64,000 nucleotides of DNA, taken from NCBI GenBank assembly GCA_027922465.2, contig BQMF02000297.1:124001-188000 (forward strand). Direction: 5' to 3'. This stretch comes from Turritopsis dohrnii (lineage: Eukaryota; Cnidaria; Hydrozoa; Anthoathecata; Oceaniidae). The first letter of the stretch is position 1; every line of letters begins with the position of its first letter. Of the stretch, positions 1-64,000 are shown piece by piece. The notes under the pieces were generated by a model that searched no databases, had not been told where the DNA came from, and saw only the letters and a list, made by a program, of their open reading frames with translations. The position numbers were made by a program, and so were the translations under genes.

Positions 1-360
1 GTTAAGCCAATCCAATACAGATTTGGTGTTTTTCCATTGATTCTAAATTTTTCTAATTTTGTCAAGAATATGCTTGCTGATTTTTGCAGTGTTACTTTTC
101 GATAGGTTTACGAGGTGACATGAAATCTTGTTCTGGAAGTTTTCCTTGTGGTCTTTTATGGTGGAATATGCTTCTATTTCTTGCATTCTTTCTACGCGAT
201 CTATTATGTTTAGCTTATCCACAGCGCAATTTTCTTCGTTTCATTGACTAAGTATGGTGTTGTTCTTTACCCATCTATATCAAAAAGACTTTTCAATGAG
301 ACTTTGAATTTTCCTAAATTTCCTTGCAATATATAAAAAATCAAAACTCTAATGTATTTA
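1..360. other. AT-rich stretch, nothing recognised
   Basis: No long open frame and no repeat shared with the rest of the window is visible. It ends at the A that precedes the Helitron 5' terminus at 361. Confidence 0.5.
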
Positions 361-2017
361 TCTACTTATACTAATCCGCGTGTGTGCATCCCACTTTTAA
401 TTTAGAGAGTGTTTTGTTTTTGTTTTTTTAAGGGTCAAAATCTTCTTAATCGTGGTCATATAGCGGCAGTCCGGCCAGTGAAGAAACTCTTCCACTGCAA
501 TCCAGTGATCATATGTTTTGACACGTGATCGTCTTTTTGCCGTTTTCATTGGTTGCCGAAATCGGAAAAGTTTTAGTTTTCGTTTACTTTGTTTTAGTTA
601 TCAGATATGGCTATATAGAAAAAAGTGCAGTGAAGAAATACAGAAAAAATCAATTTTCATTAATCGTTTGACGAACAAACAACAGGTCTGTATGTGAAGG
701 TATTATTATAAAACGTTTATTGCTTAACTTTTACTGCTTTTATTCTATTTTAGATTAATAAAAGAACAGGTAAGTTATGTGTGTATTTAAATGTTTGTTT
801 ACATTTTAGTTATGGCTATACAGAAGAAAGTGCAGTGAAGAAATCCAGAAAAAAATGATGTTCCTTTACACAGTAACGAATGGTTTTCATTTTAATTTAG
901 TTTTGAAAGATTAATTAATTGAGTGTTGAAAGATATATGAGTCAAAATATCATTTAGTATGTATCTTCGCTGGATGAAAACTGGATGCTGGATGAAAAGG
1001 AACGCGGAACGAACGAAATTTGTTTTGGTAACGCGCGCTGTAATTTATTTATTTACAAATCAATTGGAAATGGTTCTCATGGCTGTGGAAATGGGGGGAA
1101 CGTCAACCATGTCTGCCTTAGATTAGATCTTCCTGTACAATTTAAGATGCTTGGTACTTTGTCTATCTGCCTGTCTTCCAGCCAACTTTATGTCTTTTGT
1201 TTTTGTTTGCTTCAATATGGTTGCAATGAATGTGATTATTTTAGCTGTTCTTCAACTGAAATCTTTTCTTTTAAGTCAGAAAAAAGAAAAGTGTATAAAC
1301 CATTAAAGAAATGAAGCACATGGTTAAATTATGAAGTTGAGAGGGTTCTGTACAATGAAACTGTCCTACAAAAAAGAAGCATTATTGGATGGATTTTTCT
1401 TCAGTTTATATTTTATTAAGTTTATGCATTATTTTGTGTTATGGTGGTGTATAAGTTTGACATTATGTTTTTATTTGTTACTTTTTATCTTCTGGGTAAA
1501 TTTGTGTTTTTAGTTATTGTTTTTAGGATATGCGTACTTGAATTTCCTTTTTGTTTCTTTTTGTTTTGTTTTTTATTTTCGATATTACAATTGAAATATT
1601 ATTCTTTTAGGCAATAATAAAAAAGCATAAAGAAATGAAACTCATGGTTTAAATCATGATAGTTTTGGGAAGAACAGACTATATATCGTTTCAAAAATTC
1701 ATTAATGGTTGCTGTATAATGTAACTTCCGCACGAAAGAAACACAGTTGGAAGGTATCAATTTGTTTTGAATTAACATTTTGTAATGTTTGGTTTTGTGG
1801 TAAACAGTTCTGTGTTATATATTGCCACTTTTTTTACATTAAAGTTACTTCTCTTCTGCATATAAATATATATTCTGAGCCATGTTGCTATTTGTTTCTG
1901 TTTTTAATCTTCTGATTGTAATAACGCATTAATGCCTGTAAAAAACTTTTACAGTGAAATTCTGCGACAGAACGCATACTGAACATGGGTGGCGAGCGAC
2001 GCCGCCTTGGCGGCTAG
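361..2017 (+). mobile_element. Non-autonomous Helitron
   Basis: The 5' end reads TCTACTTATACTAATC right after an A. The 3' end is a short GC hairpin (CCGCC TTGG CGG) followed by CTAG and then T. These are the hallmarks of Helitron termini inserted between A and T. Internal sequence is shared with the Helitrons at 6944-20281 and 41327-43730, including segments around 985-1320. The small open frames inside are not conserved and I take them as chance. No Rep or helicase is encoded. Confidence 0.75.
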
Positions 2018-2326
2018 TCTTGTATATAATAGCAAGTGTGCATCCCACTTTTATTTTAGAGAGTGATAAGTTTTGTTGAATTTTACGGTCAAAATCTTCT
2101 TAATCGTGGTCATATTCTTTGTGCAGACCATTCTCTTTTTTACGATTATTAAACAGTAGCACGTGCCATGACGTCAGTTTTTTTTATCGTCGCAATTAGG
2201 TGATTGAAATTTTCGTCACAGGGTCTGCACACCTTGATTATATTTTTTGTCACCTTTTTTGGACACAGGGTTTGCGTACATCATATTTAAAGTTACATAT
2301 GGTAAGTTATTTTACCTGGGTTACTA
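2018..2326 (+). mobile_element. Second Helitron, head-to-tail with the first, decayed 3' end
   Basis: It begins TCTTGTATATAATAGC immediately after the CTAG of the preceding element, followed by the family block GTGTGCATCCCACTTTTA. The 3' side (TTTTACCTGGGTTACTA) resembles the hairpin-CTAG end of sister copies but has lost the final G. Non-coding. Confidence 0.6.
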
Positions 2327-2635
2327 TATGTGTATATACGGTTCACAAAAAAGTAATAAATATCATTCCCGCAAATTATTTGTGGTTATTTACCTTCCAG
2401 TTATTTGACAAAATTTAGACATTTCATTTGATACTATTAAGAACAAAGTTTTGAACACAGCATTTTGATGTAATAACTGTCTATTAAACAACTTCAAACT
2501 GCATCTAAAAGATATCTAATAAAAGATGCTTTTAAGAGGCCTTGAAGACGAGAATAACATCTTTTAAACGTCTTAAAGATCGGTATAAAGAGACGCATTT
2601 TAGACATCTTCTAGAAGACATCTTTTAAAATGCCT
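2327..2635. repeat. LINE 3' flank with AAGATG-type imperfect inverted repeats
   Basis: Positions 2510-2660 are dense in alternating AAAAGATG and CATCTTTTA words, which can fold on themselves. This lies just downstream of the stop codon of the minus-strand LINE fragment, so it is probably its 3' UTR. The rest is AT-rich without genes. Confidence 0.4.
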
Positions 2636-3868
2636 CTAAAAGATGCATATGAAAGATGCTGCAAAACCGTATGGGTACTCAGCAGGAAAACAACTATGAG
2701 GGAGAGAATTCCAGAGGTGAGCAGTCCAAGGAAAAAAGCTAGATGAATAAAAGTTCTTATGGCAAGTTGGGACCTGAACAGTCAAAGGATGAGAATTTGA
2801 AGAGAGGCGAGTGATCCAAAGAAAGTCTTAGGAGAAGGAGTCGGTTGATGCAAGTTATCCGAACAATGCCCATGAAAGTATTTATAGAAAAGAGACAGGG
2901 AAGCAACTTCTCTCCGATGTGAGAGGGGGTGAAGATTAGCACAAAGATCAGGGCCAACTAAGTTAACTAAGCCCTTCTGAATATGATCGAGAAGATGAAG
3001 ACAATGAGCAGAGGCTCCAGCTAAAAGGTGGAAGCAGTACTCAAGACAAGGGCGAATAGTGGCCTTAAACATGTAAATGATAGATTTAGCCGAAAGTAAG
3101 TGGCGAACCTGAAAAAGTGAGCCAACCTTCATAGCAGCAGATTTAGCAATGGACTCGATGTAAGAATTCCATGTGAAATTGTTTGTGAAGATTAAACTTA
3201 AAAGATGAACCTGAGATGACTCTGCAAACTCACTTCCATTCATAAGAACAGAAGGAATTACAGAGTCCCTGAAACGATTAATAGAGAGAAGCTTAGTTTT
3301 TGAAACATTGAAGGAAACCAACCATTTCTGACCCCATTCAACTACTGTCCTAAGATCGTCCTCCAACTCAGCAGCCATTTCAACCTTATCAAACAAGTCC
3401 TTAGTCCTTTCAAGAGACGAGTAAAGGGTAGTGTCGTCAGCGCAGATAGCAAGTTTACAGAGAATACAATCAGGAATACAATTGGACCAAGGACAGAACC
3501 TTGAGGCAGCCCTGAATTAATAGAGTAAGAAGAAGACGAATGACTATCGAGAACCACCTTAATACTCCTGCCACTGAGAAAGGACTTAATTAGATTCAAG
3601 AGTGAACCAGACATGCCATAAGACTTCAACTTGTGAAGAAGGCCACGATGCCAAACCTTGTCGAATGCCTTGGAGATGTCAAGAGCAATAGCTTGTGTCT
3701 CACCACAACCATTGAGGGACTGACATACACGTTCGGAGATGACGGTCAGAGCATCAGCAGTGGAACGACCAGAACGGAAACCATACTGGTGATCAGAGAA
3801 CAGATGATGAGATTCTAGATGATGGGTGATGGGAGAGTTGATCAATGATTCGAAGACCTTACTTGTAG
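2636..3868 (-). pseudogene. LINE reverse transcriptase, 3' part, frameshifted (CR1/L2/Jockey-like)
   Basis: Open frames at 3929-3342 and 3396-2782 together give a non-LTR retrotransposon reverse transcriptase without its endonuclease half. Visible motifs are QYGFRSGRSTADAL, LDISKAFDKVWH (motif A), SGLPQGSVLGP (motif B) and, after a frame change near 3450, CADDTTLYSSL as motif C. The thumb-like tail ends in WNSLP-type sequence, with a likely stop at 2636-2638. A cysteine replaces the usual Y/F/A before ADD. The upstream end is cut at about 3868, where it abuts a different LINE. Inactive fossil. Confidence 0.8.
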
Positions 3869-6141
3869 ATCTTTCTATTACGATATCTAACGTCGAGAAC
3901 ATTATTAGCACGCTTTTTGCTAGTTCCAAATAACATCTGTTTTACCTTTACCAAGAATGATAACTAGCTCATTTTCACGTAAGTATGTATCGATAGTTTC
4001 AAGATCTTCAGTTAACGCTTTTTCAATATCCAATGTTCTTTTAAATGAAGTATAGAATACAGTATCATCAGCATATTTCAAGATGCTTGAGTTTTTAATG
4101 TGATCAACAATGTCGTTAAAGAATAATATGAATAGTAAGGGTCCTAAAATTGACCCTTGTGGCACCCCACAAAACACTGGTCGTTCAATATCCCTACTCC
4201 CATCTAATTCAACCATTTGATTTCTCTCAAAAAGATAATCAGCAAACCAATTGATTTTTTGAACGCCATATGATTTCAGTTTCGACAATAGCTGACTGCT
4301 ATGACTATGACGGATGGTATCAAAGGCTTTACTCAAGTCAATGAAACACGCACCAACAAGATTTCCACGATCAACCTCCCTTCTGATATCAACTAATAGC
4401 ATGGAGGCATGTTTTGTAGAACGATAACTTCTGTAGCCAAACTGCTTATCCATTATAAGACTGTTCTCCTCTAAAAACTCCAGCAATTGTGAATGCACGG
4501 CCTTCTCGAGAATTTTCGAAAACACTGGCAGAATTGATATGGGACGATAATTGGATGGATTATATGCATCGCCAGATTTATGCAATGGTTTTGTTCTTGC
4601 TTTTTTCCAATTTCTAGGGACTTTACCAGATTAGATCGATAAGTTTAAAATGTGACATAACGGTGAAAAAATATGTTCACGGCAATTTTTATTAATTTAG
4701 ATGGTAAGTTGTCAATTCCGGTAGCTTTATTACGGCGAAGATTTTTCAACTGCTTCATAATAAACACATTCAATATGTATTCAATACTAAATACCTGAGT
4801 TCTCGTTTTGATTGGGGATGGAAATTTCCAAACAAAGTTTGTAAGCAAAATAGATTTTTCTTTAAGGTTTCGTATTACACTGGCAAAGAAGGAAGCAAAT
4901 GCACTGGCTGTGGCCATATCTTGTTGAAAAGTTTTTTTCAGTGATTTTGTTTTGTACGGAAATATGCTCTTTATGATATCCCAGAATTTCCTCGGATTAT
5001 TAGCATTTTCTTTAACAAGCTTTCTATTATAGCTGCTCTTGGCTTTATTAATTTTGTTAGTAAAAGAGTTACGTGCTTTTTTATATAGCAGCCAATCAGA
5101 ATCACTATTTGACCTTTTAGCTTTTTTATACAACCTATCACGGTGGCACATAGATTGTTTGATTTCCCCGGTTATCCAGTCACTTCGTTTTCCCTCGAAT
5201 TTTCTTCTTGATAATGGGAGCGTGTTTATTAAAAATGGTTTCTAACACATTACTGAAATAACTGACAGCTTTGTCGATGTTTGTTTCCTTAAATACACTT
5301 GTCCAGTCTACTGTTCTAAAATCATCGTTCACTTTTAAAGGATCATAGTTTTTATAGTCCCGTGTATTTATAGTGCGGAAATTGAATTTTTGATGGTTCT
5401 TCTTTCGAATACATGAAACCATATGATGATCACTGATATGCGTTTCAATGATATTACAAGAAACAATTGTTGACAAATTGTTCGTAAAAACGAGATCAAT
5501 TAACGTAGCCTCCAGTCACTCGGGTATTATTTTTAACAATCTGTGTTAAGCCGTGAGTTTGGAAAACTGCTTTCAACTCTCGATGCTCGTTATGTTTGTT
5601 ATAATTGATGTTAAAATCACCAAGAACAATTTCTTTATTCTCCAAGGTTGCTTTAAGAAACGAATCATTAGTTTCATCATTGAACTTTTTGACAAATAAT
5701 TCGATCCGTCAGGAGGGCGATAAAATGTTGATATAAGAAAGCTTTTGGTATTTTAAAGAAAAATTTCTATCCAAATATTTTCAACATTATCTCGCTCCAA
5801 ATCCTCCCGCCTTTTCCAGTTTAAAGTACCTTTACATACATAGATACACCACCACCCAAACCAGATGATCAATCGCGTTTTATAAATTGATATCCGGAAA
5901 TTTGATATAATTCATCGATATCAGCGAAGCCAAAATTTATGATATGGGTTTCTGATACAGACATGATACCCAGATTTTTGTTTTGATGGAAGAAAACTTC
6001 TAACTGCGAAAAATTATGTTGCAAGCCACAAATATTTTGGTGACAAATCGCCATACCTCTAACTTCGTTATGCGGTCCAGGATTTATTTCAATATCTCCA
6101 CAAGCAAGTAATAAAAATAACAACATGGATCTTCGGTGCAT
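3869..6141 (-). pseudogene. LINE with endonuclease and reverse transcriptase, decayed (CR1/L2-like)
   Basis: Reading from 6141 down: a short hydrophobic leader and a 2A-like peptide, then endonuclease remnants (VSETHI near 5970-5960; GGGVSMYV near 5850; THISDHHMV near 5430), a linker rich in basic residues at 5151-4645, and a reverse transcriptase at 4585-3920. RT motifs are YRPISILPVFSKILEK, IDLSKAFDTIRH, GVPQGSILGPLLF and the catalytic KYADDTVFYT. Frameshifts and stops separate the open frames at about 5870, 5180 and 4645. The end is lost at about 3869, where another LINE fragment is joined. The family normally encodes one long EN-RT protein that primes reverse transcription at a nicked target. 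Confidence 0.85.
6073..6099 (-). other. 2A-like ribosome-skipping motif at the LINE N-terminus
   Basis: Residues 15-23 of the frame opening at 6141 read GDIEINPGP, preceded by a leucine-rich stretch. This fits the 2A consensus D-V/I-E-x-N-P-G-P, where the ribosome skips the bond before the final proline. N-terminal 2A sequences are known in some invertebrate non-LTR retrotransposons. Activity is inferred from the motif only. Confidence 0.8.
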
Positions 6142-6339
6142 GCTGTGCCTTGACCTACCATATTTTGAATACTCTTTGACAAGTAAAGTTGTTGCAACAC
6201 GAAATCTGTTAACAAAATTTACGTTAATATTACTTGTTCTCTCATGTTAAACATCATGTATATTCTTTCCACAAAACACAGCACTAAAAACAACTATGAG
6301 CACAACCGCTCCGTACGCTGTCATCTTGAATGTATCGAA
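6142..6339. other. LINE 5' flank, nothing else recognised
   Basis: AT-rich sequence upstream of the LINE start. It may include part of the LINE 5' UTR. No repeat boundary could be set before the Helitron fragment. Confidence 0.35.
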
Positions 6340-6828
6340 GTGGCGGCATGTTTGTCAGTGTATCCTAATATATCCTTGCCTGACTGTCTGAGACGGGTAG
6401 ACTTTTTTTTGAGCAATCAAAATGTTTAAAAACTGATAGGTAAAAAAAGAGTATCATGAAACAAAATATTTTTTTTGCTTTTCCTTTAATAATTTAATTT
6501 CTTTTTTTAAATTGTTATGCGCTTCAGATCGAATATTTTTTTAATTCACATTATTCATTTAGCACGTGCCTTTTTTCTCTCCTCCTGTGTGATCTTTTTA
6601 AGAAGAGAAACCATTTCCCCCTTACGTTAGTTGAAGTTTTCTCTCTCTACGTTTTGAGTTTATTGTTACACTGATAAAAGATTGGTTTTACCAGAGGTTG
6701 TGACTTCGAATCTGCTTCTGGTTGAACACAAGTTATACAAGCCGTTGATAAGGAAATTTGACGGTTATTGATACAGTGATACAGAGCAGGTGGACATGGG
6801 TGGCGAGCAACGTTGCCTTGGCGGCTAG
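6340..6828 (+). mobile_element. 5'-truncated short Helitron (CTGT family)
   Basis: It matches the 3' half of the complete copy at 22222-23088 (blocks GACTGTCTGAGACGGGTA, TTGGTTTTACCAGAGGTTG and ACAGTGATACAGAGCAGG) and ends in the hairpin CTTGGCGG followed by CTAG at 6825-6828 and T. The 5' half, with its CTGT repeat, is missing. Confidence 0.7.
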
Positions 6829-7711
6829 TTCTAGTTAAAAAGTGGTTTGATATATCACAGATGTTATTTAAAGTTTCTTATGTTGTCAAAAACGAAAATT
6901 TGTATATATTTTATATACTATACAAAGTTAAAGATGTTATTTATCTTATTATACTAATTCGCTTTGTGCATCCCACTTTTATTTTAGAGAGTGATATATT
7001 TGGTTTTTTCTTTCACGGTCAAAACCTTCTTATTTTTTCCCTTTTCGTCGTAAAGCCACGCAGATGCGAGAGCTTTTTTTTTGATTTTCCGCGATTAGTA
7101 TATGCTCCTCCGTTTTGTTATTTTTGGTTTGCGCAGTGGAAATCAGCCGAAAAACGTCTTTGGAGAAGTGCAAGCAATGCAATCTTCTTCGATCGAAATT
7201 TGTCAACGATCATTTCGTGAGTAAGAAACTTCTGTTGTGAGCTTGACGAAGAAACACAGGTTTGTATACATGCTGATTATTAAACTGTGTATTGTTGAAC
7301 TTTTATTGTATTTTAGATTATTAAAAGAACAGGAATTGCATGCGTAAGTGATTAGTTGTTGGTTTACAATGTATGGTGAGAATACAAAGGAAGTGCAGTG
7401 AAGTTTTTAAAAATTGGCTGTGCAGAATGAACGAACAGGTCTGCACGAAAGTATTATTATAAAACTTTTAATAACATTAATTAAGATTAACTAATAAGAT
7501 TAACTTTTAATAGATTAATAAAAGAACAGGTGACACATTTGTAAGTAAGTTATGTATGTATTTTAATGTTTGTTTACGTTTTAGCTATCCAATATCGCTA
7601 TACAGAAGAAAGTGCAGTGAAGAAGTTTAGAACAAAAAGATGTTTATTTACACGACGGTAACTAATGGTTTTAATTTCAATTTTAAGTTTGTTTTGAATT
7701 ATTAATGTAAA

Positions 7712-8513
7712 CTAGCCGCCAAGGCGGCGTCGCTCGCCGCACATATCCCCCTGCCCTGCATCACTCTATCAATAAACATCAAATTTCCTTATAAACGGCT
7801 CGTACAACTTGTGCTCAACCAGAAGCAGATTCGAAGTCACAACCTCTGGTAAAACCAATCTTTTATCAGTGTAACAATAAACTCAAAACGTAGAGAGAGA
7901 AAACTTCAACTTTTTATTAGCTTTTGTTTTAAAAAAGTTACGCGCTCTAACATGGGTGCTATCAAACAGGGGGAAAATGGTTTCTCTTCTTAAAAAGTTC
8001 ACACGGAGGAGAGAAAAAAGGCACGTGCTAAATGAATAAATAGAATAAAAAAACGTTCGATCAGAACGCTTAACAATTAAAAGAAGAAATTAATTTATTA
8101 AAAGAAAAGCAAAAAAAAACATTTTGTTTTGATATGATACTCTTTTTTTACCTATCGCTTTTTAAACATTTTGATTGCTCAAAAAAAAAGTTCACCCGTC
8201 TCAGACAGTCAGGCAAGAGTTAGTGGCAAACCGAACATATGCTGCCACGTTCTGCCACTACTGCTTTTTGTCCAAAATATTTAATCAGTTAGTTTCTTTG
8301 TATTTAGTTGATGTACTGTTTTCAAAGCCAAGTCAACGTGGAATATAAAACTAACAATAATGATAAAAACAAAATGTTATTCCTATTAATTCATCAGCCA
8401 AAAAAAGTCACGTTTGATTGGGGTTGCAATGTATTTGCTTCGAACTCACGCCGCACACAAAAAAAGAAATAATTTCGCTCACAACTCAATCTACCATTTT
8501 GCGTGACTTACAA

Positions 8514-8545
<32 letters not shown>

Positions 8546-8568
8546 AGAATCGGCTATTAATATATAGA
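7712..8568 (-). mobile_element. Short non-autonomous Helitron (CTGT family), reversed
   Basis: On the minus strand it runs from TCTATATATTAATAGCCG with a CTGT microsatellite (plus-strand CAGA repeat at 8517-8546) to a GGCGG-CTAG terminus at 7712-7715 followed by T. It is the reverse of the copy at 22222-23088 and sits inside the outer Helitron. The base before the TC end is T rather than A, so that boundary may be off by a few bases. Confidence 0.75.
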
Positions 8569-9114
8569 AGAGTGTAAGAGTCAAACGTAATTCAATCGTT
8601 TGGATGAAAGCTGGATGACAGCGAATGTTATGGAGCAACGAAGGGGGAGCGCAGTAAAAATTTGTTTTGGTAACGCGCCCCATTAGTTAGCAAAGAAGAT
8701 TTTATTTACAGATCAATTGAAAATGGTTTTCATGACTGTGGAAATGGGGAACGTGTCATGCTGTCTTATCTCATCTCAACCATGTCTGCTTTTTATTAAA
8801 TATCACTTTATATTTTATTGACGATGTTTGGTGCTTTGTCTCTCTGGTCTCTTTGGTGCCCGTCTGTCATTTATGTCTTTTGCTTTTGTTTGCTTCAATA
8901 TGGTTGTTGCAGTAGTGTGGATTGTAGCTACCGTATTTACTCTATTATACCCGCCTCTCTATTATTCCCGCCTCTCTAGTAATCCCGCCTATTTTTCCAA
9001 GGTTGAACGTGTAATCCCGCCTCTCTAGTAATCCCGCATGCGGGATTAAGTCGATTTACGGCTTAAATATTGGTATAATAAAAAAACGTGGAAAATATGT
9101 CATGACATACCGTT

Positions 9115-9144
9115 TTCGAATGTTCGAACGTTCGAACATTCGAA
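9115..9144. promoter_or_regulatory. 30-bp perfect palindrome upstream of the pogo transposase
   Basis: The sequence reads TTCGAATGTTCGAAC followed by its exact reverse complement. It lies about 75 bp before the transposase ATG, so it could be a dimeric protein-binding site or a hairpin in the 5' UTR. The function is not shown by the sequence. Confidence 0.5.
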
Positions 9145-9218
9145 TATCATTCGAATCACTCAGGCAAATTAAATTATTCGAATGTGGAATTTCTTTCGAT
9201 TTATTTATTAGAATAAAA

Positions 9219-9780
9219 ATGTCGGATTGTACCAACGAAAATTTAAAAGTGAAGCATAAAAAGTACAGTGTTAAATTCAAGCAAGAGGTTGTTTCATATG
9301 CTAAAACAAATTCAGTAAATCCTGTTGCAACGAAATTTGGTATTCACCGGAAACTAGTTCAAGAGTGGAAGAAACAAGAAACACGTCTAAGTGATGTTGT
9401 GAATCCTAAAAAGCGTTTTCGTCTTGATGGAAATGGGCGTAAAATCTTGAATGAATTAGTTGAAGAAGGTGTGTTGAAGTTTTTCAACGAAATGCGAACG
9501 AAGAAGCTGCGCGTCACCAGAGGACGGTTGCGACACAAAGCACGTGAAATATATCTCCATGAAGTGGGAGGAGATGAAGATGAGTTTGTTGCATCAGAGG
9601 GGTGGATGTCAAAGTTCCTTGATCGCAATGGACTTTCTCTTCGCAGATCAACAACTGTGTGTCAAAAACCTCCAGCAGACTATATCGAGAAGATTCTGTG
9701 TTTCTTCATTTATGTCAGGTCGTTGCGAGAACGTTTTTCGTATCCAGATAACTGTATAATTGCATGCGATGAAACTGCAA
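9219..9780 (+). pseudogene. pogo-like transposase, N-terminal part
   Basis: Translation starts at the ATG at 9219 (MSDCTNENLKVKHKKYSV). Residues about 15-55 form a psq/CENP-B-type helix-turn-helix (KFKQEVVSYAKTNSVNPVAT). A CENP-B-type DNA-binding segment follows (VTRGRLRHKAREIY through SEGWMSKFLDRNGLSLRR). The DDE domain then begins at NCIIACDETA, containing the first catalytic aspartate. The frame then runs into foreign sequence and stops at 9815. The remainder of the gene resumes at 17932. The protein would bind the TIRs and cut and paste the element at TA. Confidence 0.85.
9709..9780 (+). repeat. 72-bp direct repeat, left copy
   Basis: Identical to 17932-18003, and part of the transposase coding sequence (starts TTTATGTCAGGTCGTTGCGA). 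The two copies bracket the 8.2 kb insert. Confidence 0.9.
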
Positions 9781-10662
9781 GATCATGCTTTGAAACATGT
9801 TATTATTTTTCGTGATGGTTAACGAAAACAAATCGACACTGAATGAGGAATATGTAACGTTTTCAAAGAGAATGGCCTGTTATGTTTTCATTAGATTATT
9901 AAGAAATAAGCAAGAGAAGCATTCTAAAGTATTTCTGTAGTTAATTTTTGCACAACTAGTATCAAAATTGGGCGCCCAAATTCGAGGCGCCCAAACTCGG
10001 TATACCGTTGTGGATTTCGGCCTCTATCAACCCCTGTTGTCATATGAGGTAAATGTTCGACCGTAAAAGATCAGCGAATGTTAGTAAAACAAAAGATATT
10101 TAAGACGTTCACACATGTGTGACCCTCGTTAATACAAAATGAAATTAACATTAACATTTCATTGTATCAAACAAAATTTTTGAGATCTATCATCATGGGG
10201 AAAGAGCATGCTTATTAAAATTTCTTTGGTAAGTCATTAAATCTCTTATGAGATACGACGACTTTTCACAAAGTTCTTGCGAACATGAGCAATATAAAAC
10301 ATTCGTTTTTTTTCGTGTTTTTATTAACACGATATTATCGATAAAGGAATAAGGAAAAGAAAAACAAAATATAGCGGTGAAGAACAGAATTTCTTTCAGA
10401 CATATTATAATTTTCTTTACATTCAGCCTCTATACTTCACATATGTACCAGAAATGTCTAGGCTAGACTCTTGAATACGACGTAGAGCGATGACCAATGT
10501 GAGCTGTGAAAATTTTGATGTTTTTCGTCGTTAATTTCGGAAGAAATTGATTGTTTCGCTTGAAGAGGATTCTGATTATATTTTACAATAAGAATCTAAA
10601 TGAAAATCTTAAAAAATGTAAAAAACGCACTTAAATTTCAGAGTTTAAACAGTTTATTTTTA

Positions 10663-10698
10663 CTGATCGAAGTCACCCCGCTGATCGAAGTCACCCCG
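10663..10698 (+). repeat. 18-bp perfect tandem repeat, two units
   Basis: CTGATCGAAGTCACCCCG occurs twice in a row, next to CTTTACGGTATAC. The arrangement resembles subterminal binding sites of a DNA transposon end. Confidence 0.85.
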
Positions 10699-10708
10699 CT
10701 TTACGGTA

Positions 10709-11111
10709 TACATCATAATGGGATTTGAAAGGGTAAAATCCTGTCACTTTGGGTAAATAATCAGTCTATTAGGTATATATCTTATTTGCCATATATAAGT
10801 TTTTTTAATAATAAAAACATGAACATTCTAATATATTTTCTTAAACGAAACTTTTTGTAAGTATCTCTTACATCTTCAGGTTAAAATACACTGCTGTCTG
10901 TTTTTATTATCAAATTGAACTGCTTACAACAAAAACTGTAAACAACAATTACCTACCTGTAATGGCGGAAAATTATTGTCTGATTTGCTATTCGATATAT
11001 ATACAGCAACTACATTGTAATGTTAGAATTTATAACATTTGTCCATGTGAAACTTTATAACACATTTTTGGCTAATAGGATAATGTAGCTACAGTTTCAA
11101 AAATTCTTTAA
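10709..11111 (+). repeat. Dispersed repeat, copy 1
   Basis: Closely matches 37266-37641, from TACATCATAATGG to AAAATTCTTTAAA, with small indels. Non-coding. Class unknown; no terminal repeats or poly-A seen. Confidence 0.8.
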
Positions 11112-11975
11112 ATGAATTAGATAACTGAAAAATAAACAGTTTCTTATTAACAATGAGGAGTAAAGAAACGAATCAATAAATTGGTTTTTCTATAACTGTA
11201 CACCTTTGTGTTACTACTTGAGTTCATTCTAATAATATAACATTACATAAAATGATTTTACATAGGAAAAATCACACTAATAACTTAATACTATCATTTT
11301 GTGACATGGGAAATTTTATGTTCTTATTAATTTATATGTTTGTTTTACTATTTCAGGTGTATAAATATTGCATTATCAATGTATGAATGAAGAGGAAATG
11401 TATAATTGTTGGACATCTTGTACACTTGAAACAATGGAAGGGCTGAACCAAAGATAGGAGTGTATAACTAATGTCAAAGTGAAGTGTTGAGCATTAACAG
11501 CCATGAGTTAAAAAAATAATACTCCGGAAACATTCATTCAAAGTTGTCTTCAATGATAATTCATTTGAAACGAACGACACATTAAAGCATATTTTAAATT
11601 GAATTTTCTTTGACTTATAAAGTTTCAATTAACAGAATGTTGATTGTCATCTCGGGTTAATGTAAACATTTTTGGAAAAAGTTTGGAAGATGCCTGTTGT
11701 ATTTCTTGTTGGTTTCAACTTCCTGGTCTTCTTTATATGATAATATTTGAGTGTGTATATATACTATTTACGCAGGATACTTTTACAACTGTGAGTGTCA
11801 AAACTTTTTGAATTTGTACTTATGTATTAAAAAACTGAAAATTATTGATTCATAAAGCATTTTGTTTTATCTTGTTATTCCTTCAGACTATCAAACCCAA
11901 CCACATTTTGACTATTTATATTTTGATATGCTAGTTACTTGATAATAAGGTGTTCATACATGAAAGTTGCTATGG

Positions 11976-12019
11976 CAGTACGGCATTGTTCCCGATATGG
12001 ATACCGTAGCCGTATCGGG
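11976..12019 (+). repeat. Left TIR of element A, 44 bp
   Basis: Exact reverse complement of 17551-17594. It contains TTCCCGATAT and CGTATCGGG words, and similar CCCGAT words occur in the TIRs of element B. Confidence 0.95.
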
Positions 12020-12202
12020 CTACAGTAACCGAATCCGGTTACGGGAAAGTTGCGGCAGATTTCGGTATCCCAGTTGGGCTACAGCCTCTCTAGTGACCAA
12101 AGATGTAACCCAATTAAGTTACTACGTGTTATAAAACAGATTGAATAAATTTTAGCAAAGCCTCATTCGCCGCCATGTGTATGAAGAGAAAGCACGCACA
12201 CG

Positions 12203-12799
12203 ATGGATAACGTTGTAACTATAGATCAATCTGCCATCAAAGGGTACCATAAGTTTAAAGTTTGCCCTCATGAGGAGGTCGAAATGATTGTTGAAGAAGA
12301 AAAGGGTAATGCATATGACCCTGATGCTATGATTATTAAAATGCCATCTGAAGAAAAGTATATTGATGGAAAGATACTCGATGCGGTTACACGTGAGGCA
12401 AAAGGAAGAGATTCGGAACAAACTGTTCGTTCAAACTTAGGGAAATCTGTAGGTAGAGTACCAGCAAACCTTGGAAGGATGTTCAAAGGTCTATTGTATA
12501 CTGGAGATATCAGCAAAATTGCATGTTTGTCTATTGGTAAGCCTACTACTAGTAAAAAACCACCAACACACCAGCCTTTCAATAAAAACAAACATGGAGG
12601 GAAAGACCAACGAGGAGGCGGAGCAATAATCCCTTGCCAATACAAATTGTATTGTAAATCAAGTGCAGCATACATACGAGTTAATGAGTTCATTATTTCG
12701 TCGTTACTGGAATTAGAAAATTACGATGGTACTGAGAAGGTTTTAGAAGTTCAAAAGAACAGTTTAAAAGATGTGCAAAATGTTTCTATGGAAAAGTGA
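12203..12799 (+). CDS. HIRAN-domain protein of element A
   Basis: 198 aa, single exon. Residues about 12-50 read as a HIRAN-like domain: IKGYHKFKVCPHEEVEMIVE, then GNAYDPDAMIIKMP. HIRAN domains bind DNA, notably 3' ends of single strands, and occur in SNF2-type repair helicases; here the domain stands alone. A conserved VGRVPANLGRMF segment follows at about 88-100. A C-terminal QRGGGAIIPCQY segment (about 138-150) recurs as VRGGDAIIPCVY in element B, so it belongs to the protein. It precedes the large gene on the same strand by 170 bp. A role in recognising transposon ends or nicked DNA is a guess from the domain. Confidence 0.75.
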   Translation: MDNVVTIDQSAIKGYHKFKVCPHEEVEMIVEEEKGNAYDPDAMIIKMPSEEKYIDGKILDAVTREAKGRDSEQTVRSNLGKSVGRVPANLGRMFKGLLYTGDISKIACLSIGKPTTSKKPPTHQPFNKNKHGGKDQRGGGAIIPCQYKLYCKSSAAYIRVNEFIISSLLELENYDGTEKVLEVQKNSLKDVQNVSMEK

Positions 12800-12971
12800 T
12801 TGTAATTAATAAAGGAACTTGTATTTTACTAAGAGTCGTGTTTAAGCTTGTCATACATGAAAGATATCGTTTTGTTTTCTATTGTTTCCCAAAATTTGCT
12901 ACTCTGAAATAATTTGAAATAATCTTATAATCACTTGATTTGCATTTTATTTTCAGAAACTAAATAATGAA

Positions 12972-15900
12972 ATGTTGAGAAAGAGCAAGCGCTTTAAACC
13001 TTACAGTCGAGGTAAGTTTCAAAAAGAATGTGGCTCTACAATCCACGATGCAGAGAATGATGGCAGTTACAAGATAGATCTGTTTACAAGAAAAAAAATC
13101 TCACGTATTGATTACAACGTTTTACTAGAGCGAAAAATCGTTAATGAACGAACACATTATGTATGCGAGAAATGTCTGGAGCTAGTCAAAAGTGCATTCA
13201 ATAAAGAAAAGATGGAAACGCAAAACCAAGTCGAAACAACTCCAATAAATTCATCGCCTGATAGCGAAACTGAAGCAAATTTGAATGACAACGTTATGGA
13301 ATTTTTTGACATTGGCACCGAATTGGGAAAGGTTATTCACCCAGACGTCGTACAAATCTTCAACGACAATGCCAAGATGAAAAAGATTAGTACTCTATTG
13401 AAATATGATCCACTACAATGGCTGTCTTCTCGTCCACCAGAGCTTGTACATTTAATTGCAAATCTATGCAACATTGATCTCAACACTGCACCACAAAATA
13501 AAGTTGTTGTTGTTGCCAAGATTGTGGAGTTGATATATTTTTGCAGGAACAGTAAATTGATTTTACCAAATCATTTTCATGAGAATTTGTTGAACTATTC
13601 CTTTACAAACAGCAAGACCATGTGCAATTTTTTGGGTTCCAGATCTCCTGCCGGTAGCAGTTCATACCTTTCGTCTTGGTTATCTGAGCAGGCACAAGAT
13701 CCTGTCCAATGCCCAAATGGATTTGTTAAAGCTGTATTTGATAATAATCAAAAAATCGGGAAAACGTATCTAATTACAGGAGATAACACTGTGCCAACAA
13801 GCGTTATGACAAGTAATATTTGGATTACTTTTGAAGAAGAAAACGATCTACAAAAAGATAAGACATATGCTCCAGAGCAATGGATGTGGAAAGAGATCAA
13901 CACCAATGACCTTGTGCAGAAAATTAGTTGCCCTAGTAATAAATTTAGTAAGGCAAGAGATTTATTTCTTAAAGACTGCATCAGTGCAGTCTATCAGCAG
14001 TTTTGTGATAATAAAGATTATATTGATGTAACCCTTGAACAGGAAGCTATAGCTGCCAAGGAGAAGATATGTTCTCTATGCGGCTGTGAGGCAGATATTT
14101 CATTCCGCGTATGTCGCAATTGTAAAGGTAAAGTCTCTAAGCAAGTAATACAGCCACCTATCACCCCAAAATTGCCCGAAGATCCGTACAAATGCTTCAA
14201 AACATACCCGCCAAAAGTAAGCAGTATAAAATGTAAGGCGGGAGAGCCAGACTTTGTGAACCCAAATAGCTTCCATTCAATTATCCAAGTAATTAGAAAC
14301 ATTGGGATACGAGCTGGAATCATTCAATACGGTGGTTCTGCAAGAGAATGGGCTCTTGTAGAATGTGATGGTCTTCCATACAATACCGTACGTGATATCA
14401 TCGCTAACGTATGGAAATGTAATACATGTGGGAAGTATTTCTACGAATTGTCTACATTCAAAGCACACAAATGTTTTCTTTTGTATTCTATCACAGCAGT
14501 TAGGGAGTTTGGATGGCTGATACCTGGTTTGTTACATTTAGAAATGAACACAGCAAAATCGTTTATGAAATTGAATTGGGAGGTTTTTACTAAGGACTTT
14601 GCAATTGAGTTTGGATTCAAGACACCGAAAGCTTTACAATACATACAAAAGGGATCAAATCACCATAAACTTTGGCATTTCATGGAAGTTACATACATGG
14701 CTTTAGGATTAGAGCTTGTTGTTCCTTATGTAAAGTACGCTTCCTCACAACATGAAATTCCAAACTTAACAGGGTACTGGGAATGGAGCTCAAAGGTAGA
14801 GAGCCCAAATTATTTGTATTTACAAGAAATGGTTACAACTTATCTACAAGCGTTAATGTTACTACGATCGGGAGCGAGGAAATGTAATGCAGAGGCAGTC
14901 CAGGATGCACTGGCTAAGTTGTCCCATCTAATTTTTAATCGAAACCACCCAATTTACCAGAACATATTGTATTCACACTGCAAAGATCAGAGCTTAATGC
15001 CAAATTCCCTAAAGGAAATTTTGGACAAATATGTCACTGGTAATAAGCATGGGAAGGAGCTCAAGAACCAAGGTGGGGACGCATTACTTGAGGAAGTAAA
15101 TAAGGAATCAAAATCCTGGTTACGAATGGCAGGTGTGCCCAGTGAAGAACAATGGATCAGGGTATTCAGAAATCTCGATAATTTGTCACAGGTAAGTCAA
15201 AAAAATAAGCTCTTTCGTTTTACTTAACAAAAGATACAACTAAAATAGATAAACTTTTTCGCTTTTCGTTTTACTTAACAAAACATAATAATAAATACAG
15301 CTAAAATAAATAAGCTTTTTCGTTTTACTTAAATGAATAAAAACAGTTATCGCCAGGAGACATTACTGAAACATACCCTGCCTACTTTCTGTGCTTTGGG
15401 CACAGGTAAGCATGTTTGCTTACAGGCACCCTCGGATTTATTACCAGTCCAACGCAACTAGCGTGCGCCCAGAACGGACAGTCTGTTTTGTCTGACTCTC
15501 CGTCACAACCAATCCACGTACTTTTCCTTTGGCCAATCTTCTTCCTGTGGATGTCATCTTCTTTAGACTTCCAAATTATTTTACAGATGTTGCATTTACC
15601 AGTAACTTTCTTATTTTTCGTTGTGGTTGTTGCCATTTTATTTTTGGAGGTTTTCAATGCTGTAGATGTAGCATCAGTGTTGTCTGGTGTACTTTTCTTC
15701 CCAGGTAAGTTTAACACTGGACTGCTACATGGCAGCCTTTCGCGCCTAAGTGCTTTAAGCTTTCTGGGGCTGTTAAAGTTTGTAATTGATTTGGATGTAG
15801 CTGCCCGGCGCTTTCCTCGCTTTCGTTTCCCAGATGTTAATAGTGTTTGGGTACCAGTAGTTTTCAGTCTCAATTTAGGTATTGTACAATAATGGTGTTC

Positions 15901-16567
15901 TTTACCATCTTCTGATTTCAAAGAAAGTTCCACAATTGCACCACACTTCATTTCTAATGTCTTTGCCTAAAAGTACAGGAAAAACAATGATACTACGAAA
16001 CAATATGTATAACAATATGCATATTAAGTATCTTTTCTATTTTAGCTAAAGAAGTCCCTTAACAAAGCCACAGATGAAAAATCTGGAAACTATAATAGAG
16101 ATAATGTACAGCTAATTAACAAGCTTCGATTGTTTGTCAGGAGGTCAGGTTACCTGAAAGATCCTTGGAAATCAAGTACACATACGAGTATTGATGGAAA
16201 GACAGAGTTGTCACAAAGTTTAGTAACCTTTCCAGACTGGGCTAAGAAGAATATTCTGAATTATGTCTTGAGCCGGACTAATAATGAAATACTTATCATG
16301 CCTATCATTCCAGTAACTGTTTCAGAAGAATCAAGTTGCAATATAATGGCAAATGTAACAAAAAAAGATTTAGCAGTGAAAATCTATGAAACACTGAAAA
16401 TGCTGCCACAAGAAGAGGCTCTAATAAATGAACAGTTATTTGAAAGTACAATAAAGAATAAAACCAAAGTTGCATATTTAGAGTTTCTTAACAAAATGTA
16501 TGAGCTTATTGATACAACCAACATCTGTGAAAGTGAAAGTGATGAAGAGAGTAACATTTTTTTATGA
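12972..16567 (+). CDS. Large zinc-binding protein of element A, candidate transposase (join 12972-15191, 16046-16567)
   Basis: Two exons give about 913 aa. The donor is CAG|GTAAGT at 15192 and the acceptor TTTTAG at 16045, phase 0. Features: an N-terminal cysteine pair (YVCEKCLELV, about 57-66); a zinc motif ICSLCGC with CRNCKGKVS (about 366-386); a zinc-finger-like WKCNTCGKYFYELSTFKAHK (about 481-500); then WLIPGLLHLEMNTAKSFMKL (about 515-535), GDALLEEVNKESKSW, EEQWIRVFRNLDNL and, in exon 2, SIDGKTEL. Each of these blocks from 366 on has a counterpart in element B. The PGLLHLEMN block recalls large repeat-encoded proteins of animals and fungi annotated only as domains of unknown function, possibly DUF6589. 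I cannot identify a catalytic triad. A splice-acceptor-like TTATTTTCAG just before the ATG, also present in B, suggests a spliced leader exon. Being the largest protein, it is the likely transposase, but this is inference. Confidence 0.75.
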
Positions 16568-17262
16568 CCATGCCTTTTGTACTCTTATATCTTTTTGAGA
16601 AGTATAAAAGTTAAAATTATTATACTACCTACGTTTTTCAGAATTGTTTTCTTTCGTTTGTAAAAGCATATCTGACGGGCTCTTCTGTTTTCAACATACT
16701 CATCACTTATTTTTCCGGTGTGGTGTTTTCGACGGACAGGAACTTCCACTAGAATAAAAATAAATCTACTCAGCAACACTGTCAAGCGAAATTTATATGA
16801 TTTCAATATGTCTACTTATTTAAAAGATTTATACCATGAATTAACCCATTGTTATCTTCATTATCATTTCCTGGCTCTGTACTGGATGATGATGATGAAT
16901 CATACTCAACTTCTGATGCTGATGATAATTCAGAAAATAAATCTTGCTCTACCAATACACCTCCTTCTTCGTTACAGTTTTGTAAAAGTTCCCTGTTGAC
17001 AATATTGTGATCCATTCCCATTGTATTTTGAGCAATTGATTGATCATCTCCTTCTTCCACTGTTGTTATATCATTAGACTCCTCCTCAAATGGCAATTCT
17101 AGTAATCAATAAACGAATGAGAATAAAAAAGGAAAGATAGTTCAAAGTTTTGATTACTAAGTAAACATTTAGGAAAAGTAAGTGAGTTTCCATACCTACA
17201 ATAAGTCCAGATTTTCTCAAGCAATCCAATGCAGACTGAATGTTGTTGTCGTTACTAGCCAT
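15382..17262 (-). CDS. Antisense PHD-like protein of element A (exons 17262-17196, 17098-16835, 16748-16633, 15966-15382)
   Basis: Four exons give 343 aa, opening MASNDNNIQSALDCL. Exon 2 is acidic (ELPFEEESNDITTVEEGDD and a serine/aspartate run). Exon 3 is basic (VPVRRKHHTGKISDEY). Exon 4 has KRKRGKRR followed by a C-terminal PHD-like finger: CNICKIIW, STWIGCDG, CPFWAHASC and CPKHRK (C2-C2-H-C type spacing). PHD fingers usually bind histone tails or serve in protein contacts, so a role in targeting chromatin is possible. The splice sites are GT-AG with phases 1, 1, 0, identical to the element B copy. Exon 4 lies wholly inside the intron (15192-16045) of the large plus-strand gene, so the two transcripts overlap in opposite directions. 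Confidence 0.75.
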
Positions 17263-17550
17263 TTTATTCTGATTTTTGTTTTAACTAAAAATCGAAAGTG
17301 AGAGCACATGCTTTCTTCCTTTACTTAACCAAGTTTTCGTGTCATACTAAAACTAAACGAGAATAGAAAGTGTTCCCGTCGGTGAATTTTCAAATCCGTT
17401 GGCAGTTTGGTTTAAAAAGTAATGGTCTCACTGCTTAACGTAAAACAACACCGCCCAACTTATAATTGATCTGCCCAAACATATTTGAAGTTATGAACAT
17501 GCATATTTATCCCGATCGGGTCACATTTGTAGCCTGATCTGGATATTTAT

Positions 17551-17594
17551 CCCGATACGGCTACGGTATCCATATCGGGAACAATGCCGTACTG
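17551..17594 (-). repeat. Right TIR of element A, 44 bp
   Basis: Exact reverse complement of 11976-12019. Further inside, 17510-17550 holds additional CCCGATCGGG and GATATTTATCCCGAT words that may be subterminal binding sites. Confidence 0.95.
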
Positions 17595-17599
17595 TATGG

Positions 17600-17931
17600 G
17601 CTAATTGTGTATTTTTCATCAAATTATCACATCAAAACGAGGCAGGGAGTACGGTTTGGTAAAATTTCGACATTTGAAATAATATACGGGAGTATTTTGA
17701 ATAGCAATATAACTCAAAAGTACATTGTATAGGCTTACATTGCATTAATTTTTTTGTCAAGAAAAGTAACATTCTTTTGGTTTGATATGGATGCGCATTC
17801 ACGCACACAGTTACGAATTTAACTCGCTCGGTATTTGTCTTTGTCGAATGAATATCCGGCTTTCACGCATTCCATATTTTCGCTGGCGAACGGGTGATTC
17901 CACGCACCCACTCCGCAAACCTTATATATTT
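17600..17931. other. Right part of the 8.2 kb insert, non-coding
   Basis: AT-rich, no gene and no clear repeat. It ends at the second 72-bp repeat. Confidence 0.5.
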
Positions 17932-18844
17932 TTTATGTCAGGTCGTTGCGAGAACGTTTTTCGTATCCAGATAACTGTATAATTGCATGCGATGAAACTG
18001 CAATATGGTACGATGCTCTATCAAATTCAACAGTTGCTACTAAGGGTTCCAAAGAGGTTGCGGTGCGTTCAACTGGCCACAATAAAAACCGTATTACGGT
18101 CATGCTTTCTGCGAAGGGAGATGGGACCAAATTGAAACCATATATATTACTTCCACGAAAACGAGCAATGCCAGAACTCGTTAAAGCACATGGCGGTCGT
18201 GTAATACTGAAGTTTGAAGGTACAAACTGGATGAACCAGGAACTCATAGAAGATTATCTGCGCAGAGTAATTGGTGCCCCAATGTTCACGCCGGATCGTT
18301 TGTTAGTTTGGGATTCAAATGCCACATAAGTGAGGCCACGAAAACAGCTATGAAAAAGCTGAAGATTCACTCTGCAGTGATTCCTGGTGGATGTACGGGA
18401 TTTGTTCAAGCTCCAGATGTCTGCTGGAACAAACCTTTCAAGGATGTGTACACAAAGTGCTATGACGATTGGCTGGAAAGTGGTAAACAGGAATTTACAG
18501 CTGGAGGAAATCCTAAAGGTGCTCCGCTGGAAGAAATAGTTCGCTGGATCATTCATGCTTGGGATAGTCTATCCGCAAGTATGATTCCTGAATCTTTCAA
18601 AGTTTGTGGATTGACAAATAAATTGGATCAATCAGAAGATAATTTGATTTTGGTATTTAAAGAAGGAAAATGCTGCGAGGGGAAACTTGACGATTTCCGC
18701 GAAATGGTTGTGAATAACAAGGCTGATCTGGCAAATCCATTTGATATGATTGAAGAGATGCGAGAGGAAACGGTGGCAGAGGACGACGTTCATGATGACG
18801 ACGATTTAATTGTTGATGTCATCAGACATGATCATTGCTATTGA
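17932..18844 (+). pseudogene. pogo-like transposase, C-terminal part
   Basis: It starts with the second 72-bp repeat and continues the DDE domain: CDETAIWYD (first Asp), NKNRITVMLSAKGDG, LLVWDSNA (second Asp) and, after a small deletion that shifts the frame near 18325, PGGCTGFVQAPDVCWNKPFK (third Asp). The protein ends in an acidic tail with the stop at 18842-18844. All three acidic positions seem present, so apart from the frameshift and the insert the gene would be a normal pogo transposase. Confidence 0.85.
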
Positions 18845-20277
18845 CATTTATACTTGATTTTTTCGCATTTTTTTACTGTGTAAACTCTTAATATTTTGTT
18901 TGAAAACTTATCTTTGTAGTTTCGAGGGTATTGAAATTATAATCCCGCCTCTCCAATAATCCCGCCTCTCTAATAATCCCGCCCTTTTTAAGAAGGTTGA
19001 AATGCTAATCCCGCAGCGGGAATAATAGAGTAAATACGGTAGCTGTTCTTCACTGAAATCTTTTTCATTTAGGTCAGAAAAGAAAAGGTGTATAACCATT
19101 AAAGAAATGAAGCAGATGGTTAAATTATGATGTTGTGAGGGATAGTTAAGAGAAGAATGGATTATGCATTTCAAAAATTCATTAATTATTGCTGTGATGT
19201 GATATGACTACTAACTCTAACTGTGCTACTACAAATAAGAAGCATTGCATTGCATTGCTGGATGGATTCTTATATTTTGTGATGATTACACATTATTTTG
19301 TGTTATGGTAATTGTTTACGTACTATGCCTAGGTACTATATAAGTTTCGCATTATGTTTTACTGTTGTTACTTTTTATCTTTTCGGTATTAAATTATGAC
19401 TTTGGTAGGGCATTTCATTGTTTCAATTATTTTTATTATTTTGATGTTTGGCTGTGTATCCCACGTTAAAAGTCTTAATGTAGTTCAGCTCCAGTGTTGA
19501 GTGTTGAACCCGTATTAACTTATAGCATTGGTTGATTTTATAGACTTTCCAATCAAAAGCTTTACAAATTCTGTCCTTGAATTTGTGTTTTTAATTAATT
19601 ATTTTTAGGATAAATGCGTACATGAATTTACTTTTTGTTTTTTGTTTTGTTTTTTATTTCAACTATTTCATAGTATGATTATCTTTTTCTGCATTTTTAT
19701 ACAATTGAAATATTTTTTAGGTAAGATTAATAATAATAAAACCGCACGTAAACCGTTAAAGAAATGAAACTCATGGTTCTTATCATGATGTTGATGGTTT
19801 TGGGAAGAACAGATTGTATATATATCATTTCAAAAATTCATTAATAGTTGCTGTCCAATGTAACTTCCGCACAAAAGAAACACAGTTAGAAGGTATCGAT
19901 TTGTTTTCAATTCACGTTTTGTAATATTTATTATGTCTTATGTATTATGTCTGGGTAAATGGTTCTGTGTTATATATTGCATATTTTTACATTAAAGTTA
20001 CTTCTCTTCTGCGTATGAATATATATTCTGAGCCATGTTGCTATTTGTTTTTCTGAATGTAAGAAATGAATTAAGAAATTAATGCCTGAAAAGAAACTTT
20101 TGCAAGAGTTAAATTCTGTGACACAACACATACTGAACATGGCTGGCGAGCGACGCCACCTGGGATGAGTTGCGATTCTAAAATTTATTTTTTCTTCACG
20201 GGGTACGTACACGGGAATGGTGAATTTGACCTAATGTTTTCGAAGTTAAGTTCGGTAAAAATTTTTTACCCAGGATA
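18845..20277 (+). other. pogo 3' end and right part of the outer Helitron
   Basis: 18845-19039 is the pogo 3' UTR and subterminal repeats. From 19042 the sequence matches the middle and 3' part of the 41327-43730 Helitron (read on its minus strand). No genes. Confidence 0.7.
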
Positions 20278-20281
20278 CTAG

Positions 20282-21321
20282 TGTTGTTACTAAAACGCAG
20301 TCTAAAGTTATGTTTGTGTCCTGAAAATTCCTGGATTTTCAAACAATTTCAATGGATGTCCTGGAAATGTCCTGGAAATTCATCCTCTAATGTCCTGATA
20401 AAAACTGAAAATGGTCCTGGAAAGTCCTGGAAATCTGTTTCAAAATTTTTGTGGTCACCCTGCACAGGGAATCATTGCATTGCATCCACAATCAAATGTG
20501 ATGTTTTCTGGGAAATATTTCGGGAACCAATAGGGATAACTGACGTTTTTGGATATGGGCGACAGGGTGACGCAACATTTGGACCTAAATTTTATTTGGT
20601 GCTGCGGCTATGAGGTCATCAAAATCTTTGATTGGCAACATTTCTGGAACAGTTGATCGTAGGGAAATAATTCCATAAACATTTTTGATCATTTTATCAA
20701 GCTCTACACCATGGGCACATTTTCTGTTTCCAACTCCCAAATCAGCACTTAAAATAACGGGCAACCGCAGAGATTCAAAAGACGATCGTCTGGAATGTAA
20801 TTGAGACTATCTAAGTGATTGCCAAACATTTACTCATTTCATTTTTCCTTTTATTACTTACATTAAGACTTGTAAATCTATATAGTAAACATAGTTATAT
20901 AAAAGTAGAATTAAATGAATCTATTGGTTTCTGGGCATGTCGTGCTTGTGTATTGATGTAATGTGAAGGATATTTATAATTATTGTTTCGGTATTTTTCG
21001 CCTTCCTTGGAATTTCTTGCCACACGCTTTGTTGTTACAGACAAGCATTTTCTTGATTTATGCAAAGTTCTTTGGTACAGTATGATAATGATTATATTAT
21101 GTTATAATACCGATCAAACAAAATAAACAAATAATTGACTCGCAACAAACAAAAAATAAAAATAAATTACGGGCAGTTATGCAAGAATACATATGTTAGT
21201 TTAAGTGAGTCTGCTCTTAAATACTTTTACGATGCAAAACATAATTGTACGGATTTATTTAAAGTTAAGATATAAAATGAAACTGAGTATTTAAAAAAAT
21301 GAAATTTGTCACTTTTTTAAA
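20282..21321. repeat. Repeat debris: GTCCTGGAAA repeats and a Helitron-like block
   Basis: 20310-20440 contains about five scattered GTCCTGGAAA-like words. 20460-20810 resembles the inner part of the Helitron at 26546-27107 (shared blocks such as CCAATAGGGATAACTGACGT and GTACTGCGGCTATGA-like sequence). 20811-21321 is AT-rich with nothing recognised. Confidence 0.5.
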
Positions 21322-22221
21322 ATGCTTAGTCAGCCATCAACCATACAAATGAACAATGAACACATACTACTGCAACTTGATTCGAATGTCATGAATAAAG
21401 AAACTGAAAAATCATTGCAAACATGGATAATAATGCTCCAAAATGTCAGAAAACTATTAATTCTTATTTTGGAGTTTTTCTCCCTATACAACTGCTTCTG
21501 TAGAAAAAGAAGAAAAAGAAGAAACAGTAAAAAAGTCAAAGCAAACATCCTTAGCAACTTCTGAGAAGTGGAAGAAAACTGTGCTCATCAAATACAGTGG
21601 TGAGGACTGGCTTGTTTCAAATATTGACCCAGCTAACAAAAATAACGTCTTGTCATTATTTCAAAATTTGCCAACAATTTGAGGGCCAATTGAGAACTTA
21701 TTGAAACTTGAAATCTAAGTTCTGATGGTTTGCTTAGTGGATTAGATATTATGAAACAGAAGGACTTTGAAAAAACTAAAAAGAAGTTTGATATCATGTA
21801 TTTCGTTGTTAAGGAAGAAGCTCCAATAAATAAATTCGCTAAAATATTGGAGCTTGAAGAAAGACATGGATTTAGCCTCAGAAATGCTTATCGGAACTCT
21901 GTCAGGTTCTGTAATGATTGATTTCATTGGAAAGTGGTTATTGAATGATCTTCAGAAAACATTAGAACATTAAAAACATAAGAAGAATCAGAGTATTTTT
22001 TGTATCACTGAGAGGGAAGCCATATTTGTTATCACCATCAGGAACAAATAACATAGGCATAAAAATGCTCTTAAAGATCTTAATGGTGCTAATACTAAAG
22101 ATCTTTTGGCTTGTATAAAAGATGCTGCAAAATCCACATTTGCCAGTGAAGATTTCATGCCAAAGCCTTGACTGAGATGGTAAGATGGTTAATAAAAAGA
22201 ACTGATGGAGATTTATAGCCA
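21322..22221 (+). pseudogene. hAT-like transposase remnant, 5' part
   Basis: Broken frames include SEKWKKTVLIKYSGEDWLV near 21565 and LLSGLDIMKQKDFEKTKKKF, then DIMYFVVKEEAPINKFAKI with ELEERHGFSL (21730-21890). The KFDIMYFVVKE plus LEERHG pattern matches the domesticated hAT/DUF4371-type proteins (ZNF862 or KIAA1586-like). Several stops and frameshifts show it is dead. A Helitron at 22222 splits it from the part at 23089. Confidence 0.6.
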
Positions 22222-22244
22222 TCTATATATTAATAGCCGATTCT

Positions 22245-22276
<32 letters not shown>

Positions 22277-23088
22277 TTGTAAGTCACGCAAAATGGTAGA
22301 TTGAGTTGTGAGCGAAATTATTTCTTTTTTTGTGTGCGACGTGAGTTCGAAGCAAATACATTGCAACCCTAATCGAACGTGACTTTTTTTGGCTGATGAA
22401 CTAATAGGAATAACGTTTCGTTTTTATTATTTTGTTAGTTTTATATTCCACGTTGACTTGGCTTTGAAAACAATAAATCAACTAAATACAAAGAAACTAA
22501 CTGATTAAACATTTTGGACAAAAAGCAGCAGTGGCAGAACGTGGCAGCATGTTTGGTTTGCCAGTGTATCCTAACGTATCCTTGACTGTCTGAGACGGGT
22601 AAACATTTTTTTCGAGCAATCAAAATGTTTAAAAACCGATTGGTAAAAAAAGAGTATCATGAAACGAAATATTTTTTTGCTTTTCTTTTTTTAATAATTA
22701 AATTTCTTATTTTAATTGTTATGCGCTTCAGATCGAACGTTTTTTTTTTATTCACTTTATTCATTTAGCACGTGCCTTTTTTTCTCTCCTCCGGCGTGAT
22801 CTTTTTAAGAAGAGAAACGATTTCCCCCTTACGTTTGATAGCACCCATGTTAGAGCGCGTAACTTTTTTAAAACAAAAGCTAATAAAAAGTTGAAGTTTT
22901 CTCTCTCTGCGTTTTGAGTGTATTGTTACACTGATAAAAGATTGGTTTTACCAGAGGTTGTGACTTCGAATCTGCTTCTGGTTGAACACAAGTTGTACGA
23001 GCCGTTTATAAGGAAATTTGATGTTTATTGATACAGTGATACAGAGCAGGTGGACATGGGCGGCGAGCGACGCCGCCTTGGCGGCTAG
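22222..23088 (+). mobile_element. Short non-autonomous Helitron, complete copy (CTGT family)
   Basis: 867 bp. It begins A then TCTATATATTAATAGCCG with a CTGT microsatellite and ends in the hairpin CCGCC TTGG CGG, CTAG (23085-23088), then T. It is the best reference copy for the related ones at 6340, 7712, 37642, 40623 and 63567. Non-coding. Confidence 0.85.
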
Positions 23089-23740
23089 TTCCATTGAATT
23101 TCTTGATGGAGGTGTTAAGCCAAAGAAAGCCTCAGGGACACAATGGATAGCTCAGAAGACACAAGCACTGGATGTTAAACAGCATCTTGAAAATCTATCC
23201 GAAGATACACATGTCCATCTAAAGATAGGCACACTTTTAAAGGTTGTTTCGATAAATGGACCCTTGGGTCAGATACCATTGTTGGAATGTGTTTCTGTAG
23301 AGGTTTTGGCTCTGGTTAGATTTCCTTTCAAAACTGACAGTCTACTAGCTCAATGCAAGCTGCAGCTTCAAAGAATAGAACATAAAGCATTTGAATAATT
23401 ACCAACAGTATGTTGGTTTCTTGAAAACGTAAAAATAGATGATGAGGGAAATTCCAAAATGTTATCTGAAAAGATTTCAATCACAGTAAAGAAAGTGCAT
23501 GTAACTTAAAAATGATATTGGCTAATGTTATTTCAAATGCAATACAAGTTTGCCTGTCTGATGGAAAAAACAATTCTGTGGTTTTGAAATACCTGGATAA
23601 ATGGAATGGAATTTCTTTGCGCAGGTATAGCTCTTTATGTTCTTCAAAATACTACTCTAAACGGCCGGAAACCGAGCTAATGCAAGCTAACTACTCTTGG
23701 AATTCCAAGATATAAGCTATGCAGTGAAGTACCTTGATCT
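23089..23740 (+). pseudogene. hAT-like transposase remnant, 3' part
   Basis: Right after the Helitron the frame reads FLDGGVKPKKASGTQWIAQK (about 23095-23160), the counterpart of the conserved KP-K-A-GTRW-A block of this hAT group, then HLENLSEDTHVHL and a decayed continuation to about 23715. The usual R before W is Q. A short region between the two parts appears deleted. Confidence 0.6.
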
Positions 23741-26206
23741 TTGGAAAACAGATTGTGTGGTATGGCGAAAATTACTTGACTAGACTTGACTAGACGAGAC
23801 AAATAGAAATCAATCATGCTACTCGTGAAACTTTTATTAACTTTACCTATCTCCATTCCAAAGGTTGAAAGGCACATCGTTTTGAATTTATTTGGTACCC
23901 GTATTTCTGAGAGCGAGCACGCGTATCATTTTTACTATTAGAAATCTGGCTTGACACATTGTATTCTGTTATGGTAATTGCACATTTTATTTTCACTTAT
24001 GCTTGTACAGTATGATATATGTATAAAGAATAAGCACTTAGTATACTAAGTTATGATCGGTTAAATTTTCGTTGTGATCGCCTGTTATTTGACATGACAG
24101 ACTTAAAAACGTTATTTTAAGTGGTGCAAATTAAAAATTTCATCACAGGTTCTCACACGGGAAAGGCGAATTTGACACATTCTTCGAAGTTTACCCAGGT
24201 TACTACTAATAATAATAATCATAACAATTTCACTGTGTCAACCATAAAGGAAAAACAATTTTCAAATTTCCATTTTTGAATAAAGACTTTTCATAAATAA
24301 CCAATCTTTATCTTCTTCATTCTCCTTGTTATCCTGGACAATTGCAAAGTTAGCACCGCAAACATTTTTTATCATAGAAGCGAATTAAGTCATACTGTGG
24401 CTTTCTGATGTTCTTTTTCTTTTGGAGCTTGGTGTTTTTGTGTTAAAGGATTTTCATCTGAGATTGACACTGCAGGTGATGGTGATTCCAAAGTAACATT
24501 ACTTTCTGTTTCTTTGCTGGCGACCTTTTCATGCCAAAATTGCAGTTGGTTGAAATGTTTTTACTTGGGCAACGTGTAGGAGGTTGTACCAGACTTAAAA
24601 ATGTTTCTTTCAAATCATCAACATTGCGGAAAAATTGTTTGTTTTATGTGAAAGGGTCAATAATATGTATTTTAAACATCAAAATTATTGTACATTTAAG
24701 CTTTACAAACATAAAATAAGGTAGAAATTACATTTTCTTGTTTTTAACTAAAGTTAAAAAGACAATTTGTTTCTAAGTCAAACGTATTCTTTTAAATAAG
24801 AAACACAATAATACACTTTTCGTATTTAATCATTTGAAAGGTTTCTGATGAAAATACAAGCCTGTTAATTTTTGCAGGTTTACAGGAAAAGGATAACAAG
24901 CTAAAAAATGATTTAAATCGTTTAATCGATAAAGCAATTTTTTGAAGCTAAAAAGCGATTTTTTCAAATAGATTTTTAACTTCAAATAATCGCTTTTCCA
25001 ATTCCAATGAATCGCTTCTCCAATTCTAATGAATCACTTTTTAGATTCTAATGAACCACTCTTAGGTTCAATATAACTCTAATAAAAGCACTTGATTAAA
25101 AGTCTGATTACTTTATTTTTTATATTCACGTTTTTATGTGTTTCTTATGTTCCCGTAATGGTATTTTGTGTAATCTTCGCCCATTCAATAATAATTAACA
25201 ATAAAAAAAGACACATAACAGGTATATCATTTTTTAAAAATGAATGTCAGTATAACAAAAGAGACATCAGGCAAAGGTTTTGAAATGAAAAGATAAACAT
25301 TTCCCCCCAAGGAATTTACTAATATAGCGATTGAACAACTAAACAAGAATTGTAAGCGGACGGTTTCTATTGCTAGTAACTTAAGAACAAACTTCTTTAT
25401 CTTTTTTATTTAACTGAATGTGAACCAGGTTCATTTAAATACACATTTCCCAGTAATTAAACAAATTATTTATAAAAGTAGTATTTTATTTTTGAAATTC
25501 TATGACATTTCACGATCATGTCTGTTTCGCCTAATATCAAGACTCATCAGCATGTCTAGGCGTATATACTGCACCAGGCATGGGCAGACACATGAAAGGA
25601 TTAACAAGCAATAATGGCATTGTCCTGTTTGCAGAAGAGGCTTAAACTAAACTGGAAGAAGAAGTTAAGTGATTCTATTAAAAAGTCATGTGAAAAAAAA
25701 ACGCTTGGCATTTAGTAGTTTTAATCTGACTTGTCCCACGACTTGATCCTATACATTTTGAATATCCTTTGCTCGTCGTGGAGATAATTTTCTTAATATT
25801 GCAGGTATATTACGCACGTTTGTGGATGAGCCCTGTTTTTTGTAGCCCTGATTTTTGTATTATATTTGTGTTCTCACTTGAATGAATTGAAAACTGATGA
25901 CAGTGTGTCTGTGTTATAAATAACAGTGCGGTGTCTGCTGTCAGACACCCCACCACTACTGCTCTTCTGTTTTTGACTGTCATTCCCTTGTTGCCACTTT
26001 GGAACTTGGCTCTGGAAACAATATTCGTAATGCATTATCATCAGCGTGTACAAGTGTTCTTAAACTATTTAGCAAATAGTTATTCCGAGAATAGATACTA
26101 ATGCCTTTGTTTCTTCTTGTAAATTTCTCGATTCCATATTGTAACAAAAGAAATTTTTGATAATAAAATGAACAACGTCGATCCAGTGTAATTCCAATTC
26201 CATACG
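23741..26206. other. AT-rich region with faint coding traces and a minisatellite
   Basis: 24110-24212 resembles a Helitron 3' region (CGAAGTTTACCCAGGTTACTA). On the minus strand about 24700-24400 reads FRNVDDLKETFLSLVQPPTR and, in another frame, a proline/serine/lysine-rich stretch, suggesting a decayed exon of an unknown gene. The minisatellite is at 24988-25075. From 25080 to 26206 I see nothing clear. Confidence 0.4.
24988..25075 (+). repeat. 22-bp minisatellite, about four units
   Basis: Units at 24988, 25010, 25032 and 25054 follow AATCGCTTYTCCAATTCYAA plus TG, with growing divergence to the right. The preceding 24900-24987 holds related AATCG/AGCGATTTTT words in inverted order. Confidence 0.75.
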
Positions 26207-26545
26207 TTACATCAATGGATTTGTAAGGGAATTTCTAGCAGTCACAGAGCCATTTACAGTACATTTACTGTTATTATCAGTAGTAGTTGTTGCTGCTACT
26301 GCTGTTGTTTGTTGTCCTTTGTCTAAAACTTGCAACTTGATGTTGGCATCGTCTACCACCTTTTGTTGAAATATAACAGGATGTTGTTCTATGTTTACAA
26401 TATTTTGGGAATCGTTGTTCAGTATTATTTGTTTTCCATCCATAAGACTGGATGGAAGTCTATTGATTCCTTCAGTAAATCGTCCAAATCCATTGGTCGC
26501 TGTTGTTGTTGTTCCATTATTATTGATGTATCTGCTGTATTGATA
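26207..26545 (-). other. Glutamine/threonine-rich open frame, possible exon of an unknown gene
   Basis: The frame at 26443-26207 (MDGKQIILNNDSQNIVNIEQ and on) extends upstream without a stop to the Helitron at 26546. It contains low-complexity TTAVAATTTTDNN-like sequence. Composition resembles a regulatory-protein linker rather than a transposon enzyme. No domain recognised. It may be a real host exon or chance. Confidence 0.25.
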
Positions 26546-27107
26546 TCTACTTATACTAATCTACGTGTGTGCATACCACTTTTATTTTAGAGAGTGTTGT
26601 GTTTTTTTAAAATCTACGGTCAAAATCTTCTTAATCGTGGTCATTTTTTCGTTAGACCATTGATATCTGACAATTAGTATAATAGCACGCGGCGTGACGT
26701 CAGTTATTTTTTGTCGCATCACGGGGGAGCCATTGCATTGCATCCCCAATCGAAGGCGTCTTTTTTGGGGAAATATCTCCAGAACCAATAGGGATAACTG
26801 ACGTTTTATAGGGTCTGCGATACGGGTGATGGGGTGACACAAAATTTGGGCCTAAATTTAATTTGGTACTGCGGCTATGACGTCATCAAAACCTTTGATC
26901 GACCATATCTCGGCAACAGTTGGTCGTAGCGAAACGATCCCATACATTTTTTTTGCTCAGTTTTTCAAGCTATACAACATCGGTACACTTTCCAGTCCCG
27001 ATTCCGTAATTAAAATTTTCGTCACGGGGTTCTCACACGGGAACGCAGGATTCTTGCACATCCGTTTCGAAATTAAAGCCGTAAAAAACTTTAACGCGAG
27101 ATACTAG
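26546..27107 (+). mobile_element. Short Helitron, 562 bp
   Basis: Starts A then TCTACTTATACTAATC with the GTGTGCATACCACTTTTA block, and ends with CCGTAAAAAACTTTAACGC, GAGATA, then CTAG (27104-27107) and T. Non-coding. Confidence 0.8.
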
Positions 27108-27569
27108 TAATTTACTAAAATGTCTTCATTTTCCTATTTCCTTTTCGTAGGTCTCGATACACAGAAGGTGTGGTAGGTAAGTATATCTCAACATCTCAAC
27201 ATCCTTTTTGTCTGCATATTCACGTTCAAGATGATTGACATACAGTTTGTATAACCATATGTTACGTTTACTCAAGTATTTACTACTTCCTCACACACAC
27301 CAATCATAAATCAGCTTTGACAATACGTTTGAAACCGTTCCGGTGCGAAATAACACAACTATATGTGAATTAGACAATATGTTTTCTATTCTAAATCTAG
27401 TCATGACATGTCCTTTTCCTCATCATCATTGTTTTTGTTATTTTGATGTTGTGAAAATGACAAACCGTTTAAAACAGCACATATTTGTTCAAATAGAAAA
27501 ATCTCCTGTCAAAAACAAACAAAACCCGACTAATCAAAAATAAATAAACACCTGTATATAGAGGTAAAA
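27108..27569. other. Unassigned spacer between two Helitrons
   Basis: No gene or repeat recognised. Small open frames here lack recognisable features. Confidence 0.4.
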
Positions 27570-28535
27570 TCTATATACTAATCACGAGTATGCATCCACT
27601 TTTTTAACACTTTCACTCTATAAAATTTTGGGTCGTTTTTGCGGACACTTATTCATAATGGAGTGTCAGACCAAGGCGGTTAATATTTTTCTACGTTTAG
27701 TATAGGGGAAAATATTGCATTGCTTTTAATCATTTCTAATGTTTTGATTATTTGCGAGATCAACAAACAATAGACAACAACGAAAGTATTGCACAAAGAT
27801 TTATTAATGTTTTTAGGGTAAGTACGCTTAAGAACTTTTTTGATTTGTTTTGTTTTGTTTTGTTTTTTCTTATAGTATTCATAGAGTTTCTGCGTCATTA
27901 CTTTTCAAATAATACGCCATTGAAGAAATGAATATCATGGTTTTTAATCATGACGGTCTGGGTTCGTAAAGAAAATCGCAATTGTTTTTAATTTCGACAC
28001 TTTTACGACTTTTGCATTTGGCTTTTATTTACGTTGGGGTGTGGATTCCATGAGCAGTTACAGCGATTTTAATCTTTTTGTTGGCTACCTGTAAGCACAA
28101 TTTATTTTTACTACTACATATATCGTATCGTGAAAGATTTATTATAAATATTTTGATATGCAATTCAGATCTTCTGATTAAAAAGTTTCTCTGTTCATAA
28201 CTCTGGTGTTAAACTAAATATGCTTTAGCCGGAATACCTAAAGATTTTTTATTAAATGAGTGAAGAATTTTTCTGTATTGACGTTAGATATCTTTAATCA
28301 TGGGGAACCATTGCCTTGTATCTTCAATTCATACAATTTATGTAAAAAGTGAAAAAAAGTGGACGCACAGCGCATATTTTTATTTTTGATGAATCAAAAC
28401 GAGAGCTGTTCAAAACAAGATACTACATTCTAAACATATAAACTTTATCATACTGAAATTCATTATACTAAGCCTTTCTCTCTGTTCAGCTCACATCAAT
28501 TAAAACCTGTCAAAAATTTTTACACCGGTTACTAG
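27570..28535 (+). mobile_element. Non-autonomous Helitron, 966 bp
   Basis: 5' end A then TCTATATACTAATCACGAG. 3' end a CCTGTCAAAAATTTTTACACCGG-type hairpin, then TTA and CTAG (28532-28535), then T. Same family as 45150-46112 and 56513-57507. Confidence 0.85.
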
Positions 28536-28863
28536 TATCATATAATAACAAAAGTTAATATAACAAGATAAGTTTTTATGGTTGTGTCTCTTGAAGAATT
28601 AGGCTCTGGGAACGTCATTTCTTTCTTCAAAAGATAAATGTTTTGCACATTCATTACTGAAACATTTAATTTGAAAAATTTAATTTTGAAAAATTTTTGA
28701 AAAATTTCTGCTTCGACATCTTCAAGAAAATCCTCATCAAACAAGTTAAACATTTCTTGACAATTGCCTTCCATAACAACATCTTGAAGAAGTTTTCCAT
28801 TTGCTTTTGATTCGTTTCTCATTGTATGGAAATATCCTTTCACATTATTTACATTAGCCTCTC
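28536..28863 (-). other. Open frame of unknown nature (28843-28538)
   Basis: 101 aa, opening MKGYFHTMRNESKANGKLLQ. Acidic middle and hydrophobic end, no domain recognised. It may belong with the frame at 29675-29205 to one decayed gene. Chance is also possible. Confidence 0.2.
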
Positions 28864-29204
28864 AATACTTATCCACTGCATTCAAATGGTATAATTGTTA
28901 TGGATATGCCAATGTTTATTGTGACAATGTATGAATAAACAATTTGTATGCTGATGGTCTACCCATTTCTGCTTTTTTTCTTATTAATTTTAGTCTAGAA
29001 TATACAATGTATCACTGTTAGCAATCATGAAACAACATGGTGTCATTAAAAATAAAAATATATATACACACATAGATTGATAAATTAATAATAGATGCAG
29101 AAATAATAGATTCAACATATTCCTTTGTTTTTTTACATGACAATTAAGTTATCGCTCCGGTTGTGGATCAATCACGCTTCTGTTGTTGATGAGTCATCAC
29201 AATT
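28864..29204. other. AT-rich spacer
   Basis: No gene, no shared repeat seen. Confidence 0.4.
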
Positions 29205-29675
29205 TTAAAACATTTTCTTCATGAGAAGAAAGTCTTGAAAATCGTCCACAATTAGATTTAAGAACACACGCAATTTAGTTAGTCGTGCCAAAACATCTGC
29301 AAAATAATCGACATCACACATGTCCATCATTGCACCGCTCGGAAAGTATTTGTATTGAATTTCAGCAAATCCATCTTCTTCCTCATTGTGATCTTCAATG
29401 TTACCGAAATCATTAACATTACCATTTTCAATAATCAAATCATTATAAATATCATCATCATCATTTTCATCGTCGCCAACATTATTATCACTAATCTCAC
29501 TTTGTGAACTATCAGTATTGCACAAGCAACAACATCCACAACAGACATTACCTGGTACCATTTCTAATTCAAATCTTACGTTATTATTGTCTATAGATTC
29601 TTCATCGTTATTACTTAATACTTCCCCTTTCCCAACTTCACCAATTACATGTTCCATTTTTTTTAGCCAACTCAC
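29205..29675 (-). CDS. Hypothetical acidic, cysteine-containing protein
   Basis: 156 aa from MSWLKKMEHV. Two visible features: a cysteine cluster NVCCGCCCLCNTD near residue 44, and a long acidic stretch (NVGDDENDDDDIYNDLI). The C-terminal part (MDMCDVDYFADVLARLTKLR) is less biased. No family recognised. It is followed on the same strand by other unknown frames and may be an exon rather than a whole gene. Confidence 0.3.
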   Translation of the reverse strand: MSWLKKMEHVIGEVGKGEVLSNNDEESIDNNNVRFELEMVPGNVCCGCCCLCNTDSSQSEISDNNVGDDENDDDDIYNDLIIENGNVNDFGNIEDHNEEEDGFAEIQYKYFPSGAMMDMCDVDYFADVLARLTKLRVFLNLIVDDFQDFLLMKKMF

Positions 29676-30038
29676 TTTGTGGACTTTTGTGAACTGAGTA
29701 TGATCTACAATCTTATGAATCCTAGGTTAATCGCCACCTTGCTCTGTCTTTATAGCTCTTCATCTTTTTCTCATCCCTCTCATCTGTCTTTATAACTCTT
29801 CTTCCTTTTCTCAGCTTGTAGCTTTCTGCCTAGTAGTGGCTTCGGCCTTGCAGGGAGCAACTCATTAAAAAAAAAAAAAAAACTATCACCATCATTCAGA
29901 ATTGACAAGCAAATCTCGCATTTGCACGGTGAATGACTTAAGTTTTTTTGTCCATACTTGAAATGTAAGATCAAATATTGTCATCAAAATACTAACAGAA
30001 AGATGCATTTCAGCTGCCGTGACTCGATGAAACCTCCT
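29676..30038. repeat. Tandem duplication and poly-A tract
   Basis: 29745-29815 holds two imperfect copies of a roughly 40-bp unit (on the minus strand, GAGAAAAGGAAGAAGAGTTA and its neighbour). 29865-29882 is a run of A. Together with the GCTCCCTGCAAGGCCGAAGC segment on the minus strand this could be a SINE-like insertion, but no Pol III boxes could be confirmed. Confidence 0.35.
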
Positions 30039-30167
30039 TGTGGGAACGGTGGAGACACGACCGACCACGCGGACTGTATATTGTGAACTAAAAATTATAT
30101 TTTTAAACCACGCTTATAGTCTACAATGGCGTCCTACGGGCGGCGGAGGCGGCAAATACATTCCACA
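30039..30167 (-). repeat. BEL/Pao 3' LTR
   Basis: 129 bp, TG...CA ends. A purine run (AGAGGGGGAG on the minus strand, 30168-30178) lies just inside and serves as polypurine tract. Confidence 0.9.
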
Positions 30168-30216
30168 CTCCCCCTCTAAATAGTGACAAGTCTAAAGTAA
30201 CCTAGAAAAATATGGG

Positions 30217-33200
30217 TCAAGAAATATTCTTTTCGATGGGACATAATAGTTTTGTGGCACGTCTGGTCACGATGACCTTGCCGTTCGAGGTGAGTTTTAA
30301 GTCCACACTTCGGACAAGACCGTCCTTTGAACGATTCAAGTTTCTAACAACGGCAATCTTCCATTGCGACCTCGGTAATTTAGTCTCTTTGATGAGGACT
30401 ATGTCGCCAACGTTTACACCGCTAACACCGTTCTTTCGTGCAATGTACGAGTGTTGTTCTCTCAGGGTTGTTATGTATTCGTGCTGAAATTCGTTCCAAA
30501 AGCGTTGAATAAGTTCAGCGATGTTCGACGGAATGTTCGTGACTATTTCCTGTTGTAAAACGTTCAATCTGCGTCCATAGATGGGGAGGTTTGGCGTCAA
30601 TACTGTCGTTTCCAGCTGTGACTGCGAATGTTCATTTGCAACCGGGCCATCGTTGAGGAGGCTTTCGATTTCCGCCACTACGGTAACAAGTTCATCAAGA
30701 TCTACTCTCGCTTTAAAGAGTACCTTCCTCAAGAGTCGTTTAACAAGTTGTACCATACGTTCATAAAACCCTCCCCACCAGGGCGCAGCAGGGGGGATAA
30801 AGGACCAGGCAACACCAGTATCTGTAACAAAGTCACGTAATGATTTGATGAACTCTTGGGTCTCTTCACTTTTGAATGTCGAAGCGTTGTCGGAATAAAT
30901 CTTGGTAGGCATACCTTGTCGGCTGACGTAACGTCGGTATCCTTTGATGAATGCAGTGCTTGTATTGTCTGTGACAACTTCAAGATGGATGCCTCTCGAA
31001 ACAGTACAGGTGAAGAGACATATCCACGCCTTCTTCATAAGGAAAGTTTCTGCAGTTGAGTCACGGAAATAGAGAGGACCCAAATAGTCCAAACCAATGC
31101 ATTTGAACGGAAAGTCAAAATTGACACGATCAGATGGAAGTGGTGGTGGATCAGGATAGGCGTAAGGTTTAGCAGCAAAGTATCTGCACAAATAACAGTT
31201 CTTAATCAGCTTCTTGACGAAACTTCTGCCTTGTGTTAGCCAATACTCCATCCGTAAAAAAGATAACGTTGACTTGAGTCCTTGGTGTTTACATTTGGTG
31301 TGAAAGTCATTTACGATCAATGTAGTGACAGGGTGGTGTCCAAACAAAAGTATAGGGTATCGTTCGTTGTATGATAACGCAACAGCATTGTCAAACCGAC
31401 CCTTACACCGTAGAATCCCTTTTTCATCCAAAAAACAGTTCAGTTGTCTTTTAACGTTCATGTACTTCTCTTCTTTCTGGAAATTAGTTTGTAATTCCTT
31501 TATCCACATGGTTTTGGCTTCATCCAAACAAACAGCAAACAAATCAGGTTCTTCTTCAATTGTCTTTTCCAAGGTGTCATTGCCATCCAGGGCACGATGA
31601 CCATCAAAAGCTTGATCACAACCAGTATCCAATACTTCTTCCATTGATTTTGTAACTTTGTTATTTATTTTTTTGTGATTTTCATTTTTATTATTTTTAA
31701 TTATTTGAATGTTATCTTCTTTCTTCTTTCTTCTCAAGTTGTAAGTTTTCCATTGCCGACTTACTTTAAATTCTGCGGCGTTTGGGTTCAAAACATGTTT
31801 TGGCCGACTTACAGTAGAGTCTGCGGCTTCAGGTTCAATTTCAGTAACAAGATTTGTTGGCCGACTTACGGTATAGTCTGCGGCACCAGTTTCAGGAATT
31901 GGTCGACTTACAGTAGAGTCTGCGGCTTTCAATTTTAATTTCTTTATAAATAACAGAACATATGCTGTCACTTTGATCAATTTTTGGAAAGAACTAAATC
32001 TTTCAACCTTGAAGGTGGTGGACAATACATCAACAGTATCGTCTTTGTTTTCATTTTTTACTAGTAATGTATTAGTTGTGTTCTTGATTTCCAGTACATC
32101 ACCAGCAGCAGCGGCAGAGTTCAATACACATGGCCATTTATCATCAGGCAGTTTCAGGAAAGCTGGACCCTCAAACCAAATATTTGTTTTCAATTCTAAG
32201 GGGGTGGTCCCTCTTGACACAATGTCCGCAGGATTGTTCTCAGATGACACTAATCTCCAGGATGTAGGCGAAACAAAGCGCAAGATCTTGTCGACTCGGT
32301 TCTGAATAAAATTGCTGTATGTTTTAGTGTTTGTGATCCAAAAATACGCAACAGTACTATCTATCCAGCATGTAGTCGATTGTTTGAGAGTTCGCATGTA
32401 AATGCAAGCGCCATATGCTTTGGTGGAAGCGTCACAGAATCCATGAAGTTGGCGTGATACAACTGGATCATCAGGCTGGATAGGTGAGTAACCACGGTTG
32501 ACATAAATAGCAGGTGAATCGAAGAGTGGTAAGTAAAGTAGTGTCCACTGTTCAAGCAGTTCTGCTGATAACGGTGCGTCCCATTCAACTTTCGACACAC
32601 AGAGTTTTTGGAAAAAACATTTCCATTTCAGGATAATTGGGTTGAGAAGCCCCAAAGGGTCATAGAATGATGCAATAGCGTGCAAAATGTCACGTTTTGT
32701 TGAAGCAGATCGACATTTTTCTGTGATGTTGTGAAGGTTGAAAACGAATTGGTCTTCATGTTTATCCCAAACGATTCCAAGAACTTTATTGTTTTCAGGA
32801 GCGATGTTGTCAATAACACTTTTATCATCATTGGTCATGCGATAAACTTCTGTTTCGAGATCAGGATCATTGGCTTGAAACTTGTAGAGGTTGAATGATG
32901 CGGCACTGAGATGCTGCTTAGCTTCCAGGAACAATGCTTTTGCTTCTGATGAGGTGTCTGCTCCAGATATGAGATCATCAACAATTAATGAGAAGATGAG
33001 CTTGACAATGAAAAGTGAATTTGGATGTTTGTTTATGTGCTCAATGAGAGTGGCTTGCAACAAAAATGGTGATGATGTGACTCCAAAAATGACATGACAA
33101 AACCGATGGACAGACAGTTCTAACTCATCAAAATCAACATCAGTTCGAAACTCTTTGAACCACAAAAATCTGACATAGTCACGATGAGATGGATGTAACA

Positions 33201-34875
33201 AAATTTGATGAAATGCTTTTTCAATATCTGCAACAAACCCAATGTTAAATGAGCGAAACCGAACTAACACATCAAACAATGACTGGGTTAATGATGGACC
33301 AGAATGGAGACATGAATTCAATGATTGACCGTTTGAGCTAGATGATGATGAGCTAGCATCAAACACAACACGAACTTTGGTAGTTGCCTTGTCCTCGCGA
33401 ACAACAGCTTGATGGGGTAAATAATGGACAGGAACAGATGGTTCGACTTCGGGATCAGGAACAACTTCAATAATTCCAGATTCATGTTGTTTGTCGATTA
33501 TGTCCTTGTAATCCGAGTACAGCTTCGGGTCATTCTGAAAACGGTTGTGGAGACTACGCAAACGTCTCTTCGCACAATGAAAATTATCGTCAACATCAGG
33601 AAATTCTTCTTTGAAAGGAAGTTTTACTTGGTAACGGTTGTCGGTAAACTCAAGATTGTTTCTGAACTCCTCCAAAATCAGGTTGTCAGTGGGGGCATCG
33701 TCATCAGGATTCTCCCATAAGTTATGGAGGGCATTGAAAGTTTCTTGCTTGCAGGTTGCACTTGAAGGCTCGAACGAAAGGTTTTCGGTAGTATGCACAA
33801 AGTTAGTGATGCCAACTATGGTAAGGTGGTTGGATATGCTTGTCTGCCCACTAAGAACGTATCCAAGCGTCGATTCACAAGCAACAGGACCATTGCCATT
33901 CATCGGTTTAACAACTTTCCCCGACATAAAGTTCCAGTAGAAATTGGCTCCGATCAACACGTCTACGTTCATGTCACTACCATCTTTGTTTACGTCAGCT
34001 AAATTCAGTCCCGCAAGGTGAGGTTGCTTTTCCAGGTTACATCCATAATGGCTGCCAGAAATGGGTAAACAAATGTCAGTTTCCAAAGCATCGACTAAAA
34101 TGGACTTGGCGGTTCCTTTCCCTTTAACAAGAAATTTAACACTGTCCAAAACTTTTGACTCTTCCTTTTCTCCAAATGTCTTAATGTTTACATTTGACTT
34201 TTCCATGGTTGGAAGGTTGAGCTTTTTCCGAGCAGCAGGCGTGATGTAAGAAAGTTGTGCTCCGAGGTCAAACAAAATACGAATATTGGATGACTTTTCT
34301 CCTTTCGTGTCAGTAATGATAGCTTGAGCAGTTTGCAGGATTCCAATTGACTTTTGCTTTTTTTGTAATGTCAAGTTTGATGATGTGCCTTCTGGAAAGC
34401 AGACAGCAGCATGATGATTGCCTTCGCACTTGTTGCATTTTATCTTTGAATCGCAATCTTTCGCAAAATGGTTGGTTCGAATACATTTGAAGCAACGTCC
34501 TTTATTTCCAAGAATTATCAAGCGAGTCTCTTTATCTTGAATGACTTCACATTGGTATGCTAAATGTTTCTCAGAATTGCTAAACACACATGTTTTCTTG
34601 GAAATTTCTTGAGATGGCTTTTGTTTACGTTTTTTCGGATGATGGCGGCGAGCGTTACTATGGTTACCGTTGGTCAGAAATGTTTCTGTTGAAAAGGGTT
34701 GTTTTTCATGTGATTCTTCAGTCGAATTTGAAGCAGATAATCGTTCACGAGCTTCAATTTCGTTGCAAAGGGTTTCAAGCATTTTGTCAATGTCCCATAC
34801 TCCACGTCCCATTTGTCTGGACAGGATAAGACTAAGCTCAGCTGGGAATTTCGTGTTCAGGATCGGTATCAACAT
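30217..34875 (-). pseudogene. BEL/Pao pol polyprotein with deleted RNase H
   Basis: 1552 aa open frame. In order: zinc knuckles (CFKCIRTNHFAKDC and CNKCEGNHHAAVC, about 135-160); aspartic protease with FDLGAQLSYIT (about 200); reverse transcriptase with FVADIEKAFHQILLHPSHRD and the catalytic VDDLISG (about 630); RNase H start HGFCDASTKAYGACIYMR (about 812); integrase zinc-binding region HHPVTTLIV ... CYLCR; and integrase core with LDYLGPL, YSDNAST and WWGGFYERMV (about 1260-1370). After YMRT the frame jumps to CWIDSTVAYFWI, so about 50 residues normally found in the RNase H are missing. Between RNase H and integrase (about 980-1040) are four degenerate AADSTVSRP-like repeats, not typical of the family. 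Confidence 0.9.
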
Positions 34876-34901
34876 GGGTCCGTACTCCTTGGACGAGATG
34901 C

Positions 34902-35648
34902 CTAAGTTCTTAAGGCTACGATAAGAGTTTCTACATGGTCATATGTACGACGAAGGTTGACAGTGTCATCAATGGCTTTGACTGAGCCACCCAAGCAAAG
35001 GGCTTTCATGTGTGATGATATCAGTACCTGAGTATCACCAAAGCGTTTTTGGAGAAGGTCTAAAGCTTCCTTGTAATTATCAGACGTAAGTGTGTAGCCG
35101 GAAACGGTTTCAGCGGCTGTTCCGCGAAGGTACGACTTCAAGTAAGTGAATTTCTGTATGCATGGTAATGTTGTGTTGGAGTCGATGGTACACATGAAGG
35201 AGTCGTAAAACATTTTCCATTCTAATGGATCCCCAGAAAACGTAGGGATGTCCAGTTTTGGCAACTTTACATTTGTGCTTGCCACAGATGAGGCTGTCTC
35301 TGACAAACCAAGTGATGAGGTAGCGACAGAGGTATTCTTGGCAAGAATTTTCTTCAATTTAACACAGTTTTTCTTAACCAGTGTTTTGAAGCCGAGATGG
35401 GCTTTGACTTGTTTTTCAATAGCTGCTGCATCATCTTCCGAAAGAAGTTCCATAATCTCATCATTAATACCATTAATGTTTTCTAACTCAGTATCAAGTA
35501 TTTCGAGGTAACTTTGCACATCAGATATTTGTTCCTCGGTCAAGTTCTCAGATGGCAAAGCATCTATGGCTGCGATGGTGCCATCGTTCAAGGTTTTTCG
35601 AAGTGCGTCGAAAGTAGCAAGTTTCTTCTTAAGTAAACCAGCAGACAT
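34902..35648 (-). pseudogene. BEL/Pao gag
   Basis: Starts MSAGLLKKKLATFDALRK. It has a helical N-terminus and the DUF1759-type block LPKLDIPTFSGDPLEWKMFY (about 130-150) followed by YLKSYLRGTAAETV. The frame stops at 34902, while pol continues in another frame directly after VETLIVALR. One lost base near 34920 would explain this. Family members usually have one continuous gag-pol frame. Confidence 0.9.
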
Positions 35649-35688
35649 GGTGATTTAATCAGTTAAAAATCAAAGTTGAAGGTTCAAA

Positions 35689-35706
35689 TCCAGGCAAGGT
35701 GGACCA
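35689..35706 (-). promoter_or_regulatory. BEL/Pao primer-binding site candidate
   Basis: On the minus strand, four T after the 5' LTR, TGGTCCACCTTGCCTGGA begins with the TGG expected for a tRNA 3' CCA complement. It runs on into GGTTCAAATCC-complementary sequence resembling a tRNA T-loop. I do not assign the tRNA. Confidence 0.6.
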
Positions 35707-35710
35707 AAAA

Positions 35711-35839
35711 TGTGGGAACGGTGGAGACACGACCGACCACGAGGACTGTATATTGTGAACTAAAAATTATATTTTTAAACCACGCTTATATTCTACAATG
35801 GCGTCCTACGGGCGGCGGAGGCGGCAAATACATTCCACA
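35711..35839 (-). repeat. BEL/Pao 5' LTR
   Basis: 129 bp, pairs with 30039-30167. Confidence 0.9.
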
Positions 35840-35844
35840 CTCCT

Positions 35845-36112
35845 ACAAGCTCATACAAAAAGTGCAATTTGGCTCACTTACATCAGATTTTCCAAGTAGA
35901 ATTCACTCAGATAACACCTTGAATGCGCGAGCAAAAAAATTTTCAAAGTATGGCTTTTAGGCAAATTTTCCCGTTTCTACGGTACATGTGTCTGCTTACC
36001 AATATGCAAAGTTGTCATTCTTAGTTAGAGTTAAGTAGACATTTTTCCCCTTTCCTCGGGAAGGCTTTGCTTTGAGGTTTGTTTCTGGGAAACCAATACC
36101 TTCGTGCTATTA
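35845..36112. other. Unassigned spacer
   Basis: No gene or repeat recognised between the BEL/Pao copy and the MITE. Confidence 0.4.
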
Positions 36113-36781
36113 AGCTTGGTTTCCACTATGAGTTAACTTGAGTTAACTTGAGCTGGTTTATTTTTCTAAACCATGAGTTAATATTTTGTTTACACAAACC
36201 TAATTAAGTATGCATAGTTCCCACTACGAACACTTGAGCTATTGATGTTCAATGACAACAGTAGCTCTGATGATGTATTAGAAAGAACTGCAGTAAATAA
36301 AACACCATAAATGTACACGCCATCTTCAACAAAGTCAAGAGGTTCTGCAACTTCTTTCAATGAGTTCTGTACAATGTCTTTCTCTTTGTATGCCTTAGTC
36401 GTTTGGTCGTATAAACAAGGATATACCGTCACGTTTTCACTTAATTCAATCAAAGCTAAAATAGTGACCATATCTATGCTCCACTACGCTCACTACATTT
36501 GTAAAGTTAATGTTTTCATTAAAAACAGTTTCTTCGACACTTCAGAAACATGCTGCAAGTAGTTGGAATCCTTTGAAGTTTTTCTAAACCATAAGTTAAC
36601 TTGATCTTGGAAACGAGAAGTTTTGTTTCCAAGATCAAGTTAACCCATGGTTTAATCTGAGAAAAAATGTGAGTTAAAATTTTTGAGCTGGTTCTGAAGA
36701 TGTTTCCACTTGAGTTAATTTTGCTAAACCACAAATTCCAGCTCAAGTTAACTCAAGTTAACTCATAGTGGAAACCAAGCT
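36113..36781. mobile_element. Harbinger-like MITE with 44-bp perfect TIRs
   Basis: The ends are exact inverted repeats of 44 bp starting AGCTTGGTTTCCACTATGAG, flanked by TTA on both sides, the 3-bp duplication of PIF/Harbinger. Repeated GAGTTAACTT words fill the TIRs. Internally there is a perfect hairpin (36599-36645, arm CTTGATCTTGGAAAC) and a MADF-type coding fragment on the minus strand. Confidence 0.75.
36190..36471 (-). pseudogene. MADF-domain fragment inside the MITE
   Basis: The frame opens MVTILALIELSENVTVYPCL and continues YDQTTKAYKEKD ... SLKEVAEPLDFV, matching the MADF pattern (LIELV-P-LYD--YK---W-EIA). Harbinger transposons carry a second gene for a Myb/SANT or MADF DNA-binding protein, so this is best read as a residue of that gene. 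The expected W is L, and no Harbinger nuclease is present. Confidence 0.6.
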
Positions 36782-37265
36782 TTAATGTAAGTTGTGGATG
36801 GGAATATATTGTTTGTTGACCTTTTCTCTTTAGTAAGGCTTCTAAACTTTTCAAAGCACATTATTTGTTGACTGAGCATCAATGTGCTCAACAGCTGTGT
36901 TGTGTGCTAGGAATATCCATGCAATATCCATACATATTTCTTATCCATTCCTTTTGCTATTACGTTTCAGCCATTTTTATTTAGCATTTTGTGTTTCTTG
37001 AACCACTCGCACAAGAAAGAGTTTATTTCCACACAACAAACCAAACAACTAGTCAACACAACATTTGCAATGCCAATCAATGATGAGACCACTTAAACAC
37101 CACAAAATTTTGTTAATTGGTCCTTAGTGATTTTGAATTCTTATTGCTAGTTGGAAATGTAGCGTATTAGACTTTACCCTGTTTGGGGTAGTAGGATATA
37201 CAGAAAAAAATTGACCTTGATTATTTCTAATGTAATCCACTCAGCAAAATTCAAAACAGTATATA
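36782..37265. other. AT-rich spacer
   Basis: No gene or repeat recognised. Confidence 0.4.
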
Positions 37266-37641
37266 TACATCATAATGGAATTTGAAAGGGTAAGATCTCT
37301 GTCACTTTGGGTATCTTATTTGCCATAAGTTTTTTAATAAAAAAAACATGAACATTCAATTAATTTATTTTCTTAAAACAAACTTTTCGTAAGTATCTCT
37401 TACATCTTCAGGTTAATACACTGTTGTACAGTGTTTTTATTATCAAACTGAACTGCTTTACAACAAAAACTGTAAACAACAATTACCTCTGTAATGGCGG
37501 AAAATTATTGTCTGATTTGCTATTCAATATACAGCAACTACATTGTAGTGTTAGAATTTATAACTTTTGCCCAGGTGAAACTTCATAACACATTTTTGGC
37601 TAATAGGATAATGTAGCTACAGTTTTCAAAAATTCTTTAAA
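37266..37641 (+). repeat. Dispersed repeat, copy 2
   Basis: Second copy of 10709-11111. It ends abruptly in TTCTTTAAA where the reversed Helitron fragment starts. Confidence 0.8.
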
Positions 37642-38327
37642 CGAGCCGCCAAGGCGGCGTCGCTCGCGTTGTATCACCAGCTGCTCCAAATTATTGCACT
37701 TAAAACCAGCGATAAGACTTCCTTTGATGCTGGCTTTATCGCTAAATAAAGCTCGTTTGCACGTGAAGAGAAATACGTTCCTTGTGTTTCAAATCTTGCA
37801 TGTTCTTAACTCAGCCGTTTAATGTCGCCGTCGCATTTAAAATGTCAGCAGACTTTCTAGCTTTATTCACTGCATTCCGAACGTGAAGTTCACGTGGTTT
37901 TTCTTTACGATTTTAAACCAATCAAATATCAGTTTAACAATACACTCAAAACGCTGAGAGAACAAACATTTCAACTTATTATTAGCTTTTGTTTTACGCA
38001 CTCTAACATGGATGCTGTCAGAAGTAGGTGAAAAATGTTTCTCTTAAAGGGAGAGGAGGAGAAAAAAATGCACATGCTAAATGAATGAAGTGAATAAAAA
38101 ACGTTCGATCAGATTAAAATAGATTAAAAGAAATCGATTAAAAGAAATTAAGACAACTATTAAGACAAAAGCAAAAAAAAAATATTTTGTTGTATGAATC
38201 TCTTTTTTTTACCTATCGGTTTTTAAACATTTTGATTGCTCGAAAAAAAGTTCACCCTCTCAGACAGTCAGGCAAACGTTAGGGTACACTGGCAAACCGC
38301 ATATGCTGCCACCTTCTGCCACACTAT
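37642..38327 (-). mobile_element. 5'-truncated short Helitron, reversed (CTGT family)
   Basis: On the minus strand it ends in CGCCGCCTTGGCGG, then CTCG (mutated CTAG) at 37645-37642. The inner sequence matches 22222-23088 (TGTCTGAGAGGGTGAACTTT and neighbours) but lacks the 5' end beyond about 38327. Confidence 0.65.
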
Positions 38328-38443
38328 AAAAAGGGAAAAATGAGAAATCGCAGTAATTTTCTTGGGGGCAATTCCTGTAACCTAAAGTAATAAGACACAA
38401 TGACCATAAGCAAAACAACATCACCTAAATTATACACCCTATT

Positions 38444-38803
38444 TTAATCATCAAGTGTTTTCATTTCTAATTTGTTCCATAGAAACAAAACATTGTCATA
38501 CGTTGCATCGTCTATAAATTCAAATTTCAATTTGTGTGTAAACAATTCTTTAGACGGTAAAAGGAAAAGGAAATGTCTGATTACAATGTCTGTTACGTTA
38601 TATATACTACCACCTAGAAAACACATTTCAGTAGTATTAAACATTTCCAAATCAAGAGACTTTGCTATAAATTTCACATCAAATCTACTAGAATTATGCG
38701 CGTAAACAGGGACACAACAATCAATCACATCTGCCTTATAATTATCACAATCCTGTAACCGTTTATTGCAAATATCATGCGCATAACCGTAAATCGTGAT
38801 CAT
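38444..38803 (-). pseudogene. Type-B DNA polymerase exonuclease-region fragment
   Basis: 119 aa frame: MITIYGYAHDICNKRLQD, then VPVYAHNSSRFDVKFIAKSL and DDATYDNVLFLWNKLE. The GYAH-x-CN plus PVYAHN-x3-FD pattern is that of the 3'-5' exonuclease (Exo II) region in protein-primed B-type polymerases, as in Polinton/Maverick-like elements. Only this short part is present, with no palm motifs, so it is a fossil of such an element. Confidence 0.5.
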
Positions 38804-38999
38804 GATGAATAACTACATTGTTTTGCCCAGCATTTTTCAACGTCTTAATAATTAAATCAGATTTGAAAAACCCCAATACCACGGCAGTGGTATCTAAAAC
38901 ATGCAAAAAAAAAAGCGGAAGTGGCTATCAAAAGTTATGAGGTAATTTGTTTCCACTAACAATTATATTGAGACAGACTTTAGTATTATTAGTATTTAT
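38804..38999. other. Spacer
   Basis: Nothing recognised. It ends with ATTTAT, the left duplication of the next MITE. Confidence 0.4.
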
Positions 39000-39727
39000 C
39001 AGGCCTGGCCGTGAATAAAATGCTTCGCGTGCGGTAACCGCACGCCATAAAAGTTTTAAAAACTTATGGCGTGCGATAAATGTGATGTGATCGCACGCCA
39101 CGGGACCTGGAAACTAAGTTGCCTTTTAATTTCACTGAATAACACGAAAACGAGTCCTGCTGGTACCACTTATGTTTTCATATTCTTTCGTTAGGTGAAC
39201 AAATGAATTCGAATAATGAAGGAAATTTCAAAATTACCTTAGCAACGGTGGCCGTTTTCCTTAGCAACAGCGAATAAACCTAAGCTATAATGTAGGTCGG
39301 CATTGCAGTTCTGAGGCCTACCACAGGTCGGCAATTTATTAACTTGCATCTAACAAGCACAGTGACGAATTGAAAAAAATGTATTCGTTGAAACGTGACT
39401 TCATTCATCAAACAAGTTTTTCTTTCGTAAATATGAACATATATAACACCTGTTGATTAATCTACATTAATGATTAATTCAAGTTGATCATTCTTTCTAC
39501 CAGCTGATGGAAGAAAAAATATGTGATCAAATGTTCCGTTATTGTGAAAAAAACCGTAAATATTCTGCACGTGCGATTTATAAATCTGTTTGATTGCACG
39601 TGCGGTAATCGCACGCCTAGGGTCCGTTTTTACGAAATTCACGTGTGCGATTAACGCACGCCTTAGCCGATCTAGGCGTGTGTGGGCGCGTGCGCGTGCG
39701 ATCGCACGCCATTCATGACCAGGCCTG
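39000..39727. mobile_element. Palindrome-rich MITE, 728 bp
   Basis: Ends CAGGCCTGGCCGTGAAT and, reversed, CAGGCCTGGTCATGAAT. Flanking ATTTAT occurs on both sides as a likely target duplication. Both ends carry several GCGTGCG/CGCACGC words that form nested hairpins (39028-39100 and 39590-39715). The middle is AT-rich without a convincing gene. Superfamily unknown. Confidence 0.7.
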
Positions 39728-39904
39728 ATTTATTATCATGGAAGTAACACACAAAAAAGGAAGAAACGCTAACTAAACTAAACTTGTCTACTAAAATTTG
39801 AAAGCCTCGTTGGTCTGTTTCCCTAACAAGATTTTGAGGTTTAAGGCTCACAAGTCCTCTAACACAGACTTAACAAACAAATTTCCACGATTCAGGTAAA
39901 GACG

Positions 39905-41326
39905 ATTTAAAAAATGTGTTACTTCATACAATTGAAATGGGATAATCCACAAAATCATTTCAGTAGTCTTGCATTAAAGGTGCAAGGAAGTATTCTGGAT
40001 TCTCTCTACATTGTAAGGAACAAAGAAGGCCAGGTTATTTGCATCACTGCTATTAATGTCGATATCAACAACTTCAGCAGGGCACCAAGTGTCATTTCCA
40101 TTTTCTTCATCGGTATATAAGTGCAAAATACTTGCATCAATGAAGTCTTCTGGTGTAACAGATAAAATATTAACTTCATGATTTTTGAAGTCATGAAAAA
40201 GATTGTAACAAAACAGTTCATCTGGAATATCAAAATATTATACAAAATACTTTGGATTGGTTTTTGATCCACCAGCTGTCTCAATCACCACACCTTAAAA
40301 TCAATCAGGATCTTCACCTTAAATATTTCTGTCAGTGAAGTGCTCTATGATCTTCCCAATTAAATCCTCAGGAGAAGCAGTGATCGGATACTGTTGTTCC
40401 GAAACAAAGATCTTTTTTTCTTTTTCTGTTTTGAAGAACTGGCAGCATATTTTTTTTTTCATTTCCAATGATGCTTTTGATAGTTTTCTTTCACAATTTC
40501 AGCTTCAGATAATGTTGTTATTGCCAGTTTAAAATGTGAATAGGAAGAATAGATAGAATAGGGGAAAATATTAGTAAGTGAAAGAGAGTGTCTTATTAAC
40601 CAGTTCTGGAAAGAGTGATTCATCTATATATTAATACCCGATTCTCTGTCTGTTTGTTTGTAAGTCACGCAAAATGTTGTTGAGTTGTGGGAGTAAATAC
40701 TTTATTTAATCTTGCGCGGCGTCAGTGTGAAACCATTGTATTGAGACCTTAATGGAATGCGACGTTTAGTTCCAGCAGCTTTTGATGCAGATAAAACACC
40801 CCGGCACCATTGATAAATAAGATATTAAATCGATTCCCTAAGAATGGAAACAAGGGAATCTCTTCCATGTCATAGTTTTCTTTCATCTGTGATGAAAAAG
40901 TAACCACACGACCAGACTTCTTGCACCCACGTTCTTGTATGGCCTTATAAACTGTGCGAATAAGCCTGGTTGTTCCGGATTCCCCATTGGAGCAGCTTCT
41001 CAAAAACTTTTAAGCATGCTTCAGCTTGGTCTGCAAAACCAACAAGAAAATGCAATCCACAAAAAAATTCATTGATGGTTGACAGACTTTTGTTGCTCAG
41101 CATTTAAAGAGGACCAGTTTGTTACAACATTAGGTAAAATTGACTTGCAAAACTCAGTAAATAATGTGTTAAATTTTTTCTGAGTGGCACAAGGATCAGA
41201 CATGGTATTTTTGATAGATGCAAATGATTCATTAACGAAAGATGATTTTTCCTCCTCAGAAACAAAGTTGCGAATGTACACCAGTACCAAGAGTTTTTCT
41301 ATCAGATTTGTTGATATAGTAGATTA
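39905..41326 (-). pseudogene. Gene C remnant, 3' part (unknown repeat-encoded protein)
   Basis: From 41326 down: LVYIRNFVSEEEKSSFVNES, a block reading HFLVGFADQAEACLKVFEKL near 41050-41000, GESGTTRLIRTVYKAIQERG with PLFPFLGNRFNILFINGAG (41003-40749), and near 40150-40030 DASILHLYTDEENGNDTWCP with VDIDINSSDANNLAFF. I associate the GTTRLIRT and FLGNRFNILF blocks with a multicopy invertebrate protein family of unassigned function. Frameshifts and a Helitron fragment at 40623 show decay. The upstream parts lie at 43731-44368 and 55581-56163. Confidence 0.45.
40623..40750 (+). mobile_element. 5' end fragment of a short Helitron
   Basis: A then TCTATATATTAATACCCG, the CTGT block and AAGTCACGCAAAATG, as in 22222-23088. 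The rest is missing. Confidence 0.6.
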
Positions 41327-43730
41327 CTAGTATCCCGGGTAAAAACTTTTTACCGAACTTAACTTTGAAAACATTAGGTCAAATCTGCCATTCCTGTGGT
41401 ACGTACGCGTCACTCGCCACCCATGTTCAGTATGCGTTGTGTCACAGAATTTAACTTGTGTATATAAAAGTTTCTTTTCAGGCATTAATTTGTTATTACA
41501 TTCAGAAGATTAAAAACAGAAACAAATAGCAACATGGCTCAGAATAATATATTTATACGCAGAAGAGAAGTAACTTTAATGTAAAAAAAATGGCAATATA
41601 TAACACAGAACTGTTTACCCAGACATACGAAACCAAACATTGAATAACATTGCAAAATGTGAATTGAAAACAAATTGATACCTTCCAACTGTGTTTCTTT
41701 CGTGCGGAAGTTACATTATACAGCAACCATTAATGAATTTTTGAAACGATATATAGTCTGTTCTTCCCAAAACCATCAACGTCATGATTAAAACCATGAG
41801 TTTCATTTCTTTATGCTTTTTTTTATTATTACCTAAAAAATTAATACTTGAATTGTAATACCGAAAACCTAATCATGCTATAAGAATATTGAAATAAACA
41901 ACAACAACAACAACAACAAAAAATGCAATTCAACTACGCATTTATCCTAAAAACAATAACTCAAAACAACAAAACACTGTAATACCGAAAACCTAATCAT
42001 GCTATAAGAATATTGAAATAAACAACAACAACAAAAAGTGAAATTCAACTACGCATTTATCCTTAAAACAAAAATTTACCCAGAAGATAAAAAGTCACAA
42101 ATAAAATCATAATGCCAAACTTATATATATACCCAGGTACGTAAACGATTACCATAACACAAAATAATGCATAAACATTTCATTGCACAGTAATAACTAA
42201 TGAACTTCTTAAATACATAATCCATTCACATCTACCTTATGAATAATAATCAAAAACACAAACGTGATGACAGAATTTATATATCTAAAGAGTTTATAAA
42301 AAATTGAAACAACCACATTTTTAATCTGAGTTAAAATCTCCTCTGGCTAATTCACAACAGTTAAACAACCCTTTATTCTTATTTATCCAGCATACCAACT
42401 GTGTTATAACTAAATAGATTTATACTATTTTAACTTTAGCTGAACTTTAAACAAAATGGGATACCTTTCACTGCCAAATTCACATGTTAGTAAACTAAAC
42501 AGCATTGATCATCTTCTGTAGACATTTTCAAACACTTCTAAACTCTTTACTTCTATATTCATACCTATAAACAAATTACTAATACTTTATTTACTTTCCA
42601 GCACAAACATACATAGGTATTTATAAAACACTTTCGCTACCATTTTTTTTTAAGTGAAATACATAAAACTGCTCTCTTCGTTTGGAAAAACTGCTAAACT
42701 TTCTGTATTTTCCAGTAGATTTTGTACTTTTTGGCAGGCAGACAAAAGCATCAAGCATCGATATAAATTAGATACAATAGATACAATCAGACAGCATAAC
42801 ACATTCCCCACTTCCACAGCGTCATGAGAAATAAAAACATTCATAGCTGTAGGACCATTTTTAATGTAATAATAGCGCGCGTTACCAAAACAAATTTCTC
42901 TCGGCTTCCTTTTCATCCAGCAGCATATACACATTCTAAACGACAGAATAACTGAGACATCCACTCAAAGCTAAATCAATTAATCTTTCAAAACTGAATT
43001 AAAACCATTCCTTACTGTGTAAATAAACATGAAACTGCATTTCTCCACTGCACTTTCTTCTGTATAGTGATATTTAATAACTAAAACGTAAACAAACATT
43101 TAAAAACCTGTTCTTTTATTAATCTAAATTATTAAACAATAAAAGTCTTATCGTTCTGCACAGCCAATTTTTAAAAACTTCACTGCACTTCTTCTGTATA
43201 AAAGTTTTATAATAATACCTTTTGTTCGTTCGATCTTTCTGCAGCTAATTTTTAAAAACTTCACTGCACTTCTTATGATTTTTCATTGTAAACAAACGAT
43301 AATAAAACGTTTTATAATAATAACAATACCTTCGTGCATACAAACCTGTGTTTCTTCATCAGTTCTTTCGTCGATTTGCTGCCTAAAACAATCAAATTTA
43401 AATCAAAATATTCGTATACAAAAAGAAACACGTCTTCTTCGCGAAGTTTCTTGCTCACGAAATGATCGTTGACAAATTTCGAACGATTAACATTGCATTG
43501 CTCGCACTCCTCCAAAGACGTTTTTCGGCTGATTTCCACTGCGCAAGCCAAAAATAACAAAACGGAGGAGCATATACTAATCGCGAAAAATCAAAAAAAT
43601 CACTCTCGCTTTGACGTGGTTTTACGACGAAAAGGGAAAAAATAAGAAGGATTTGACCGTGAAAAAAAAACAAATATGTCACTCTCTAAAATAAAAGTGT
43701 GACACACAATTGCGAATTAGTATGATAAGA
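41327..43730 (-). mobile_element. Non-autonomous Helitron, 2404 bp, uninterrupted
   Basis: On the minus strand: A then TCTTATCATACTAATTCGC (43730) to a hairpin TAAAAAGTTTTTA, CCCGGGATA, then CTAG (41330-41327) and T. Sister of the split copy at 6944-20281. It contains a 124-bp tandem duplication at 41855-42068 and a roughly 85-bp one at 43160-43270. Non-coding. It is inserted in gene C. Confidence 0.85.
41855..42068. repeat. 124-bp tandem duplication with CAA tract
   Basis: Units start GTAATACCGAAAACCTAATC at 41855 and 41979. Each contains an (ACA)n run of different length. Confidence 0.85.
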
Positions 43731-44368
43731 TATAAGAATGACCATGTTTACTAGTACCATCGGAATGAAGATTATTAACAGAAGATGTATTAGTTGGAAA
43801 TATTTTTTAGAAAGATAGATATCTGATCTTGTAAATGAGAAACATAAGAATGACTGATAGATGATGGCTTGCTGTTCAAGTAATATAATTTTTTTTGGGG
43901 ACTTGAAGCCAGCTTGTAAAGCCCCCGTTAACTTGAAATTTAGGTCCTCAATTTCTTGCACAAGGGATGATGACTTTTCAGTCAGTTAAAGATTAAAGAT
44001 TTTTGTAAAATTGCAGACTTTTCTTTTTGGTGACAGAATTGTTTATTGATGTTACGTGTTGAAACTCAGTTAAGTTGGCATTGACTTTTTCTTTCTTTAG
44101 ATTGTCAACATGCTTCATTAAAGATTTACATTTTGACTCACTGGCATGGTGCATCTGAGATTCTTCTTTTATTGATTGACAAGTGACATTCAGTTTTGAC
44201 TCCAATTAACTTTTAATAGATTAGTAATAGTTTTTCTAAGGGAGTTAATTTCTTTTTATGAATCTTAAGTAGACAAATTAAGATGATTTTCCTTCTTTGA
44301 AGGAAAAATAGATTTTAAAGAAAGTAAAGATTCAATAGATTCCCCACAGCCGCCTTTATTTACTTTTA
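43731..44368 (-). pseudogene. Gene C remnant, middle part, coiled-coil-like
   Basis: Frames at 44205-43993 and 43961-43686 are rich in Lys/Glu/Ser with heptad-like leucines (SKCKSLMKHVDNLKKEKVNA; EIEDLNFKLTGALQAGFK). Stops interrupt them. The left flank ends in TTTTA, the target duplication of element B. Confidence 0.4.
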
Positions 44369-44659
44369 CAGTTTGGGTCACTAGCTAAAATGTGCAGTAA
44401 CTTCCCGATGAGGAAGTTCTTCCCAATATGGTAGTTTTTCGTCTACCCGATAGTGCAACGGCTACCCAATTTGATAGCAAATTCGAACTAAGTGGATCTG
44501 CGGAGCACAATACTTTTCAGCGCATTTTTTAACGACGATAAATAGATGCTGCACAAAAAAGAAGCTCATCTCACCAAAGACAAAATTTTTTTACCACGGC
44601 TGGAATCCACAACTCTTTTTTGTGTTACACGTGTGGTGCGTGCTTACCTTCTCAGGAGA

Positions 44660-47491
44660 ATGGCAGAAGAAATACAAGTATCTGGTAATATTACCTATTT
44701 TCTGGCTGTATTTTTTAGTTGTTGAGACATCATCTTCATCATCTCTTCGTTATTTAGGAAATAGAGGGAGAAAGAGTAAACACATGTCATTTTCCTCCTT
44801 TATCCTTTTATTTATTACAGGTAATGACTTTTCTTTCTTCAACTTCCTAAATGAAGTTGAACTGCCACTGGAAGAAAATCCATTACAACAATTAGCAGAT
44901 GTTGCATCTAAAGCCAACACTGGTTGCTGTACACCTCATGTGGAAAGGGGGCAAGAAGAGGCAAATTTTTTCCCAACTAACGAGATGTATGATGAACAAG
45001 AAGCAGAAAACTTTACTTGCACAGTCTTTGAAGAAGAAATGGACACCCAACATGCCCAATGTGAAATGCAAGAGGAACTTGTGCTGTCAGATGAAGAAAT
45101 TGACAGCACAGGTCTGTATATATACACTGTATATACTGTTTATGTTATACTAGTATCCCGTGTAAAAACATTTTACAGGTTTTTCTGAAAGTGACATCTC
45201 AAAAATGGTGTCGAAAAATAAAATCACAGCAAGTACTTTAAACTTTAAATATAGGAGCGCAGAACAGTCGTTTTACTTGGATGGAAGATCTTAAATCCAT
45301 CAAAAATTAAAATACGCGCTGTGCATCCGCTTTTTTCACTCTGTAAAATAAATTTATTGAAGATGCAATGCAATGGTTCCCGTGATGAAAATACTTAACG
45401 TCAATATATAATACGGAAAAAAACACTTCTCACTCTTTTAATTAAAAATCTCTAGGTATTCCAGCCAAAGCATTTTTAGTTCAACACTGGAGTTATGAAC
45501 AGAAAAACTTTTTAATCAGAAGATCTGAAACACATCAAAATATTCATAATAAATCTTTCACGATACGATAGTACGATAGCAGTAGTAAAAATAAATTGTG
45601 CGTACAGGTAAACAACAAAAAGATTAAAATCGCTGTAACTGTTCATGGAATTCATACTGTAAATAAAAGCCAAACGCGAAAGTCGTAAAAGTGTCAAAAT
45701 GTGAATTGTAAACAATTGCGATTTTCTTTACGAACCCAGAACATCATGATTAAACACCATGATATTCATTTCTTCAATCGCGTATTATTGGAAAAGTAAT
45801 GACGCAGAAACCCTATTCATACTATAAGAAAAACAAAACACAAAAACAAAAAGTTCTAAAGCGTACTTACCCTAAAAACATTAATAAATCTTCGTGCAAA
45901 ACTTTCGTTGTTGTCTATTGTTTCTTGATCTCGCGAATAATCAAAAAACGATCAAATGCAATGCAATGTTTTCCCCTTATACTAATGGTAGAAAAATATT
46001 AACTGCCGTGGTCTGACACTCCATTATGAATAAGTGACCGCAAAAACGACCCGAAATTTTAAAAAGTGAAAGCGTGAAAAAAGCGGATGCACAGCGCGTA
46101 TTAGTACATAGATGATCTGCGATAGCAGCAAAATATATATAGGATTTTAAACATGATTAACAAATATTGCTGTTACCATAACACAAATAGTGTTGCTTTA
46201 TATTATACTTTAAATTTCAGGTAATAAGATGAGATCAAATCATCACAAAGGTCCAATGCCATTGTACTTCATAGAGGATGCAAAGAAGAGACAGACATCT
46301 TTTTCCAGATGTTCAAGAACAATAATATCTTCGGTGGGTGTGCTTTCATAAGTGTGTTTAAATGAACATTGTAACAAGTTCCCCATAATATCAACACCAT
46401 GTTGTATCCTCATTGTTATAATCAACAGCATCATTATGAAAATCTTGCAAGTCAGAAAGGTCTTTTAAAAAGTCAATATATACACTTTTATTCTGGTTCT
46501 TTACTTCTTTTTTGAAATAATCTATGTAAAGCTGCTTTTCATGTTCATTCATAGTGTCAATAATTGTGTAGATTTGTTGCATTAGTTGTTGTTTTGTATG
46601 CCCTTGAAACTTTTCTTGTTCTTCTTTTTCTTGTTGTGTGATACAAACAATATGCTGGGAATAGGGCTCTTTCTTCAACATTTTTGAAGCATACTCCTAA
46701 TAATTTTTTTGTGTGGTTGATGTAAAATTTACCAGGTCAGATGCTAACTCTGTTTTTCCATCCAAGCCTAGATGACTGGCTTTCAATTTGGGGAATGATA
46801 AATAATGCTTTGAACGAAGAAGCACTCGGACTGTTGCCACCTCTTTTCCAATGTTCGTCTTTTCTGTGATTTTATCTGTCTCATTTGAATCTGCAACTCC
46901 AGGTTCTTGTAAAGTTTTTTCTCTGATCTAAAGACATAATTAACTTTTTTGATTCATGTTTCAGAGTCAGCGGCTAGCACAAAGGACTGGTGCCACTATC
47001 CGTGTTTACATCAAAAGTCCTGACAGTAGCTTGGAAAAGAAATTTGCATCAAACCCATTAAAAAAAAGAAGTGTCATGTCCCAAGCTGGAGAACCGTGTC
47101 CACAGCTTCGCAAAAAAAGGTCTGTTGGCCAAAGAGTTATTGGGAACCATATGACTCCCACAAAAAAATTTAACAACAAAACGAATTAATAAAAATCGTA
47201 CTACAGCTGTTGTCAAACACCCTAATCCAGCTTCAGAAACCAAAAAATCTCGCATTCAAAGAATAACAGCAGCTCTTCCAGGGAAGAAAGTGAAGTCAAA
47301 TTCTAAATTACCCAAATGCAAAAATAAACGCGAAATATGCAGTGTAATTTATGGATCTACAGCTGATAAAAACCTGTCAAAGAAATATAAAGGAAGAAAA
47401 AACCCATGGAATGCATGCACGATGTGTTAATTTGAAAATGTCAGGGAAAACTGATAAAATTCCATTTTCATGCCCAAGGCATGATGATTAA
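44660..47491 (+). pseudogene. Antisense PHD-like gene of element B (44660-44684, 44857-45111, 46221-46333, 46965-47491)
   Basis: Homologue of the element A antisense gene. Exon 1 opens MAEEIQVS. Exon 2 has VELPLEENPLQQL and an acidic run. Exon 3 reads NHHKGPMPLYFIEDAKKR, where A has KHHTGKISDEYV. Exon 4 starts SQRLAQRTGATIRV and ends in a decayed finger (REICSVIY, PWNACTMC, FSCPRHDD). Intron phases are 1, 1, 0 as in A. A Helitron sits in intron 2. Exon 4 has frame breaks near 47187 and 47430 and lies inside the intron of the opposite large gene. Confidence 0.7.
45150..46112 (-). mobile_element. Non-autonomous Helitron, 963 bp, inside element B
   Basis: Minus strand: A then TCTATGTACTAATACGCG (46112) to a TAAAATGTTTTTACACGGGATA-type hairpin, CTAG (45153-45150), then T. 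Same family as 27570-28535. It lies in intron 2 of the antisense gene. Confidence 0.85.
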
Positions 47492-48132
47492 GATACACTA
47501 TTGTTATGAAGTGTCTAACTTTTAGTTTAGAAAAGATTTATATTTCTTAAAAGTATGTATGCCTTTTATGGATGTATATTGTTTTGTTAATATTTGTTCT
47601 AATTTTTATGTTTGTTTTTAAAAAAGAAAAAGAAAGCATAGTGTAATCATATGCAGCATAAGGAAAGATATTTTTGTTGTTATTCATTTATATATGTTAT
47701 AATGTCCTTACCTCATCTAAAGAATCCAAATTTCTGAAGCTTCTTTGCCATTGGCTTTGAGTGGGAACACCAATCACCCACTTTTTTCCTTGCTTGTTGA
47801 TTTCTTCGATCAATGCATCCCCACTTTGGTAGTGTCCAGATTTCCACTGCAACTCATAGTTAATGCAGAATGCATACAAGTTCTGATTTCCTTCGGGGTT
47901 ATATATTCCATTCTAAAATCGTGACTTACTATCTCTTGATAACATGGATGGTTTCGGCCAAAGAAAAATAGTGCTAATTTACTTTTTTCAGCTAAGATAG
48001 GTGTTGACTGCCCATATCGGACCCCTCTTCTGAGCATCATAAGTGTGTGTACAAATGTAAAAATTGCTTGCTGACTATATTCATAATTAGGATTTTCTGA
48101 TGAATAATTCCAGTAATCAGAAACTGTTGGGT

Positions 48133-48166
48133 CCCCCCCCCCCCCCCCCCCCCCCCTTTTTTTAAA
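48133..48166. repeat. 34-bp poly-C tract
   Basis: Uninterrupted C34 followed by T7, inside the decayed coding region of element B. Striking in this AT-rich setting: either slippage or an assembly artefact. Confidence 0.95.
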
Positions 48167-49057
48167 GTGTCCCTAACATACGGCAAAAGCAACTCATCTG
48201 CCATAGCTAAATAAGTGATTTCGAGTGTCTGCTATAACTTGTGGTGATCACTTCCTTTGTGTATGTATTTCAGAGCGTTTTCAGATGTAAAACCTAATGA
48301 TTTGCAAATTTCCTGCATAAAGACTTCCCAGTTACAAGCCATGAATGCCTTTGCTGCACACATCTCAAAATGAAGCAAGCCAGGTTGTGGAACAATCCAA
48401 TCAAATTCGTGTACGTAGAATGCTCCGTTCAATACCTTGCAGATATGCTCTTCAAAAGCTGATAGACCGTAAAGCACTTCATCACACTATTGGCACTTTA
48501 TTACATTAAAAATTAGTTTCAACAGTATAAACATGATTCCACCGTCGTTTTCTAAAAGAATCCAATGATGTTTCTTTTCCGAAGGGTTATTTAAGATACC
48601 AGCTCTTATATCAATATTGTCGATGATACTGGCAATGTTTTCAAAACTGTTAGGATTAAGAAAGTCTGGTTCACCAACCTGGACACTTGTGTTGTTTGTA
48701 TTGATTCCAAACTGAAAATGGCTGTACGGATCCAAATTCCTAGATGAAGTTCGAGAGTTTATTTGAATATTGGGTACCTTCTGTTATATCTACGCCGCTA
48801 GGCGTACCATCTTTGTGTAAACATATATGAAAGATCAGCTAGTCTGGCTTTAGTATAAACAAGTTAAGATGGCACCTGAGATCTACAGCACGTTTTGTCA
48901 GAAGATAATAATAAATCCGTATAAAGTGAAGTCATCTTATATTAAATATCAAATATAACACTGGCGACGAGTCCGCAAACGAACCCAGGTATCACATTAC
49001 AGTATATTTCAAGATTCTCACGTGAATCAAGACGTTAAAACACTTCGTATATAAAAC

Positions 49058-49672
49058 ATGTCACTGCAAATGCCCACCATCGCACCATTCGATCCGGTAG
49101 GGGACCCAAACACAACAGCACAGCGTTGGGAAAAGTGGATCAAGTCATTTAATTATTTCATCGTCGCTTCAGGCATCGGAGATGACACAAGAAAAAGAGC
49201 ACTCCTCCTACATTTAGCAGGACGACCCACACAAGAAATCTTTGAAACTCTGCCAGATAATGGTGAAACATATGAGGAAGCATCGGATTCCCTGAATAAC
49301 TACTTCAAGGTGCAGAAGAATATACCTTACGAACGATCAGTATTTCGAAATGCAAGGCAGGAAAATTACGAAAGCATTGACCAGTTCGTCACCAGGCTTC
49401 GAAAACTGTCCATGTACTGTGAATATGGACAAAGCACAAATGAGCACATAAGAGATCAAGTCATCGCCTCCTGCAGCTCTTCAAAATTCAGAACCAAGTT
49501 ATTGGAAAAGAGAGATCTCACCCTTGACGATGTTCTGGAATTAGGCAAATCACGCGAAGCTGCTACACATCAGGCCAAACAAATGGAAGCAACATCGTCA
49601 CAAGCACCACTCACCGCTCAAGTCAACAAAATCTTTTCACCATCGAACTACAAAGGCCGGGGAAAATTTTGA
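49058..49672 (+). CDS. Gypsy gag
   Basis: 204 aa from MSLQMPTIAPFDPVGD to a TGA at 49670-49672. It has the retrotransposon gag core (WEKWIKSFNYFIVASGIGDD; LHLAGRPTQEIFETL; FVTRLRKLSMYCEYG). The frame stays open after the TGA through zinc knuckles into pol. So the stop is either a nonsense change or a natural read-through site; sequence alone cannot tell. gag packages the RNA in particles. Confidence 0.9.
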   Translation: MSLQMPTIAPFDPVGDPNTTAQRWEKWIKSFNYFIVASGIGDDTRKRALLLHLAGRPTQEIFETLPDNGETYEEASDSLNNYFKVQKNIPYERSVFRNARQENYESIDQFVTRLRKLSMYCEYGQSTNEHIRDQVIASCSSSKFRTKLLEKRDLTLDDVLELGKSREAATHQAKQMEATSSQAPLTAQVNKIFSPSNYKGRGKF

Positions 49673-52600
49673 TTTCAGGACGGACACCGAACACCAAACC
49701 ATCAAGCACATCACCCTCAACCAAAACAACAAAATCGAACACAAAATGCACACAACCGACATCATTATCCACGGTCGAAAGCAGCAGTTTCAACGCAAGG
49801 CAATAACACATGTAGCCGTTGTGGTGCAACAGGACACAGAGGACATGAGTGTCGTCGCTCTCAAGGTGTCCACTGTAGTGTGTGCGGCAAAACAGGACAC
49901 TTTTGGAAAATGTGTTTTCAAAACAAACGAAAAACTGTAAACAGCATCAAACAAGACGAAACCACACATTCTGAAAGCGGATCAGAAAGTACTGAGGAAG
50001 AAATAAACAACTTTTACGTGTTCGCTATCAACGACAGTCCCACATTTCCGATCTTGATCAACAAAACTAAAGTGGATGCACTGATAGACTCAGGCTCCTC
50101 CATCAACATCATCAACAATTCTGTTTGGACCAAAATGAATCCACAACCAAATCTTTCGCCAACAACCACAAAAATCTACCCATATCAAGCCACAAAGCCG
50201 TTACCTGTTGCAGGAAAATTCACCGCTGTCGTCCGGGCCAAAGACAAATTTGTGAACACCACAATCTTCGTCGTCAAAGGAAAGGGAAAGACAATACTCA
50301 GCAAAGCCACTGCAGAAACATTAGAGCTACTTCGTGTCGGGCCACCAGTTTCACCATCCGTCATCAACACGATTCAGTCCACCTCAAGCCTACAAGCGAT
50401 ACTGGAAGAAAAGAAAGACGTTTTTGAAGGACACAGGCTCCTGAAGGACACTGAAATTAAATTACACATTGATGAAACTGTACCACCCAAACAGCAGCCT
50501 ATACGAAGGTTACCATGGCACACTCGACAAAAAGTTTCTGAAGAATTAGTCCGTCTAAAAAAATTGGACATTATTGAACGTTATGATGGTCCCACCACCT
50601 GGTTAAACCCTTTTGTCATTGTTCCACGTCGATCAAGCGATCAAATGCGATTTTGTATCGACATGAGGAAGGCAAACGAGGCCGTCATTTGTGAGAGACT
50701 TGTAATTCCCAAATTTGATGAAATCCTTCCAGAATTACACAATGCCACCATTTTCTCCAAAATAGATCTTTGTGAAGGCTACCATCAACTCATGTTACAC
50801 CCTGACAGCAGGGACATCACAACCTTTGCAACACATGACGGCATTTTTCGGTTCAAGCAGTTGTTTTTCGGTATCAGCAGTGCCTTTGAAATCTTCCAGA
50901 AAAAGATTGAGCTAGTGTTAAATGGATGTCCAGGTGCCAAAAATATTTCAGATGACATCCTCGTTTGGGGTTCGACAGAGGAGCATCACAATCAAAACCT
51001 CAAAACCGTATTACAGCGCCTGCAAGATCATGGTCTTAAGCTCAATCGTAACAAATGCACATTTGGAGTCAGTAGCCTAATATTTGCCGGACATCAATTA
51101 ACACCGATGGGAATCGCACCAGAGTCCATGAAAACCGAAGCAGTGCAGCACATAGCCCAGCCACGCAACGCATCCGAAATTCGTTCGTTCTTGGGACTAG
51201 TCACATACTGCAGCAGATTCATCAAGAACTACGCAACAATCTCAGAGCCTCTGCGTCGTTTGACTAGAAAGAAAGAACCATTCATCTGGAATTTGGAACA
51301 ACAAACAGCATTTGACCGGCTAAAAGAAGCACTACAGAGTCCGGAAGTAATGGCATACTATAATCCAAATGTCAAAACCACCATCATCGTCGACGCGAGT
51401 CCAGTGGGTCTTAGAGGTATTCTGACACAAGAACAAGCAGATGGAGTGTACAAAACAGTTAGCTATGGGTCCAGATCACTGAAAGATGCCGAAAGTCGAT
51501 ATAGTCAGACCGAACGCGAAGCCCTTGCCCTTCTTTGGGCTTTAGAACATTTTCACTATTTTATCTTCCATTTGCACGTCACAATCATAACCAACCACAA
51601 GCCGCTAACCTCAATGTTGTCCTCAAATTCACAACCTCCTCCAAGAATTCAGCGCTGGCTCCTAAAACTCCAGGCCTATGAGTATGACATCAAGTACGCA
51701 CCAGGTTGCAAAAATGCCGCAGACATCTTATCACGTTCTCCAACTGACAATTTTGTAGACACATCAGACACTGAAAACTACATCGCAATGGTAACGTCTC
51801 ATGCCGTGCCCGTCAATGTAGACCTGATGAAAATCGCCGCAGAAACAGCAAAAGATTCGGTCTTGTCCTCCATCATCACAAGCATCTCAACCGGCAAATG
51901 GGACATGAAACGTCAAACCCCATACTCAAATATCAGGAGCGAGCTCTCGATTGGTTCACAAGGTATCTTACTGAAAGGCAATGTCATTGTCATACCACAG
52001 AGATTACGAAAAGATTTACTTGACATCGCACACCGACAACACCAAGGAATGACACGAACAAAAGCCTTACTCCGAGAGAAAGTTTGGTGGCCAGGAATCG
52101 CCTCCGACGTCGAAAGATTAATCGCAAGGTGTCCAACCTGCCAATTAACCACATCGTTGGCTAAACGAGAGCCACTACAAGCAACCGTAACGCCAGCCGA
52201 ACCGTGGAACACTGTCGGGGCTGATTTGAAGGGACCCCTGCCATCCGGAGAACACATTCTCGTACTAATAGACTATAACACGCGCTACCCAGTTACTTTT
52301 GTCATGAAAAAAGGCGTCGGCTCTCAGCAAATCATTCGCAAGCTCACCAAGTCGTTTTCTCTGTTTGGATTTCCTACGACAATCATCACGGACAATGGGC
52401 CACAGTTTGTGTCAGTCGAAGTCGAAGAGTTTCTCACCTCACACAATATCGTCCATCGCACTGTTAGCCCGTATTGGCCGCAAGCTAATGGTGAAGTCGA
52501 GAGGTTCAACCGCACACTCGGTAAGGTCCTCCGGTGCGCCTATGTAGAAAGAAAAGACTGGAGACTAGAACTCGACAAGTTTCTACTCAGTTATCGTACA

Positions 52601-52870
52601 ACACCACACACAGCAACGGGAAAAGCACCGGCCGACCTGATGTTTCAACACAAACCCAAAAATGATATTCCTCGCTACGACAACGCCAACCACAAAAAGT
52701 TGCTCAACACCTACCAACAAAACATGAAAGCGCAATACGACACCAAACACCACGTAAAAGCGAGAGAACCATTTCAAGTAGGAGACACCGTAATTATAAA
52801 GAATTTCCGTCGCCGCTTCAAAATGGAACCGTACTACGAGATAAAACCGTACAAGATCTCGAAAGTATAA
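49673..52870 (+). CDS. Gypsy pol (zinc knuckles, protease, RT, RNase H, integrase)
   Basis: In frame with gag: two knuckles CSRCGATGHRGHEC and CSVCGKTGHFWKMC (49811-49915); protease ALIDSGSSINII; RT with SKIDLCEGYHQLMLHPDSRD and DDILVWGSTEE; RNase H DASPVGLRGIL, SQTEREALALLWALEHF and TNHKPLTSML; integrase HRQHQGMTRTKALLREKVWW with CPTCQ, then GADLKGPL, ITDNGPQFVS and YWPQANGEVERFNRTL; C-terminal DTKHHVKAREPFQVGDTVII. In the RNase H, TDHKPL is TNHKPL, replacing a residue normally a catalytic aspartate. The frame stops at 52868-52870 within the C-terminal domain. Confidence 0.9.
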   Translation, partial: FQDGHRTPNHQAHHPQPKQQNRTQNAHNRHHYPRSKAAVSTQGNNTCSRCGATGHRGHECRRSQGVHCSVCGKTGHFWKMCFQNKRKTVNSIKQDETTHSESGSESTEEEINNFYVFAINDSPTFPILINKTKVDALIDSGSSINIINNSVWTKMNPQPNLSPTTTKIYPYQATKPLPVAGKFTAVVRAKDKFVNTTIFVVKGKGKTILSKATAETLELLRVGPPVSPSVINTIQSTSSLQAILEEKKDVFEGHRLLKDTEIKLHIDETVPPKQQPIRRLPWHTRQKVSEELVRLKKLDIIERYDGPTTWLNPFVIVPRRSSDQMRFCIDMRKANEAVICERLVIPKFDEILPELHNATIFSKIDLCEGYHQLMLHPDSRDITTFATHDGIFRFKQLFFGISSAFEIFQKKIELVLNGCPGAKNISDDILVWGSTEEHHNQNLKTVLQRLQDHGLKLNRNKCTFGVSSLIFAGHQLTPMGIAPESMKTEAVQHIAQPRNASEIRSFLGLVTYCSRFIKNYATISEPLRRLTRKKEPFIWNLEQQTAFDRLKEALQSPEVMAYYNPNVKTTIIVDASPVGLRGILTQEQADGVYKTVSYGSRSLKDAESRYSQTEREALALLWALEHFHYFIFHLHVTIITNHKPLTSMLSSNSQPPPRIQRWLLKLQAYEYDIKYAPGCKNAADILSRSPTDNFVDTSDTENYIAMVTSHAVPVNVDLMKIAAETAKDSVLSSIITSISTGKWDMKRQTPYSNIRSELSIGSQGILLKGNVIVIPQRLRKDLLDIAHRQHQGMTRTKALLREKVWWPGIASDVERLIARCPTCQLTTSLAKREPLQATVTPAEPWNTVGADLKGPLPSGEHILVLIDYNTRYPVTFVMKKGVGSQQIIRKLTKSFSLFGFPTTIITDNGPQFVSVEVEEFLTSHNIVHRTVSPYWPQANGEVERFNRTLGKVLRCAYVERKDWRLELDKFLLSYRTTPHTATGKAPADLMFQHKPKNDIPRYDNANHKKLLNTYQQNMKAQYDTKHHVKAREPFQVGDTVIIKNFRRRFKMEPYYEIKPYKISKV

Positions 52871-53259
52871 CTTGTAGCGTGCAGCTCACTCAAGGCGGAA
52901 AAAGAGTCGTTCGCAACAACATACACGTCAAAAAGTTTTTCCAGCCAGTAAGCCGCCATGTCTCTCAAACACCTACAACAACAACTCCAAGAACCGTAGA
53001 ATCAACCAACATCACCATGTTCGACATCATGCCGGATAGCGATTTAAATGACTCACACACTGATTCAGAAATCGAAAGCAGAGATACCGACGATGAAGAA
53101 AGTTCCGATGACACCAGGCCGTATAATGAAGAAGATGAGGAAAGTTCTGATGACACCATTCCATATAATGTAGAAGAACAGGAAAGTGAGAGAAGTGACG
53201 ATAGACCGAAAAGGGTCAGGAACACTCCCAAACACCTGACAGACTTTGATCTTACTTAG
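52871..53259 (+). CDS. Gypsy pol C-terminal tail, frameshifted
   Basis: QLTQGGKRVVRNNIHVKKFF is the usual pol end following the chromodomain-like region, here in the +1 frame relative to pol. An acidic low-complexity tail with two DEESSDDT repeats follows, ending LTDFDLT. A one-base change near 52866 explains the break. Confidence 0.75.
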
Positions 53260-54759
53260 AAGAACTCATAAACCCCCGAAATTAAGACACATAACTAGTG
53301 TTTTGTGAGGGTTTCATGGACATCTTTATTGACATTAGTTGTTTTATTTACTTTATTTTGAGAAAAGAAGGGGTGTTATATCTACGCCGCTAGGCGTACC
53401 ATCTTTGTGTAAACATATATGAAAGATCAGCTAGTCTGGCTTTAGTATAAACAAGCTAAGATGGCTACCTGAGATCTACATCAAGTTTTGTCAGAAGATA
53501 ATAATAAATCCGTATAAAGTGAAGTCATCTTATATTAAATATCAAATATAACACCTTCAATCTTCCAGAACAATTTCTACAAGCTCGATAACGCGGATCA
53601 TTTGGCGCATCACCATCAAGACAAACCTTTATGGATGCAGCTTCAACTTTTTTTGTGACAATTGCATCTACCTCATCACTGAAAATTCCGTTTGTACAAA
53701 GTTGTTCAGATACCAACACTGATATTCTTTGCTTGATGAAATTATTACATGATTCACGAAAGTAATCTTGATGTTTTGAAGTGTAATTTACAAAACTTTC
53801 TTTTTCATCATTACTCAGATCTTTGAACAGCCAGTTACCTGGTTTCAAATTCACATTATTCTGAATGGTATCTGAACTTATTGTGAGATATGCATGACTC
53901 GTAATGACACTTACTGGAACAGTATTACAATCAGCTTTTACAGAGTACCTTTTTCCAACTACCTGTTCATTGTCAAACACTATCCTGACAACGCCTTCTG
54001 GTACCTTAAATTCTTCTCCAGCCTGTTCTGATAACCAATTCTTCAGATACGAATATGATCCAGCACCCATAGTCTCACCATTAAAATTGAGCAGCAACTT
54101 GCTGTTGGATAAAAATAGGTTAGAAGATTATGCTTAAACGCCAGGGGCAACACAATTCTTGCATGTCCTGCAGAATATATTTTTTGGATGCACTTGTTCA
54201 TTAAGTAAATAGCTTTTTCATCTTTTACATTCAAGCAACATATCTCTTCCAAAAACTTCACCAGTTGCTCTGGTCTTGCATTCAACCAATCCCGTGCGTT
54301 GTATTCTTTAACGTTTTCTAATTTAGAGCAGAACTTTTGTTTAAACAAAATGTTTACATCTTCAGTAATTTGACGTTTCAACGTTGCATAGGAGTTTTCA
54401 GAGACATCAGAACATTTGGTAACAAATTCATGTTCTGAAGCACAATCTGGACTGCTCTTTTTGGTTGCTGCTTGTACACAGCTCTTGCATATATATAAGG
54501 TTTTTTTGCTCAGTAAATTTGAATTATATAAAATGGACAAGTCTGTTGCAGAAATTCTTTTGCAGTGTTTTATGTTAATCAATAAACTTTCGTTTGCTTC
54601 ATGGATTAAACACCCACATTTCTTTGCAAATATTCCAGATTCATCCCTAGATTTTGTTTTCTGTTTTTGCCTAGTGTTCATTTTATCTAAAAAAAAAATT
54701 TAACAACACCATATGAATGAATATGGATGAAAAAATAACACATTCTCCTGACGCAAAAT

Positions 54760-55377
54760 TTATTCTACTATTATTTCTGTACATTCTTGTTCAGATAAGC
54801 ACTCTTTGATATACATTAAAACGTCATCATGGATCTTCTCGTCAACTTCTATTATGTAAACACAGGGTATGATTGCGTCTCCACCCCTCACATCAGGTCC
54901 ATAAGGGTTGGAACGAAACTTCTTGTGCACGTGGGGTTTCTTGCTGTGCTGAGGACTTTCAACAATTTTGCTAAATATATGATAAGCGACAAAATTTACA
55001 ATAACTTCATCAAGGTTAATGATCTACAGAGATCTATGGAACAATACAAATTAAATACTTACCAGGTTGTTGTTATGGACCAAATGTTGTGCAAGTCTCT
55101 AAATAACTTGCCCAAATTTTCTGGCACTCTCCCAACAATTTTATCGGCAATTTGTTTAACATTTTGAGCAGACTGCCCTTTCTTTTCTTCTCTTGTTATT
55201 TCGTTATGAAGTTCAGTTGGAATATCAATTAGTTTCGGCATTTTTACTAACATAGCAAATACATCATATATCGTTTTCATTCTCGAGAACCAACTTGATC
55301 TTAGGATGAGGCTTCACACGAAAAATGTGATATCCTTTTATGCAACTATTTTGCACTAATATCGTCTGAGAACCCAT
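54760..55377 (-). pseudogene. HIRAN-domain gene of element B (55377-55063, 54971-54760)
   Basis: Opens MGSQTILVQNSCIKGYHIFR. The HIRAN domain continues in another frame (YDVFAMLVKMP) after a one-base shift near 55280. KIVGRVPENLGKLFRDL matches VGRVPANLGRMF of A. Unlike A, an intron (donor GTAAGT at 55062, acceptor TTTAG at 54972) precedes the C-terminal VRGGDAIIPCVYIIEVD. Confidence 0.7.
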
Positions 55378-55580
55378 ACTACACCCAAATAAGTCACTGA
55401 AACGAAGCCGGGGGTTTATATAGTAATAGTACAAACTTTCTGATCGGGACATTAATTGAATAATAGGTAATGACTTCCCGATCGGAAGATTCTCAACTTT
55501 GTAAAATCGCCAATAACCCGATCGGGAAGTGACTTCCCGATAGAACAGTTACTGCACATTTAAGCTAGTGACCCGAACTG

Positions 55581-56163
55581 TTTTATCAGTGATGCCTTGT
55601 GCGATCTTATAGATTCCACTTGATTTAATAGATTGGTGTGAAAGTTCAGTATCCTGAACCTTTCCCATCAAAGACAACAGCCACATTGCAAAAGAAGACC
55701 AAGATGAACCTGATTCCTTTCGATAAACATCAAGTTCCATAAAAGTATCAAAAGACTCAATATTAGTCAAAACATCTTTTGTTATGCCAATTTGATCAAA
55801 GAAAAGGCCAAGTGACTTTGATGGAACAGAAGATGACATTTCATATCTTTCACATCTTCAGTCTTTCCATGCAATCAGAATTCTTTTTTTATGTGATTTC
55901 TGATTTTATTTGATGAAATTAGCAGGTTTTTTAATTTTGTCACATAAATCTTGACCTGACAATAAATTGAGGGTGCTGGTTATGCATGAATATGGTAAAG
56001 GTAGTTCATCAATAACAGAAAATAAATTTTGAAGTGTCCCATATGTTATCGGGTCATGTCCTGGCAGCCAAAGATCTTCTGGTATTTCAGAGTTCAGCAA
56101 AAGTGAAACCAATGATGAACACTTAATTACATTCTTTTCTGCAATTTTAAAATCGTGGAACAA
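55581..56163 (-). pseudogene. Gene C remnant, 5' part
   Basis: Frames 56163-55906 (MFHDFKIAEKNVIKCSSLVS; PLPYSCITSTLNLLSGQDLC) and 55839-55581 (MSSSVPSKSLGLFFDQIGIT) are separated by a short stretch with stops. They read into the TIR of element B, so B interrupted this gene. Protein family not recognised. Confidence 0.4.
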
Positions 56164-56512
56164 CCAATGAAATTAAAGAACGGAATCAGTGATGTATAAT
56201 TATTTTCGAAAAGAATCGTCAGATCGAGGCTTTCAGAAAATAACTTGCGAAAATCTTGAATTTCAAGTTTCAACAGGCTTCTTTGAGGTCCTTTTTGAGG
56301 ATTACCACCAAAAAATATATACCACAGGAAAGCTTAGTCTATAGCCCATCCTTCAGAGCCGTTTGTTTTTGTTTGTGCTCTTGTGCAGTTGCTCGTCGTT
56401 CACAACACACTTCCCAAAAATTTTGGTGCCATTTTTTCAAAACAAATAATTTCGACTATGTGATTACTTTGAATCTCTTTAAGCACGCTTCCCTGAATTC
56501 TTTCGAAAATTA
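56164..56512. other. Unassigned spacer
   Basis: May contain upstream exon or promoter of gene C. Nothing diagnostic seen. Confidence 0.35.
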
Positions 56513-57507
56513 TCTATATACTAATCACGAGTGTGCATCCGCTTTTTTCACGCTTTCACTCTCTAAAATTTCGGGTCGTTTTTGCGGTCACTTATTCACA
56601 ATGGAGTGTCAGACCACGGCAGTTAATATTTTTCTACGATTAGTATAGGGGAAAACATTGCATTGCATTTAATCGTTTCAAATGTTTTGATTATTCGCGA
56701 GATCAAGAAACAATTAGACAACAACGAAAGTATTGCGCGAAGATTTATTAATGTTTTTAGGGTAAGTACGCTTTAGAACTTTTTTGTTTGTTTGTTTTGT
56801 TTTTTCTTATAGTATTCATAGGGTTTCTGCGTCATTACTTTTCAAATAATACGCGATTGAAGAAATGAATATCATGGTTTTTAATCATGACGGTCTGGGT
56901 TCGTAAAGAAAATCGCAATTGTTTTTAATTCACATTTTGACACTTTTACGACTTTCGCGTTGGGCTTTTATTTACATTGGGGTGTGGATTCCATGAACAG
57001 TTACAGCGATTTTAATCTTTTTGTTGTTTACCTGTACGCACAATTTATTTTTACTACTGCATATATCGTATCGTGAAAGATTTACTACGAATATTTTGAT
57101 GTGTTTCCAGATCTTCTGATTAAAAAGTTTTTCTGTTCATAACTTCAGTGTTGAACTAAATATGCTTTAGCCGGAATACCTAGAGATTTTTAATTAAAAG
57201 AGTGAAGAGTGTTTTTTCTGTATTGACGTTAGATATTTTTAATCATGAGGAAGCATTGCATTGCATCTTCAATTTATACAATTTATATAAAAAGTGAAAA
57301 AAGTGGATGCACAGCGCGTATTTTTATTTTTGATGAATTAAAACCGGTGTTCTACACAATGTTCTACACGGGATACTACATTCTAAACATTCTACATTCC
57401 AAACAATTGAGGAACTTTATCATACTAAAATTCATTATACTAAGCCTTTCTCTCTGTTCAGCTCACATCGATTAAAACCTGTAAAACCTTTTTACACGGG
57501 TTACTAG
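56513..57507 (+). mobile_element. Non-autonomous Helitron, 995 bp
   Basis: A then TCTATATACTAATCACGAG to a CCTGTAAAACCTTTTTACACGGG-type hairpin, TTA, CTAG (57504-57507), T. Sister of 27570-28535 and 45150-46112. Confidence 0.85.
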
Positions 57508-57659
57508 TATATCTATAATCAGGGATAAATTCTAAGTGTTTTAAAAAAATCATCCCTTTTACTCAATTTTTGAAGAAGATATCAGCTTTTAAAAAAAATA
57601 TTTCAATATTTTCTGAAAAATCCTAATGAATACATTGCAGTGTTTGACCACCCTAACAA
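57508..57659. other. Spacer
   Basis: Nothing recognised. Confidence 0.4.
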
Positions 57660-58070
57660 TGGTTTCACAGTGACATCGCACAAAATAAAATGAAATAACC
57701 TCTCTCACAACACAATCTACCATTTAGTGTGACAGACAAACAAACAAACAAACAGAGAATCGGACTATATAGACTAGCTGAGAAGGCGGCGTCGCTCACC
57801 ACCCATGTTCAGGCTGTGTTGAGTTCACAAAAAACAAAGTTAATGAATAATATGTAATAACAACTCCAACAGCTCCTGCACGAATGATGAATAATAGACC
57901 ATCAAATGTGGTTTATATTCTAAAAAAAGAAAGTTGGAATCGGGCGAGAAAAGTGTCAAATTCGCCAACTTATTCATCGGGCCAGACCATTGTATGGTTT
58001 ACACAGCGAAGAAAGGGAGTGTGGTTGATCGCAGTTAAAACCCGTACAAAACTTTCACGCGGGGTACTAG
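57660..58070. mobile_element. Joined Helitron termini
   Basis: On the minus strand a 3' terminus (GCCTTCTCAGCTAG) at about 57772 is directly followed by a 5' terminus TCTATATAGTCCGATTCTCTG running to about 57660. On the plus strand a second 3' terminus (ACCCGTACAAAACTTTCACGCGGGG-type hairpin, then TACTAG) ends at 58070 and is followed by T. So pieces of at least three Helitron ends are packed together. Confidence 0.6.
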
Positions 58071-58279
58071 TGGTAATATACCCATGCTTCGTTCTTCACA
58101 ACTATTGTGAGCTAAATAGCTCCTATCTCGACTCTGATGAAGCGAAAAATCAAATAGAAATAATGAAAACAAATGAAAGTGAAAATAAAAATCATCCTGA
58201 TCCTGTATTCTCTTACAACACAAACAAGGGGGAGGTTGTAAGAAGAACAATAACAAGGTATTTTGCAGAAAATCTTTAA
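58071..58279 (+). pseudogene. Harbinger-type transposase C-terminus
   Basis: Reads VVIYPCFVLHNYCELNSSYL and ends KGEVVRRTITRYFAENL. The CFVLHNYCE and VR-x-x-T-x-x-F blocks are typical for the end of DDE_Tnp_4 (PIF/Harbinger) nucleases. The upstream catalytic part is replaced by Helitron sequence. It converges with the DNA-binding gene at 58932-59841, as expected for a two-gene Harbinger element. Confidence 0.6.
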
Positions 58280-58931
58280 CAAGTCTTATAAACATAGTAA
58301 AAAATATTTTTTAAAACAGTTATGTTAATGTTTACTTCCTTTATATAATATCTAAACTCAATTGTACTTTATTGCATGCAAATTTTGTGGTTTTCCAAAA
58401 TTAAAATGCCCTCAAAAATAGATTTTTGGGCTTACTATGAAAGTAAAATACTGATAAATGCAATATCTGCCAAAAAACCCCACAAAATGTGCATGCAATA
58501 AAGTAAATATCATATAACAGAAGAAGAAAGCTTTCTTTCTTTGTAGGTTTTTTTCTTTTGTACCAATAAGACAGTGTTATGTTTTCAATCGTGACTTCAC
58601 TACTTTCCATATTAACTTAAATGAAACTCAAATAAACAGTTCTGCCACTCTGCATATAAATGAATGCTATATAAACAACAACTATTCCAAACCACTTAAG
58701 GTTTTCAATAAAATAAAATAAATTGTTCAAACAAGGTCGTTAACAATAAAGACTAATCATTTTTCTTTCCATCTGGATATTCTTGATTCAATATATTTAT
58801 GTAGTAACCTTGATCTAGTGTATAATAACCAAAATTACGTTGGGGTTGTGTCTATTGGCGTTGACGTATAGGTTGGTTTTGGAAAGCTAAAGCTTGAGCA
58901 AGGACTTCAGTTGATCTTCCTATTGAATTTG
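58280..58931. other. Intergenic region of the Harbinger-like remnant
   Basis: AT-rich. Contains GTGGTTTTCCAAAATTAAAA-like sequence and an A-rich tract. No gene. Confidence 0.4.
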
Positions 58932-59841
58932 TCATTTGTACCATACTTGCACCAAGGGTATTAACCGACTCAGAAAATCACTTGCTAACTCCTTGATTGC
59001 TTCAGCCATCTCTTTTCGAAACATAGCATCATCTTTGGCTTCGTCAATTAAAATCTTGTCTCGCTGAGCAGATGACAAATTTCTTTGAAGGTGTTTTTGT
59101 TTGTTGTCAACTAATCGAGAGACATTTTCTGACTTACGTTTTGATTTATCTGAAGCACTTGACGACTCTGAGAAACGATCCTCTTTTGTTCGAGTTTGCA
59201 TTTTGAAATAAACATCTGCTGAATTAATGCTATCATTGTCTTTGTCATAGATTGTATCTTCCTCTTCATAATTAGGTACTTCATTATCAGTATTGTTAGG
59301 TACAGTTGTATCAGCATTATTATTTATGTCGATACTAGAAAAAGCATCCCCACTTACGCCATAAGGCAAGGGTTCAGTGTTGGGAGAACCTCCCCAGAGT
59401 TCAATAAGTCTATCAAAATGTTCGTACACTATTTTCCCACTTCCAGAGCGTGTGCCACTGACAACGGCTTTGGAAAAGTTTTGTCTGATTTCCTTTATCT
59501 TCTCAATTATACATTTTCTTCCTTTATCAATAAGTTCTTTTTCAGCCTTATTCTTCTCTTTGACTTCTTCCATAGAGATGTTATCCTCAAGTGCAGTTTC
59601 TTTTACTGGTCCCAATATTTCCGGATGCAGCTTGACTTAGGAAATTCTAATCTCAGTGTATAACTTGGGCTTATCAGGGTCAAAATCTTTGCACTGAAAC
59701 GCCATTTCTGTTTTATATTCAAAAAGGCAAGATATAAGATCCTCAATTAACTGCTTCCCATCTAAAATTCTTCCTTTGCTTTTTTGTCTGTTTATCAAGA
59801 TTTTGTGCTGAGGCACTAGACTTCCTAGTTCCATCCACCAT
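58932..59841 (-). pseudogene. DNA-binding accessory protein of the Harbinger-like remnant
   Basis: The main frame reads RILDGKQLIEDLISCLFEYK, FDPDKPKLYTEIR, a stop (59637-59639), then ILGPVKETALEDNISMEEVK, SKAVVSGTRSGSGKIVYEHF and DRLIELWGGSPNTEPLPYGV, an acidic stretch and a helical basic C-terminus (DEAKDDAMFRKEMAEAIKEL). The N-terminal helices with L-EYK-M--KDFD-DKP resemble the Myb/SANT-like proteins encoded next to Harbinger nucleases. The in-frame stop and an N-terminal frame change show decay. Family assignment is moderate. Confidence 0.5.
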
Positions 59842-59869
59842 ATTAATTAGTTTTTTTCAACTTCACGCA

Positions 59870-60110
59870 TGCACCGTGTATGCAATTTCATCCCGGCAAA
59901 GGGGGCCAGCCTGGTTGAAAGATATCACATGAGAAATTCGTCAGGCCGCTTTACCGACATCTCGGTTAAATAAAGCGAGATCCCCGCAAAGCGGGCTGGC
60001 CCATTTCTCGTGACCACAAACACAAATTTATGACACTTTCTTAATAGTGATGAGATCTTTGCAAACCGAGCTAGCCCACCTCCATGTGATCACCCCTTAC
60101 ACAGCAGATT
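59870..60110. repeat. Iterated CCGAGATCTCGG / GGCTGGCCC terminal-type repeats
   Basis: Words such as GGGCTGGCCCATTTCTC, CTTTACCGACATCTCGGTTA and AAACCGAGCTAGCCC recur in both orientations upstream of the 59841 gene. They look like the terminal or subterminal repeats of the Harbinger-like element. Confidence 0.5.
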
Positions 60111-60284
60111 GATTCTCTTATTAGTATAACAATTACAGATTGATTCTCTTATTAGTCCAACAATTACCAGTGGTAAAGATTTACTTTTGTTTTTAAAACC
60201 ACTTTACAGATGGACGACTCAGTAAAAAGGTACATGTTCTAATGAAAATTGTAAATAAGCTACCTTCAACAATTTATTGCTTAG

Positions 60285-60674
60285 ATGAGTTTTATAAAGT
60301 ATAAATCATTGACAAAGGTTGTAGTCTGTAATATTTGCTGTGATGTCTTAAAATCTAAACGTGATAGTAAGAGAAATGATGCTCATTTAAAACTATGTAA
60401 AGAAAACTGGGCGAAAACTACAATAGCAGAATTTAATTTGTTTTCTAATAAATCATCTTCAAATAAGGTAATGGGTTACGATGGTGACGTGTACAGACTT
60501 GAAAACACACCGTTTGAAAAAAAATATAACTATTTTAAAATGACTGTTTCGTATGTTAATGCAGATTATGAAGACGAAAATAATGCAAAAAAAAGTAGCT
60601 ATCGATTTTATGAAAACATGAGTCCAATGAAAGTTATGTCTTACTGTATAGGTATTATTTTTATCCTGCTTTAA
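60285..60674 (+). CDS. Hypothetical protein with one zinc-finger-like motif
   Basis: 129 aa, MSFIKYKSLTKVVVCNICCD then NDAHLKLCKENW, spacing C-x2-C ... H-x3-C. The remainder (NYFKMTVSYVNADYEDENNA) is not recognised. It may be the first exon of a gene cut by the Helitron segment that starts near 60743, or a BED-like finger exon of another transposon. No downstream continuation found. Confidence 0.3.
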   Translation: MSFIKYKSLTKVVVCNICCDVLKSKRDSKRNDAHLKLCKENWAKTTIAEFNLFSNKSSSNKVMGYDGDVYRLENTPFEKKYNYFKMTVSYVNADYEDENNAKKSSYRFYENMSPMKVMSYCIGIIFILL

Positions 60675-60742
60675 AAATTCAACCAATTGTTTGGTACAAG
60701 TCTTGCGTATATTCCAAATCGCAATTAGGGGACTACACATTT

Positions 60743-63490
60743 TTACCAGATTTTAAAAATATATACATTACTAACATGTTGTTTAAAAACATGGGACTCA
60801 TTTTGAACATCATTTAATATAAGAGTCTCATGTGGATCAGTAACATGTTCAGCATTTTCTTGGGCTAATCCTCTCAATAGATTGGCAGCCAATCCCTCAT
60901 TTCCAGTAGACATTTGTGAACTAGACAACTGTGAATTAGTAGACTGGCTAGACATTATATTCACTTCTTTGTTCCTAGATTCTCTACTAATTTTTTTTCA
61001 TATTTCTCTTTAGCTTCCTGTAATACTCTTATCAGACTAGCAGGTTAAGAATCACTTTCAAGAAACTCTGCAAAAGCTTCCCTATAGTTGTCATGACCCC
61101 TTTTTAAATCATCAGTCTTCTTCCAATTGCCTTTGCTGTGTATCATTAAATTGCCTTTTGCAAACTCTTCAGAAATAGGCCAACATGGTTTCAATGACAG
61201 TCCAGTAAATACAGGCACATGGTCTTTTTGGCATTTAAAATTTTTGTTACAATTACATTCTTTAGCCCAGTCCCAAAGGGAAATGTCAGAGTGCTCAGAA
61301 CGCCTTTCATCACTTAAAAAGCTATCGAGGGGAGTAGTTTGTGTCAATTTGCCATTTTTTCCTGTTGGATCTAAAAGTCTACGCCCTGACCGACAAATAC
61401 GTTGCACTTTTCAAGTAGAGTGATACAACTTCCCTCCAGTGTTCAGATAGTCTGCAGCTGCAGCAGATATGTCAATCATGCCAATAATCTTCATTAAAAG
61501 TTTTTGTGCAATACTTTTCACAGAGAGTTGTTTATCAGATCTTTCTAGCAAATTTTTATATATATGAATCAAATCGTCAGTAGAACAAATTCCTTTACAG
61601 CAATAACCAGAAATATATTTGGGTGAAGCTAAAAAGTTACTATCAATTATTGGTTGAGTATCACAATTTGCCAACCAAGTAAGCAATTTAACCTTAATAT
61701 GCATAATATGCCTAGGATGATGTCTTGGACCTTCATACCTAGGATGCTCTCCTTTTGTTATTTTTGCATCAAATGGATGTAATTCTTTGCCAGTTGTCCA
61801 TTTTGTTTCAGGATTTAAATCGCCAAAATGAAATCTACAATACTTTCCTGGAATGTTGTTACCTTTCTTTTTACGCTTCAATCGCAAACAATACCCATTA
61901 CATTTATGTAAAGCAACCCGATTAATAAGAGAGACATAATGTGTATTAAGATCAGAACTTTCAGTATCTGTAAGGGGCTGGACTAAAGGATTTACTTCAG
62001 GAGGAGGTTGTGTTCCTCCCGGAGCTGCCCATTTATTTTTGCAGGGAGCCCATTCTTTGTTACCGTTTTCATAATATTTTACTTCTCCACCAGCAGGATG
62101 CATGGATACAAAACCAGGAGAATATATACCGGCTTCAACATCATTAGAAGTATTTGTCTGAAGCCAACTTCTTAGTTCTTCTGCGGGTTCATCAGAATGG
62201 CTTAATATAGATCATGCTTCTTGCTGAAAACAATAGCATGGCTATGAATTTCACCCCGGCTTTTAGCAAATTCGTATCGTCACCAGACATCAGAGCACTG
62301 CAAGACTTTCATTACTGTTGAATAGTAGTTAATGCAGCGCTTATCAAAATAATTGGTTACAATGTGAAGATTTTCGAGTACAAGTCTACGTCTAAAAGCG
62401 TGATCACTTTTAACTAATTCCTTTACATGTATTTCATCTTGATTATTGATTAGAGCATAGTATTCCGCAAGTAATTTCAAGAGAGGAACACAATGATATT
62501 CAGCACAACTCATTGTATCAAAATATGCAGGCATGCCACCAAACTCTTTTAGCCTAAAAAATGCTAGATCATCAAGCTCTCGTTTCCGTTCTTTCCAAAA
62601 TGGATGAGAATTTGGAAGATCTGCTACAATGCTGATTATTTTACGTGGAACACTGGTATCTTCATTCTCCAGATTTCTGGCTAATTCCTCAATGGAAAGG
62701 TGAGCATCATCTAACTGCTGTGTTACTACAAAGGTACCTTGTGTTAGTGCTTGCTTCCTCATTTTTACATTAAGCAGCAAGAATTTCAAATAGGGATGTT
62801 TGGATATTCTACGATCGCCAGTGAAATAAATATGTTCAGCAAATTCTTCAAATTTAAAGATGGCTAATCTTGGAATAGTTACATCACAAGAACCATTTAT
62901 GAAGACACTAGGAAAGGCCATTGTAAAAAAAACCAACAATCTTCAACTTATTCAGTGGTTGATTTTTAACATATTTCCATTGTGCACATGCAACCTTTCC
63001 TGACTCTAGCACATTTTTGCCAGCCCCTTCTTTTCCTAAAAGTTTATCCAAAATGGCCTGAAGTTCTTTCTCTGTATCAGTTTTTTCAAAAGGACATGCT
63101 ACGCCTGATGTAGTATGGCTTTCACTTTCTTGTAAATCAAATTCTTGAGGTTGAGGGCCCTTATCTTCCTCTTCCTGTAAATTAGGAATTTCTATAGTTC
63201 AGCAGTTTTTTTGGGTAAATTCTCAAGTCTGTTATCTGCAATTATTACATCTTTATAAAATTGGTTCGGCAAATGCTTAAAGAATCTCCCTTTCAATTGC
63301 ATACTAACATGATTAGGGCCAGTATACAACTCCAGTCCATTTTTGGCCTCAGTAATTTCACCACAAGGAAAACCATAACAAAGACCCTTTATTGCAGTCT
63401 CAACTTTCTGTCTATGAAGCAATTGGGAAGAACCTTTTCTTTTTAACACTATTATTCCTATCTCATCTGGCAATAACGGTGTAGTGTTCT
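60743..63490 (-). pseudogene. Helitron Rep (HUH endonuclease) region, decayed and truncated
   Basis: From 63473 down: LPDEIGIIVLKRKGSSQLLH (N-terminal region); LIHRQ-type and KHLPNQFYKDVI; MAFPSVFINGSCDVTIPRLA ... FGGMPAYFDTMSCAEYHCVP ... IVTNYFDKRCINYYSTVMK (62939-62280, Helitron_like_N); GEIHSHAIVF with the H-x-H of the HUH site (62246-62232); MHPAGGEVKYYENGNKEWAP; YISGYCCKGICS, the likely catalytic tyrosine region; then WDWAKECNCNKNF and HDNYREAFAEFLE (61407-61045); and SSQSTNSQLSSSQMSTGNEG to 60743. Stops and frame changes separate these parts. The helicase half expected next is absent. Confidence 0.75.
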
Positions 63491-63566
63491 AGCAATATGC
63501 ATATCTTGGGGTAAGCTAACACAGTGACCTTTAGATATCGCGCGCGAAAGCGGAAAAAAAATACTA

Positions 63567-64000
63567 TCTATATATTAATAGCTGATTCTCTGTCTGTCTG
63601 TCTGTTTGTTTGTTTGTAAGTCACGCAAAATGGTAGATTGAGTTGTGAGCGAAATTATTTCTGTTTTTGTGTGCGACGTGAGTTCGAAACAAATATATTG
63701 CAACCCCCAATCGAACGTGACTTTTTTTGGCTGATGAACTAATAGGAATAACGTTTTGTTTTTATTATTATTGTTAGTTTTATATTCCACGTTGACTTGG
63801 CTTTGAAAACATTACATCAACTAAATACAAAGAAACTAACTGATTAAACGTTTTGGACATAAAAGCAGCGGTGGCAGAACATTTCGAATAATCAAAATGT
63901 TTAAAAACCGATAGGTAAAAAAAGAGTATCATGATACAAAATATTTGATTTTGCTTTTGTCTTAATAGTTGTCTTAATTTCTTTTAATCGATTTCTTTCA
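63567..64000 (+). mobile_element. Short Helitron (CTGT family), runs off the window
   Basis: A then TCTATATATTAATAGCTG, CTGT microsatellite and AAGTCACGCAAAATGGTAGA, as in 22222-23088. The 3' end is beyond 64000. Confidence 0.8.

Follow-up and report, generated by a model that had tools for sequence, protein, structure and literature searches.

How does a DNA transposon recognise its own ends, and does element A do so with the genes of a superfamily already named? Element A lies in a stretch of 64 kb of DNA, the whole of which was analysed and which we call the window. The first-pass annotation had described it as bounded by 44-bp perfect inverted ends, with TATGG on either side as a 5-bp TSD, and as carrying three uninterrupted genes for a HIRAN protein, a large zinc protein and a PHD protein, a trio for which it knew no superfamily.

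The borders agree with that description. The arms of element A (11976-12022 and 17548-17594) are 98% complementary across 47 nt with 1 mismatch, the outer 44 nt match perfectly and TATGG abuts both ends (Table 1). In our judgement chance is far from explaining a 44-bp perfect inverted pair with a 5-bp direct repeat abutting it. A second, related element in the window, element B, is flanked by TAAAA, giving a 5-bp TSD in both of the two elements tabulated in the 64 kb. With up to 5 mismatches allowed over its first 22 bases, the element A TIR was found nowhere else in the window, and a looser pattern returned ends at a frequency not above chance (10 vs 6.5 expected). The perfect TIRs and open frames make recent mobility of element A plausible.

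Rfam gave no match anywhere in the window at gathering scores. A 75-bp direct duplication (9709-9783 and 17932-18006, 98.7% identical), located in what by eye are pogo/Tigger-like transposase pieces, flanks 8.1 kb that hold element A; it is far too long to be the TSD of this element. Elsewhere in the window, and all on the minus strand, we noted by eye LINE-like reverse transcriptase fragments (2782-4585), a BEL/Pao-like gag-pol (30217-35648) whose open frame spans 1552 aa and Helitron-like protein fragments (61411-62939).

The claim of three uninterrupted genes stood for one of them. The HIRAN gene is an intact open reading frame and the HIRAN fold of its product is supported; the protein had no match among PDB sequences, and its alignment gave one weak, unrelated row against the PDB. 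The large gene has two predicted exons, and the reading frame annotated as a PHD gene (15382-15951) falls within the final one of the four predicted exons of a gene with a MADS box, so that a simple PHD gene is rejected.

Table 1. Features of elements A and B, in coordinates of the window.
Feature	Position	Strand	Remarks
Element A	11976-17594		TIR-bounded DNA transposon
Left TIR of element A	11976..12019	+	44 bp, perfect, start CAGTACGG
Right TIR of element A	17551..17594	-	partner of left TIR
TSD TATGG, left copy	11971..11975	.	direct reading
TSD TATGG, right copy	17595..17599	.	direct reading
Left CC-N6-GG (CArG-spaced) cluster	11991..12078	.	starts 11991, 12010, 12029, 12035, 12069
Right CC-N6-GG cluster	17511..17579	.	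starts 17511, 17533, 17551, 17570
HIRAN protein gene	12203..12799	+	198 aa, intact ORF
Large gene exon 1	12972..15191	+	candidate transposase; predicted GT donor at 15192
Large gene exon 2	16046..16567	+	homologous stretch in element B
MADS-PHD exon 1	17196..17262	-	predicted, GT-AG
MADS-PHD exon 2	16835..17098	-	acidic region
MADS-PHD exon 3	16633..16748	-	first part of MADS box
MADS-PHD exon 4	15382..15966	-	remaining MADS box, PHD-like finger
Element B	44369..55580	-	decayed relative, TIR CAGTTYGGGTCACTAGCTWAAATGTGCAGTAACT, TSD TAAAA, Gypsy-like LTR element splits it
Element B MADS exon	46221..46333	+	first part of MADS box
Element B MADS remainder and degraded PHD-like stretch	46965..47490	+	broken by stops
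Element B large-gene exon 2	46433..46927	-	between two MADS exons

The four-exon gene runs from 17262 to 15382 with predicted GT-AG borders at all introns, and the 343-aa version of its product was picked out of six open exon combinations. The spliced protein matches the SRF-TF profile (PF00319) over positions 1-48 of 48 with E 6.6e-10 and 38.7 bits (cut-off 26), which places it among proteins with this DNA-binding domain. Its four PDB rows at E ≤0.1 are MCM1 (0.0026), SRF (0.004 and 0.0051) and SEPALLATA 3 (0.04). The border between exons 3 and 4 splits the MADS box, and the last exon scanned alone showed no MADS. While the PHD-like finger that had been claimed for the third gene is present, the MADS box had been overlooked, and the partner protein combines the two: an acidic stretch is followed by the MADS box and then by the finger. 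The finger stays under the Pfam PHD cut-off (17.3 and 15.5 bits vs 24) and by eye has the Cys/His pattern Cx2Cx25Cx8Cx4Hx2Cx17Cx2H. Judged by these profile scores, the MADS box is the best supported domain of the predicted protein. Searched as a whole against about 5.8 billion predicted proteins, MADS-PHD gave 1636 candidates, none of them at E 0.001; a gene of small exons would probably be missed by simple gene calling. Literature combining a MADS-box, a transposase and a HIRAN domain was not found within a coverage that leaves out most subscription journals, and among the papers returned for HIRAN domain and transposase none was, by its title, about such a transposon.

The two main genes are antiparallel and interleaved. 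MADS-PHD exon 4 sits in the large-gene intron (15192-16045), and large-gene exon 2 sits in MADS-PHD intron 3. The same arrangement is found in element B, which was detected on the opposite strand by tblastn of the element A proteins against the window. Its inverted ends (CAGTTYGGGTCACTAGCTWAAATGTGCAGTAACT) are alike at 32 of 34 bases, start at 55580 and 44369 with CAGTTYGGG and are each abutted by TAAAA. Element B retains HIRAN and, at 26 to 53% identity to element A depending on the piece, both large-gene exons, and by coordinates its large-gene exon 2 again lies between two MADS exons, so that the interleaved antiparallel order holds for two of two elements. When the MADS exons of element B are joined, SRF-TF is the only Pfam family at E ≤1 (E 0.0018; 18.1 bits, below cut-off), and BLASTP aligns the MADS stretches of the two elements at 5e-10 with 18 of 66 positions identical (27%). 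A PHD-like remnant, interrupted by stops, is visible by eye behind the MADS box. Since element B has the same genes in the same antiparallel interleaving, gene set and layout have been inherited by two strongly diverged elements. It is highly improbable, and we reject the idea, that a single copy picked up its MADS-PHD gene by chance as a piece of a host gene: this would fit a whole protein without relatives in the protein search, but in element B the gene occupies the corresponding position in the same antiparallel interleaving, with the MADS matches just given. It would be unusual for the genes of a transposon to be held together by antiparallel partners interleaved in each other.

Two insertions or repeats were seen within element B. 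Direct repeats at 48782-48961 and 53374-53554, probably LTRs, flank a gag-pol (49058-52870) that we call Gypsy-like from its residues. A repeat of about 1 kb inside the MADS gene (45120-46110) resembles, by eye, about 57500-56540, past the other end of element B.

Does element A hold sites that a MADS protein might bind? Its two 150-bp ends contain nine CC-N6-GG motifs against a shuffle mean of 1.39, a count reached in 0 of 1000 shuffles; the whole element has 17 and the 64-kb window 72. Spacers of 2, 3, 4, 7, 8, 9 and 10 are not enriched at the ends (0, 0, 2, 1, 0, 0 and 0), and the enrichment of spacer 5 (8) consists mostly of CC-N6-GG sites read one base in. The sites begin 16 bp inside each end and follow one another at 18 to 22 bp, save around 12035 (6 and 34 bp). 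Two of them are common to both TIRs and are therefore not independent. Nowhere in the window but at the two ends of element A do three or more such sites fall within 110 bp. The longer pattern TANCCN6GGNTA, extended after the repeats had been seen, occurs six times in 64 kb, five of them at the ends of element A (shuffle mean 0.017). The nearest known shape to these sites is that of the yeast Mcm1 site, TTACC-N6-GGTAA. In element B the excess at the ends is weaker for N6 (3 vs 0.61, reached in 28 of 1000 shuffles) and stands at 5 vs 0.57 for N5 (0 of 1000). Strict boxes of SRF or MEF2-like type were sought and rejected: element A has no CC(A/T)6GG and no CT(A/T)6AG, and an A/T-only core is absent from all nine terminal sites. 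Dimers of MADS proteins recognise the CArG box (consensus CC(A/T)6GG), from which natural sites frequently deviate (PMC6019531). The clusters at the ends of element A have the spacing of MADS-protein sites and are putative binding sites.

Such sites could also be read differently. MADS-PHD might do no more than regulate element or host transcription, with the transposase recognising the ends and CC-N6-GG serving as transposase or promoter sites. This would suit MADS proteins, which are transcription factors, and the cores of the element A sites, which are not A/T-only; ProtoRAG offers a precedent, the transcription factor YY1 acting at its TIRs (PMC7481187). We nevertheless regard this as unlikely: the clusters stand at both ends, 16 bp inwards, and not at a single promoter, and the MADS gene has been retained in two diverged elements.

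The large gene is the candidate for the transposase. With its two exons joined by a predicted splice it encodes 913 aa without a stop, and at least 26 relatives were found in public data at E ≤0.001, with 36 to 63% identity. Viral and prokaryote contigs yielded no confirmed relatives. An alignment of the element A protein with every relative except P0026, 25 in all, bears out the claim of a large protein with zinc. The zinc ribbon C367/C370/C381/C384 is conserved in 24 or 25 of 25 rows, and a CxxC...HxC finger (C483, C486, H499, C501) in 24 of 24 rows at each position. This finger lies just behind D466 in VECDG (24/24 rows); D257 in VFDNNQ and E524 are each conserved in 23/23 rows, and of the 26 rows 10 extend to the EE at 707-708, whose two positions are kept in 8 and 9 of them. 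From this conservation D257-D466-E708 would be the candidate catalytic triad, with E524 as alternative third residue. The structure model of the protein is poor (pLDDT 61, pTM 0.42), too poor to reveal an RNase H-like DDE fold even if there is one, and at E 0.001 the fold search matched nothing in the PDB or the viral library. The 50 VIA fold rows listed are ribosomal zinc-ribbon and adenylate-kinase chains at about residues 345-400, with no transposase among the matches listed; from this model, the fold searches appear to support only a small zinc ribbon.

DUF6589 (PF20231) is matched by 21 of the 26 alignment members at E ≤0.1, best 2.8e-9. Among five relatives scanned singly, P0001, P0002, P0013 and P0020 reach its cut-off and P0025 stays below, the best stretch covering only part of the 410-position profile; the element A protein itself is under the cut-off (18 vs 27 bits). 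Pfam lists the function of DUF6589 as unknown. The large protein matched no Pfam transposase model, and its PDB profile search listed no transposase among 13 rows. There was no hAT Pfam model for element A at E ≤1 or for the 26 members at 0.1, and the Pfam and PDB hits included neither a model nor a chain of RAG1, to which a distant homology may still exist. NCBIfam gave weak ClpX rows only for the element A protein and no rows for three relatives. The Pfam searches of the large protein and the members returned no named transposase. It is possible, though somewhat doubtful, that element A belongs to a superfamily already named in Repbase, in which case what is new would be confined to the MADS gene and the interleaving. 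Repbase lists about 20 superfamilies, and some known lineages carry accessory genes (PMC9587614); the large protein, too, has relatives in public data, at least 26 of them. On the other hand, the 26 members match 16 Pfam families at E ≤0.1, DUF6589 being the commonest and a named transposase not among them, and no literature with DUF6589 was found, most subscription journals lying outside the coverage.

Element A is apparently an intact DNA transposon with a likely transposase, a DNA-end-binding protein and its own MADS-box gene. Taken as a whole, we favour with some reserve the explanation that it is an autonomous cut-and-paste transposon, of a group unmatched to a named superfamily, in which MADS-PHD pairs the ends for the DUF6589-related transposase. 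The 913-aa protein would cut and join. MADS-PHD would dimerise and bind the CC-N6-GG clusters in and behind both TIRs, and its dimers would mark and pair the ends for the transposase; it may also control transcription starting at the termini, and its PHD-like finger could anchor the complex on chromatin. Free 3'-OH ends would be held by the HIRAN protein, as they are by the HIRAN of HLTF, and integration would proceed by a 5-bp staggered join, consistent with the TSD of two elements out of two in the window. This points to a mobile element that finds its own ends by means of a borrowed type of developmental transcription factor. More tentatively, and with less than even confidence, we propose an undescribed superfamily in which the MADS, acidic and PHD protein recognises the ends. 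The RAG1/RAG2 plan, in which a transposase has an antiparallel partner that reads chromatin and the TSD is 5 bp, would then have evolved a second time without relation to the first, here with HIRAN guarding the 3' ends and the main genes locked by reciprocal exon-in-intron nesting. If true, end recognition can pass to a dimeric developmental-type transcription factor, as the MADS box in two strongly diverged elements with terminal sites would imply; part of DUF6589 would gain a likely function, and the RAG1/RAG2 parallel could be used for testing the role of PHD partners in transposases.

Transposon-encoded DNA-binding helpers are familiar from other groups: PIF/Harbinger has a transposase and a Myb-like protein, and in CACTA/Spm TnpA binds subterminal repeats. 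Element A shares with them such a helper and repeated subterminal sites, whereas its helper is MADS-PHD, its TSD is 5 bp, not 3, and it has no Pfam transposase match. The 3-bp TSD given for PIF/Harbinger in PMC2213677 excludes that group for elements A and B. Kolobok has TTAA TSDs and, in some lineages, a zinc finger that follows the second catalytic residue and precedes the third (PMC9587614). The large protein likewise has a finger after the second conserved D, but TATGG and TAAAA are not TTAA and Kolobok is excluded. Dada differs in its TSD of 6-7 bp (PMC3706591), and the large protein has no Pfam sequence match to Kolobok, Dada, hAT, P or the MuDR group. DUF6589 is also close, matched by most members as given above, though over part of its profile only in those scanned singly. 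A further parallel is with RAG-like (RAGL) transposons. These, like Transib, have a 5-bp TSD. Their RAG1L and RAG2L genes are convergent, RAG2 comprises both an acidic hinge and a PHD finger, and the Transib/RAG-like TIR resembles the RSS heptamer, CACTWMC... (PMC7204232). Elements A and B have the same TSD length, and element A the same pairing of a transposase gene with an antiparallel partner that, like RAG2, has acidic and PHD or PHD-like parts. Unlike those of Transib and RAG-like elements, their TIRs start with CAGT (CAGTACGG and CAGTTYGGG) and are not CACT-like; the partner in element A has a MADS box, and a kelch domain was not found in it; there is no RAG1-like Pfam or PDB sequence match, and there is an extra HIRAN gene. 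Because of the different TIR start and the lack of a RAG1 or kelch match, we do not file element A under RAG-like transposons, whose two genes lie tail to tail while the exons of element A are interleaved.
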